Shown in pieces: positions 1-64,000 of a stretch of DNA of 64,000 nt. Source of the stretch: Rhynochetos jubatus (Eukaryota; Chordata; Aves; Eurypygiformes; Rhynochetidae); contig CM050656.1 of the NCBI GenBank assembly GCA_027574665.1, positions 17,125,501 to 17,189,500 on the forward strand. Reading direction: 5' to 3'. Position numbers and translations under genes: made by a program. The notes beneath the pieces were generated by a model that worked only from the letters and a program-made list of their open reading frames with translations, was not told the origin of the DNA and did not search any database. Within the stretch, counting starts at the first letter, position 1. The number at the start of each line of letters is the position of its first letter.

Positions 1-3000
1 CCATTGAATGCTGCCTATTCTATTGCAACAGTGTGAAAGCAACCTGAACACGTGCCTCAGGAGGCCACGGCGTTGGTCTGTCTACTTCTCCGCAGTGGAC
101 ACGGTGCGAAACGAGATGGGAACACTGTGCAACATGTTGTAGTCTCACCAGCTGCTCAAAGTTGCTGGTCTGAAAACTTAGACGTGACACAGAATTTTCT
201 GTTGAAAGCTGTAAAAGCTCATTAATATTTCTTATCAATTTGTAGGATAAAATTTGGGATCTTATTAGTGAGTAAAGTTGCATTAAATGAAACAGTCATT
301 CCTGTGTCTGTCTCAGCAGCCAAACTGGCCCCACATGCCGATCAGCTTTGTGAAACAAACCAACATCTTGCTCTAAAGAAAAAAGTGTGAGTTTTTTCTA
401 ATACTGTATTCACTCAAATATATTCCATATTTTTAACATGGCAAAGAAAGTCCTTAATATATCAGAATGCCCTCAGCTCCCAGCAAGCTGAGCTGTTAAG
501 CACCCGAAAACATAGCTGATACAGTGAGCCTTATCTGGAGAAAGACTTACATGATTTAAACTAATTCTCACCATGATGCAGGTTGAAGCAAAGGCACTTT
601 AGATGTAAAAAATGAGGACTTATTTCATTAGGCAGAAGTCTCAAATTGCTTCGCTCATTTACGGTAAGCTAAATCACTCAGATGCAGGAGGATTATGGGG
701 AACAGCTCTGACCCCAAGCATCCCACTCAGAGCACGGAGTCTGTGCTAGCGACACAGACACATCTCTATTTCTCCTATGTGACATGAGTTTCAAGACAGA
801 TTGCTGGGATTTAGTTATAGTGCAGAAGTTCAGCTCTGTGTGGTGCAGCACAACTCATTTCAGTGGTGGGAACTCAGGGTACGAAGCTGCCCACTGCCAG
901 AACTGGCAGAAAAAGGTTCTTTTATCTGACAGACATTTGTTACGTTCCACAGTAGTCAGTGTGAAGGATTTGGAAACAACTCTGTGAACAGTGTATGTTA
1001 CCTATTGGACCTTTTTTGTTTTGCTTTTCACTGGCTACAGAAACTAAAGTTTATATTTGTATTTCCTTTCACAAATACCCTACAATTGACAGAAGGGAAT
1101 AAACTGCACATCACACAAGCTGTGACACGGCACATGCAATATCAGTGTACCACTCTTCCAGATATTTTCCAAAGTTTTACAAAGTAATAAGTCTATTTTT
1201 CTTCTCTTATCCTATACCAAGACTATGAGAGAGACAGGACAGTAAAAAAGCCCAAGCACACGTCTGCAATCACAAGTCTATGTACAAACATTTTGTGATA
1301 TTCACATGTATAACTACAGCTACACTCGCATAGTACTGAGGTTGCAAAACAACCCATTTAACTGCATAGAACAGGTTTCTAGGTATTCATGTACGCATCA
1401 CAGCAGAGAAAAGAAATAGTAGAGAGGAACCAAATAATGATCCAATGCCCCCATCCATGTGCAAGAGCCACATGAGCAGCTGCATTCAACCAACCGTCAG
1501 AAAGAGCAGGATGAAGCACATCCCTTTCTCCCCAAAAAGACAAAAATAACCCCAACATCATTCTACAAAAATCAACCTTGTTAAAATATTTTGACCCTAC
1601 TAAGCATGACACTCCAACCACAAGATGTAATAACAGCCTTACTTACACACTGCTTCTTATAGAGACACCCGAAATAGCTGCACAGGGCCAGCACTTACCC
1701 AGCTGAAGAGCAGCAGTTATGCAGAAGAACATCTCAGCCGCCTCACCCCAGCAGCAAGGAGGGTTGTTGCCAGCCTGGGGGGTATATAGGGAAACCAGCT
1801 GATTGTTTGGGAGTGATCATTGTAATTGGAGACAATACATCTCAGCTGGAGCTTCACCCAGGGCTTCTGCTAAGGCTGTTTCTCATAGAGGGCCATAATG
1901 TATTTAATCATCGGTCTGTATTTGATGCCTTATTCGTATCTGTGTTATTTACATTTTTCTGGCTTATTGAACAGCAGTCCGCATACAAGGGGGGTGGGGA
2001 GAATACAGCCCTATCTCATCAAAACCATAGCACCTTCAAAAACTGCTAACATGGGGTTAAAATCTTCACCCAAGCAGTCAACTTCCCTTGCCCCAGTGTT
2101 GGGGGTGGGGATATATAAATCTACTTCTTTTTTGAACTTCTAAATCAAGTTGAACGGGGTTCAAGTGCCCAAGAGCAATTTATTCTAGTTGCTGGGAGAT
2201 GGGAAATTTGCATACACATTCCTGTTAATATGAGTAAGCAAGAAAAGAAGGCACAAACTCCACTTCTGCATAAAGCACATCCATTTTTATGCTGAAGTGA
2301 TTTATGAGGTAAAACCATCTGCCTGCAAGCACCTTTTAAAGTAGACTCAACAATTGCCAATAAAGCAACTATCTACATCTAAAGAGATGGATAAATACTT
2401 TGGTGTAAGCAGGTGCAGCTGCTCCAGTCCACAGGATGAACACACCCCATACCATTGGTGAACGCGGATCATTGTAGATGGCATGTTTCAAAGTAGGTTC
2501 AGAACTGCATCCGGTGTTGGGCACCATCACGTATCTGCCAATATGATATATGTTGTGGTACTGGTGGTTTTCTGAGACCTGCAGAAATCAAAAACGCTTC
2601 TCCTGAATGGAGTATGCTGCGCTGAATGACAACAGAAAGGTCCTGCTGCACAACCTCCAGTCCTGGTTTACTCAGCTAAACCAAGTCTGAGGCCAAAATA
2701 GGACATTTGGTTGATAACCCAGGTCTGTCTCACTAAAGGTGACATCGTTACTCAAAACATAATTTACTGAGGAGATTACTGACAGGCCACTGTGCAGTGT
2801 GTAGTCAAACCTGAAACACACAAGCTGTACAAAAAAAGCTGTGCCCAAGCGCTTTTCTCCTGGATCTTCTTGCACCTGAGCATGAGAATATTTCCTGCCG
2901 GGATGGTACTAGCTTCTTCGTGGACATGTTGTGTACCTGTGCAAGTCCTCCTCCTCACGCTGCACACTCAGGGTCCGACGGTGCTGAGCACGCACAGACA

Positions 3001-6000
3001 TCTGCCAGGCTCTGCTGGCTGCTCTCAGAGGATGCCTTTCACACAAGGTGCCTCCGGTGCAGGGAGATTTACACAGTGCATATATGACTGCCAGCGAGAG
3101 ACCTGATAATATCTAAACACCCACTTTTCACCTCTTTAGGTGAAATGGGTTAAGTCCATATGTTTAGCCTTTACTTTTCCACATTCTAGAGCACATAAAT
3201 ACACACCAGATGTGCACGAGAGGGGATGAACTCCCGTCAGGCTGCAAAAAGCTACATCAGAGTCTGCCTTTACACTTCCAGCTGTTTCAGATGATGCTTT
3301 TGTGGTGGCTGGTACCAGCCTGGTGACTGCTGCTTGTGGGGCCCTGGGGAAACAGCTGTGTGCCAGGACCCGGTCAAGGGTGGACTTCACATTTCACCAT
3401 CAAGGGCTTGAGAGGCTCTGTCCTGAGTGTGATACTCCAGAGATGTGTTTCACTGCAAGTTGTGCTCTTTGGGACTCAGTCTCCTAGAATTAAAGCACCA
3501 GTTAAATAAAAAAAAGTCAAAAACCAGAAGATAGAAGCAGTACGAACATTTTAACTGAACTGAAGAAGAGATCAGTCTTGCCTTGGCAAGATGTCCATGG
3601 AAATTTCATACATCATCCTACTGTCAGTAATTATTAATGAATAGTATAAAGTATGTGACTTTTCACTTTTTTCCCCATAATCTCACATTTCTCTTTAGTT
3701 AGTTACTATTTGTCTATGTAATTAATTTTGTGCTTCATATTAGAGTACTCAGCACATTTACAGTTATTCATATCTCTTTGAAGGAGCAAGTTTATAAACA
3801 TCTGAAAATTTTAGCTTATTTTTTAAAGATTTTTTAAGAACTTTTTTATTCCACCTCAGAAATAAAGAAGTTTTTCTCTGGTTAACTTTACAGGCTACAC
3901 AAATCTTAAGGGATTCATTCTGCTGTAAAGTTTCTTGTCAATGGAACACGTCTTGCTTTCAGAACTTTATATAGAGGTATTCTGCCATGCATAAGATTTT
4001 TATTCACAGTAAACAATAATTAATAAAGAAGTACTCTAAACATGAAATTAAATCATTCAAGACAGTAAGAGCATCAACAGAACCTGGTTTCTGCTGTTTA
4101 TTAGGCAGATGTTCCTAATACTAAATGATCTGCACAGATTCCACAAAAAATAATTTCACTGAGTTTAGTAAATATTTCTCATGTTTTTGCTAAAAATTGA
4201 GTATATTTAGCTATAATGCACAGGTAATGATCCTGTTTACCCAGGGGGTAGTTAATAAAAAGTACTCCAGAACTGCTATCAGTTCTTTTATTTGACTGAG
4301 TCCAGCTGGGAACTCCAGATATGTCAGGAATAAGATTTGCAGTTAATTGGCAACAGTTTAAAAGACTTGAGAAAGGTTCTTCTGCACGGGAGGACATAAT
4401 CCATGTCCACAGACAGTTATCTTTGACTCACAGATGCAGCTCCATCTTGAAGACAAGCTCCTGCTGACTATTTCCAGCAGAGCTGGAGCCAAGGCATCTT
4501 CTGCTGTCACACAACCGCCCATTTGCTTGAAGCCTTTCAGGATAGAGCCTTGGCTGGCTGTTACCGCCTACGCATAGGGATGTGCAAGTAGTGCCACTGC
4601 TGAGAAGCCTCTCACAGCAACTGAGTCACTTTTCTTACATAAAACTTCTAAACAAAATAAACCTCAGTAAAATAACATTTACTGGAGCCACCGGTTTATG
4701 CCAGAGACAGCAGAAGGTTGCTAAGAAGGTCTAACCCAAGAGGATGTTTACAGTTTAAGATTTGTTTAGTGCTTATGGTATAATTTGTGCCATATGTTCT
4801 CTTATTTAGTTTTCCACACAAACCATTTTCTATTAGACTTAGAGCTCGAGGACCTTTCTAGCTCTGTGCCTTCCTCCATATCATGCCCCTTCATTACAGC
4901 CGGGATTGTCCTTCCGAGGCAATTCTTAACTGAGAAACATGTCCCTTGATTTTTTATCTGGTCTCTGGCAATAGAGGAAAGTTGCAGCTGATCAGCCTGA
5001 TTTACTTAAAACTAATCTGAGCTCAGATGGAGTATGGAGCATTAACTTGGTTTTTTGATGACCTTCTGCATTCATTTCGTGAGAAAACCTCCTTTGAAGA
5101 CTGCTTCGAGCTGGTAGCCTGTGTCACTCTGGAGTGAATCTCCTAGTAAGAAGCAGCATGCTTTGTGTTATTAATCCTACTGAGATTGCAGCAGCAGTGG
5201 TAAATTAGTGAGCTTAAATTGTTGTAAATTGTCAGAAATGAAGGGCTGAAACTGTCAGGCACTGGAGAAGAGTTTTACATTTCTCCATCTCCCTGAAGGA
5301 TGGAGTGTCAATATTTCAGCATACAGTGGAGTAATCTTTCTAGTCTGTTCGCCTGATCATTTTGGAAAATCCTTGCTCTGGTGAAAGCATTTCATGTGTG
5401 GAAACTAAGGTGCCATCCGGGGGCATCAGCGGAGGGATATAACTGTGCCCCTTGCTTCCTGCCTGCCCTGCCCTGGGCCAATATGGAGCCAGGCTTTCTC
5501 CTCTGCTTCATCCTTTGTTCCAGCACGTTTTCCTCCTCACCACCCTGGAGATGTTTCCCATCTGCCCCCGCTCATTCCTGTGGGGCAGCCCCAGGATGGC
5601 GGGGCCCTGCTGCGGTGACCGTCCGTGCTGTCCCGTACCACCTGTGGGCTGGGTGCAGCTCGCGGTGCTCGTGGGCCAAGGCCAACTCCCTGTCCGCTGC
5701 ACAGAGAGCGGCCCCACCACTGCCTCTCCCATCCTAGCAAGCCTGGGAGGGGGGATGCCTCAACCGGAGCCCATCCTTGCGGCAGGATTACGAGGGCTGG
5801 CACAGTGAGGGCAAAAAGCCAAACAAAGCTTCTGCTGGCTTCCCACTGTACCCAGGGAAGGTCTTGCATCCAGCGAGCAAAGAAGTGGCACTTGTGATGG
5901 CCAGACTTCATCATCCGGGTTGGGTTTTCAGCTTACGCTTCTGCTGGGCTTACTACTGCTGTTCATAGATCGTGTCTTTGTGCAGAGCCTGCTTCCTCCA

Positions 6001-6161
6001 CACTGTTCTCGTTCAGAAAGAGATGGGAGACTGTTTGGAGTGGCATTGTCCAGTTTTCACTTTTCCAGGTGGTGCAGTACTCTGCCTTATTTGCCTTACT
6101 GTAAAATAAATAAGTTAGTTTTCCCTCCTGGTGTTCTGGAGAGCAATTTTTGTGAGGAGAA
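1..6161. other. Intergenic DNA, no gene found
   Basis: I find no run of exons with matching splice phases, no recognisable protein and no RNA gene here. Open frames are short and scattered over all six frames. A GC-richer patch at about 5440-5810 gives overlapping open frames on both strands; these look like chance effects of base composition. By synteny this side of ODF2L faces COL24A1 in mammals, but I see no collagen Gly-X-Y coding exon. Confidence 0.6.
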
Positions 6162-6424
6162 ATCACAGAATGGTTTAGGTTGGAAGGGACGTTAAAGATC
6201 ACCTAGTTCCAACCCCCCTGCCATGGGCAGGGACACCCTCCACTAGACCAGGTTGCCCAAAGCCTCATCCAGCCTGGCCTTGAACACTTCCAGGGATGGG
6301 GCACCCACAGCTTCTCTGGGCAACCTGTCCCAGTGCCTCACCACCCTCTCCAGGAAGAATTTTTTTCCTGGTATCTAATCTGAATCTACCCACTTTCAAT
6401 TTAAACCTGTTACATTGTTATTCT
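6162..6424 (-). mobile_element. CR1 LINE 3' fragment
   Basis: This is a 5'-truncated CR1 retrotransposon in reverse orientation. It begins with the complement of the CR1 tail (cagaatggtttaggttgg) and runs through the familiar CR1 3' segment (ccatgggcagggacacc, then ccaggttgcccaaagcctc), ending near the tttaaacctgttac motif. It is the same family as the copies at 12030, 24722, 35370 and 39075. Confidence 0.92.
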
Positions 6425-9400
6425 TTTTAATTTATCATAGCCTATTCTTAACCCCCTCTTGCAAATGTACATATATCTTTTAAGTATCCACACTTGAAAA
6501 TAGATCAAGGGTGCTAATTTAGCTGTAAACATAATCCATCTGGCATCTTTGAAGTAAATTCTTTAATGATTGCACTGAAATCAACACAGCTTACTAACTG
6601 TTAACTAAGCATCTTCATCCGGTGGACCACAGCCTATAGAACTAAAACTGTGAATAATGAAAAGAAGGAAACATAAAAGAGTTTCTTTTGATCTGGAATT
6701 TTTCCCCACCATAATGAGATGACAATTGCTTCATTATGTTTTATAGACTGACAGAAGTTCAAAGCTAACACTAGACAGAAATTGGTTGTCATCACTGAAT
6801 TAAATACCTGTGACTCAATCAGATCTGGTTATTGGTTATAATAATTCCTGCAACAGTGCATCCATCAATAAAACCAGCAAGTATGGCAATAACACATAGT
6901 CACAAAAATGTTCTGGCTTACCTAGGAGCATAAGTACCCGTGGGAATTTGAATCAGAATTTTACTGTGGAGTGCTAGAACTAAAATAAGAAGCAAGACAC
7001 TGAGGACATTTAAAAAGATGCAAGTTTCATCTCACATGCAGCTGTCCCAGCTGATCACCAAAGCACCAAGGATGTGCTGCTACACTGATCGGGTACAGCA
7101 GCAAAAGCTCTTTCTTGACTCTGTTCCCAGGCAGACAGCTCCGCAAAGCTGCCTGCAGCCCGGAGGCAGGGATTCATGACCAAACCAAAGCAGCGGTACA
7201 GAACCAGGGGTGAGGCAGCCGCTCGCTCTGAGTGCAGAAACCTCTGTGGCTGAGGTCCTGCTGTCACACCGCTCGGACTATGACAGCTGGGAGAAAAGAG
7301 TAGGAACTGGTTGGGACTGTATTTCATTTCCAATGAATCTGGGGTGAAATTATACTCTTCATTGCTCACACATATCTTCAAAAACTGGGTGCTGCTGAAC
7401 ATACCTGCAAGTTTTGTAGCAGGAAATGCGTGAAGGCTCTTAAAAATACGACACGTATGTGAGCAATTGCTTTGAATAATAATCATAAATGGAGAACCTA
7501 CACCTTCTCTGGAAACAGTTTAATATAGCTGTATTCTCTGGACTTCTTGGGAGCACTTTTTTCACATCAATGCCTTCTTTGTTTTATGTTGGGAATCATG
7601 GGACTGAGCTCTAGATGTATATGTGAAAATACATATAATTGGATATGATGGTTAAAGGAAGTCTACAGGAACCATTTGTTGATATTAAGCAAACAATTTT
7701 TTTCAATGAACATCTGGTATAAATGAACATGACATAAATCACATCTAGCCTGAAACAGCTTTAACTTACTATGGAAAAGGTATTGATACATGGTGTAATG
7801 CACAAAGGAGAATAATCAACCTTTCTTCCATTTGCCCTGAGACCTTTCCGTGAATCTTTCAGCTGCCAACCCTTTTACCACTAAGAATTGTTATAGCCAT
7901 TTTTGGTACCACTATTATCACAAATTATTAATAATTCAGCACTATAATTAATTTCATTGGATACTGTGATACAGCAGCCTGGAGAGTTTAATTATGATAC
8001 CCATAGGAGGGCAACCATATTTTAGAAATTTGAGGAGGATCAACTTGATTTGGGAGTTCATGCAGATAAAAGACAGAAAAAATACTGTGCTTCATTTCAT
8101 TTCCTCCCCCATTTCCAGTGTTAGTATTAAAATGATACCACCAGGAATATTCCTGCATACCCCATCCTAAGTATCACAATGATGTAAACCCTTATACTGT
8201 GCAGAAAAATGAGAAGTATGCAGACCAATGACATAATAAAGGCTTTCCTGAAGCCGAATAAAACAACTTCCCTTTGGAGGTACTTTGTTAGCATAACACT
8301 ATGGCAAAGTCGGTTGGTTTCATTACTCCTACTGTGCGTGCACGCTATTACACCTCTAAAATGATTCTGCACCCATGAATATCTCTCTAAGAACAATGAC
8401 TGTGGAAGATGCAGACTGTAGAGCTGCCTAGGTGGTGATGGTAGCTTTAACAAGTAAATCCACGACAAACAAGATGTCTAGGCATGCGAGTAACAAATGA
8501 GCAGCCACTAGGGATTTCATTCCTAGTCTGATCTCTCTCTGGGTTTGGAGGAGTAGAGGTACAATTTTAAGAGATCGACTGACTCTAGCACACAGGTTAA
8601 AGGATCACAGAAAGCATTCACAAGGTGGTACAGAATGACAAACTGTTAAAAAAAAAAAAAAATTCTACCAACATTTTCCAAGGTATAAACTGGGTCTCAT
8701 GTGTGTGCACTTGCATGCCCACTCAGTCCCTACCATATGCCTGTGTTTAGAGAATCTAAAAATTCCTCAAAATTTGGGGTTGTTTGGGCATGGGAAGGAA
8801 GGAACCAAAGTTCCAGGTTCAGCCAGGTGCTTAGTACTCATTCTTGAGGCCTACTGACTGCAGTGAAGTCGTCACTGAAAAAACAGCAGAGAGAAACAAC
8901 CATTTGTCTGTTTTTCTCCAGTTCACAAGCTCTCCCACACTCAAAGTCTATTTGAAATGGTGAGGAAGGCAAAGAAGCCTTTCAGATTCTAGAAAACCGT
9001 CCTTCCCTGTGGGAAACTCCTTCCAGCTCACTGCTGATGATGCAAAGGACAGAATATCCCATGGCAAGTGAGAACAAAGGGTTGCCCAGATGGTTCCAAC
9101 TCTTCTTGATCCTCAAGGCAGGAAGAGGTAACTTTTTTTGCTTGCCATGGCCAGTGGTACCTGGGGTTCAGAAGTTGGCTTTGGTGGGGCAGGACAGTTT
9201 CTGAAGGGTGACAGAGACTTTGCCTAGAAACTGAATATTCACGCCTCTCACCAGCACCCTTGAGGAGTCTGACAAAGGGCGTTTGGTCCTCTGTAGGATT
9301 TTCTTTTTTTCTTTTTGCAATACTATAGTCTCATTTTTTCCAATTATCATAGTCCACTGTGATTCCCTGCTAGGAAAGACACAAGAGATGGCGTGTGCCC

Positions 9401-12029
9401 AAGCTGTTAACATTGAAAGATGCACTAGCTGCAATTTTGCTAAAATTAGGGCCTGTTCGCTCGCAAACACAGCTTTACAAGGGTTTCTTTGTCCAACATA
9501 CGAAGCATAGATCATCTCAGAGCAAATGGAGGCAAATGAGCAAAGTCTGATATACGGTGAGTATTCAGGAAGAATGAATTAGAATAACAAAAAGGTGATT
9601 TTTTCCAGATTATTGGCCATGAGTCAGGGATTTCCTGGGTGCCTTACATAAAGTTTTACTCTTTGACGTGTGAGGAGAATGTTCATCTAATTTTATCAAC
9701 TTCAACCATTATCTCATTTCTTTTATAAGTTCAATATGCTCATTAAGAAGAAGGCCTTCAGCTAATGAGGTCAATATAATTGAAAAGCTATCCAACATCC
9801 CTTTTTTGGAGCAGATGCTTCAGAGAATCAACCCCAATTTATCATTTGGTTTCACAGAGTTTAAGGTTATGTTAAGAACTACAAAACCCCTGATTATTTA
9901 TTTAAAGGAATCTAAATATAGCTTCTTCTAATGTTTTAGTACCTAGTGAATAAAACAGCTGTCAGCAATATGTTCTCTGAGAGGCATTCATGTGAACACT
10001 AAGTCTGTTGTTTCTAATTTCAAAAATATGGCCACAGTCAATAGTCACCCACAGACAGGTGTGCAGTCCAAATATAAATTTTGTATTTGCCAGCACATGT
10101 GCACATTAAATATGAAGATGGTGATACTAAGTTTTACACAGTGGAACAGTAAGGGCTATAAAATTAGTATCAAATGCCTTGACACTGTCAGATGGCTACC
10201 AGGTGCCTTAACCTATGAATTTCACATCATTAGGGACATATTTAAGAAACATGATTTGTGGTACAATATGTGACTGAAATTGCCAAATTCAAACATTGAA
10301 TTATGTTGGGTAAAATAATTTCTCACCTTTGACAGATTTAAGTGGCTTAATGTGTGGCAGTTATTTTTGTTCTTTGGGCTCTGTGTGCACTTAATACAGA
10401 CACTTTTGAGTCAACAAGCTAGGAATCTGGAACAGGATCACTGACTAAAAAGGTGCTGCGCTTGTCTATGGCCAGGTTGAAGCAGTCCACAATTCTCTAA
10501 AGTTTTGAATAAAACAAAATTCCCAGCTTCAGAAACCAGCTACAGCCTTTTACTTCACAGTGAGTAGAGAAGTATATGATAATGTCACGGCTATGTTGAT
10601 GTCACTGGCGAAACTCCTATGGACTTTTAATAAAACACTGGCCATTGACTCTAACAGGTATTATTAGAATATAAAAAATTAATTAGAGACTGAGCATACC
10701 CGTGGGAGTTGCTTCATTCAATATAACACATTGTGTGAATTAAGACTTACTTTTGGTGTTCGTTTCTTCTCAACTAAGAATAGCATGTCTGAGGATAGGT
10801 AGAAAAAGTTGCGTACAGCCTCCAAGCAAAGATACTGAAGTTCACAAATTTGCGAGCTTCTTTTCCTACAAAACTGTGCACAAACATTATTTTTAAAGAA
10901 GGCAGGGAGGGGAAATAGAGGAATGAAATCAAGTGTTCTAAGATGTTTTTGTATGAGAGCATTACTTCATTTAGCTGGGAATTGCGGGTAAGCCAGACAA
11001 AAGGAGCATGTTTTGAAATGAGGGCACAATACTTGCAACCACAAAGATTTACACTCTCACTTTGCTCACAAACCCCTTCTTTTTATGTTCGTGTGCATGC
11101 CTGAAATACGTTACGTGTCCGCACACTTCTCACACAAGTGTGGGACTGTGAATTGCCACCACATGTGGCTTCATCTCGGAGCACTGGAAACGTGCTCTCC
11201 GCTAGCAGTGGTCAGGAGCACCTTCCATGAGCAAACAGAACACCGTCAACAGCCATCGCTGAAGCAGAATAAACAGAGCAGTTTACTGCTTTGAAGGCAA
11301 TGTCTGAGACTGGTGCTGACTGAGAAAGCCTTTATGAATGAATGCCCTATGGATTTTTAGTTAATAAAATTTTGATAAGTCTAAATTAATCTTGAGTAAT
11401 GTATCAGTATGGAAACAATCTAGTTCAAAGGATGATTAATCCATTCCAGTGTGATAAACATTAAACAAGGATAATTAATTCCAGATTTTTAGATTCAAGA
11501 ACTTAAGCTTCTGCATGGCTAATCAAATACATACAACAGTAAGATAATTCAGGAAGTCTGATCACATCTCACATTCCCCACCAGAGCCTCATCTATCATA
11601 AAAGAAATAATCTCATTCTTGCAGCAAGTTGACAGCACAGTCTGACATTGTACCTAAAACTAGCCATCCCACATCTAACCATCCATCAAAAACTAGCTGC
11701 TTGGGCATTCAGCTTGGAAGGATTTCTGTAATCCATATGCTCCTTCACACAACTTTGCAAGTGTTATATGAGTCTTCATTATGATCTTCTGTTGGAAGCA
11801 CTCAATTTATATCATTCAAGACCAAAGTAGATGTTAAATCACTAAAATCTGGAATTGTTGGCTTTAAATAATTCATCCATGTGTACAGTTCTTAGATGCA
11901 ACTCTTCATACTTTTGGAAGCGAAGTCTGACATGCAAAGTGAAGCATGAGGTTCACTTCTATAAACCAGTATTTATCCAGGAGGTAATAGTTACAGTAAA
12001 ATACACTTCTTTTCCCCCATTTAAGTAAA
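6425..12029. other. Intergenic DNA, no gene found
   Basis: AT-rich DNA with no supported gene. The longest open frames (7055-7486 minus, 8127-8468 minus, 9168-9515 minus) match no family I know and have no flanking exons in phase. A poly-A run lies near 8647-8661. Confidence 0.55.
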
Positions 12030-12262
12030 TAATTAGATACCAGGAAAAAAATTCTTCCTGGAGAGGGTGGTGAGGCACTGGGACAGGTTGCCCAGAGAAG
12101 CTGTGGATGCCCCACCCCTGCAAATGTTCAAGGCCAGGCTGGATGAGGCTTTGAGCAACCTGGTCTAGTGGAGGGTGGCCCTGCCCATGGCAGGGGGTTG
12201 GAACTAGATGATCTTTAAGGTCCCTTCCAACCCAAACCATTCTAGGATTCTATTATTCTAAA
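12030..12262 (+). mobile_element. CR1 LINE 3' fragment
   Basis: This is a 5'-truncated CR1 in forward orientation. It contains attcttcctggagaggg, the caaggccaggctggatgag block, a gatgatctttaaggtccc block, and ends in a short ATTCTA-type tail (attctattattcta). The first bases at about 12012-12030 may belong to it but are too diverged to place exactly. Confidence 0.92.
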
Positions 12263-15200
12263 TGATACTGTGACACAAACGACTACAAGATTGTAAAACA
12301 TAAGTTGTAGCCAAAAAAAGGAAAAGCCAGCAAATTTAGGATGGTCCTAAATCAGTAAGGAGATTTGTAGAGAGTATATTGGGGAGAGCAGTTGCTGTTA
12401 CAGTCTTCCTGTAAGATTTGGGCTACTTGTGATAAAGGCAGACAGAGAATAATAACTGAATTCACGCTGAGGTCTTTTTGGAATGATTGTCTTGTTTCCA
12501 GTACTTGATTGGCCAACTTGTGGCTGTCACTGACGTGTGCCGTTTGTGAGAAAAATGAAATGGCTATTCAAAATAAAGTCTTCACTGTAGAGTGTTATAA
12601 TCCCTGGGAAGTACATCACCCAGAGTTTCTGAAACTTCCACAGCTAATGCAAATAGCAAGATATAAAGCAAAGGCAAAACAGGAAAGAGCAACAAGTCTT
12701 TGATAAATTACATCTTCACTTGGATTGTTGCAGCTACAGCGAACAGAAAACTCAGACATTAGACTCTAATGTGTGCAAAGGTATTTCTAATGTAACTGAC
12801 CTGACTTCCAAAATAGGCTTTAGAAAATTACTAAAAAATGTGTTTGTTCCTGCCTGGAAAAAAGTTTGAAGGAAGGAAGTCACTTCAAGGGTTTCAATAC
12901 TGTTCAAAGAAAGGACAACCAAGTCATCAAGGTGTCCTTTAGAAACTGCGGAGAGTGGTGAGATCAAGTCATGTGAATTTGCCAAAAGGAACAATGAGAA
13001 AGGATGCTTAGAGGGCTTGTGAAAAACTGTGTGCTTGGGCACCTGAGGTTTGCACACTTTGTTTGGCTGTTCAAATAAAGTACCTTCATGAATGACACCT
13101 TCACAGAGACACTACTTTTCCGTTACGTGATACTGAAAAGTGCTCCAAAGGGGACAGATTTGGAGGGAGAGTGCAAAGTTCCTATTCTAACACAGAATTT
13201 CAGTTCATTAAACATAGCAAGAAGACAGAAGGGCAAGGAAATTCTTGATATTCACCATTCAAAACCAGATACGATGCCAAGAACTGAGAAATTACTAGGC
13301 CGCTAGAAAGAGACAAGACTTATTGTATAAAACCCATAAAGTTTTCTTGTTTCCAGACATTAGCTTTGTAACTGAAGCCAGAAGAGCTGGATCCTAGCAA
13401 GCAGTATTTCATAAAAAACAGGAACTGCAGTTGATACCACTGTTCCCAGTACCCCCAGCAGATGTATTACTTAAGCACGCTAAGTTCAAGAGTGGAACCA
13501 TGCCAAGAATGCTATCAACAAGCAGTACCTAGCAGGATTCAAAAGATATCTTCCTCCAAACAGCATGGTGTTTCTGTTGCTGGGATTTATTTCATTCTGG
13601 GGAGCTTGTTTTTGTGTCAGATCTTGGGATGATGGGTCTACTAGAAACACATCATTAGAAGACAACTGCATTTCCCCTCCATTATTATTATATGTGCACA
13701 CTGAAAGCGAAATCAGCAAGAGTACCACCTCTGAATGCTTGTCTGGGGGAATCTCCCATGAAACACAAGTATGCAAAGAAGTATTTAAACGTCTGTTTCT
13801 GCGTCACGCATGCTTCATAAAATAAGTCAGTGCTTGAGTATAACTGCATCAGATTACTGAGGGTTGGAATGTCATCAGTATATGTCAGAACAATATTTGA
13901 ACTCTCCACTTATAGAACTCGAACTTTTATAGAGACACGATAAGATTGCATGTCTTCAGAAATATCGATGTGAAGTTTCTCCTGAAAGATAATCTTAGTA
14001 AAACAAGACTTCATAAAAGTAGGAAATTTATTTGAAATAGAAAGAAATTAGATAAAAAAGTTATGTATTTAGAAGATAAACCAGATCAGTCAACCTACAC
14101 TTAATTCCAAAGAAATGCAAGCATCTAATTTTATATTATTTCAAAGCCCTCTCCTCTCTCCTTATTGCTCCTATCAACAGTAGGCTCCCATCTATGGAGA
14201 TGTCCTCTTCTGCTAATTCCAGGATCTTCTAATCCTGCTGAACCTCTTCCAGAGCCACCATCCTTGCTTTCCAAAACCATACCCAAGCTCAGGGGTTTCA
14301 GACCAGGGTGGAGGCCAGAAGCTGCTAAAGAAAAGAAAAATTATCACTCCTAGACCACTCTGACTGTAACAACTCTCAACCAGGTCTCCAAGCAAGGTTT
14401 CTCAGTAGTGTAATGATTTTCAAGAATATCACAGGCAAAGATCTGATCCTTTATCATAGCTTGGCTGGTTCTGGAATTTTATTATGACACCATTTGTCTG
14501 TCATTTTACTGTTTTGCTAAATTAGTCTACATTGTGGGCAGAAAATGAGCATCAAAGGTAGAAGAGAAGGCTATTTAAAAACTTATGTATGTGACGTGCT
14601 TCTGGCACCTGCTGGTTTTAAACATATACACTGCCTTGTCCCTTAAAAAAAAAGTAACTAAAGAAGCCATCGCTACTTATGGCTCAGTACACTTCACAGC
14701 TTTGATAAGGTACTGCAGACATGAGGTGGATTTTATGATTTACATAATATAACTGTATTGATTGTCAAATCATTATCCAGCATGGCAATCCATGAAGTAT
14801 GTTGTTTGACTCTACAAAGTAAGCTTTAAGAAAAAAAAGTTGGCTTTCCAATCACTGACTGTCTCAAAGGAGTTACTTGCCTGCTTCAAGCTAAGTACAC
14901 ATAAATGACTACCAGACTGTGGGTGAAATTTGCTACAGCAAATTCCACTGAAGTTCAAATGTCATCTCTGTTACAGCACAACCCAGTTCAAAAACAAACA
15001 AACGTACAAACAACTAAACTGTGGCATGTAAACGTTGATGTCATTACTATGTTTTATGCGATTCATAAAGCACAGGACCTAATATTCCACTGTGTGGTAA
15101 GAAATTCAGAAACAATTTGGTAATAAGGCCTAGGATAGAATCAGGAAAGTTTGCCTGCACTCTGGCACAGGATTCGCACAAAGACTTGAAAGCTCCTAGG

Positions 15201-18200
15201 CTGGGGTCTTTTTCAGGTTTCTTCAGATTTTTCCCTCTAGAAAAAGAAGGAAATGTTGGTACAAATCAGGTTATGTTATGCAGCATATTAATGTCCTGGT
15301 TTTCTGAAGCAGGGAGGAGAAGGAGGAAGAGGAAACCTTACTGTGGAGGAGCAGCCAATGTCCTGAGAATAACCTGAAATGCCAACTTAGCATTTTTTAG
15401 TTCAAAAATGTCTTTGACTTTTATAAACAGGCATAATGGTAAAATTGAGGCTGTTAAAAATACATGGTTTACTCGGTAGTTTATAATTCACAGTGTTATT
15501 TAGTGGGTGGAGTTGTAAATTAGTAAGTGGACTGCTGCCACAGCAGAGTAGGCTGCTGCTCTGCAAAGGAGACTCTTTGCTAAGAATAGGAGTGTGGTCA
15601 CGGTGATAATGAACACAGTCTCGGCATGCCTGAAACGCTGATGGGAGATCTGCAGATGGTTATGGGATGTGTAACAGCTGCTCTAGGAATTAGATGTTAT
15701 CAAAGGTTTTTTGAAAGATCGCTTGGTTTCAATCGTTAGTATCACCAAAAGGAAGAGTGGCACATGAAATACTTATGTTGTCAATAAATTGGAAGGTACA
15801 GTTTTACAGACAATAAAACACAAGATTGCAGCAGAGTCTCTACACATAAAAACATCCTTTTTCCTATAATTTTTAAATTAAGTAGATTAATCTGCCATTC
15901 AGGTAACATGATACGTTAATCAGGTATTTGATTCAGTCTGTCAAACACTCAAAAAGGCCTAAGTCAGTTACTTCCTAGAAACTATTATTGTTCTCAATAA
16001 AACCAGCATTTTAGACATGAGATTTCTCTGAGTGACAACCATTTACTTGTCACTAGGATTATATTCCTTTGGGCTGTTCATAGCTGTAAAAGCCTTATCC
16101 GAAGGTTGTAAGCCAACAGCATTAATGAAGAAAGTGAGTGAAAGGTGCTGATAGATGCAGAAGGCAATATAAAACACACTGCACCTTCAAACGTTTGGAA
16201 GGTGTACTGACAGCAGCTATATGATTACTGTTCAGCCATAAGTACACAAGAAAGCATTCTGAACCCAAATGCGTATCGGTGACCTGCGTGACTGCAATAA
16301 ATTCATGGGTTTGGCTGCTTAAATTCCTCACCAGTGGATGCCAGCATCGCACACTCACTTCTCTGGCCTTAAGGAACATGCTTCAGCTATGTCAGCCTTA
16401 AACCGAGCCACGGGAAGCTTTTGTTGAACAAGCGAAAAGAAATCTGTATGAAATCATTGCATCTACTTCACGCCCCACAAACCCCTTTCCTATCGGGCCC
16501 TGCTTTGATCCCTGTTTGTGCTGGCCAGCTCTAGGCCTCCCCGCGCAGTAAGGGCTGTACAGATGTTACGCTGCTAAACAGCCTGTCAGCGGAGGAAGCT
16601 GGGTCGCCTTTCCTGTAGGAAAGTCACGGATAAAAGGATTTTGTCACAAAACATCTATAATTGGGCTCTTTTCCAAGGCAGGATGCTGGACGCCATTCCA
16701 GCAGAGGAGACTGCATGGTAATGGTCCCTCTTAAACTTTTCACAGAAATCCAAGTGTTGATTTCATTCGCTGTTAAATAGATAAAAGGCCTAGTCGAAAG
16801 AAATCGTGTGCTAGTAACCTATCACACTCGCTTGAAGAGTCATCTGTATGGAGCCCAGTGACTGCTGCGTCTCTTCTGTAAAGATATCCCTTAGGGAAGC
16901 AGGTGTGCAGAGAGAAATCACTGTGTTTCTCTCCTCTGACTGGAAAGAATCCATCTTACAGTAGGATTTATAGCAGATTTTGTGATAGGAAACAGATAAA
17001 GTTCTTCGATCAACCTTAAGCCACTAATAATAAGCTACTTGGCAGACACGAGTAAAGGGGGTATGGCCCAACCAGCCCTAAGGTTTAACACTTCTGCTTT
17101 AAATTCTGTGTTCCCATACATTAACAAATCTAAAGCATATGACAATGATCTTCTACGTCAAATCCTTTCTTTCTCAAAACCAGCACTGACGTGTTACTGT
17201 CCATTTTACCACAGATAAGGAATTCCGTTCAGGTCAACTCTTTAAGATCTCCCAATTTCAGGACTCTACATGCTTATTTAATATAAGTAAAGCTCTGAAA
17301 TTCTGAACATGGAAATTCACTGGCTACAGGTATTGGGAGAAAATAACATTGTAGGTGGCTTTGGTTTAATTTACAAAAAGAACACCTGTACCAGTTCAGA
17401 CGTGGTCTCTCTTACGTACCTTGGATCATACTGAGTCAGCTTTTGTAAAAAATTACCACAAAAATCTTTGCAAAACCATAGAATTCTGCAGTGCACACAA
17501 TGCGTGACATCCGAACTATGTACCTCAGGAAGTCCATGCTAAAAATGTCTTCTTATTAGGAAATCTCAATTCAGTGGGATAGAGAATGCTAGTGTTTTAA
17601 TCCTATTTTTGTTACTCTTCTGTTCTTACCCTGCTTACATCTCTTCAAAATCTTTACCGGGTGAGCTCATCACCGAAAGTATGGTCAAACTTTTACACAG
17701 AGTCTCTGGTTTCTACTGCTTTTCTGGCCAAGGACGTTCTGAGCAGCAGAAGAGAAACCTTCCTGCTTGCCACGGGTCCTGTGAATGGTCACTGCCAGAC
17801 TGAAAACATAACCACAAAGCCTGTACAGTAAACACCAGTAACTGATGTTTTAACAGTTTTTCTGTCCCTGTTTGCAGCAAGGTGTTTCATCTGACTGTAT
17901 TTGAAAACTGCAGCAGCATATCGAGCATCTGCAGTGGGGAAATACCAAATCAAAATCTGATTTGATAAAGGCTGAGCTGTAGCGCTGCATATTGATGTAC
18001 CGTACAGCATCACGATCTAAAAATCATCTAGAGGTGAAAATTCCCAGGAAAGCAATCATAAGGAGGTTGTTTCTTCCTAGAAAATTGAGTGTCACTTTGC
18101 TACGAGATGCAGACATTAAAAATAAATTGCTTTAAAGAAAAATATTAGTCAAATCATACAAAATACAGCCAAGTCAGTATAGCTGTATCCAAGAATTCTG

Positions 18201-19100
18201 CAGCATGACACACAGCTTTCTATGTTGTAAAATGAACAAGGCAAGAACTACTTTAGCTGTGTTTTACAGTTACTAAGAATACAAACAGTAATCTAGGTAG
18301 TCAGAAAAATAATTTCGTTCTTTACTAAAATGCACAGCAACTCCTGTCTCTAAAGGAGCTAACAAAATTTTAAATGGAAATAACATGATGAACTAACAAC
18401 AGTTCCCAAATACAGCTGAGAAAAAACAACTGATCTTCGTGACTAGTAGCCCTGTTTCTACCATGCAAAAAAACCCCCAAGAAAACAGTCCTGGAGAGCC
18501 ATAAAGATATCACCATCATTCGGAAAACACTGTCTTCATTTTTAAAGAGATTTTTAAGGCTTCAAAGATCAAGCATGTATATTCCAGTACTTGAATATTG
18601 AAGAAAAGGAAAGAAAGTCTAGATTAATACAATGGCAATGATGAGTTGAGCTGAAAACAATATAAATTTCTAATTTTATAAGCTAAATCAAGTCACATAT
18701 GGTTTGACATTAATTTAAATTTATTGTTTGTAGACATTTGGAGGTAAAGAGGTACGTGAAGCTGTCAGCAACTTTAATAATTCCAGACCTATTTCTTGCA
18801 AAGGACATACAAAAAACCCCTAATTTCCTGGATAGCAAAAGCCAAGCTGAAATCAAGTTACTGTCCATCTTTGTATCATTTATCAATAAAAAGTGTACCA
18901 TTTTCCAAGATGACCTTTCAAAAATCAGTCATGGACTGGAATCAATACTTCATTTCTGAAATCCTTCCTTCATACATGATGATTTTCAAAAGGTTTTGAT
19001 ATTTTGTAAGTAGCACAGGCAGAACTAAATTAATACAAATATGGTTGTAAGTGTGTGTGTAATGCAAAAACCCCCCAAAATACAACAGAAGTATTTGCTA
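12263..19100. other. Intergenic DNA downstream of ODF2L
   Basis: No supported gene. Open frames are under 100 codons and carry no recognisable domain. The right part contains A/T-rich simple sequence. The ODF2L 3' end is expected just to the right, and the transcript could reach further left than I propose. Confidence 0.55.
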
Positions 19101-19129
19101 CTAGCAGGTCACATATAATAAATGATAGT

Positions 19130-19135
19130 TTTATT
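19130..19135 (-). terminator. ODF2L: Candidate ODF2L polyadenylation signal
   Basis: On the minus strand this reads AATAAA. It lies about 1.2 kb past the ODF2L stop codon, a normal 3' UTR length. I saw no exact AATAAA closer to the stop, although variants could be used. Another AATAAA lies near 18720. No cDNA supports the choice. Confidence 0.3.
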
Positions 19136-20356
19136 TTTGAAATGCACAAGCAAATCATTATGACATATCAGTATTTGTTAAGATGGATAAGCATTTTGAA
19201 ATAAAGAAAAAAGAACTTCAACATTCTACACATTATAAGTAACAATTAAATACTACCTTTAACAAACAGGCATTGTTTGTGTATGAAATAACTTATACTT
19301 TCAGTTAAAATATATATATAATTTAAATGCATATTCAAAACTACATATATTTAACTTACCTGGATGTACTCCTTCCCAAAAACATATCACAGTCCTATAA
19401 GTATAGATCTATAAAGCAATTACTTTCTCAGAATTGCTTTTTGTACTAGCCCTGTATCAGCTGAATATTTACATGTGTATAACCTGAGGCATAAGTCAGT
19501 CTTCCTTCAGTGAACAGCAGCCCTTGTGATCAGGCACAGAGAAATACTTAAATATCTTCACTGGAGCTGTGTCACCATGAAAGGGTATATCAGTACATTC
19601 AGAGCTTAAATTATACCCATATCTAAAATACTTTCCTACTTATATTTGTAAAATATTACTATAGTATAGTCCTGATCATAATGGGATGCAGGGAAAAAAG
19701 GCTGGATGGGACAGCCTTGTGGCAGCAACGACCTTGTGCAGTGCAGTAGGGTGTGCTGTACTGGTGCTAAGCTCAGGGAGAGACAGGAAGGGAACCTAAT
19801 GCTCCCTAAATTTTTGCCTTTCTTCATAGGATAGATATCATTATCTGGGCAACTAGATATCTACAGTAAGACAAGTATAATGAGTTATAAATATTGTGTA
19901 ACTATTAATAATTAAAATATGCAAATTACTATGCAACCAATCCATGGGTATTCTCTTCCCCCACGGGAACTGAAAGGTAACCTGTGATCATCCACATTTA
20001 CCATGGACTAAAAGGATGCACGTATGATTTTACAGCACAGGTAAATTCACAGACCAATTCACAACTTCGCATACCCCATGCTGACACACCTGTCACTACT
20101 GTCACGCAGTCTGCCTTTTCATTTCTGTTCCATGAATAATACAATTCTTTATATCAGTAATACCAGGTAAACATTCCGTATGCGACCAGCAGTAGGATAT
20201 ACAGTAATGATTGACCTGCTTTTCCCTGCCCACAACAGAAATTTTCCTAGGGAACAACTAACTATACATACTATAAGGCCTCAACAGCCTCGCCGCCGAG
20301 AGTTAGACAAATCTTGAAAATTTTCTCTATTATTAAAATAAATGAAATTAAAGAAT

Positions 20357-20485
20357 TCAGCCAAACATTGTTATGTATGAAGCTTTCAAAAACTGCATGT
20401 AATTCTGGAGGCTCTGGTTCTTGTTCTCTGACTTCTGTAGGCTGTTCTCCAGCTCTTTCAAACGTACTTCACGGTATTTTTCATT
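20357..20485 (-). CDS. ODF2L: ODF2L coding exon 15 (C-terminus, stop)
   Basis: The acceptor reads TTGATTAG before AAT GAA AAA. The exon encodes residues 562-603, from [17 protein letters not shown] to [12 protein letters not shown], then TGA at 20359-20357. The NYxQFLKxSYxxMFG ending is the conserved tail of the ODF2/ODF2L family, which makes this a firm C-terminus. Confidence 0.92.
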
Positions 20486-23400
20486 CTAATCAAGAAGAGA
20501 AACGCAATACAACTTAGCAATAAAACATAAATCAATCAAAATAATAACGTAAGACAACAAGTACCTCACTTTTATAAGCCTTATTTGCCCATAGAAATTT
20601 TCAGAGGCTCAACAAAACTGAAGGTACCCAGAAAGACCTCAAAATATTGAAGCTTTATTTATGTTCAGTCAGGACCAAACTGAACATGTTTGAATAGGCT
20701 TATAATCCAAAAAAAAGCCTGGGAATGTAAAAAACAACCTTCTGCTTTTTTATCACAAAAGATTCCTAGCATCTTAAATCTATTATGGACTCAAGACTCT
20801 CATCTTTCAAGGTAACATTTGTTACTGACCTCCGATGTGCCGTGATTTTTGATGGCTATTGTTCCTTATAGAAAAAAAAGATGATTGATAGTGATACTAC
20901 CTACTCATCAGTTCCACACCCGATGCACACCATAGATAACATGTTATAGAAATACCACAGATACTCAAGTATTTCCTTTTATCTCCATTACACATTTCAG
21001 ATGTGAGTTGCTTAAAACAAATCCTGCTTTAAATAATGGAATTATAGTCTTCAGATTGAAATCCAGCCTTAGAAAAGAATAATCAGGTTAGAATGAGTAA
21101 CTGAATAAAGTTACCTTCACAGTCCTATTTTGTTTCCAGTTTCACTACAACAGGAATAAGACCATTTTATCATCTTTTCATAATGCATTCTCAGTTATAT
21201 GTAAATGGAATTGGAATAAAAAGCAATGAATTGAGAACAGTTCTTCTCTCACAAGTTCTTCTCTCATGCTTATTATCACCGATCACAGGACAAATCTCTA
21301 ACTGTATCAAAACTTTTATTAAAGCAAATGATTTGCCATCACTAGCCTAGAGAATTCAGATATGTCTGACATTTTATTAATAGAAAATGTGTTGAAATTT
21401 TCTGGATTAGATCAACAATAAATTAAACTTCTTTTTTTGTTTGTTTTCAAAATGGTCATCCAAAATACCTTCATAGACTGTACATATCTTAGACTTCAGC
21501 ATACCAAAACCTGTGCGTTTAAAGGCTTGACACAGAAAAATCAGAATATCTCTTTTGTTGCTAACTACAATTATATGCAACTTTGGTATATAAGCGGAAA
21601 GCTTTTCACAAATTCCAGTAACATCAGGTTCTTGCATCAACTCAGAGAAAAAGGCTACCACTATGTCTTTATGGAACTGTTATGCATTTATTCAGATCTA
21701 GTTATTATTATTAAACATGATTAATTTGCAAGGGAAATTACAACTTCATACATATTTGCTGGCCTTTTGACTTGCTCGGAAAACTGGAGTGAATAGAAGA
21801 TTTAAACTCAGTATTATTCCAGTCATTCAGTAAAACAGACTGGGCATCTGATAGTTCCATTGGAAATGTCAATATACAAAGTATCTTGTCAAGTTGAATT
21901 AATTTGCTGTTCCCTGAAGTATGTATCAATTGTATTAAAAGTGTGGTTTTCTGTAAAGGGAACTTTATGTAAATAGGGATGTCATAAGTAACTTCTTAAG
22001 TCATAAACAGTATTATTTACTCACATGGTGAAATATGCAAAGGAGCCTTTTTTTCTCTTCCTGCCTCTGTCTCACTTCAGTTTCAAGAACTAGAATCTTT
22101 GCCTGAAGGGCTTGTTCTCTGTATGACATTTTTTCCAGTTCTGCAGCCACCTGTATAGTAATGAGAGAGAAATGAGGTATATTTGCTTTCACTTAAAGCC
22201 CAAACCAAACGACGTTCTAATATCTTAGCATTAGTAGCTCTATTTCCTAGTCTGTCATCTAATACTTCAGCTATTTCCCATGCACAGAAAATAAACAAAC
22301 CTTGGAAATACTCTGGCTAAATTTGAAAGAAGTTGCAATCTGGAAAAAAATGTCACATTATTGAGAGGGAGACACTGTTGTAACTCATTTGTAAGTTTAC
22401 CCAAGCTTGTTATTTTTTCAAAACCATATAATTATCCTCAGACACTATTGAGAAAATTTAACATTATTAATCTGAGACCGAAATTACCACTTGACACACT
22501 TTTGGTTAAACTAACACAATTCACTGCAATCTAAGTTCCTGCACTTCCTCTTCCATTCGAGCTACAGTTTACATCCTTTCTACAAATGACAAATCCCTGC
22601 TTAATACTGAAAGTGTGCAAAACCTTCCTCTAAAATGAGAAGGATTTAAAAAAAAAGGGTTCTTGTGGGCTATTTATTGCAAAGAAAATAAGGAAAATGA
22701 AAGATTAAGCTTTTGTTTAGAAACTTCTTGCCTTATGTGTGGGTCTTAAATATTAGGTGGTTAAAGCATTTTGATTCGTCAACAAAAAAATTATGGAGTA
22801 ATTTTGGTCCGCTGAACTTCGTCATGAATTTCAACAGGATCCAAATTCCACAAAGAACTTGAATTAAACAAACGATATTTAAACACGCAGAATTCCCAGT
22901 AACTTTTTGGTGTTGTTCCCTACACGCAATAATGTTCTCCCATCTTTCCTTCTTAAGCACACTTGGTTTTAATGCTATTTTTAAACAGAAAATGGCAAAT
23001 AAGATCAAGAGACGTAGTAAATCACCAATACCATTTTTCTTCCTTCTTCTATAGCACATTCCAGTTGTCGGGTTAATCCATTGTATTCTGCAATTTTCTC
23101 CTCAAGCTGCAATTTACTGCACCGAAGGCTCGAATCTTCTTTTTTGAGCTGACAAGCAAGTTCTTCATTTTCAAATGTCATCTTTTCTAATTGCCTTTAT
23201 GCAAAACAGATTAATATAATTCATGATAGCAGAAAAGTGTAGGAATTAATTGCAGTCACATTTTTTAAAAGTTACCTTTTAAGCTCTTCATATTTCCTCT
23301 GAATGTTACGGTTTTCTTCTTCTACGGAAAGACTGCCCATGGAAGTTACACTGTCTTCCTCCTGTGAAAATGATGATGCATTTCTAGTTGAAGAGACCTG

Positions 23401-26400
23401 TATACAGGACATTACAGAGTAAAGTAAGCTTGCCTATTAAAGTCCAATCAAACAATTTCACTGTAGTTTCAGGTAAACACTACATTATATTCAGGTAAAC
23501 ATTATCTTGTATTTAAAACAAATAAAATACAGCCAAGGTAGCAGACTAAAACTTTGTGTGAACGCTTCAAGACTGAAAAACTGCTACATAACAAAATGAA
23601 GTGCTAAGAAAACCCGTATACTGCTCATGCAGCCTTGTGCATGAGGAGTTGGATGGGCCTACCACCTTGTGAACTTTGACTCTTAAGATTTAGATCCCAG
23701 CAAAAATAAGTTACCTCACACTACAGTCATGAGTAGCATAAAAATGGTACTACATATATATACAGGTATCACAGAAGAAAAGTGAATCACTGGCAAAGAA
23801 TTTCAGGAAGTAGTGAATATCAAAAAAGACAATCAAGTTCATAAAGAGAGGTATAACAGCAGCAGAAGCTGAAGAAAGCAAGAAGCTGAATTGTCTTCCC
23901 CTGTTCAGCATCCAGACTGACAAACTGTTACACGTTTTCTTCTAAAGCTGGTAACACTAGTGATGAGATTATTGCCCTTGATACGACCCATCAACAGCAG
24001 ATTAATAAATATCCGCAATAATAGCCACCAGCCTGCTGGCACCATATTTAAGGGGCAACGTCCATCATTCACAAGACTATCTCAAGCAGTTCCATCCAGT
24101 AATTTGAGCTTATCTGGTTGATTTTGTTCATGTGAACTACAGGCTGCTCAGCTAGCAGACCGCTAGAAGTAGAAACCTTCAGCAGAGGGGCAGTAAATTT
24201 ATGTCCTGGTCCAGCTGAACCCGGAAGAGGGTTTCTGCACATGGTCCAGTTACTTCAAGAGGTATTTTCCTAAATTCTGATCATAGAATCAAGGGTTAGA
24301 ATCTCTAAAAGACAGCACCAAGATTCAGTGCCGAAATTTAACTGCTGTTCCACCAGACTAGTGATTATATTCCCAATTACCTTACTATACTTAGGTTTTT
24401 GGCATTTTTTCAGAAAACATGTAGTTAGATTAAAACTACATATATATATATACGTATATGCACCTCAACATTAATTGTTGCTTAAGTACTTTGCTAAGCA
24501 AAGATGGATTTATGAGTTTACAAGAATTCCTGGAAGGAGTATTTGAAATGACACAAACAAAATGAAGTTGGATGCTATAAAGATCATCTTGACAAGAAAT
24601 TTAAAACAAGAGCTATTTTTTTATAAGTATATAAAGTCTATAGGGAGACAGAGACTCACTCTGTTTCTGCTGAAGTTTTTCCACTGACACAGGAAGATTA
24701 AGACCCTTTCCCACTCTACAGATTCATAGAATCTTAGAATGGTTTGCGTTGGAAGGGACCTTAAAGATCACCCAGTTCCAACCCCCCTGCCATGGGCAAG
24801 GACACCCTCCACTAGACCAGGTTGCTCCAAGCCTCATCCAGCCTGGCCTTGGACACTTCCAGGGATGGGGCATCCACAGCTTCTCTGGGCAACCTGCTCC
24901 AGTGCCTCCCCAGCCTCTCTGGGAAGAATTTCTTCCTGATATTTAATCTAAATCTCCCAGCTTACAGTTTAAACCCATTACCCCTTGTCCTGTCACTACA
25001 GGCCCTCGTAAAAGTCCCTCTCAGCTTTCTTGTGGGTTATTTAGGTACTGGACCATACCATGCTAGCAGAGTATGCTCTTTTCACTCAAAAGTTCATAAA
25101 ATTGAAAAGAGAACAACAAAACCCCCCATATTTAGCCCTGCCATTGAAATAGATGTCACAGACACACACAAAAAAAAAAAAAAAAGCTGAGGAATATTCA
25201 TATTCAGGCCTAGGATAAAATACAAGCAGTAGTCCTAAAATACTGCTAAGAATATGAATGATTCTATTGAAGCATGATTTTAAAATATATTTTATCAACC
25301 AACTCAAAGCAATCAACAAAATGCAAAAGTCATATATCATCAACAATAGAATTTATAACTATTTATCTGAGCAAATATTGTCTGGTTTATAAATTAGTAA
25401 TTAAAACCAAAATGACTGGTGAACCATATTATTCCAGTAGATACAAACAATAATTAGATGTACACATTTACTTCCAGGGAATACTACTGCAACACATCTC
25501 AGGATATAAGTATTCAAAAGGATCAAGAATATACTGAGTTAAAAGATGCAGAATCTAAAAGTAAATACAAGTAACTAGTCTTACCACATACTGAATTCAT
25601 GTCAATATAGTTGGTGATAGTTTTATTTGCATTGTGCTATTTCTACAGAAGGAGCTTTTGATTTATGAAGCACATAACAAAGGAAACCACACAACTAATA
25701 GGAAAAAAATGTTCTGGAGATTTTTTTCCACATAATTTTCTCATTTATCTTTAAAAATCAGCATGTTCTAAGCACCTGAACCTGCAACTCCCTAAGGGTT
25801 TTGCATTTCTGTGAATGGATCCTTTCCCAGGACATAAGCTCTTCCTGATATCCTTGCTGCTTTTCCTCAGCTGCTTTCAGCAAGTCACAAACATGTTCTA
25901 ACTCTTTTAACTCAGCCTCCGTTTTGTCCCTCACCTGCATCATAGCATCACAGGAGAAAAATGTAAGTGTAAACCCATAAATTCATTGTTGTAATACTTA
26001 ATGGCTTTCTCTGTAAGTAATAAAACTGAAATTCTACACAAGTCGCATAATGTCACCTATTTTTATAAAACACTGACAAATTTCCAAGTTTGCCATGGGA
26101 GAAATCTCTGACTGCATTTCATTAAAGGCTCTGTAACACTCACAATGAACATTTACAAAATTAGCAGCTGATCACGCAATACCCAAATTTTGATGCTATT
26201 TTTATTGCAATATATTTAGAGAGATGCCATACAGACACACTAAAGCAGTTCAGAAGAAAAATTCTGAGCATATAACTACTGCAGTGTTTGAAAAGAGGGC
26301 AACACCTAATGCCACCTGAAGCCACAAACAATGCTGTGCAAATATTATTTAAGGGATCAGAAATTATTTTCCTCCATTCTACAACTGAAACATTGAAAAA

Positions 26401-29400
26401 TAAAATTAGTATAAAATAAAAGGAACATGTGAGATGCTTCTCTGTGAGGATTCTGTTCTGTTCTGTAAAAGCGGATATTGCAGGCAATGCAAAACCTGTC
26501 CCTGCCTCAGCTTCATCACTTAAAAGAATCTGTATTTTGATGAGCAGTGGAACTGAGTAAAGTGATTTTCCTACCAATTTTGCGTTGTTTTCTCATGCTT
26601 GAGAATGTGTTAACTGTCCTCCAGTATTTAGCTCCACCTACTGAAAAAACTTAAAACTCATCTCTGTATTGATTCTCCATTTTAACTGCTAGTCAAAACA
26701 ATTTACACTGCAAATCAGTCTTACAGTAAGTTGACTTCCCTATGCAACATTCACAACTGTTCTGTCGAGAATTTTAGTTTTAAAATCACCAATAATGAAA
26801 TCACGTTTTTAAAAGTCATAAAATGAATTCCTGAATTCTAAAACAGCATTACTCTAGGAAACACTTCTCTTCTGTTTGTAATTGTGTAGTATCCAAAAAA
26901 CCACCCACTCACAAGTTAGAGTTAATAAAGCATTCAATTACTTCAAAAAAGGTTTTATAGATGGAAAAAGAAAAAGGAAAGAGAGCCAGTACCTTGTGAC
27001 TTCTAATAAGTGGATCACAACAATGCAGTGTTTGACAATGCCCTGTAGAACTGTTTGGAAACATGCTTAATTACTGCAAAACTTACCTTATCTATTTCTA
27101 AGCATTTGTTTTCTTTTACTCTTTGTTTTTCATTTAAGACTGTTTCACATCTGTATTTCAATTCTTCTACTGCTGTTTGTAATTTCTGTACCTAGGACAC
27201 AACATATTTTTCACATACATTTTCAAGGTATTTCTTCTAAATGTAGAAAAGAGAATCATTAGTATGAAGCATAAAGTAAATACTTGGATTTCTAAACCGA
27301 ATCTCAGTATTTGTCATTATATGAAGTTATTTTCATTACCCTACTCACTACAGCAAATACGAAAGGGTACCCATGTAAAGAGCCCTCTCGTGTCAACATC
27401 TCGTTTTCAAGAGTGCACAGCTACGGTTGTGCTACAGAAGCAGCCAGCATGACTCACCCTCCTCTCCCCAGACAGCAAGTATCACCAACAGTTCCTGTCT
27501 GGAGTCACCACAGCTACAGGCTAGGGAATTTCATCCCACTCACTGCTTAAGGCTGGCTGTTCCCTGGAACTCTCTCTCTCATCTTAAAGCTGTTTAATTG
27601 TGGTGATGTGTCCCACAGACAAGGCACACTGGTTGTACTTAGTATCAGTCTTTTATCTTGCCCATGATTTAAAACAAAAACATAAGTGAAGACTGTCAGT
27701 GAAATGGTATCCATGCTATGGCAGAAATACATACAGCTTTGACTCATGTAATATTTCTTCTCTGTGAGTAAAGCCAAATAAAGAAAAAGAATGGATAAAA
27801 AGCTCATTTTAAGTCTGATTTACATGTTTTGCTGGTATGCTACCAATGTATATAGAAAACACTCTTACAACAGTATTTGTGGAAATAAAGGTATGATGAC
27901 CACAAAGAGGTAAAACATCATTGGATATGCCCACTAAAGACATCAGACTCAAATTGTACTGTTTTAAATCCAGTTTACTGCGTTGTCAACTTGCTTTTTA
28001 GGAAGGAAATCTTTTGTAAGCAAGTACGTAATTAGCTCTGTTGGCTTCAATGAGCTTCCAGTGGGCCTTCACAGAATTCAGTATGGATTATCTGTACTAG
28101 TAACACTGTGGAGACTATTTTGGATATGGTTTGTAATGGTACTCTCTTCTATCATCCTCAGTGTTACGACAGTATTACAGTCAACATTACAATGACTCTT
28201 TTTTATTACAAATAAAACATTTATAATTTCCACAAAACTGCTTAAAAATTTAAAACCCCATACTCGAACGTTTCAAGTATACTCATCACCTGATGTTTAT
28301 ACTGTTCAACAAGGTTTTCCTGCAGCTTTGCCTTTTTGCGCAGATTTAGCAGTTCATTTTCAACAGAAACAGTACTGGTTTCCAATGTAGCAAGGGAAGC
28401 CTTGATTGAAACATGGAAAATATACACATTTTAAGAGTGTTATTAAAATAACACAATCTACAGTATGATATTACTAGCAAGTGACCTGCAGACATTAGAA
28501 AGTGACACTATTATTTATCCAGTCAAACAAAAATGATAAACCACAGTTCATTTGTCAGCTCATCAGAATATTTACTTTGGAGGATAAATACAATGAACAA
28601 CCTGTAAGCCGTTTAAAAAATCCAAATTAATAATTGAGCTAAACACAGTTCTCTAATTTGAAAGAAATTTTTTCAAACATAAAATAACAATTTTCAATTA
28701 AGCAATTTTGTAGGTACCAGCAGTAAAATAAATGGCATTGTGGTTAAGCAGATACATTAGACAATCCTGTTTCTAGATTTGCCATAGATTTCCACTGATT
28801 GATAGATTTTCAATATCACCTTTTTGGTTAACGTAAAAAATGGATGGCAAAATTCATTCTGCACGTTTGAGATCTCCAGACTGAAGGTCAAAAGGGAATT
28901 AATATGGTTACCTTATTAATGTATCAGAAATGCAGGGTCATTCAACAATAATTCAAAATAATCTCACCTTTAGTTTTTCATTTTCAAGGTAGATCTTTTC
29001 ATTTTCAGAGTTAACAGAATTTAGCTTTCCAAGAATTTCCTCATTTGAGTTGCTTCGCCATTCCTCCTTTCTTTTCAGGTCTTCCAAAAGGCTTGTGATC
29101 TGCCTTGTTAGATAGGCAAGAATGTCTATGTCATACGTAATGCTTCCAAAAATCTCACTATGCAAATTAAATTGTGCCTTAATACATACTCCTTCATTGT
29201 TCTTATTTTATTAAAAGGAAAAACACCCCAAAACCATAAAAATTGGGAGAACACATTTAAACATCCCAAGAAAGCACTATCTATTGAAATAAGAAACTTT
29301 CCAAAAGAGATGTGGTCCCCCAAGGAACTGACCCTAGCTCAATTATAAATTCATTACCTAGAACACCCAAGCGTACTTCCAAGACAACTAAGCATCACAT

Positions 29401-32400
29401 CCTGTAGAAAATGGAATGCTACTGAATTTATAAGATCTATCAGATAATGTCGCACTAAGAACATTCCATAGCTAGTTTAGGAATGGTACTTTCCATTATT
29501 ACAAACAACAAATTGTGCTATATGCCTCACCATTTGTTTTTCTTGTTAGTGAACTTAAACAATGAAATTTGTGTTGCTGTTTAGTTAGCCATGCGCTGGC
29601 TAGCAGAACAAGTCTTGCTGGAATAGTACATTTCAAGCAAAGACTTATGTTTTCAGCTAAAATAAAACCAGCAAAAGCCAGCTGGAAACAGAGAGTGTTA
29701 CAGGGAAGTATCATAGATGCTTCCCTTTTCTTATTCTTTCTTAGATGCCTCCTCATATTCAGTGGACCAATAGTGGGCTAGACAGATTTCTGGACTGGCA
29801 GTTTGAGTAAGATTGGACAATTTTGTGCTGCTTTTCCTGACAAGAGTGAACTGTTCAAATGTCTGAGAGGAACTCTTCTCTGTCCTTTAGTGGGGTGAGA
29901 CATTAGTGGAAGTGAAATAATTTTGCTGTCATTAGTCTGAAGCAGAAGCTAGTAGCCTAAGTAAGAACCTTCTCCTACACTGCAGTCGACACAAGAGAGA
30001 GCACTCAAGCTGTTTAATCAGTCACTAAATAAATGGCTCTAAGGAAGCTACTAGCAAGTTCAGGCTGATTGGAAGTATGCAGGGGAAAGAACATGTTCCT
30101 TACATGTAAGGGGGAATGAAGTCTTACAAGTTGTGAAATGCAGCAGAGAGAAGGCTACAAATCAAATTTTTTCTAGTTGCCAACTTTAAAATACTGCTCA
30201 GAATTTTAAAATATAAATACATAAACTTGATTACATTGTCACCCTGAGTACTCCACTACTGAATATCAAGACTCTGTGATTACAGAAACCAAAAAGAAAA
30301 ATAGATCAACAGTTTAACTTACTTCTTAAGATCTTCTGTTTGAATTTCTAATGCTGTCTTTATTTCAACCATTCTATCATGCTGGCTTTTCCAGACATCA
30401 GCACCTGACAGTATCTCAGACAGTTTGGCTTCCTAAAGGAGCAAATAAATAAAACAGATACAAACACAGCATGACCAACCAACTTTTCCTAAACTCCATA
30501 GTTGTTGGAGATTAGTTGAAAGTGTTCCAGTTGTTCAGTTTAAAACAATACAGCATGACATTGCTCACAGCAGAGTCACTTACACGTTCTCTTATTCTGG
30601 AGGTTAAACTTTCCACAGCTGCTTCAAAGAGTTCAGCTTTTCGTTTCTGGGACCTGATTGTTTTTTTCAGGGCAGTCTTCTTTTGCTCACTCGCTTCCCT
30701 TAAGGCTATCATCTGGTGCTTGTATTCACCAATTTGAAGTTTCCACTCTGCTATTTTCTTTCCTAGAGTCTGCAGTATAATCAAACATCAACTCTTCACA
30801 AACTCTACACCTTACAGACCATTTTGTGATATAACTTAATCAGGAATAGCAATTACACTTATAAACTGTTTCCATAATGTCTTTGTATCTCAAATCTCGA
30901 GGTTGATACAAGGTATGCACAGCAGTAGGCAAAGGAAAAATACACACTGGGAAACTCATTACAAAGATAATCAAGAGAAAAGGTTGAGGAGGTGCAGAAG
31001 CAGGCAGGAGTAGGGGGAAAGACAGCAATTTGCTACATCACACATTGCTGTGTGCTCTTGGAAATGAATGCAGAATTTCAGTGCAGAAGGCATGGCATGG
31101 AAGTTAAAACCATTTATGAGGGGGAAAATAAAAGTGGTCTCATCATCGCTACTGACTGATTGCTGCAAAGAGTAGCACCATAATGATGCTACTAGTGATA
31201 TTCACTGATATAGTAGTAGTCTGTGCTCTGCAACTACAGTGAGCACACACATAACTAGGGCTAGAGATCATTATAACTGTATACAAAATTTGAATATGAA
31301 AGTTAAGGTCTTGGATTTGGTTCTTTTGAGTCAAGAAGCCAGGAAAGACTGTGTGTTTTTTCTTGAATATCCGTGTTATGATATGGCTTGTGATTAGATG
31401 ACAATATACCATTTTCTTGCAAGATCTCTGACTTTTTCTCATGCATATAATGCCCCCACTCTATTAATGAAACAGAATTGTGTAGTGAAGAAACTATTTT
31501 TTTGAAAGTTATATTTGGTGTTCAATGGAGAGTGAAGCAGAAAATACAAAAAGAAAAGACTAAACACTGCCTTGCCCTCGGCAGATAATTGTTTAGAGAT
31601 GATTAAAACAGGCCATGATAAAGCTTAAACCATAGTGGTAAATCACACATCGTAAGGATAATACTAAAAACATAACTATAATTTCCTGAGTGTTTGGTAT
31701 TGCAGCACTCAGGGAATAAAAGACATTTGCATGAAACGTATTTTTAATGCATTTAATTGTATTATCAAATGTGTACAATGCAATAGAGAGGAGGGGTGGA
31801 TTCTACAATCATCATTATATTATCTTTTCTACTGCTGTTAGTATTTCTGACTAACTAGATTTTTACATCACTCTGATGACAGTGTAATGATCCCATCCAA
31901 CCCAGGAAGCTGAACTCTAACTTCATGACTTCTGTATTTTTCAACTACATATCACTTGTTATTTAAATATGAGTGGAAAGAGAGACCAGACATTAAAACA
32001 TTATATCATGACATACAATAAAAGCAATACCAGACTCTGTTTCTAGGAGAGTCTCAGATGCGATTATTTTTAAGGCGCTACAGCTTACCAAAACCATGAC
32101 CAAGCTACCAGTAGACACCTACTTTCATAAAGACAAGTGCAAGTTGCATTCATATCACTTGGCATTCTTCTGCCAAACTACAGCAATGTAAGTAGGCTAG
32201 CAGCGTAAATAAATCTATCTCAAGTCACTGATAAATATCCTGATTGTAAGAAAGATTAATGCACTTGTTTCCTACGTTTGAGTCTAGGTCTCACACTCAA
32301 TTATGTTCTACATTAATACAGATCAGAGCGACATGCCATTTACCTACTGACTACGTGAATGTTTCTGCCTTATTCAAGATACTAATTGCAAGTTGCTACA

Positions 32401-35400
32401 AAATATTCATATTATGCACATTAGAGGATATCTGTCAGTATAGGTCCTGCTAACAGCCCCAAAACTTATCAATAATCAATGCAAAATGTTTGTGGTTTGC
32501 CAAGTGGAAGATGGTGTCAAGTACTGGGACCCACCAAAAAAAGAAAATACTCCTTCAAAAACTGAAATTATAAAAATGACTAAATATGCAGGAAGCATTT
32601 TTCATATAGAGACGCTTGTAAGATATTTATTAAACAAAGATGTGACCTGGGGGAGCAGCAGGAGAACACCTTCAATTAACAGAGCAAACAGAAAATTTGA
32701 GTCTACACGCAGACTTCTTTAGCTGCTGGTATAAAGAAACACCTGTTATCCCCTGCTATAACCGCTGGAGGTCACAATCACACTAAAAGTAAGTGCTTTG
32801 GGCATTATTCAGTGACTGAGGTAAATTTGAATTAGGAATTCATTTCACAAGGTAAGGCTAAGTTGTTGCTAACTTTTGTCCAGATATTAACAAAATCATG
32901 ACCAGGATTTGAGCTAGCAACTGACATCGCACTTTTTGAACAAACACTTTTAAATAAAGACTGAATGAAAATACAGCTGTATATCAAGTTACTTTATCAA
33001 AGTATCACTTAATGAAAATGTTGTTGGAAGTCTAATAATTGTACTAGGTAGAACAATAAAACAATTTTTATTCAGAATAAAACATGAGGTATATATACAG
33101 ACATATGTGGTATTTTGAAATTGAGTTGCTAAAGCTTCCTTAACAACCTCAAATGATACAATTCATAGGGGTTGTACGCTACAAAGAAAAAGAAAATTGG
33201 AAATTATAAATACATTATTTCTCAGCCAATGTTTTCTCACTCATACCTATGTTCTTATCAAGTTTCAAATACTAAAATCTGAGGCGAAATACAGCTCCCG
33301 TCTTTGGCACATGACCTCTTCCTTGCCTTATTCTAAAGCCAGTGACTGCTGCAAATGCCCAAATTTCCGTCTTGCTTTTTAGAAGAAGAAAGGGAAATCA
33401 TTTCACCTACCTCTAACAAAGTGAGATTAGGCATTAATCTAAGTGTTTCTCTTTCAGTCAGTATTTAGAGGTTTATTGATTCCTTCACAGTCAATAAAAA
33501 GAAACAGGTGGTGACTCATCACCCCTATCTTACAGCAGAAACTCACCCTGGGGCCTTGCCTGCCTCTTTCTATTGACTATATGGAGACTGCCTTAGGATT
33601 GGTATGTATCTTCTAGATACCACAGTTAGGTGAGTGCAAATGCTTCTATGTGTGCTTAACTTATCTTCAGTGGAACTGCTAGTATGGACAAGTTAAGAAA
33701 AGAAGCAAAAAAATCCTTGCAATTAAGATAGTGTTGTCAGGCAGACTGCGGAATGTAACTGCTAATGGTTTTTAATGTTTAGGGTTTTGCTTGTACCAGG
33801 GGATTGGCTTCACGTAATACTTTAAGGTTTAACTTTCACATCTAAGTTAAACTGTGACCACATAAGGCTTTGTTATTCTTTTTTCAAATAACCTGAAACA
33901 CAAGTAAAAATATGTTGACCTGTATCTTCACTTTTAATTCATCATTTTCCACTTCTTTTCTTTGAATCTGGAATTGCAGGTGAGCTTGTACTGTCTTCAC
34001 TGATTTTGACAGGTGGTCTTCTTTCTGCACATTGACCTAATAAAGAGAAATAAACACAAATCTATTGGTCTATGGAGATATGCTGTATGATGCTATTTAT
34101 ATTCTACTTTGCCTTACAGTTCCTAACTGATGTTTGAATGTCCTCAAAAGCTGGAAAAGATAAAATATGCTCCACAAGTATATTTAAAAGTAATAACTTG
34201 TTAATAATGTTTAACAGAAATCACAAACTTGAAATAATGTATGTACATTTGATGCCTCATATTTAATCTGACTCTTTAAGTAGTATGAACAAGGCCTGGA
34301 AGCACCAACTTGGAAATTGAGGCTGAGCAAAAGCATATAGCTAGCAGGTTGACCAAAATTAAGCCACACTGATCACCTCTGCCCTGGCTAATTAGACCTG
34401 AATTGATCTACATTAAATACCAAGGATCATCATCTGCTATCAGATGTACTGATACATTTAATTCAAACTCTAATTTTGTGGGGGGAAACGTAAAGCAGAA
34501 GGGAAGAGGCAACTTATGTCACCAGAACTGAGGTCAGAAGATTCTATGAAATTTACTGCATCTTAATTTCTTTGGCTCAGTCTAAATAAGAAAAAATGAA
34601 AACAGGTAGAAACAAGTATTATCAGTACAGACTAGAAGAGCATTCCAATGCACCAGTGCAAGTGTTCCTTGTGGATACCAGTAAGCAAGGCAGACTCAGA
34701 TTCAGTTAGGTATTGAAGAAAATGCCATTTATTGGAGATAATGTAAGAAGGAACACAGAGATAGCATAGATAATCATTTATCCCTTCAGACACTAAGCAC
34801 CCTGAATTGTTCAGCATTACATAGATCGCTAGTCACGCTACAGCATGCTGCGCAGATCCCATCGATGCTGAGCTTTGCTGGCATTGTGGTCTTCAGAATC
34901 TTTATAGGCTTTTCTGTTCAGCATTTCTACCCTCAAGCAAATGGATGTTTCTATGAAAACATGTTGCTTCATTTCAAGATAAAGACAAGGACATGCCAAT
35001 TGCCAGGTGTGAAAGTGGGGACCCTCACAGGCTCCTCCATTACCATCAGCTGGCTAAGTTTATCCTGCAGCCACGTGGTACGTTCTCTTGGTTAAGAGAA
35101 GAAAAATTCTTAAAGAAGAACCGTGGCTCTCAACAAACCCCAAGAAATTAAAAAAATCAAAGTACACCATTGTCCCCTTCAAGACTGATCTGAACCTACT
35201 CTGTCCCTCGCTGACGCTGAACCACGCTGCACTGCATACATATAAAGTGCGCTTTAGGTATACAAGTACTGTAACACAGATTGCTAAAGTATCAGTAAAA
35301 TAATTTTGAAACTTTTGTAGTACCTTCTTATACAGGAGAAACAATTCTTCTCTCCCTACATTGATTGGTTTCAAGGCCAGGCTGGATGAGGCTTGGAGCA

Positions 35401-38400
35401 CCCTGGTCTAGTGGAGGGTGTCCCTGCCCATGGCAGGGGGGTTGGAACTAGATGATCTTTAAGGTCCCTTCCAACCCAAACAGTTCTAGGATTCTATGAT
35501 TTCTGCACTAAGCCCTTTCCTTTGGTTCAGAGAATGAATAAGGTCTTGTCAGCCTTTGACGATATCAACTTTGCTGTCAGTACTACCCTTCCCTAGTCAC
35601 TGAGCTCAGAGCCATGGAAACTAACTGTGAACAGTGTTTGTTTTGTTCACTCTGTATCAGTTTATTATAAGTATTTTTTCCAGAACTACCACAAATCCAT
35701 ACTTTTACGATTTTAATTTAAAATTTGTAAATAAGATTCTAGTACATTGGGAGAAAACATTCATTCCAACAGACCTGGTCACTCACTTTTTCAAGCTGAA
35801 GCCTGGATGAAAGTTCTTTAACATGTTTCTCCCTTTCAAGTATTTTTCTCCTGAGATTCTTCATGGAAAAAATAAATACCACAGTAAACATTTTAATGTC
35901 TGTAGACAACAATGCAGCAGTAACACACACTGATGAACATTTCAGATATCAAACTAGGATTCCATTTTTTGATGATAAACCACAAAAAATCCCTTGCCAC
36001 CGTATGATACCATGATGCAGCCGTTTTCAGGTGCAGAGCATAGAACAAGAAAAGGCAGAAATTTTAGTTTACTTACATTATTTTGGATTTTGTTTTCACT
36101 TAACTTCTGCATCAACCTGTCAATGTTTTCACTGCTTAACTGCAAGACAGAAGCAGTAAACATTAAAAATTACTTCTGATAGTAATTGATGTAGCATTTT
36201 TTCAATGGTTTTGAAAGTGTACATATAACTTCCTGCATTTTCAAATTTGGTGCATATAAATATAAAAGCTCACATACTCACGAGCTACTTAGGGTTGTTG
36301 GTTGAAACCCTAAAGATTCAATTTATTTTGTGCATAGAACTTCATAGCTGAGGAAAACAAACAAGGGTCATTGCATATGCCAATGTCTTTATTTTAGTTA
36401 AAAGGACTCTAAATGCCATAAATACTGGTATTTAAACACATGGTCAAACAGTAAAAGCATTTGTACAACTCATAATACTAATATTAAAGATTAAGTATTA
36501 AAGCCTTTCAGGAACTTCAGTTAGAGAGGAGAATTTGGAGACTGAACCAGAAAGCACAGGCTGGAAGACCACAAAAATCAACCTACCTGAACTGCTACTA
36601 CAAATCCAAAAGAATTTATGTGCCCATAATATTTTCAACTAAACTTTTCATCTTAAAATGTCCCATTTTGGGGGTGTGGTAACTTTCCATTTAAAAAAAA
36701 TAGACTTGTGGACGTTCAGACTGTAAATTGTAAACATCTTCATTTCACTAGTGAGAGGATAACCCCACTTCCTCAAGGTGGAAACTTTGGCATCAAAAGT
36801 TTTACCACGACTGCTCGCAAAGCAGTCATCTATCCTGGCCGGCACATAATTCCTCAGAATACGCTGTAATCTTGATCCCATGTTTATCTGTAAAGTCAGT
36901 ACATGGGCCCCATTCTTCATCCAGGTTTCCACCTCAGCATGCACTGCAAACTTGAAAGCATCGTATTGAGTAGTAGTTCTATCCCTTCCTGATTACACTG
37001 AGCCAGATTTGCTATCAGCAAATGTACATAAACACAAATGGTGTTTTGTGGCCCCACAGGAATTCATCAGCAAAACCAGAAGTGCTCAGAAGACTTCCTA
37101 GAATTGAGAAGTGACCAGAAACGTAAATTACTCATACCATCTTTCCATTCTTAGGAAATTAGTCTTCCCCTCAGCTAGTTCTCTTTAAACTTTCTCTCTA
37201 ATGATTAATAGAAAGGCTCATGCTGTAAGACAGCTAGCATTGTCTATGAAAGCCTGAAAATCAAGAATATTATTTTTAAAATTAAAAAAGCCCCTCTTCA
37301 GAATAAACACCCACTTCTGTTAGCTTGCAAGAACATAAGGTCACCTTTACGACTTCCTAAAGAAAGATAAAGTCCACAATGACAAATCGCATCTAGTTTC
37401 AAAAGAAATCTACATTCTTGACTCCATCAGGTTTCCGTGCAATGCGACACTACTGTTAAACAGGGATTCACAGTGATCCACCTCCTGTTTTAACACACAC
37501 AGCCCACCAAATTTCTTCCAACTTTGCAAAGACTTTCTTAGTGCACAGGGCGTAACAAAAAATGTTCCCAATACGTCTGTTGAAGCAGATGATAAGACTA
37601 AATATTAGTTTAAGATTCGCGTAAGAAATGTACGTTTGCAATGGTTCTATGTTTATGCCTTACATTTTTTCTTACTTGGTGTTCTAGACTGTCAGATTCT
37701 TGGCTTAGAACAGTAAAGTATTTTCCATTTTGGATGGCTTTTGTGGTTTTGTAGTAATCTTTTTTATACATCTGAATCAGTGAACAGAGTTTCCCTGCTT
37801 CTCCAAGTGGCACATATGTTTTTCCCTGAAATACCATTCATAATTACGTAACATTTAGTATCACTCACAGCCAGGACACTCATCTTGCTAATTCAATGAT
37901 ATCAACACAAAACAAGTCAGCTCTTCAGGAGAATTGTTTAGGGGAAATTTTAAAGATCAAAGAAATCCCCCATTTGTGACTTCCAACAAGGGTAAAAGCC
38001 TGTGATATCATGGGATGTATCCTCAACCTGATCACTCAAGAACATACCTAATCTATGAGGCAAAGGTAAACAGATTACCTCCAGTGCAGGTGGAGGCCAA
38101 GTCCTGCTCAGACACTGGTATAGTGTTTCACAGCAGAGTTCTTCCAGCTTGGAAGCAGCAATGGCTTTTCTCTTTTCCTACTGTGCTGGTTTGGGCTGGG
38201 ATAGAGTTAATTTTCTTCACAGTAGCTGGTATGGGGCTGTGGTTTGGATTTGTGCTGAAAACAGTGTTGATAATATAGAGATTCATTTGTTATTGCTGAG
38301 CAGTGCTTGCACAGAGTCAAGGCCTTTTCTGCTCTTCACCTCACCCCACCAGCGAGTAGGCTGGGGTTGCACAAGAAGTTGGGAGGGGACACAGCCGGGA

Positions 38401-40480
38401 CAGCTGACCCCAACTGACACAGCGATATTTCATACCATATGATGTCATACCAGCATAGAAAGCTGGGGGAAGAAGAAGGAAATGGGCACATTCGGAGTGA
38501 TGGTGTTTGTCTCCCAAGGTAACTGTTACGTGTGATGGAGCCCTGCTTTCCCGGAGGTCGCTGAACACCTGCCTGCTGATGGGAAGTGGCGAATGAATCC
38601 TTGTTTTGCTCTGCTTGCATGTGTGGCTTTTGCTTTACCTACTAAACTGTCTTTATCTCAACAGACAAGTTTTCTCCCTTTTACTTTTCTGATTCTCTCT
38701 GCCATCCCAGCAGGGGGGAGTGAGTGAGCAGCTCTGTGGTGCTTAGTTGCCAGCTGGGGTTAAACCACAACACAGTTTGGAAAAGTTTGCAGGACTGCAC
38801 AGGAATATGATGCTGCCTGTGTCACAGCAAGTCCAGAGCCAAGTATCACTGCCTACTACCTAAATGCATCCCATTCCCCCTGCTTCCTTGTCAAGCAATA
38901 GGAACCTGCCATCACACTCACCTCTTCTCCAAACACTCTCTTGCCTCTAACTTACATTTCATCATGACTGATGGCCTCACCAAGCACAAAGTTATCATCT
39001 GTTTACTCTGCTCAGTGCTACACTGACTACTCATTAATTTTCAGAAATGGATTGTCTTGCCTTCTCCACCCACCATGATTGAGACCAGACCAGAGGAGAA
39101 GGACTTGAGGGTGCTGTTGGATGAAAAGCTGGGCATGAGCTGGCAGTGTGTGCTGGCAGCCCAGAAAGCCAACTGTATCCTGGGCTGTATCCAGAGAAGC
39201 GTGGCCAGCAAGTCGACCCCACCTGGAATACATCCAGCTCTGGATCCCTCAACATAAGAAGAATACTGACTGGCTGGAGCGAGTCCAGAGGAGGCCATGA
39301 AGATGCTCCAAGGGCTGGAGCCCCTCTGCTATGGGGACAGGCTGAGAGAGTTGGGCTTGTTCAGCCTGGAGAAGAGAAGGCTCCGGGGAGACCTTACAGC
39401 AGCCCTCCAGTGCCTGAAGGGGCTACAAGGAAGCTGGGGGGGACTTTTTACAAGGGCTTGTAGTGACAGGACAAGGGGTGATGGGTTTAAACTGAAAGCA
39501 GGGAGATTCAGATTAGATATCAGGAACAAATTCTTCCCGGAGAGGGTGGGGAGGCACTGGGACAGGTTGCCCAGAGAAGCTGTGGCTGCCCCATCCCCGG
39601 AAGTGTTCCAGGCCAGGCTGGATGAGGCTCCGAGCAACCTGGTCTAGTGGAGGGTGATGGGCAGGGGGATTGGAACTAGATGATCTTTAAGGTCCCTTCC
39701 AATCCAAACCATTCTATGATTTCTCCTGCTTTCAGCCTGTGCCAGGTGCACCTCCACCAAAAGGATTTGTCAGACTCATGTTTTTTATTCTTACATCCAT
39801 ATCTCCTCAGTGTACTTGAGAAAATGAGTAACAGAATTAAGGAAGTTCCCAACTAAAAAAAATCACTTCCTCACAGAATCAGAATGTAGACAGCTCCACT
39901 TTCAACTGTTGTCATAAGGCAAATAACTACATTCCAAACAGCTTTTTTTTTTTTTTTTTAATTTTATATATATGTATTTATGTGTCTTATCACAGGCTTA
40001 CATTTCCTGCTGATCTCAACCTGTGTAATTGCACAACACAGTGCCGATCTCTATAGCTTCTTCTTGGGTTTATAACCAAAATTAAGTTCCTGAATTTAAT
40101 TAATTTCAGTAAAAAAGGCATCTTGGAAGATTATGTATCGTGTTTCATTTATCCTAGCCCATCTACATAAGGAAAAAAAGAACAAATAAGATTTTTTGCA
40201 TAGTTTCAGTACACCATTTTTATTTCCAGCAGTCTCTTTACCCATTTTTTGAACTGTCACCTACTTCACACCTGCAGCTAGGAAGGAAGTTCTGAAATAT
40301 GTTTGAATCTTGTTAACGAAGTAAATAGAATTAAAAAACTACAGCTTAACAGGAACAAAATGAACTTGCCTCAGTAGCACGAAGTGGAAGCAGCTTTTCC
40401 TGAAGATCAGAGTCCAGTGAAGGAGTAGTATAGGTATGTACAGGTGACGATGAGGATGAGGACAACATTTTGGCCTAATG
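20357..40480 (-). CDS. ODF2L: ODF2L (BCAP), centriole/basal-body coiled-coil protein
   Basis: ODF2L is a coiled-coil protein of centrioles, centriolar satellites and basal bodies, described in mammals as a brake on ciliogenesis. I assembled 15 coding exons on the minus strand: 40370-40468, 37676-37825, 36077-36139, 35787-35858, 33920-34036, 30584-30769, 30323-30432, 28968-29103, 28290-28400, 27087-27191, 25776-25934, 23276-23361, 23032-23194, 22025-22150 and 20357-20485. They join in one frame of 603 codons plus TGA with all phases compatible, close to the mammalian length of about 640. From residue 84 to the end the peptides follow mammalian ODF2L in order, for example [38 protein letters not shown] and [15 protein letters not shown] at the C-terminus, a motif shared with the paralogue ODF2. 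Most of the chain is heptad-rich, with no signal peptide or membrane span. Residues 1-83 do not match the mammalian N-terminus I remember, so an alternative start or a missed exon is possible there. The promoter is a CpG island with an X-box-like site. Confidence 0.93.
22025..22150 (-). CDS. ODF2L: ODF2L coding exon 14
   Basis: A 126-nt exon, phase 0 at both ends, between acceptor ACTATACAG and donor CAT|GTGAGT. It encodes residues 520-561: [20 protein letters not shown] continues into a basic and glutamine-rich stretch and ends LLCIFHH. The EKMSxREQALQxKILxLETE pattern matches mammalian ODF2L. Confidence 0.9.
23032..23194 (-). CDS. ODF2L: ODF2L coding exon 13
   Basis: A 163-nt exon that completes a codon split after two bases and ends in phase 0 at ATG|GTATTG. 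It encodes residues 466-519, including [20 protein letters not shown] and [20 protein letters not shown], matching the mammalian segment with AEYTALARQLEAALEEGR. Confidence 0.9.
23276..23361 (-). CDS. ODF2L: ODF2L coding exon 12
   Basis: An 86-nt exon between acceptor TTTTCACAG and donor AAAAG|GTAACT. It encodes residues 437-464 ([20 protein letters not shown] through KYEELK) and leaves two bases of a split codon that exon 13 completes as Arg. Confidence 0.85.
24722..25051 (-). mobile_element. CR1 LINE 3' fragment in an ODF2L intron
   Basis: A CR1 in reverse orientation on the plus strand, hence in the same sense as ODF2L. It starts with attcatagaatcttagaatg, passes through the conserved CR1 3' segment and continues to ccctcgtaaaagtccctct and taggtactgg. 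It lies in the intron between coding exons 11 and 12, away from both splice sites. Confidence 0.92.
25776..25934 (-). CDS. ODF2L: ODF2L coding exon 11
   Basis: A 159-nt exon, phase 0 on both sides. It encodes residues 384-436, from [20 protein letters not shown] to LRELQVQ, matching the mammalian LKELERVCDSLTAAERR region. The acceptor ATGATGCAG is good. The donor CAG|GTGCTT is weak at positions +4 to +6. Confidence 0.88.
27087..27191 (-). CDS. ODF2L: ODF2L coding exon 10
   Basis: A 105-nt exon, phase 0, with acceptor TGTCCTAG and donor AAG|GTAAGT. It encodes residues 349-383 ([20 protein letters not shown] through LEIDK), matching the mammalian VQKLQEAAEIVKSRCENLL. Confidence 0.9.
28290..28400 (-). 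CDS. ODF2L: ODF2L coding exon 9
   Basis: A 111-nt exon, phase 0, with acceptor TTCAATCAAG and donor CAG|GTGATG. It encodes residues 312-348. [11 protein letters not shown] and LVEQYKHQ correspond to the mammalian VVSVENELSEL and LIEMYKTQ. Confidence 0.9.
28968..29103 (-). CDS. ODF2L: ODF2L coding exon 8
   Basis: A 136-nt exon that completes the Lys codon split after exon 7 and ends AAG|GTGAGA. It encodes residues 267-311, from [15 protein letters not shown] to [11 protein letters not shown], a close match to the mammalian QIINLLEDLKK and EILRKVHSIEYENE segment. The acceptor (TAACAAG) has a weak pyrimidine tract. Confidence 0.9.
30323..30432 (-). CDS. ODF2L: ODF2L coding exon 7
   Basis: A 110-nt exon with acceptor CTCCTTTAG and donor AGAA|GTAAGT. 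It encodes residues 230-265 ([20 protein letters not shown] through QTEDLK) and ends two bases into a codon. It corresponds to mammalian EAKLSETISASNAWKS. Confidence 0.9.
30584..30769 (-). CDS. ODF2L: ODF2L coding exon 6
   Basis: A 186-nt exon, phase 0, with acceptor ATACTGCAG and donor CGT|GTAAGT. It encodes residues 168-229, including [20 protein letters not shown] and [10 protein letters not shown]. This is the longest and best-conserved exon, matching the mammalian KIAKWNLQ and EKLTSQIRDQ blocks. Confidence 0.92.
33920..34036 (-). CDS. ODF2L: ODF2L coding exon 5
   Basis: A 117-nt exon, phase 0, with acceptor CTTTATTAG and donor CAG|GTCAAC. It encodes residues 129-167 ([20 protein letters not shown] through ELKVKIQ), matching the mammalian FSQSVKVVHERLQIQIHKRE. 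Confidence 0.9.
35370..35502 (+). mobile_element. Short CR1 LINE 3' fragment
   Basis: A CR1 tail in forward orientation inside an ODF2L intron: caaggccaggctggatgagg, ggcaggggggttggaacta and a tail attctatgat. Bases 35333-35369 (aattcttc and following) may be an upstream piece of the same element joined by an internal deletion. Confidence 0.88.
35787..35858 (-). CDS. ODF2L: ODF2L coding exon 4
   Basis: A 72-nt exon, phase 0, with acceptor CCATGAAG and donor AAA|GTGAGT. It encodes residues 105-128, [20 protein letters not shown] and LEK, matching the mammalian NLKKKVFEKEAHIQELS. Confidence 0.88.
36077..36139 (-). CDS. ODF2L: ODF2L coding exon 3
   Basis: A 63-nt exon, phase 0, with acceptor TCTTGCAG and donor AAT|GTAAGT. 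It encodes residues 84-104, [19 protein letters not shown] then NN. It corresponds to the mammalian NLSSMLLENLTDNESEN stretch and is the first exon with clear similarity to mammals. Confidence 0.82.
37676..37825 (-). CDS. ODF2L: ODF2L coding exon 2 (N-terminal region)
   Basis: A 150-nt open exon, phase 0, with acceptor GTATTTCAG and donor CAA|GTAAGA. It encodes residues 34-83, from [20 protein letters not shown] to [10 protein letters not shown]. The splice sites and phase fit both neighbours, but I do not recognise the peptide in the mammalian protein, so this exon is inferred mainly from structure. Confidence 0.72.
38182..38772 (+). mobile_element. Avian ERVL-type solo LTR in ODF2L intron
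   Basis: This 591-bp block begins TGTGCTGG and ends CCACAACA, as LTRs begin with TG and end with CA. Its text (gatagagttaattttcttc, gggaggggacacagccggga, attaaa-like tactaaactgtctttatc, gccagctggggttaaacc) is that of an LTR common in bird genomes. No internal viral genes are present. The flanking 5 bp (cctac and cagtt) do not match, so the target duplication is lost or the LTR formed by recombination between two copies. Confidence 0.85.
39075..39722 (+). mobile_element. CR1 LINE with ORF2 C-terminal remnant
   Basis: This is the longest CR1 in the window. The 5' part still reads as the end of CR1 ORF2 ([20 protein letters not shown], then [18 protein letters not shown]). It is followed by the 3' UTR (ggctggagcgagtccagagg, tgatgggtttaaactgaaag) and the tail attctatgat. 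Around 39210-39260 the ORF2 end jumps abruptly, indicating an internal deletion. It lies in the first coding intron of ODF2L, opposite in sense to the gene. Confidence 0.93.
39943..39959. repeat. Poly-T17 tract
   Basis: A run of 17 T followed by aattttatatatatg. On the minus (ODF2L) strand this is an A17 run. It may be the worn tail of an old retroposon, but I see no element body attached. Confidence 0.8.
40370..40480 (-). CDS. ODF2L: ODF2L exon with start codon (coding exon 1)
   Basis: The acceptor GCTTACACAG opens this exon at 40480. After about 12 nt of 5' UTR comes the ATG at 40468-40466, with A at -3. Residues 1-33 follow: [20 protein letters not shown] then [13 protein letters not shown]. 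The exon ends GAG|GCAAGT, a GC-type donor with otherwise perfect consensus, in phase 0 with the exon at 37825. The N-terminus is serine/threonine-rich and likely disordered. Confidence 0.8.
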
Positions 40481-40937
40481 CTGTGTAAGCAGACAGCCTG
40501 TGTTAACATCCGCTGGTGTTCTGTGAACTGAAACATTATGGGCATCGCAGGCCATTCCCACCAGAAAACACCTCCATTTACCACAGCTAATGCAACCGAA
40601 CGTTTCTCGCACACATATTCGTACCTTGTAAACACTTCAGCAGCACCGAATTCACACGTGGCGCACAGAAATCTAATCCCTCCACAGCAGAGCTGAACCC
40701 AGACGAGGGACAGGGTGAAGCTCGCACCCGCGGTTACCCACTTCCGCCTCAGGCCACCCGGCAGCGGCGGTCACCCCGGGCCCTGCCTCGGGCCCTCCGC
40801 CCTCTCCAAGCGCCCCAGCGCCCTCCTGCCTGCGGCTGCTGCCCCAGGGGTGCCGCGGGCAGCGCCCCTCTCCGCACCCCCTCCCGCGGGGCAGTCTCCC
40901 TTCCCCGGCGTCCCCGCCTGCGCCCGCCGGCCCTCAC

Positions 40938-41010
40938 CGCTGCCGCCGGGAGCCGCTGCCCGCCGGGAGCCGCTGCCGTGGCAACCAGCCTTTGCCGCCG
41001 CCGGCCCCGC
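40938..41010 (-). other. ODF2L: Probable non-coding first exon of ODF2L
   Basis: On the minus strand a strong donor (GGCAGCG|GTGAGGG) ends at 40938 within the CpG island. It would splice to the acceptor at 40481. The 5' boundary is a guess; only the donor side is visible in sequence. Confidence 0.45.
40972..40985 (-). promoter_or_regulatory. RFX X-box-like palindrome
   Basis: On the minus strand the site reads GTTGCC-AC-GGCAGC, against the RFX X-box GTNRCC N0-3 RGYAAC. One half-site is perfect and the other has a single mismatch. RFX factors drive many ciliary and centriolar genes, and ODF2L is such a gene. The position, in the CpG island near the presumed start, is typical. Confidence 0.5.
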
Positions 41011-42389
41011 CGGTGGCGGGCGCGAGGCGGCAGGCCCCCGCCCACAGCCAGCCTTGCCCAGGGGCCCGCGGCTCGGCGGTGCCGTTGCCTCCCGGCAGGA
41101 CCCCGCACCCTCGCGGGCAGGGCCGTTCCGGGCTCGGAGGAGCAGCATCCCGCCCTCCCCGACAGGCAGGGTTCTTGCGGCTGGGGCTCAAAGGCGCTGC
41201 AAGGAGCCGTGGTACCCGGCACCACCCCGCAGCCCGTGCGGCCTCGCGCCGTTCACGGGCACCGGGAGGTTATTTCCAGAGCAAGGTGGACAAGAAACCT
41301 GGAGAGCTCTGGGGAGCTTTGGATCCTCTGCTTGTTTGCTTTCTGTGTGTTTCCATTGATGCGTGTTTTCCTGAGGTTGCACAATAAGTATTCACATAAC
41401 CTGACTGTATGTGAAGCTTTTTTCCCCACGCGTTGTCAAACGGTGTAGAAAAGCCACGTATTTTTAAATAAACGCGTTCTGGTGAAAAATAAACCAATTA
41501 CTCTTGCATCACATCATGCAAGAATGCACTAATAACACTTGAGGTGGCAATTTATGGAATAGCCAAGACATCGAAATAGATGGATGAGAAGGTCACTTTC
41601 AGATGATGAAGTCTGCAAAGCATCATGATCATGTGATATGAGGATGATCATATGTATAGATACATACGGACATACGTGCAGGTATGTACATGCATACGAT
41701 CACACAGTGATAATCTGCACATTTATTTTGGTCAGAGAAATGCTGATAGAAATATTTTTTAATATGCTAAGTAGAGGTCAGTGTTGGCAACTTACATTAA
41801 AAAAAATCCTGGTATTGGGGGAAATAATAAAAATCAATATAAAACATATCTTTTGGCATCATTTGTAAACATGCTGGTGTGTTTGTATTTTATTCTCTTG
41901 CTGGCAAAGCGGTTTCAGAAGACAGAGCAGTTATTCTCTTTATACACTCTTAGGAGAATATTATCTAGCTGTGTGTGCACTGTAATAAAAATAAAAATCA
42001 GAGATTAAATTTCAACCTTTTTAATTCTCATCGAGATTAATCACTCCATTATCCATTCTGGAGTGAGTGCCTGTTTGTGTTGGAATTACAAGGGTGATTT
42101 TGTCTTTGCATGTGCAAAAGGCCTAATGTTTTGCTGTCTGTAGGACCTGTAGCCTTGAACTGTGAATTGACCATCTCCGTCAGACCTTTGCTTCGGCACC
42201 GCAGTTTATGAGCTGTGGGTTTGGTGTCTTATAGTCAGCTCAGACAGAACTTGTAATTTTAGATTTCCCAGAACTTGCTATTTTAAAGGAAAAGGACTTA
42301 TTTTAAAGGAAAGCAATAAATTGTTGCAGTTACCTAAAAATGTGGTGATTGCTTATAGAATAAAGCAACCACTATCCACCAGTGAGGGC

Positions 42390-42410
42390 TAATTAGCATG
42401 ATAATTAGCA
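42390..42410. promoter_or_regulatory. Paired TAATTA homeodomain-type sites
   Basis: A 9-bp direct repeat, TAATTAGCA, spaced by three bases, so that two TAATTA cores lie 12 bp apart, near one helical turn. TAATTA is the typical core of many homeodomain proteins. It lies about 1.1 kb upstream of the ODF2L CpG island. Function is only a guess, since such cores occur often by chance in AT-rich DNA. Confidence 0.25.
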
Positions 42411-45140
42411 CCACACTCTGTACCTCAGAAACAAAGAATGAATTACAAGTTTCAGTCCTCAGAACCACATTTTAATGCCTGTGGAATAACCACGGAGTGG
42501 AAATACGACACACATTTCCACGATGACATAATTACAAGTCTTACTAGAAGAGGTGTGCCGGAGAGAGGCTTCTTCAGATACCACAGGAACTCTGCTGAGT
42601 GTTTGTCATGGCTCATGACCTTGTCTGCTCTAAAGGCGTAACTGCACCCTTAATTTCTGTGTCTGAAATTCAAGACTCCAATGCCTGCCTTTGTTCCTTG
42701 TATAATTTTGGCAACAGCTTGCTATCATAAAAGTCTCACGAAAGCAGCAGGTTGGCTGTGACCCTGTTTATACACTGTTCCTTCCCCATCCTTCTATGCA
42801 CCACGTGGTGTAATACTGACGAGAATTTATTTCTCCCCACAAAGCTTAGACACTCACTGACATTTCTTCCCCCACACTCTTGCAAAATAGGTATGGTGGG
42901 TTTGCTACTTCACCGTCCTGTTTCTCAGCATCTCTCACTCCGTGTCGTGGCATGCCAGCTTCTCAAGCAGGTAGACAGAAAGTCCTTCACGCTACAGTGC
43001 ATGGGGGCAGCAGGCACCAGGGTGAGCTGCTCCGTGGAGTTAACAATGCTATAGTGCTATTGAGTTCCTCACCCAAAAAGCCTCATGTCTTTGCACAGGC
43101 AACTTAGATCATCTTCACTTCTCAAAGAGCAGCAGCAGGTGCTTCTGCACCCACTTAAGGCATGGAAGAAATACAAGGCAATTCCAAGGTATGGGTAAAT
43201 AGCAGGGATGGCTTTCTCCTGAACAGGATTTTACATGGCAGCAGGTCTGCGTATCCTTCATTTGGAGACTGCGGATTCAGTGTTGGTCTTCTTAGGTTTT
43301 GGCCAAGGACGTTTGAGAACATCTTACCCCAGATGCAGGTTATGGCAGCAGAAATTCCTTATTGTGTGTCTTGACCTGCCTGGATCAGACTTCCAGTGCT
43401 AATTGTTCACCATAAATCCAACTGTACGCGTGTCACTCCTCAGTTCCACGTGGGTTACTTCCAGCTCAGTCTGACATGCCAGTGTGTTTGCAGGAGACTT
43501 TTTAGATCTTCAGAGAAGGCAAAAATAATTTTATTTCTTTTTTACTAACCAGTCCTTAAATCTGTGTGCACTTATTCCTCAGTTTAGACTATCTCCCTGA
43601 GCTGTGCAGCCCAGAGGTTGAGTATGAGCCCTGTTGGTTCCCCTTGCTTAGGATGTGCATCTCCTGCGAAACTACTTGCTCCAGTTGCTAAATTGTTAGT
43701 CCTTTCCTTACATTGCAAAATGGCCAGAGAGCAGGGTGGGGTCCCAGAACCAGGGCAGGTACCACAGGTCTCTGTTCAAGACTTGGGAAATGGAATAGAG
43801 ACCTTAAGGGTGGAAGAAAGAGCGAGAAGACACATTACAGAGTGGAGTTCCAAGCAAAAGGGTAGAAATAAATGAGAGCACATTGTATTTTCAAGATTAA
43901 GGTAGTTTAATTAGTATGCATAAAGTTTACTCAAGGAAGTTCCTTTCCAAGAGAAGGGGCACACTCAACCATGTAACTTCTGTTTTAAACAGACTGTTGG
44001 AAGGTCAGATTCTTTCTCTGGCCAAATTCTCCCTCTTGTCAGTGACAGCCCATTAAAAAGTAGCTCTGGAAATTCTGTCTTACAGTGACGGAAGAGAGGG
44101 ACTCTTTTGTGGATGGATTGAGCCAACAACTGTGCTGTGGTTAGTGGGGCACAAACAATACCTACAGGAAAATGGGAAGTTCCTTGGAAGTGCTTAATGT
44201 GGCCAGGTGGAGCTGTAAGCGGAAGCCTGCGGAGGTGTAACACACCATAACAACTGTCAAACCGTTCTCCCCGTGTAACAGCAGGGATCCCATCCCCAGC
44301 AGGTTGTTCATGGTGCTGCTCAGGGAAGATGCTCTTAGATTTACCAAACCTCTGCTTAAGCCCCAGTAGTTTGTTGGTTCCCCAGTCCTGAGCACTCTCT
44401 TTGGAAGCAGCAGTCCCTATGGCTAAAAACTCCCATTTTTCCATGCTGGGAAGGCTGACCTCACTTGCGCACAGTTAGCACAGCCTGGCCATGCCTTTGC
44501 AGAAGCCAGCTCTGCATGGGTCAATGGCAGGCTCCAGCTCTTAGGATTCTGGCAGCACTTGGCTGTGGATGGCTATTCGGGAGAAAGATGGGCCAGAAAG
44601 TCCCTGACTCACCTGTGCTGGAAGCCAGGAGGGGGCTGGGGATCACTTCTGTGGCACAGCCAGTCAGGGAGGAGGGAGCCTGGCAGGCACCTGCCTTGCC
44701 CTTCCACATGTGTGGCTTCAGCTTTCCGCGCCCCACGCCAGCTCTGCTCAGGCATCCTTCACACACAAGGGCAGGATTTGATTTTGGTGCTTCTGCTCAT
44801 CACTGATGAGAAATCAAAGAGTCCTGTGAAAAGGTATGTCTCAAAGCCTGTTGCAGGGAATACAGCGCAATACCTTCTTTTACACACATTTATTAGTGCA
44901 CCCAGTGCACCTTCCATTTTAAAAAGTGATGTGAAAAAGTACTCACATGAGAATGCCCTTAAGAACCGGCAAACTCTTGATCTATGATCCACCGTTAGTA
45001 AATACATAAGTAACATCAGTAATAACAGCTGTACCATCTGAATGACAACAGTGCTGTAAGAAGCTCACAGCTAAATCTATCATAATCCATAAACTGAGTT
45101 CTTGCAAGCTGTTTAATCATTTTAGAAACCTGGTCTGTGA

Positions 45141-45191
45141 CTGGTCTGAATAGCCTTGGTCTGACTAGCCTGTCTGGTCTGAATATCCTTG
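45141..45191. repeat. Short tandem repeat (33-bp period)
   Basis: Two 18-bp copies, ctggtctgaatagccttg and ctggtctgaatatccttg, differ at one base and start 33 bp apart. Partial copies (ctggtctg) flank them. The unit is not part of any element I recognise. Confidence 0.7.
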
Positions 45192-45622
45192 TTGATGCTC
45201 ATGAGTTCCAGTGTTTTTCTGTGCACTCCCATCCCCCCATTGCTTTCTTACCCATCACCCCTCTAACAACTCCTGGCTGGCAATTGTGCTGAAGACAGCA
45301 GTAATACTTGTCTAGGTGGAGTTTCAGAGTCATTTTAGGGAAGTCCTGGCAAGAAATCCAAGGGGAACAGAGGCAACTTGTTGCTGCGGAGGTAGAAAAA
45401 GTAGGGACCAGCATAAGAGGTGCTTAGTTAGCCTTGCTTCTCTACATGTCACCTTTCACTTGTAGCTATCAGAGGCTGAGCGAAGGATAACAGGGACATA
45501 TTTGAGGTTTGCCTTCCCGTCTATCTGAAGCAGAGGTAGATGATCATTACCAAGCTCACCAATTTGCAAGTGCCAACTCACTCCCTTCTCATCCTCCCTC
45601 CTTCAGACACTTGCTGTTATCT

Positions 45623-45771
45623 GCATACCTAGTGGCAGCTCCTTCATGGAAACATGGCAATTACCTGTACACCTTACAACACAAAGTGGGTGGAAAATGG
45701 GAAAAATTAACAATTTCACACCTAACTTCCTAGTGAACGATTATTTGATAGGCTTATAGGATAAATTCCCT
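45623..45771 (+). pseudogene. Relic of CLCA exon 3
   Basis: The start reads AYLVAAPSWKHGNYLYTLQ, aligning with [20 protein letters not shown] of the intact gene with one codon missing. A further 1-bp loss then shifts the frame, and FTPNFLVNDYLI follows (intact: [12 protein letters not shown]). An in-frame TAG falls near the end. The expected acceptor AG is gone (ttatct before gca). The length is 149 against 151 in the intact exon. Confidence 0.82.
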
Positions 45772-45978
45772 AAACCATGTTACTTTTCTGGTTTGCTCTC
45801 AGCTATCAACAATGAAAGACTGAAGAATTACTTGATATTAAAACTGCCTACGGTCGAGTGTTGCTGGAGACTTGCTGTTCAGAAAGTCCACCATATAATT
45901 TGGCTGGCTAATTTTACATACAGTGATATAATGGCTAACTGCAGTTACCATGCATTTGCCTTTCTGTTCTCCCTGCAG

Positions 45979-46086
45979 GCAAAGTCTGTGTTCATGAGTG
46001 GGCCCACCTTGGACAGGGGTGTTTGATGAGTATGACAGTGACAGTCATTTCTATGCAACTGGACAGAATCCAGTTAAAGTTACAAG
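45979..46086 (+). pseudogene. Relic of CLCA exon 4 (zinc-motif exon)
   Basis: The acceptor ttctccctgcag is intact. The exon reads VCVHEWAHLGQG, loses one base, then continues VFDEYDSDSHFYATGQNPVK, VTR. The HExxH zinc motif is still readable, but the frame breaks between it and the DE pair. The donor has become AG|ATAACT, so it could not splice normally. Confidence 0.88.
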
Positions 46087-46999
46087 ATAACTTGGCATTT
46101 TCCTGCTTCTATAAGCCCTGCCCAGTGGTGGGCTTTAGAAAAGTCACCAGTCTTTTTCTATAAACTTTTGAGGTATCCATCTTTCTTCTAGTCCGTATCC
46201 CTTATTAAATATCTTTCCTATTTTATGAATAGATGTGATTTTCTCTGCACTCACCATTACACATTTCTGTGGTTGATGGATTGGCAATGATACTGGGCAT
46301 TACTTTTTTCTGAACGGACACTGCAGACTTAATTAATCACTTCTGTGCTCTGCCACTGGGGAGGAATTGGTGCTTGGACAGAAATCCTCCTTCCCCCCTG
46401 CTCCAAGTGTTTGTCTGTCTAAGCTTTTCTTTCTCATCTCTCCTCTCCCTTCTCGGAGTCCACTGCAACTTTGGAGCTTTTCTGTTTAGCTTCTGGACTT
46501 CTCTTGGTTCAAACTCACTGTTTTAATCTTCGCTACCTCTGCACGGCTTCACCCCATGCTCTCACCCCTGCAGGAGTGCCTGGCTCACGATCTGCTTTTT
46601 CTCTCTGTCCATATGGCCAATGGACTATGAGAAACAAAGTTTAATTACAGCATATTTGACCTGCAACTTATTGACCAAGTGCCTGTACATGATCAGGAAG
46701 CCACTTAACAGGCATTTTCCAGGGTACAGCAATATTTGGAAGTGGTAACTACTGAATTAATGAGTACCCCTGCAGTTGTAAACTTTAAATCCGTAACTAA
46801 TATTTTTACTCAGGCAATAGACTGAAGTGACAGAGAATCGAATACATCAATGATTGTTCTTGGTGTCATTTTGTCATGTATATTCATATTTTTCACAAGT
46901 GTAACTGTGTAATTGCAGAGTACACTCCCAGCCCTGTTAATGTCAGAACTATATTCAGAGAGGGATTTTATGTGGAAATGTATTCTGTTTTATCCTTAT

Positions 47000-47165
47000 G
47001 TGTTCCTCTGATCTTATGGCATCTACAGCTGTGAAAACAAAAACACCCTGCACTGAAGGTAATTGTGTTATTAATAAGTAACACGGCTTTTGAAGGAAGG
47101 ATATGTATTTATTCCTAAAGGAAATCAACTACTACTTTCAGTGCAATTATGAACTTAACTAACAA
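47000..47165 (+). pseudogene. Relic of CLCA exon 5
   Basis: The first codons read CSSDLM. The next recognisable block is TPCTEGNCVINK, followed by TAA. In the next frame LLKEGYVFIPK follows (intact gene: YEKGCIFVP; mammalian CLCA2 as I recall: LFKEGCTFIY). The acceptor reads TAT in place of AG. The right boundary is approximate. Confidence 0.72.
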
Positions 47166-48262
47166 TGTAGCTATATCATGAATTATTTATGAACTGATTA
47201 CTGTGTGATAGTTCAGTTCCAAATATAGTACTATGCTGGATTAAACAAGCACCTCTTTAACAAATTAGGAACTACCTAGCTGGGAGAGCTCAAAAAGTAG
47301 CTGGTAGAGAACCATCACCTAATAGACATTTCTCAAAGGATTGCAAATCAGTGATAGGCATGATGGCATAAATACTTTATCAAGGAATTGGAATAAAATA
47401 TAGTCACTTCTGGACAAGTGTCGCTGAGTATAAAGTGAGAAATGAGGAGGAGGGATAAGACAGCCGCACAGAGTAATGTGGCTTGCTTGACAAACTGTTC
47501 CCACTCGATAAAACCATATTTTATTCCAGATGGGATGGTTATTCATCTAAAGGCAAACAATGCCATTTAAAAGGGGAGATTTTACAAACCAAATGTTGTA
47601 TACAGAACTTATCAGAATTTTACTGTCTCACTGATCTAATCTTGCTTTTTGTATTGTTTCAATAACATATTACATAATTATTACATTGTTCAGAAAAGTT
47701 TCCAGGAAATTCCAATTGTGTTTTTGCAATTATTTCTCTCTTCTAGAATGAGTAACAGAGCATATATCACCTGAAAAGGCATAAGGAAGTTTTATTTTTT
47801 TTTTTAGTTCACAATAAATATCAAGGGTTTCCTCCTAAAATTAACACATAACTAAACGCAGCCAACATATCTGATACTTGCCTAGAACATCAGTGTTTTG
47901 TTGCAAACTGTTACACCTCTTTTCAACACAAAAGCAGTGTTAGGAGCAAAGAGTGGGTGTGAACCTCTCAGGGACGAGGCACAACACAGTGAATGAAAGC
48001 TTTGGCTTTACGGAAAACTACCATGATGGGAGCCCCGGGACACCAACACTAATCAAAATGGGGACCCGATGCAGCAGAGCCCCGCTCTGGAGTGAAGCTC
48101 AAAGGAAATCACTGCAGGGGTGGATAATAAAACTTGTGATGGTTAATATATACATGCAGTGTGCTGTTTGTCTCATTAGTGAACTTGCTGATGTAATGCA
48201 GTTCCTGTTGTCCGAATGCCAAGATCACGCTGGCATCTGTGCAATGTGGGGGAAGCGAACGA
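47166..48262. other. CLCA1-type upstream region, unassigned
   Basis: No gene recognised. Exon 6 or later of the CLCA2-like relic was looked for here without success, so those exons were either deleted or have decayed beyond reading. A plus-strand frame at 47953-48348 has no homology I know and overlaps the promoter repeats. The block at about 47940-48160 could be an old LTR or other repeat, but I cannot identify one. Confidence 0.4.
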
Positions 48263-48411
48263 CCCTGGGTTACTGTGACAAGAAGATAAGATGCACTTGG
48301 GACCCTACCTACTCGGATGGGAAGCAGCAGACTATCCTAGGTTGCTGATAAAAGATGTGCTTGGAACTCAAGATACTTGGATGGGGGAGGTGAACTATCC
48401 TGGGTGACCAC
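48263..48411 (+). repeat. 64-70-bp tandem repeats upstream of the CLCA1 TATA box
   Basis: A diverged repeat occurs two full times plus a partial copy. Matching landmarks are ccctgggttactg (48263), atcctaggttgctg (48333) and atcctgggtgaccac (48398), and also gatgcacttggg (48290) and gatgtgcttgga (48354). The block ends about 30 bp before the TATA box, so it lies in the proximal promoter. Confidence 0.65.
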
Positions 48412-48441
48412 AACAGTCTTCTCACGCCCTGCAGGCGATCA

Positions 48442-48449
48442 TATAAATA
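48442..48449 (+). promoter_or_regulatory. CLCA1: TATA box of the CLCA1-type gene
   Basis: TATAAATA lies 62 bp upstream of the ATG. Transcription would start near 48470, giving a 5' UTR of about 30-35 nt. No CpG island is present. This is a typical focused, tissue-restricted promoter, in contrast to that of ODF2L. Confidence 0.65.
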
Positions 48450-48503
48450 AGACTGATAAGCCACTGCTTTTCTAACCAAGAACCTCGCACACAAGGACAA
48501 GTA

Positions 48504-48662
48504 ATGGAGGTGACTAGGAGTTTGATATTTTTGCTGTCTTTTCAGCTCCTGCATGTGACAAAAGGTTCTATGGTGTGGCTAAATAAGAATGGCTATGAGG
48601 ATTTGGTTGTTGCAATTAATCCCCAGGTGCCAGAAGATGCCAACATCATCCTGAACACCATG
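48504..48662 (+). CDS. CLCA1: CLCA1-type exon 1 (signal peptide)
   Basis: The ATG has G at -3 and G at +4, a good initiation context. Residues 1-53 start with a hydrophobic signal ([20 protein letters not shown]), with likely cleavage near Gly21/Ser22. [17 protein letters not shown] follows, the family's conserved N-terminal strand. The donor is ATG|GTAAGA, phase 0. Confidence 0.92.
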
Positions 48663-51600
48663 GTAAGAACATTTGCATTTACATGTATTGTTTCTCAGCA
48701 GTTGCAACTTGACTTTTCTCCTTGGAAAGTAGCATTTATCAGGTCCAGTTCCCATTCTTGTCAATAGTTTTTTTCCTGCTGTTTTAAATTAAATAAGGGT
48801 TAATCCCATAGTTACTAAACTAGTAATTTCTAATTTGTCTTGCCATCTGTTGTCACAACTAAGAGCACTAATTCCCTCAGACAATGCTGTAATATCTCTG
48901 TTGAGAAGCAGACTGAAATTCCTTTAAGTAGCTTTCCAAATTATGCTTATCTGAAAGATGTCCTACAAACACTTGTTTAATAGCCATTGATTATACTACT
49001 GTTTGTCATTAATATGTCTCATAATGTTCCTTTAAAAACTTGGGGGGGGGGGGGGGGGAGGGCGGGCAGCAGGGAAAAAGGGTTTAGTGGCATTTCTGAG
49101 CTGAACATTCATTCCAATCCACTTAGATGTCTCAATGAATAAATTCCCCTAGAATAGGATGCTGGTCAGGTCTCATGGCAAATAAACTGTTACTCTAAAG
49201 TCAAGTAACTTTAGAGAAAACCTGCTGAATGGGAGACTTCTGACAAATGCCTAGGTTCTGCAGTATGTCTGATGCCTACTGGACCCTGGTGTAGGATTAT
49301 CTCAGTCCCATGTCATCTGTAAGATCAAGTACGAAAGATACTATAAAATTTTTAACACTTCCAGATTTCTTTCTTCTTGTGAGAAGTAGTTTACATGAAG
49401 TAAAAGTCGATTTGATATTTACTTTTTACCATCAGTCCCTGACTGTCCCCTCTTTTAAAAATAAGAGTTTGGATCATTCCATTTTCATGAAGGGACAAAG
49501 TGCCGAATGTTTTTTAGGGCAGAAGTGTACAAGTGATGGTTACTGTTACTGTGAGATACCTACCACATATATTAAATTCACATTATAGGTGACCTTATGA
49601 GAACTTGTTCTTGTACCATTCCTTCAGTTCCCTCGAACTAGTTAAAACTGCTCTACCTGCAGAGCAGGCAGGGGTTTGCGCGGAGAGAGCTGAAGTGGCA
49701 CGTCCCATTACTGCTCATCTTCCCATGGGTTAGCACTCACTATTACTCAGACAAGCTGAATCTCTTCAAGAAACCTCCTTTAGCTGAATTTTTTGTACTT
49801 GTAACATGGATATTTGATTCCAAAGCCTCTGTCACAGCTTGTTTCTTAGTACATAAAAGCCTAAGGCACAGGTTTTAGTTCCCTCCTTCCTGTTTGGATG
49901 TTTTCCACTAAACACTTGTTAGTGAAGAGAAAAATAAACAAAAGGAACACTTTTTCTGATGCTTCTACTCCAAGAGAGGTGGTAAAAGAGCAAGAGGAAA
50001 GGAAAGTAAATGCAGCATATAGTAGCCATAATACAAACAAGAAGAAATGACAGTGAATTTGACAGAAAAATTGCTGTTAGTCAATTAAATGAAAAGCAGG
50101 TGCAGTGTCAAAGCTTGCTCACACTTGCTGTCAAGTCAGTATTAATTTAAGAGTAAAATCCTTGTATTTAGTAGTTTTCACCTCATATGAAGGCTAGAAG
50201 GTGAATTTTATCACAATCATCTCGGACGAAGAGCAGAATTATAGAACGGGTGAGAGATTCCAGGAATTACAGTTTAGTCATTGACTTCTTTGTTTATTCT
50301 GTTCTTAGTGAAGATTGTACTTAGTTTTGTGTTATGTGCTTAGTTCTACTTTATTGTACTGCTGTTTCTTGATAAAGCTCAATTATTCATTGCACATACC
50401 GCTAGATTTTTAATATTAACATTGATATTAACATTTTATTTTCTTTCATTCCTAGAGCATGATTAAAAATGCTTCTAATTACTTGTTTGTAACAACGAAA
50501 CATCGATTTTTCTTCAAGTCTGTAAAAATTATGATTCCTAAAACATGGAAGAAAAACACCAACTATTCAAGATTAAAAACAGAATCATATGATCAGGTAT
50601 GGTTTAGAGAACCCTTTGTGATTAGAACAACAAGGAAAAGCTAGACTGATAAGGCTACATTATGAATCACAGCAAAATCTAGGACTAATCCTGGAAGTTC
50701 TTACTCAAAAATCTTGAAAACAATTGTAGGATTAAAAAAAAAAAAACCCTGCAGGACTGAATTTATTCAAGAATCATGTAACTGTTCTGTACACCCATAC
50801 CATTTATAACTTTGCTCTTACTTTTTCAGGCAGATGTCATCATAGCAGAGCCTTATATGAAACATGCAGATGATCCTTATACCATACAGTATGGCGGATG
50901 TAAGGAGAAAGGACTGTACATCCATTTCACACCTAACTTCTTGTTAAATGACAATTTGATTAACGTTTATGGAGAAAAAGGTAATAGTACTATTTAATTT
51001 AATTGCTTGTTTTGTTGTTCATATGAAATGACCAAGATTTTTCTACATGATTCATGAATTTGGGTACTTTAATTTGCTTGCTAAAATGAAAACAACTTGT
51101 GGAGACATATTTGTCAGAAGCAGTAAATACCTGTGAAATGTCTGAAGTTAAATATTCAAACATGGCCATTAGCAGTAGCCTTCCTTTTATGGCCACTTAC
51201 CAAATAAGCTATCCGGTGTTTGTGTATCTGATTTTGTAGTACATTATGTCTGTCAAAAAATGTAAGGTTTGCTGCTCTGTAGAACATTTTTGCCAACTTG
51301 GAAAAAAGGCCTCTAGAACAGTTCCTGCATTTCTAAGAGTCAAATAAGAATAAAAATTCTAGTTCTGGTTCCTAAACTGACGCCTTCCTTTACCTCAAGT
51401 CAAAAATATTATCCTGATTGCTAAAATATCTCACAATCTTCCTTTATTACCTCAGATAATGATTATTAATTGTTAAAATGTTTAAGTAAAACACTGAATA
51501 GCTTTTAAACAGTTGTACTTACAATGTGCATGTGCCACTCTTTTTCAACAGGTCGAGTTTTTGTCCATGAATGGGCTCACTTTCGGTGGGGGGTGTTTGA

Positions 51601-54600
51601 CGAATATAGTAGCGATACGCCTTTTTACGTGTCTAGAAATTCTGAAGGCGCAAGTATTGAAGCAACAAGGTATTATTCTTTTCTTCATACTTCTGCTCTT
51701 ACATTGCACAAGTTTAAACATTTCAATAATGTTTTCAATGTTGTCATCGTCTGTGCTGAGTTTGTGCTTTGTAAATTGTCCACAACCTGTTTGGATGATT
51801 AAAAGATGCTTAGTCAGCAACATCTATTGCCAGCTCTGCAGCCCAGAAAACCACAGGTGCCTTCGGTGCTGTTTTGTAAGAGGTTCAGGAGATCAGGCCA
51901 GATAATCTTTAGCTCTGCTTGCGACTGCAGACTTCAGCCACCATTTGTTCTGTACTTATTTAACATAATTTCATTGAAGAGCAGTTATCAACAACACTGA
52001 AGCTGCCTACTGAAACCACTATGGCTTTAAACAGTTTCTACAAAGGAGGACAATAACTGAATGGATGTAGAGAATTAGTTCAGGATGCAGAGTTAGTTCA
52101 GGCTTGCCATTTTTCCTAGCTCAGGCGTAACAATACAGTCTTTTCTATTGCAACTACTAGCAGGATGACTTTCCTGCATAGCCTATAATTATCACAAGGA
52201 AGATCACAAAAGACCACAAGAGTTTTATGATTTTAACTATTTCTAGATTAGTTTGAGGACTCTGCCAGGTACAGAGACAGCCTACCTATGTACTTGTGCA
52301 GTGTCTAGTACAGGGCTCTATCAACAGCAATTTGGCTTTGGGCAGCCAAAATTCAAACAAATAACCAGTTACAGACTATATCCAGGTTCTTAACCAGCCC
52401 TGCCTATCTTCTTTTCCCTTAGCTGTCCAGCTGGTGTGATTGGTGTACCTGTTTTCCCAGACTGCCTTAGAGACACGTGTGAGGCAAGAAGCTGTAGATA
52501 TGATGGTCAGCTATATGAAAAAGGATGTATATTTGTTCCAGATATACGACAAAATCTCTCATGTTCTGTTATGCATTTGCAATACATGTCTTCTGTAAGT
52601 ATTACACCTTTCTGGACATCTGGGGTCTAGCCAGTTATTTCTGCTGAGGAGAATGATCAGTCAGGTGTTTCTGTAATTAATTTCTGTTTCAAAGAAGGTG
52701 GATGATATTAAAATCTGTTCAAAAGGGAAGACAAAGAAGCTACTGGAAATGATTTGACAGCTGCTTCCTTTCAGTAAGGGTGAAATGTACTGCAGCCTTA
52801 TTATCCTTCTTGCTCCGGGTTTGGAGAATCAGGTCAACAGGTATACAAGTGAAGCATTTTTGCCAAATGCCTTGTCCATAAGATAACTGCAGTTTTTGAT
52901 CACCCCTTCTGTAAGCTGGCACCTGAACTGCATTACCTGGTTAGCTCTATTACACTCCGTTGCAGAGCAGTCTGGTCTGTCTATCTATCAACACAGAAGT
53001 AGCTGCCCACCTCTCTTGAAACCAGCCAGGACAACCAGGCAGGCCTCCTTATGCCATCTGTGTACTGTTCCAGTGTCTGTGAGAGGGTGCTGGGACAGGG
53101 GTTAGCAGGATGGACAGCCTCCTTGCAGGCTAGATCCCTGTGGTATGGAATCACAACTCCTCCAGCTACTGACCTTATTTCTCTCTAAAGCTCTTTCTAA
53201 GAACTTTATGGGTGTCCTGGTCCTAGCTAGAATACAGTTAATTTTCTCCAGGGCAGATCATATGGTTCTGCATTTTAGATTTTTGACCTAAACCAATAAC
53301 ACAGCAACATTCCAGCTTTAGCTGGAGAGCACCAAGGCCTTCTCTGTTTCTCTCTCTACCCTGACTATTGAATAGGCTGGGGGGTGTGCAGTAGGCTGGA
53401 AGGGGACACAACCAGGAAGATGACCCGAACGAACCTAAGAGATATGCTGTACTACATAACATCATGCTCAGCAATAAAAGGGAAAAGAGGCAGTTTTAGG
53501 AGGGTTAGCCATCTTATGCTCAGGAACTGGCTGGGTATAGGTCTACCCATGGTAGGTGGCGAGTGCCTTTGCATCACTCATTTTGTTTCCTCTCTCTTCT
53601 TTCACTTATCCTTCACTTATTAAACAATTCCTTATGTTTAAAAATTTTCTTTGCTCTCCCTGGGGAGGGGGAGGAAGTGTGATGCTTCTCTGCCCACCGG
53701 CATTAGCCCACAGCAATGGGTCACAGCCTTCCCCCAGCAGTATGCCATGGACATCCTGAGACATCTAAAAGATTATTTCCTGCTTCTCTGAAAGTCTTGA
53801 GTTTGTATCTTTTGCATGTTTCCTTATTGCACCCAAGAAAATGTAGAGGAACTAGTCCAAGACCATCAGCTTAACCCCAGAAGTCGGTTATATATTCAGG
53901 CTCCTAACTTGTGCTGACCTCCATGCTGTTCAACTACAGTATTTGTGTGAGCAGGCTTAAATCTAGTAGGACCTCCATGAATCAGTCACCACAAGGATCT
54001 CAGTACTCAGGCTGAAAGCTTTGTTTCTGCTTGTCACAACACGCTTATGTAAAAATCTGAGATAAGTTCTTTGGGAGCACTTTCTTTGCTTGCCTAAGAA
54101 CCTGGCTGGCCAGGCACCATGGCACAGAGGACATTCGTGGAGAACACCACCTCCATTCGTCCTGGCCCCCACCACAAACTTCATATTTTCTGAGATAACT
54201 TTCTTATGCTCATACAGTTGGGTTCAGAATTCAGCTTCAGTCTGACTTTTTAGGTGGTTGAATTTTGTGATAAAGACACTCACAATAGTGAGGCTCCAAA
54301 TATGCAGAACAAGATATGCGACCACAAAAGCACTTGGGAAGTAATTATGGAATCTGAGGACTTTCGCAACTCGGCTGTTATGAATGTTTCTGTACCTCCT
54401 GAGACTACCTTCAGGCTACTGCAGGCCCAAGACAGAGCAGTCACTTTAGTACTGGATGTTTCTGGGAGCATGTCACAGGTAAGAATATGTATTTTATAAG
54501 AAATTTTTAGGAAAAATTGTAAGAAGCAGAAAAAGTTACAAAACAAGTAAACAAACAAAAAAGCAGTCAAATCTGTAATTAACTTGACCATTTTACAAAA

Positions 54601-57600
54601 AAAAAGGACTACTCTTAATCTCCCTGGTAATTTTATTAAGAAGTTCCTACCTGATACCACTTAAAAATACTGAGAGTTGTAAGCCAGGCTTGGTCTTTTT
54701 TTCCTTGTAAAATCTGAATTTCATATACTTTCCTTCCTTTGTTCCAGAACTAGAACAGCAATGCCGTTGTATTTCTTCCAAGCAGAAAATGTACCATAGA
54801 TGGAGCTTCACATTGCATTTTTGTTATGAATTATTCTAAAATTTCAAGTAAATATGTAGGTCAGAATATGTCAATAAATTAGGTGTTCTGTCCTCAATAC
54901 TATATTGCTCTTTGGAATCAAGAATGTGAGCTGGCATAATGTTATGTCATTTTAACAAGGCTGAGGTTATTTTTCCTTTTTTCCTTTTTTTTTTTTTCCC
55001 CATAAAATTTTGCACGTTTATTCATTCCCAACCTTGTGGGGCATGAGATACTAAGCTTGCTTATGGATGCGGGTTTAGTAAAGATCCCTGAATATGTGCT
55101 TATTTGCATAAATATTCTAATATTTTTATAAAGCTGTAAGCAATGTGATCATCTGTGGAAAGATGACAAAATTATCTTGGTAGGTAAGGCACCTATCTCA
55201 TGATTTTTTAAAAGAATTCAAACTTGCATGCATATTCTAACAACTTTTAAATACCGGTCTATATATTCTTTTGATGACATACTGCATTTTCTTATCTGTA
55301 ACTTACCTCTTCCACAGTTCAGCAGTGAGCCAACGACCATTACTCTCTTACTGAAAATACAGCAAATTCAGTTTTTCATTTCTCGTAGGAATTCAAGCCT
55401 AAAAATAAGACTATTCATCTAAAGAAGTTAATCCAAAAAGATCGAACATGTTGAGAAATATTCTTAAATATTTGACAGTCATACCTTAAACCAAAATATA
55501 CGTGAAAAAGCAGTACATGATTCAATTCTTTAGTTATGGCATACATGTAATAATTGTGGGATTCTCCCATAGTGCTCTGTCAACAAATCTATTTCCAGAC
55601 ATGCCGTTCTAGTCCAGAGCTGTTCTTGAGACTGATCTTCAGCAAAGATCTGCAATTGTAACAAATGCTATTGTTTTTATTGTATAGATGTCTACCAATC
55701 ATAGTATATTTTATTAAATCAGTTAGCAAATAATAATAATGTAATGCTAAAAACCAAAATGAAGATAATTATGAAATAAATACTGCAAGAATAGCTAGCT
55801 CCAGAGATAAATGTTTTCAAATATAACTTTTTTTTTTGCAGTAATCCCTTTGAATATTTGTAATTAAAATAGTCATACTTTTACTTCAGCATTATTTGTA
55901 TTTTCAAAATACTTAGTCTAGGGACTAACCAACTCCTCAGGCACTGTTGGTGTTGTCCTTTTCCATTGCCATCATGCCATCAAAACAAAAAGGTGACCAA
56001 CATCTTGATTAGGCATGAAGTCAGAAGATGGACTTTGGACATCATCAGAAGATGGACTTTGCCTGGTGACATCTTGCCTGGAAATTGCAGTTTGCTGCAT
56101 GTTCACAGTCCCAGAATACGGTTTACATCTCCTCTTTTCTAGAACTGAGCATACCTATGTTACATTATGGACAGTAGATTTTAATTTTTAATTACAACCT
56201 GATCAAGAACAAAAATTTCTATATCTTGCTCAGTCATAGCTTTTCAGAAGAGATTGCATTCTAAAGATGTTGGTTTTCTTTACATACAGCACGGCCGCAT
56301 CAGACATCTGCGCAGTGCTGCAGAGCTATTTCTGCTCCATATTATTGAAATCGGTTCCTGGGTTGGAATTGTCACGTTTGACTCTGATGCATCTGAAAAA
56401 GCTCCTTTGCAACAAATAACCAATGACGCAGCACGCCAAAAACTTGTTCAATGTTTGCCTACAATTGCTAGTGGACAAACCAATATCTGTGCAGGAGTAC
56501 GTAAAGGACTGAAGGTAATGTACAATGTGGAAGTATCTCCTGGAACATATAGAAAATGAGGAAGAAGTGAGAAACATATGTGATAGCCCACTGGACACGG
56601 ATTTCCTATGCAATGGTAGGGTTAAGAATCATAATATGATTCTTGAATCTATCAGGAGGAAAATTGGTATAAAAACTATATGGCATTACCATTATATGGC
56701 CTTAGAAAGAGTATTACCAGAAAACAAGCCAGATGTGATGTCCATGCTTCAAAAAGGATATTAAAAAATACGATCAAATTCCAAACTGAACTACAAGAAT
56801 TATCTAAATTTTGGAAAATCAAATTTCTAGTTGAAAACCTATGAAGTTCATTCTATTCAGTTGTTTTTGGTTTTGGTTTTGTTTTTGTTTTTTAAGAGAA
56901 AGAAGTTAATCTAATACAGTTCTTTAATTACTTCTAGTGGAAAGAAATATGCAGGGATAAACTGACAGCCCAATCACATTGCTGGGTGTAGATGCAGAGA
57001 AAAGGCTGCAGACCAACACAATAATGAGCATCATATTGTATTCACGAGAACTCAAGATTTTTTCCTAGAAAATATGGATTGAGACAACACCAGAGATCTG
57101 ACTTACGAATGACAATGAACATATAGAATAAATGGGAGGGTCTGGCAACTAGACTGGGATGAAACAGCCAGGACAGAGGCCTCCCCTGTGGGTGCTCCCT
57201 ACCCCTTTGTGCCCACCTTCAGTTACCTCAGAGTCCACCCTTAGACGGAAATCTGCCCTTCTCTACTCCTGAAATTTTGATTGGAGAATAAAGAGTAGCT
57301 CCAGACAGTGGACATTTTTAATATGATGCCCTTAAACATCCAGTCTCTGAACCAGCAAACCATGGACAGGCAGAATGCTGGGACAGGTTCCTTCCCTAGG
57401 AAATATAAACTAAATATTCATTATTTATAACTGAACACTTACTAAATCTAAGCAATTAGATGTTGCAGTATGAACTGCAATAATTAATACTGTAATCATT
57501 TAGTGTTAAATAAAAATTAAAACACTTATTAAAGAACAAAGCTGTTATATTTGAAGTTAACATTTTTAAATGCATACATTGACTGTGCTATGGGATAAAC

Positions 57601-60600
57601 TAGTATTTAAAATTATTCTGCTGCTTATATCATTAATTCTTTTATTGATGCAGTTAATTGCAGATAAAATGAATACTACAAACGGTTCAGAAATTGTGTT
57701 ACTGACAGATGGAGAGGACTCACATATAGCAACTTGCCTTGATACTGTGAAACAAAGTGGGTCAAAAATTCACACCATTGCACTGGGGCCATTGGCAGCC
57801 AAAGAATTAGAAGAATTTTCAAAACTAACAGGTAAATATTCTAATGCACTCTCTCTGGCATGCATATTCAAATAGGAAAATGTAAAAGCATGGCAATTCA
57901 GTGGTCTGGAAAAAAGAAATTTAAGAAATTTAAAACAAATTTAATTTTAAAGAAATTTGGGGTTTGTGACAGACTTTTTTAATACAAAGAAGCAGAATTG
58001 TTTAGATCCATAGATTTGCTTTAAGAGCTGTCTTGATTTAAGAAATGCAGTAACATGACCATACCCTATTAGTATGGAGATTTAATTATGATATTATTTT
58101 ACAGCATAATAAGAAATGACTAGAACTTTCTATATGCTTTAACTTATCGGCATTTTTTTATTACATAAAAAATAACAACTTCCTCCAACTGTTGTGCTGA
58201 AGTGCACTGGCTAGGAAATCGTAAACACAGCGACTACCCTTCTCATTAGCAAGAATGAAAGCTCTTCACGTAGATCTAGAAAGGAAGCTGACTCCAAACA
58301 AATATGGTGAATAAATATTCTTAGTTGAGAGATGCACATGCTGTGCATTTTCAGACCACTATCCACTTGTTTTAGCCGTTTCGACAACTTGGAATGTCCT
58401 TACGCACTCTTCAGCATCATTAGATCAACATGACTGTGGGAGAATAGCCGAATTCTGTTCTGGCCTGTATTTTAAGACAGAATTTGCTGTTTAAGTTCCA
58501 CTTGCAGAGTATTTATTAAGAATGATTTGTGAGCCAAAAAGAACCCAGATGGTCCTTCAGCACGTAGTCTTCAACCAGCAGGAAGCTTAGAAACAGAAAA
58601 GCAGTTTTCCAAAGATGCTGAATAGATCTCTGAGCTAACACCTCCTCCAGCTCATGCTGCTCCACGTGTTCTCTCACAAGGCAGAGCCACGCACCTGATG
58701 TAACCTGCACACCTCATGTCAGCATCTGCCCGAGGGGCAGGGGTGAGAGGCATTGGGTGGTAGGGAGGGGCAGTGGGCTCACCGTGGTACGCTGCCCAGG
58801 TCTCAGCACTGCACAGCAGTCTCTCCCTACTCTGGGGTTTCAGTGACCTGCACGTTAGGAGCATAGCGGTGGTTCAGTTTTTGTCTGGCACGTATGAAGT
58901 CAGTTTGAGAGAGAATTGCAACAAATGCATGAAGTGGAGATGCTTCAGTAGAGCAGGATGGAGCCATATTCACGAACTCAGCAACAGACCTGCCCTGAGC
59001 ATGAGAACCTCCAGTGGCCTTGAGCTGCTTGAACTCCTGAAAAGAGTTCACATGAAAACTTCACATTTGGTAACACATGATCTAGATTTTAAGAGTCAAG
59101 AAACATGGAATGCAACTGTGTCCTTTCTACAGTGGTATTTTCAGAGCAGAAATTCAGAAGGGATAATCCAAAAGTACAAGGAAAAGTCTAAAAATGCTGT
59201 ACTTGATGACATGCTGCAGGGAGTGATTTTTTTTTTCAAGCTACACCAGCGATAGATAAAATGAGTTGATCACACAATTCAAAATTTACTATGACACATC
59301 CATTACATTTCTTATTTCATTTCGTAACAAACTGACAGCCTCAACAGAACATTCACTACCAGAAGTCACATAAAATTTAGCAAATTCATAGTAAAAAATA
59401 GTATTTCTACTTCTTTTGCTCTTGTCTTACAGGAGGTTTAAAGCTTTATGCTGTAGATGGATTCGTCCCCAGTAAATTAACTGAGATGTTCAGTGCAATT
59501 ACATCAGGAAGTGGAGATATTTCTAAACAATCTCTTCAGGTCTGAATTTCAACATATTTTCCTATGCATTTAGTTGATCAGTAATGGAATTAATCTAGAA
59601 AAAAAATTATAATTGTCAGTGGCTTAATTTGGAAATAGGAGCAAGTACCTTTTTTAGTGATCTACATTTCACTGCAATGAAATAATAATATACATTATTT
59701 ATATAATTCTTGATTTCATAAAATCAAGAAAATGATTTCTCATAATTGTCAAAGTCCAAGCAACTTGGAGAGAAAAAAGCAGAAATTGCCCAGAATGTTT
59801 AGTTCACTTTTACATGAAACATTATCTTTTAGAGCATTTTAACAGTCTAACTTAAGTACCAAAGATACAATTATAAACACAGCTTCTCTCCTAAGCTATA
59901 ATTATCATTTTAATATATGAACCTTTAGACTTTTCATCTAGGCCAATTGTTAATTGGAATTTTGCAACTCATTTGTCACTGTTTTAAAATTTTAACATAG
60001 ATCCATTCCTGTGTTTTATCCAAAATGTACCACTTACAAAGATAGCTACATTATAACCAGTAATCAATGTAGATTTGAAAAGCAGATCTGGAATTTTTTG
60101 ACTTGTTATATTGCCTTTAATTGAGTCTTCTGTACCACCTATACAGGGGGAAAAAAATAATTCATGACATGCTATTTTTTAATAGCAGACGTTACTGTTC
60201 ATAAAATCAGAGTGAGGAAATTTCACAAAATTATATTCATTTTAATAAAGGAAATATTGTTTGGTCACTTGTCTCTTCTATATATTCTCTGTTATTTCTG
60301 TTGTTATTTCTGTCTCTTTCATTACTCATAAGCCTTACAGTCATATGTGGAGACATTTTCTTTCTCTCTCTTCCAGGATTTTAAGACAGGCAAACATCAA
60401 AGGAAATACAGCTTACTGGCACAACACTTTAGATAGGTAGACAAAAGGTTTAGATAGAGAAATTAAGGACTTACTCTCATTGTAGCTTATTCTGTTTACT
60501 GTAATTTTGCACTTAAAATCAATTCTACTCTGCAAGCATCCATTTCATAAAATGAATCTGGCATTTCATTAGTTTTCTTTGTTCAGCAGTTGTGCCAAAT

Positions 60601-62882
60601 GGCTCTTAATTTTCCTGTAGGTAGAGACAGCAGAACTAGAAAGCCTGTCATCTTCTCTATAGCAGAGACCTTTTTTTTTTTCTATGCTAGTTTCCAAAAG
60701 GCACAAATGCTTTTCAATTCTCTCCTCCAAAATGAATCCATTTTAAGTCAGCAATTAGCGGATACAATATTGTGCCACAGATGAGGAATCACTCTGAAAA
60801 TATGTTAAATGCTTCTTTACTACATAGCAATAATACAAATTTTATTTCTCTAACAACAGCTTGAAAGCAAAGAGCTAGTTGTTCAGCATTCTGGATGGAT
60901 GAATACAACTGTGTCTGTTGACAAAACTGTGGGAAATAACACTTTCTTCAGCATTGCATGGAATCTATCTCAGCCGTTTTTTTTCCTGAGGGACCCTAAA
61001 GGAAAAGAATATGGAAGCTCAGACTTTACAACTGATGATTCAAACCCAAACACAGCTAGACTCAGTATAAGTGGCACTGCAGAGGTAAAGACTGAATATT
61101 TTCTTTCATTTTCTGAATTAACACTTCCTATAGACTAGCACATAGCTTTTCTTTAATTAATTTTTTAATTGTATACGGGAAACAATGGCCCTGTTAGAAC
61201 ATAAAGCTTTTTTTGCTAGTGTTTTATACTTTTGTATTTTATTTGCAGGTGGGTGATTGGCAGTTTTATATTCAAAATATTCATACAGCAACTCAATCTA
61301 TATCAGTAACAGCTGCCTCTCGACCAGCATCTTCTGATGTTCCTCCTGTGAGCACTGCAGTTCACTTGAACAGGGCAAATAGAGCATTTAATCCAGTTGC
61401 TGTTTATGCAGAGGTTAGGCAAGGATTTTTGTCTGTTCTTGGTGCAACTGTGATAGCCACCATAGAGAAGGATAGTGTTCCAGCAGTAACGCTTGAACTT
61501 CTTGATAATGGAGCAGGTAAGGTTCCATACACATACTAAAAACCTTTGCATTTATGCATCTTGGAATCCAAGTCTGCATGCTCTCCTCAGATTTCTCACC
61601 AAGGACTGAGTCATGGCTATGCCCTAAATCAAGAAAAAGTAAAAAGGGAAACAGAGAACCCTATGGCTTTAGAACAGAAGTAAGCTAAAAATCTTTTTCT
61701 TGGTGAGGAAAACAAAGACATGGGCCTTTACCTGAAAAATTGTTGCGTGTTCTTCCTGTGCTGTTACAGAGGGTGAAAGCAGAACTGTGCATGGTAGAAG
61801 GTACATATTGCTCAAATCTACTTTCTGAAAGCGTACTTCATGTAATCATCTGCCCCCAAGAAGCACAGTAAAAAGAAAATAAGCTCTTTTGTTAGTCTGT
61901 CTCCTATTCTATTAAGCTGGACTAGACTCTTAACATTAGCTCACCAATCATTCTATTTATCTCTTTTGCATGTTAAATAAGTGCGTCATTCTTTTCAATA
62001 ATAAGATATTATAACTAATAACTCCTTCTTAGAGCAATACCAAGACATTCCTGACATTCAGCATCCCTTGATCGCTTTTCCTCTCTTCCTTTTGTCTCAC
62101 CACTGCTGCAGACCTGTAGCTTTACGAGTCCAGTAGTAGCCAGCAGTGCCTCCTCATTCTGTCCTTACTTTCACACGTTGTTGTACTGAAAAATATAGTA
62201 AGATTTCAGTGTGTTATCATGTGTTTCTTAAACATCATCTATTTTCTGAACCCATGAGGTTATTTTTACATTGTTGACAGGCTTCAAAATAGGTAGCTTG
62301 GATGCCACCAGCAGATCACCTATCGCAGCTAGTCAGGAACACAAGTGCAATTAAAGAGAAGGTGTCCTGCCCTGATGAATTCCTGTACAAAGCTTATAAT
62401 ATGACATTTTTCTAATTTAAAGGTGCTTTATGTAGTAAATGGCCAATAAGTGTTAACTTGGTGGTTCCATACAGTAACAAGAGATTTACCTAGTTAAAAG
62501 TGTTAATGCAAAACGTTTCTTTTTAACAAAATACATATGAAGTGCAGTTTGTCATAATGGGACCACTCCTGTTTTTAAAGATGTCCACGTTACAAAAGCA
62601 CTGCCAGGTTTTCTGCATAGTAATGTTCAGGTTTTATGTTTATGTATGAACAGCAAAAATAACCTTGTTTACCAGCAGGTATCTTGAGATATTAATTCTT
62701 AATAATTCTATACCAAGGCGCTGACATTATGAAGAATGATGGAATTTACTCAAGGTACTTTACTTCTTTACAAGGCTCTGGAAGATACAGTGTAAAAGTG
62801 AATGCCCGTGGGAGAAATGCAACCACTAGACTTAGCCTCAAGCAAAATCGAGCCTTGTATATACACGGCTACAGAGAAAATG
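48504..62882 (+). CDS. CLCA1: CLCA1-type secreted metalloprotease, 3' end outside window
   Basis: CLCA proteins are secreted or membrane-anchored, self-cleaving zinc metalloproteases. CLCA1 is released into mucus and modulates the chloride channel TMEM16A; it is not itself a channel. Twelve exons join in one frame of 711 codons: 48504-48662, 50456-50596, 50830-50980, 51552-51669, 52423-52594, 54254-54478, 56290-56514, 57654-57831, 59433-59539, 60860-61084, 61249-61516 and 62718-62882. In order: signal peptide (1-21), N-terminal domain with H156-E157-x-x-H160 and D167-E168, cysteine-rich stretch, VWA domain with MIDAS residues D315, S317, S319, T386 and D416, then the beta-rich segment to N711. 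Family members run about 900-940 residues, so about 200 (fibronectin-type domain and C-terminus) lie beyond 64000. A full MIDAS and LLTDGED favour the CLCA1/CLCA4 branch over CLCA2, which has a degenerate MIDAS. The exact orthologue could be settled with the missing C-terminus. All splice phases fit and no break is seen. Confidence 0.93.
49042..49058 (+). repeat. Poly-G17 tract in intron 1
   Basis: Seventeen G in a row, followed by agggcgggcag. The run sits on the coding strand of CLCA1 intron 1, so the pre-mRNA could form a G-quadruplex. Homopolymer length may be unreliable in the assembly. Confidence 0.85.
50456..50596 (+). CDS. CLCA1: CLCA1-type exon 2
   Basis: A 141-nt exon, phase 0, with acceptor ttcattcctag and donor CAG|GTATGG. 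It encodes residues 54-100, including [20 protein letters not shown] and KIMIPKTWK, matching the family motif ASxYLFxATxxRxxFxNxxILIPxTWK. Confidence 0.92.
50830..50980 (+). CDS. CLCA1: CLCA1-type exon 3
   Basis: A 151-nt exon with acceptor ctttttcag and donor AAAG|GTAATA. It encodes residues 101-150 and the first base of Gly151: [20 protein letters not shown], then a cysteine, KEKG and [10 protein letters not shown]. This exon's counterpart in the upstream relic is readable, which allows a direct comparison. Confidence 0.93.
51552..51669 (+). CDS. CLCA1: CLCA1-type exon 4 (zinc HExxH motif)
   Basis: A 118-nt exon with acceptor tttttcaacag and donor ACAAG|GTATTA. It encodes residues 152-189 with [17 protein letters not shown]156 and H160 would bind zinc, E157 is the catalytic base, and the D167/E168 pair supplies the third ligand, as in mammalian CLCA1. 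The active site is intact. Confidence 0.95.
52423..52594 (+). CDS. CLCA1: CLCA1-type exon 5 (cysteine-rich)
   Basis: A 172-nt exon with acceptor ttttcccttag and donor TCT|GTAAGT. It completes Ser190 and encodes residues 191-247. It holds cysteines in [26 protein letters not shown] and LSCSVM, the disulphide-rich region after the catalytic domain. It is more diverged from mammals than its neighbours. Confidence 0.9.
53213..53715 (+). mobile_element. Solo ERVL-type LTR with 5-bp target duplication
   Basis: A 503-bp element running from TGTCCTGG to CCACAGCA, flanked on both sides by the 5-bp duplication ATGGG (53208-53212 and 53716-53720). It resembles the LTR at 38182 in order of motifs (ttaattttct near the start, aggggacacaaccagg, attaaac near the 3' end) but is older and more diverged. 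It lies in CLCA1 intron 5 in the sense orientation. No viral coding sequence remains. Confidence 0.85.
54254..54478 (+). CDS. CLCA1: CLCA1-type exon 6 (start of VWA domain)
   Basis: A 225-nt exon, phase 0, with acceptor gactttttag and donor CAG|GTAAGA. It encodes residues 248-322: [20 protein letters not shown], then [13 protein letters not shown], and ends with [10 protein letters not shown], which supplies the first MIDAS residues D315, S317 and S319. Mammalian CLCA1 has DKSGSM here. Confidence 0.94.
56021..56061. repeat. 17-bp direct repeat (24-bp period) in intron 6
   Basis: Two identical copies of tcagaagatggactttg start at 56021 and 56045, about 230 bp upstream of exon 7. It is probably a local duplication. 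Confidence 0.75.
56290..56514 (+). CDS. CLCA1: CLCA1-type exon 7 (VWA domain)
   Basis: A 225-nt exon, phase 0, with acceptor tttacatacag and donor AAG|GTAATG. It encodes residues 323-397, including [13 protein letters not shown] and [16 protein letters not shown]386 is the third MIDAS ligand. The human counterparts are GSWVGMVTFDS and GGTSICSG. Confidence 0.94.
57654..57831 (+). CDS. CLCA1: CLCA1-type exon 8 (end of VWA domain)
   Basis: A 178-nt exon after acceptor ttgatgcag. A second AG seven bases further in would hit a stop, so the first is used. It encodes residues 398-456, including [17 protein letters not shown] (D416 completes the MIDAS) and [20 protein letters not shown]. Donor ACAG|GTAAAT, phase 1. 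Confidence 0.94.
57832..59432 (+). other. CLCA1 intron 8 with an unexplained open frame
   Basis: The middle of this intron is richer in G and C than its surroundings (58500-59060) and has an unbroken plus-strand frame of 160 codons at 58773-59255. I do not recognise the product; pieces include [19 protein letters not shown] and [15 protein letters not shown]. It has no signal peptide or known domain and is not in phase as a CLCA exon. It could be a fragment of an unrecognised repeat. Confidence 0.35.
59433..59539 (+). CDS. CLCA1: CLCA1-type exon 9
   Basis: A 107-nt exon with acceptor cttgtcttacag and donor CAG|GTCTGA. It completes Gly457 and encodes residues 458-492, [20 protein letters not shown] then [15 protein letters not shown]. 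It matches the family segment that follows the VWA domain. Confidence 0.92.
60860..61084 (+). CDS. CLCA1: CLCA1-type exon 10
   Basis: A 225-nt exon, phase 0, with acceptor tctaacaacag and donor GAG|GTAAAG. It encodes residues 493-567: [30 protein letters not shown], then LRDPKGKEY. It is the start of the beta-rich segment, equivalent to mammalian DSTVGKDTxFLITW and LWDPSG. Confidence 0.93.
61249..61516 (+). CDS. CLCA1: CLCA1-type exon 11
   Basis: A 268-nt exon with acceptor tttatttgcag and donor GCAG|GTAAGG, phase 1. It encodes residues 568-656: [20 protein letters not shown], then [20 protein letters not shown] and [10 protein letters not shown]. It corresponds to the mammalian VGTWxYxLQ, VYAxIxQGxxPxLxAxVTAxIE and [10 protein letters not shown]. 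Confidence 0.93.
62718..62882 (+). CDS. CLCA1: CLCA1-type exon 12 (last exon in window)
   Basis: A 165-nt exon completing Gly657 and encoding residues 658-711: [20 protein letters not shown], then [12 protein letters not shown] and [10 protein letters not shown]. The mammalian pattern is ADxxKNDGxYSRYFT, NGRYSxKV and ALYIPGW. The region of the known self-cleavage site lies about here. The acceptor (ctataccaag) has a weak pyrimidine tract. The donor AATG|GTAAAG leaves phase 1, to be completed beyond 64000. Confidence 0.9.
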
Positions 62883-63029
62883 GTAAAGAACGTTTCTGAA
62901 ACAGACAATTCTTCGCATGATTTGATGTAGGGGGCTGAAAATACTTAGCAAATGGGATCGTTTAGATTCACAAAAATTGCATTTGATGTTAAAGGATGTT
63001 CCATCTATCATTTTCACTACAAAAATGAT

Positions 63030-63325
63030 AGCCTGCCCTCTCACCATGCAGGGGTACAGCCTGCCCCGGCCCAACCCTCCCCAACTTTCTTCACTGATGT
63101 GGCTGTCTGCCTGGCTGTCTCTCTCACATGCCACTCCTCTGTCCTTCCGCAGGTTCTCTTTGTTTTTCCCTCCGAAATATGTTAACACAGAGGCACTGGC
63201 TGGCTCAGCCTTGGCCAGAGGCAGGTCTGACTTGCAGCTGGGGAATCTTCTAGTAGCTTCTCACAGGAGCCATCTCAGTGACCCCTCCACCACTACCAAA
63301 ACCCCACCACAAAAACCCAATACAC
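63030..63325 (+). mobile_element. Possible LTR retrotransposon fragment
   Basis: A GC-richer block within AT-rich intron 12. Its end (ggctggctcagccttggcc, cttgcagctggggaatcttc, ccaccacaaaaacccaatac) resembles the 3' part of an endogenous-retrovirus LTR common in bird genomes. Boundaries are approximate and no target duplication was found. Confidence 0.4.
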
Positions 63326-64000
63326 CTATGTATGGGAACAGCATAAAATGCTGTTTTTAATCTAAAAAATTATTTTCTCTTACAGCCATGAGAGGGATAA
63401 ATATTGCTCAGAATCTGTATTTCAGCATCTCACAACAGGAATTTCAAATGTGTAATTATTCTTGAGAGTTTAAAATGGAGATTTGGGGTAAATAAATTCA
63501 GTATGCAGCATTGGTATAAAAATAACAGTGCTAGAAAACTTCAGTTTTGAAATGTCTTAATTTTTTTTTAGTACTTCTTCATCTTAATGCTTAAAAAAGT
63601 ATAGTTATTGCAATTCAATGCACCCATATTACACACTGTGAAATTTAGAAAAATCAATATAAAAATTGTGTAAGAAACTTATGTCCTGTATAAGGGGAAC
63701 TCTCTTAAGGCCTGCAATATGGGTGAAAAGATGGATAGAAGTACCTTATTGCAGCCATGACTCACCAGTATCTGCAACCTGCTTTACTGGTTGGATCATT
63801 TCCAAATTTGACACATTTCAGGCTTTGTCTTGGGTTTCCTAAATTTTATGCTGAGAATCCTGAGATCACCTTATTTTCTGTCTTTACTTCACTAACTTTC
63901 CACTAAATTTGAATAAACTTACAGGATGAGAAGAGATAATAAGAGATAATAAAAATTAAAAGAAAATGCCATTCAGAGTTCTGTCATGATGAAAGCTGAA
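63326..64000 (+). other. CLCA1 intron 12, right edge of window
   Basis: Intronic AT-rich DNA. A pyrimidine-rich acceptor (ttttctcttacag, ending near 63385) is followed by an open stretch that hits a stop and does not resemble the next CLCA exon, so I did not call an exon. The remaining CLCA1 exons are outside the window. Confidence 0.55.

Follow-up and report, generated by a model that had tools for sequence, protein, structure and literature searches.

In birds, CLCA2 has been described as present in one intact copy next to ODF2L in the species analysed (chicken, turkey, quail, and ostrich; turkey stood outside the sequence analysis, and the protein was stained there), and that report regards the gene as strongly conserved, with a role in the keratinocytes of birds and mammals that is likely indispensable (PMC9651043). 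For chicken, a two-gene CLCA layout has been reported (PMC9007345). According to another report, Passeriformes are without CLCA1, CLCA2, and CLCA4, so that CLCA loss in birds is not new as such, and budgie and eagles are credited with "at least one CLCA gene" (PMC6679542). Among mammals, the cluster 3 member of the CLCA genes, a different family member, has likewise been inactivated in place by frameshifts and nonsense changes.

The locus described here, from Rhynochetos jubatus, has in common with the CLCA2 genes of chicken, quail, and ostrich, as far as these are set out in PMC9651043, the place beside ODF2L, the order, the orientation, the exon 3-4-5 layout, and the CLCA2-type residues; however, those are intact 14-exon genes, whereas only three broken exons are found here. 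With Passeriformes it shares the loss of CLCA2 at the ODF2L-SH3GLB1 locus. There, CLCA1 is gone too and no trace was seen (PMC6679542), whereas here CLCA1 is complete and CLCA2 relics are left. Among the papers listed in searches of the open-licence literature, none described such a relic in a CLCA1-retaining bird. That the CLCA locus can lose genes is already known, and a CLCA2 relic beside a retained CLCA1 is a new case.

Gene order at the locus

The window, that is, the whole stretch of 64,000 nucleotides that was analysed (C11:17125501-17189500), belongs to an assembly of 1.33 Gb in 148 contigs. It was joined to the adjoining 40 kb of the same contig, giving a sequence of 104 kb that contains zero N, and the relic locus lies within a 34.9 Mb contig. 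Genes were placed by using human proteins as queries. The human CLCA1, CLCA2, and CLCA4 reference sequences are approximate, and so are the exact scores; the one part checked, the VWA part of CLCA1, agreed with PDB 6PYO in all but 2 of 176 residues. The gene order was ODF2L(-), CLCA2 relic(+), CLCA1(+), and SH3GLB1(+), with the following flanking genes:

20363..34033, minus strand: ODF2L, matched in seven pieces lying between human residues 171 and 643, with the N-terminal part unmatched
48504..64000 in the window and on to 65987 of the joined sequence (stop included), plus strand: CLCA1-type gene of 14 exons with an open frame
From 75585 of the joined sequence, plus strand: SH3GLB1, matched by the human protein

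The CLCA1-type gene encodes a protein of 928 residues; exons 2-14 are all preceded by AG, and exons 1-13 are all followed by GT. It matched Pfam CLCA (E 7.1e-112) and VWA. Its VWA domain carries an intact MIDAS motif (DVSGSMS), a feature of CLCA1-type and not of CLCA2-type proteins (PMC9651043). Features of avian CLCA1 were all found in this gene, namely 14 exons, the MIDAS pattern DxSxS, and a putative C-terminal transmembrane segment, the last being a hydrophobic stretch near the C-terminus judged by eye only. The sequence-only reading had put ODF2L on one side of the relics and an intact gene of CLCA1 type on the other, and this placement was borne out. Within the window, Rfam at gathering thresholds gave no match, and the NCBIfam scan returned TIGR00868 alone, below its cut-off.

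An old dispersed repeat was also observed at 47938-48430, matching 8 further genomic sites at 67-80% identity. It ends about 70 bases before the CLCA1 start codon, beside a ATATAAATAA stretch (48441-48450), and may accordingly have supplied part of the CLCA1 promoter.

Three broken exons

For the exon scan, a frameshift-tolerant comparison of the 14 human CLCA2 exons with positions 41300-48480 was combined with 60 dinucleotide shuffles, taking the best of both strands. Three relics, in the order 3-4-5 and on the plus strand, stood far above the shuffles (window 45623-47157), in agreement with what had been read from the letters; about 400 nt of relic are left in all.

45623..45759, plus strand: relic of CLCA2 exon 3, with scores of 85 (human CLCA2), 83 (the bird's own CLCA1), 30 (human CLCA1), and 40 (human CLCA4), the shuffle maxima for the first two being 44 and 43
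45979..46086, plus strand: relic of CLCA2 exon 4, scoring 131 against CLCA2 (shuffle maximum 45), 103 against CLCA4, 94 against CLCA1, and 94 against the own CLCA1; Pfam CLCA E 1.8e-11
47000..47157, plus strand: relic of CLCA2 exon 5 (cysteine-rich part), scoring 76 against CLCA2 (shuffle maximum 44)

Pieces of CLCA exons 3, 4, and 5 were recovered by plain tblastn as well. When exons 3-5 were taken together and read so as to fit CLCA1, every break except one being written as X, they were assigned to the CLCA family by Pfam PF08434 (E 4.7e-27), and the HExxH motif was present as HEWAH; exon 4 alone, with one X, gave the E value listed above with the same profile. A PDB search with the relic in which the first half of exon 4 was read in the wrong frame gave no match.

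Alignments confirmed frameshifts in all three exons. The exon 3 relic has at least one, at about 45680-45710, where the alignment runs through KHGNYLYTLQH, a shift, and then FTPNFLVNDYL; an early stop TAG (45757-45759) is a lesion additional to those listed before. The exon 4 relic is 108 nt long, where the CLCA2 layout expects 109, and has a single -1 frameshift at about 46011-46016: it reads GKVCVHEWAHLG, the shift, and then GVFDEYDSDSHFYATGQNPVKVTR. Its zinc motif is still readable and its acceptor AG is intact (45977-45978), but its donor has changed from GT to AT (46087-46088). The earlier description of this exon as carrying one indel and a legible zinc motif was accurate, as was the listing of one GT-to-AT donor among the lesions. 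In the exon 5 relic, several frameshifts were found, with CSSD, PCTEGNCVINK, and KEGYVFIPKGNQ readable. Two lost acceptors had also been proposed. That of exon 5 was upheld, since AT (46998-46999) occupies the position of the AG. For exon 3, positions 45621-45622, where the AG of the acceptor would be expected, read CT. A pyrimidine tract further upstream is followed by an AG, 17 nt ahead of the predicted start (45605-45606), and the acceptor is therefore better described as lost or displaced than as strictly lost. The relic would yield no CLCA2 protein, and it gives no sign of a new function.

The other 11 exons scored within the shuffle range of the same scan. The VWA exons, in which a CLCA2 gene would show an interrupted MIDAS motif, are among those that could not be recognised. 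The intervals in which the missing exons would be expected are:

41300..45600, plus strand: expected place of CLCA2 exons 1-2; no recognisable exon, with exon scores at shuffle level
47160..48480, plus strand: expected place of CLCA2 exons 6-14; no recognisable exon

Exons 6-14 thus appear to be deleted or decayed past recognition. The stretch 41400-45600 is single-copy, its sole match in the genome being itself. No further CLCA2 exon relic stood out in 1-41300, 41300-45560, 47160-48480, 66000-75560, or 75560-104000 of the joined sequence; the top score in these intervals was 54 (exon 8, reverse strand, 1-41300), and the shuffle controls cover 41300-48480 only. The strongest non-relic row, for exon 14 with the own CLCA1 as query, scored 49, a value reached by 2 of the 60 shuffles, and was taken as chance among 28 rows.

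Affinity of the relics

The relics had been read as CLCA2-like. In a rival explanation, CLCA1 or another gene of CLCA1/3/4 type was duplicated in tandem and the copy decayed, so that the relics would be uninformative on CLCA2; the relic and CLCA1 do lie head to tail, and exon 3 barely separates CLCA2 (85) from the own CLCA1 (83). The other two exons oppose it. For exon 4, the score was 131 with CLCA2 versus 94 with CLCA1, and for exon 5, scored at the relic site, it was 74 with CLCA2 versus 49 with human CLCA1, 32 with CLCA4, and 31 with the own CLCA1. When exon 5 of the own CLCA1 was used as a query, it found a chance place only (38 near 44164, with 25 of 60 shuffles reaching 38).

The tree and AU tests also argue against a CLCA1 copy. 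The tree contained five rows, namely the relic, human CLCA1, CLCA2, and CLCA4 (the approximate references), and the own CLCA1, so that its CLCA2 was human rather than avian or reptilian. The relic grouped with human CLCA2 at 97/96 even when exons 3 and 5 were read to best fit CLCA1, at 100/99 when the relic was read to fit CLCA2, and at 92/93, below the program's star threshold, with exon 4 alone. Joining the relic to the own CLCA1 gave p-AU values of 0.027 (CLCA1-fitted), 0.003 (CLCA2-fitted), and 0.043 (exon 4 alone), and joining it to human CLCA1 gave 0.0002 (CLCA1-fitted) and 0.0001 (CLCA2-fitted). A grouping with CLCA1 or CLCA4, which would have spoken against the sequence-only reading, was not obtained. 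In these comparisons, the relic belongs with CLCA2, against CLCA1 and CLCA4.

A recent CLCA1 duplicate was considered separately and rejected: exons 3 and 4 of the relic are only about 70% identical to the own CLCA1 at the DNA level, and exon 5 remained at shuffle level (score 32, shuffle maximum 33), so the relic is no recent CLCA1 copy. The position points the same way as the sequence, because the relic lies directly beside ODF2L, before CLCA1 and on the strand of CLCA1, as a CLCA2 gene would. If the relics were a CLCA1 copy, the CLCA2 place would otherwise stand empty, with no other CLCA2 found in the assembly. An origin of the relics from CLCA1 is therefore very improbable.

Search for a second CLCA gene

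Genome searches, which score best candidates only, covered the 1.33 Gb assembly and not unassembled DNA. With the PF08434 profile, 5 matches were obtained, every one inside the CLCA1 gene. CLCA2 exons 3-12, at E values up to 1, gave 9 matches, of which 8 fell in CLCA1 and the remaining one was relic exon 4. Parts of CLCA2 exons 1-3 and 12-14 gave 5 matches, 4 in CLCA1 and 1 on contig C8 (E 0.8). No second CLCA gene besides CLCA1 was found in the assembly by the profile and CLCA2 exon searches, and the search for an intact CLCA2 elsewhere, which could have overturned the earlier reading, came back empty.

These results bear on another rival explanation, in which CLCA2 was partly duplicated, the relics being the dead duplicate, while the functional gene sits in DNA missing from the assembly. 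It would fit with exons 3-5 alone remaining, and some avian genes do lie in hard-to-sequence DNA (PMC12954441). However, the relics occupy the ancestral place, avian CLCA2 is single-copy beside ODF2L in all species analysed in PMC9651043, the locus is inside a 34.9 Mb contig in a stretch without N, and the searches of the 1.33 Gb assembly brought up no piece of a second copy. We consider a hidden working copy hardly credible.

With its broken frame and splice sites, and with no working copy found elsewhere in the assembly, the relic qualifies as a unitary pseudogene. It is highly probable that this bird had a single CLCA2 gene and that the relics are its remains, still at the ancestral place as a unitary pseudogene. 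That the lineage had lost CLCA2 and left a wreck at its original site was already the conclusion of the sequence-only reading, and both the published place of avian CLCA2 beside ODF2L and the absence of an intact CLCA2 elsewhere in the assembly agree with it.

Age of the loss

Among readable relic codons identical in human CLCA1, CLCA2, CLCA4, and the own CLCA1, 11 of 40 were changed; among those the same in human CLCA2 and the own CLCA1, the count was 21 of 62. Read as neutral decay, these counts correspond to about 0.14 (40-codon set) and about 0.18 (62-codon set) changes per site. The neutral rate is 2-3 per site per billion years. The loss of CLCA2 may accordingly be placed, very roughly, at 50-90 million years ago, a range in which both the reading and the rate are uncertain. 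The suggestion that the loss "may be fairly recent" was drawn from the state of exon 4, which is the best-kept piece; given 11 of 40 invariant codons changed, several indels, and 11 of 14 exons unrecognisable, it is unsupported. Continued use of the exons, for example in a short or non-coding transcript, might be suspected from the fairly good preservation of exon 4 and its intact acceptor, but with the exon 4 donor changed to AT, its frame shifted, no AG at the predicted acceptor place of exons 3 and 5, and 11 of 40 invariant codons altered over the three exons taken together, its probability is negligible.

Comparison with the passerine type of loss

Passerines carry GH2 on chromosome 1 (PMC10016047). 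In this assembly, contig C2 (135.8 Mb) was inferred to be the chromosome 1 counterpart because it carries the HBB cluster. The passerine type of CLCA loss was not what we found here: CLCA1 is complete, and there was no GH-family match on C2. Given that CLCA1 is kept and no passerine GH2 gene was seen, the locus looks like a separate or intermediate stage of CLCA loss.

Other features of the assembly were noted in passing. HBB and MB both lie on chromosome 1 in chicken; here that chromosome appears split, in a passerine-like manner, with the HBB cluster on C2 and MB on contig C5 (77.5 Mb). The lack of a GH-family match on C2 points the opposite way. MYC exon 3 aligns with the chicken sequence over 170 codons with no difference in length, whereas Passerida are marked by an inserted residue (PMC3917694). 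On balance the genome is read as that of a non-passerine, probably a member of Neoaves. From their size alone, contigs C48 (85 Mb) and C46 (16.5 Mb) might tentatively be taken for Z and W. On contig C28, at about 2.36-2.41 and 2.99-3.19 Mb, a growth hormone amplification was observed. In five copies, residues 2-216 of chicken growth hormone could be aligned in four pieces, and all five encode an identical sequence; of a sixth copy, the last exon alone was found. Long stretches are shared between copies at about 97-99.7% identity, and the copies form two groups in opposite orientation. In PMC10016047, no non-passerine had more than one growth hormone copy among 159 non-passerines. The amplification may be an assembly artefact.

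Discussion

For a unitary CLCA2 pseudogene, a simple course of events can be proposed. CLCA2 would have become dispensable and then gained inactivating changes, its 5' exons 1-2 and 3' exons 6-14 having gone by deletion or decay. The loss would have taken place tens of millions of years ago, and the epidermis of this bird would have been working without CLCA2 ever since.

A wider history is conceivable, although we rate it below an even chance: CLCA2 may have died once, early in the Neoaves radiation, leaving most living birds without CLCA2, with passerines losing CLCA1 later. The decay of about 0.14 changes per site at invariant codons and the phrase "at least one CLCA gene" for budgie and eagles (PMC6679542) are compatible with this history. 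If such a single early death in Neoaves is true, fowl, ostrich, and mammals would be the only groups from which this "likely indispensable" gene of keratinocytes is known. This bird may represent a stage between birds that keep both genes and passerines that keep neither, and whether CLCA2 went before CLCA1 is therefore testable from one short interval, ODF2L-CLCA1, across bird genomes. A dead CLCA2 for which no second copy was found contradicts, as a general rule, the view of the gene as "likely indispensable" given in PMC9651043. CLCA2 can be lost, and its loss is open to study here.
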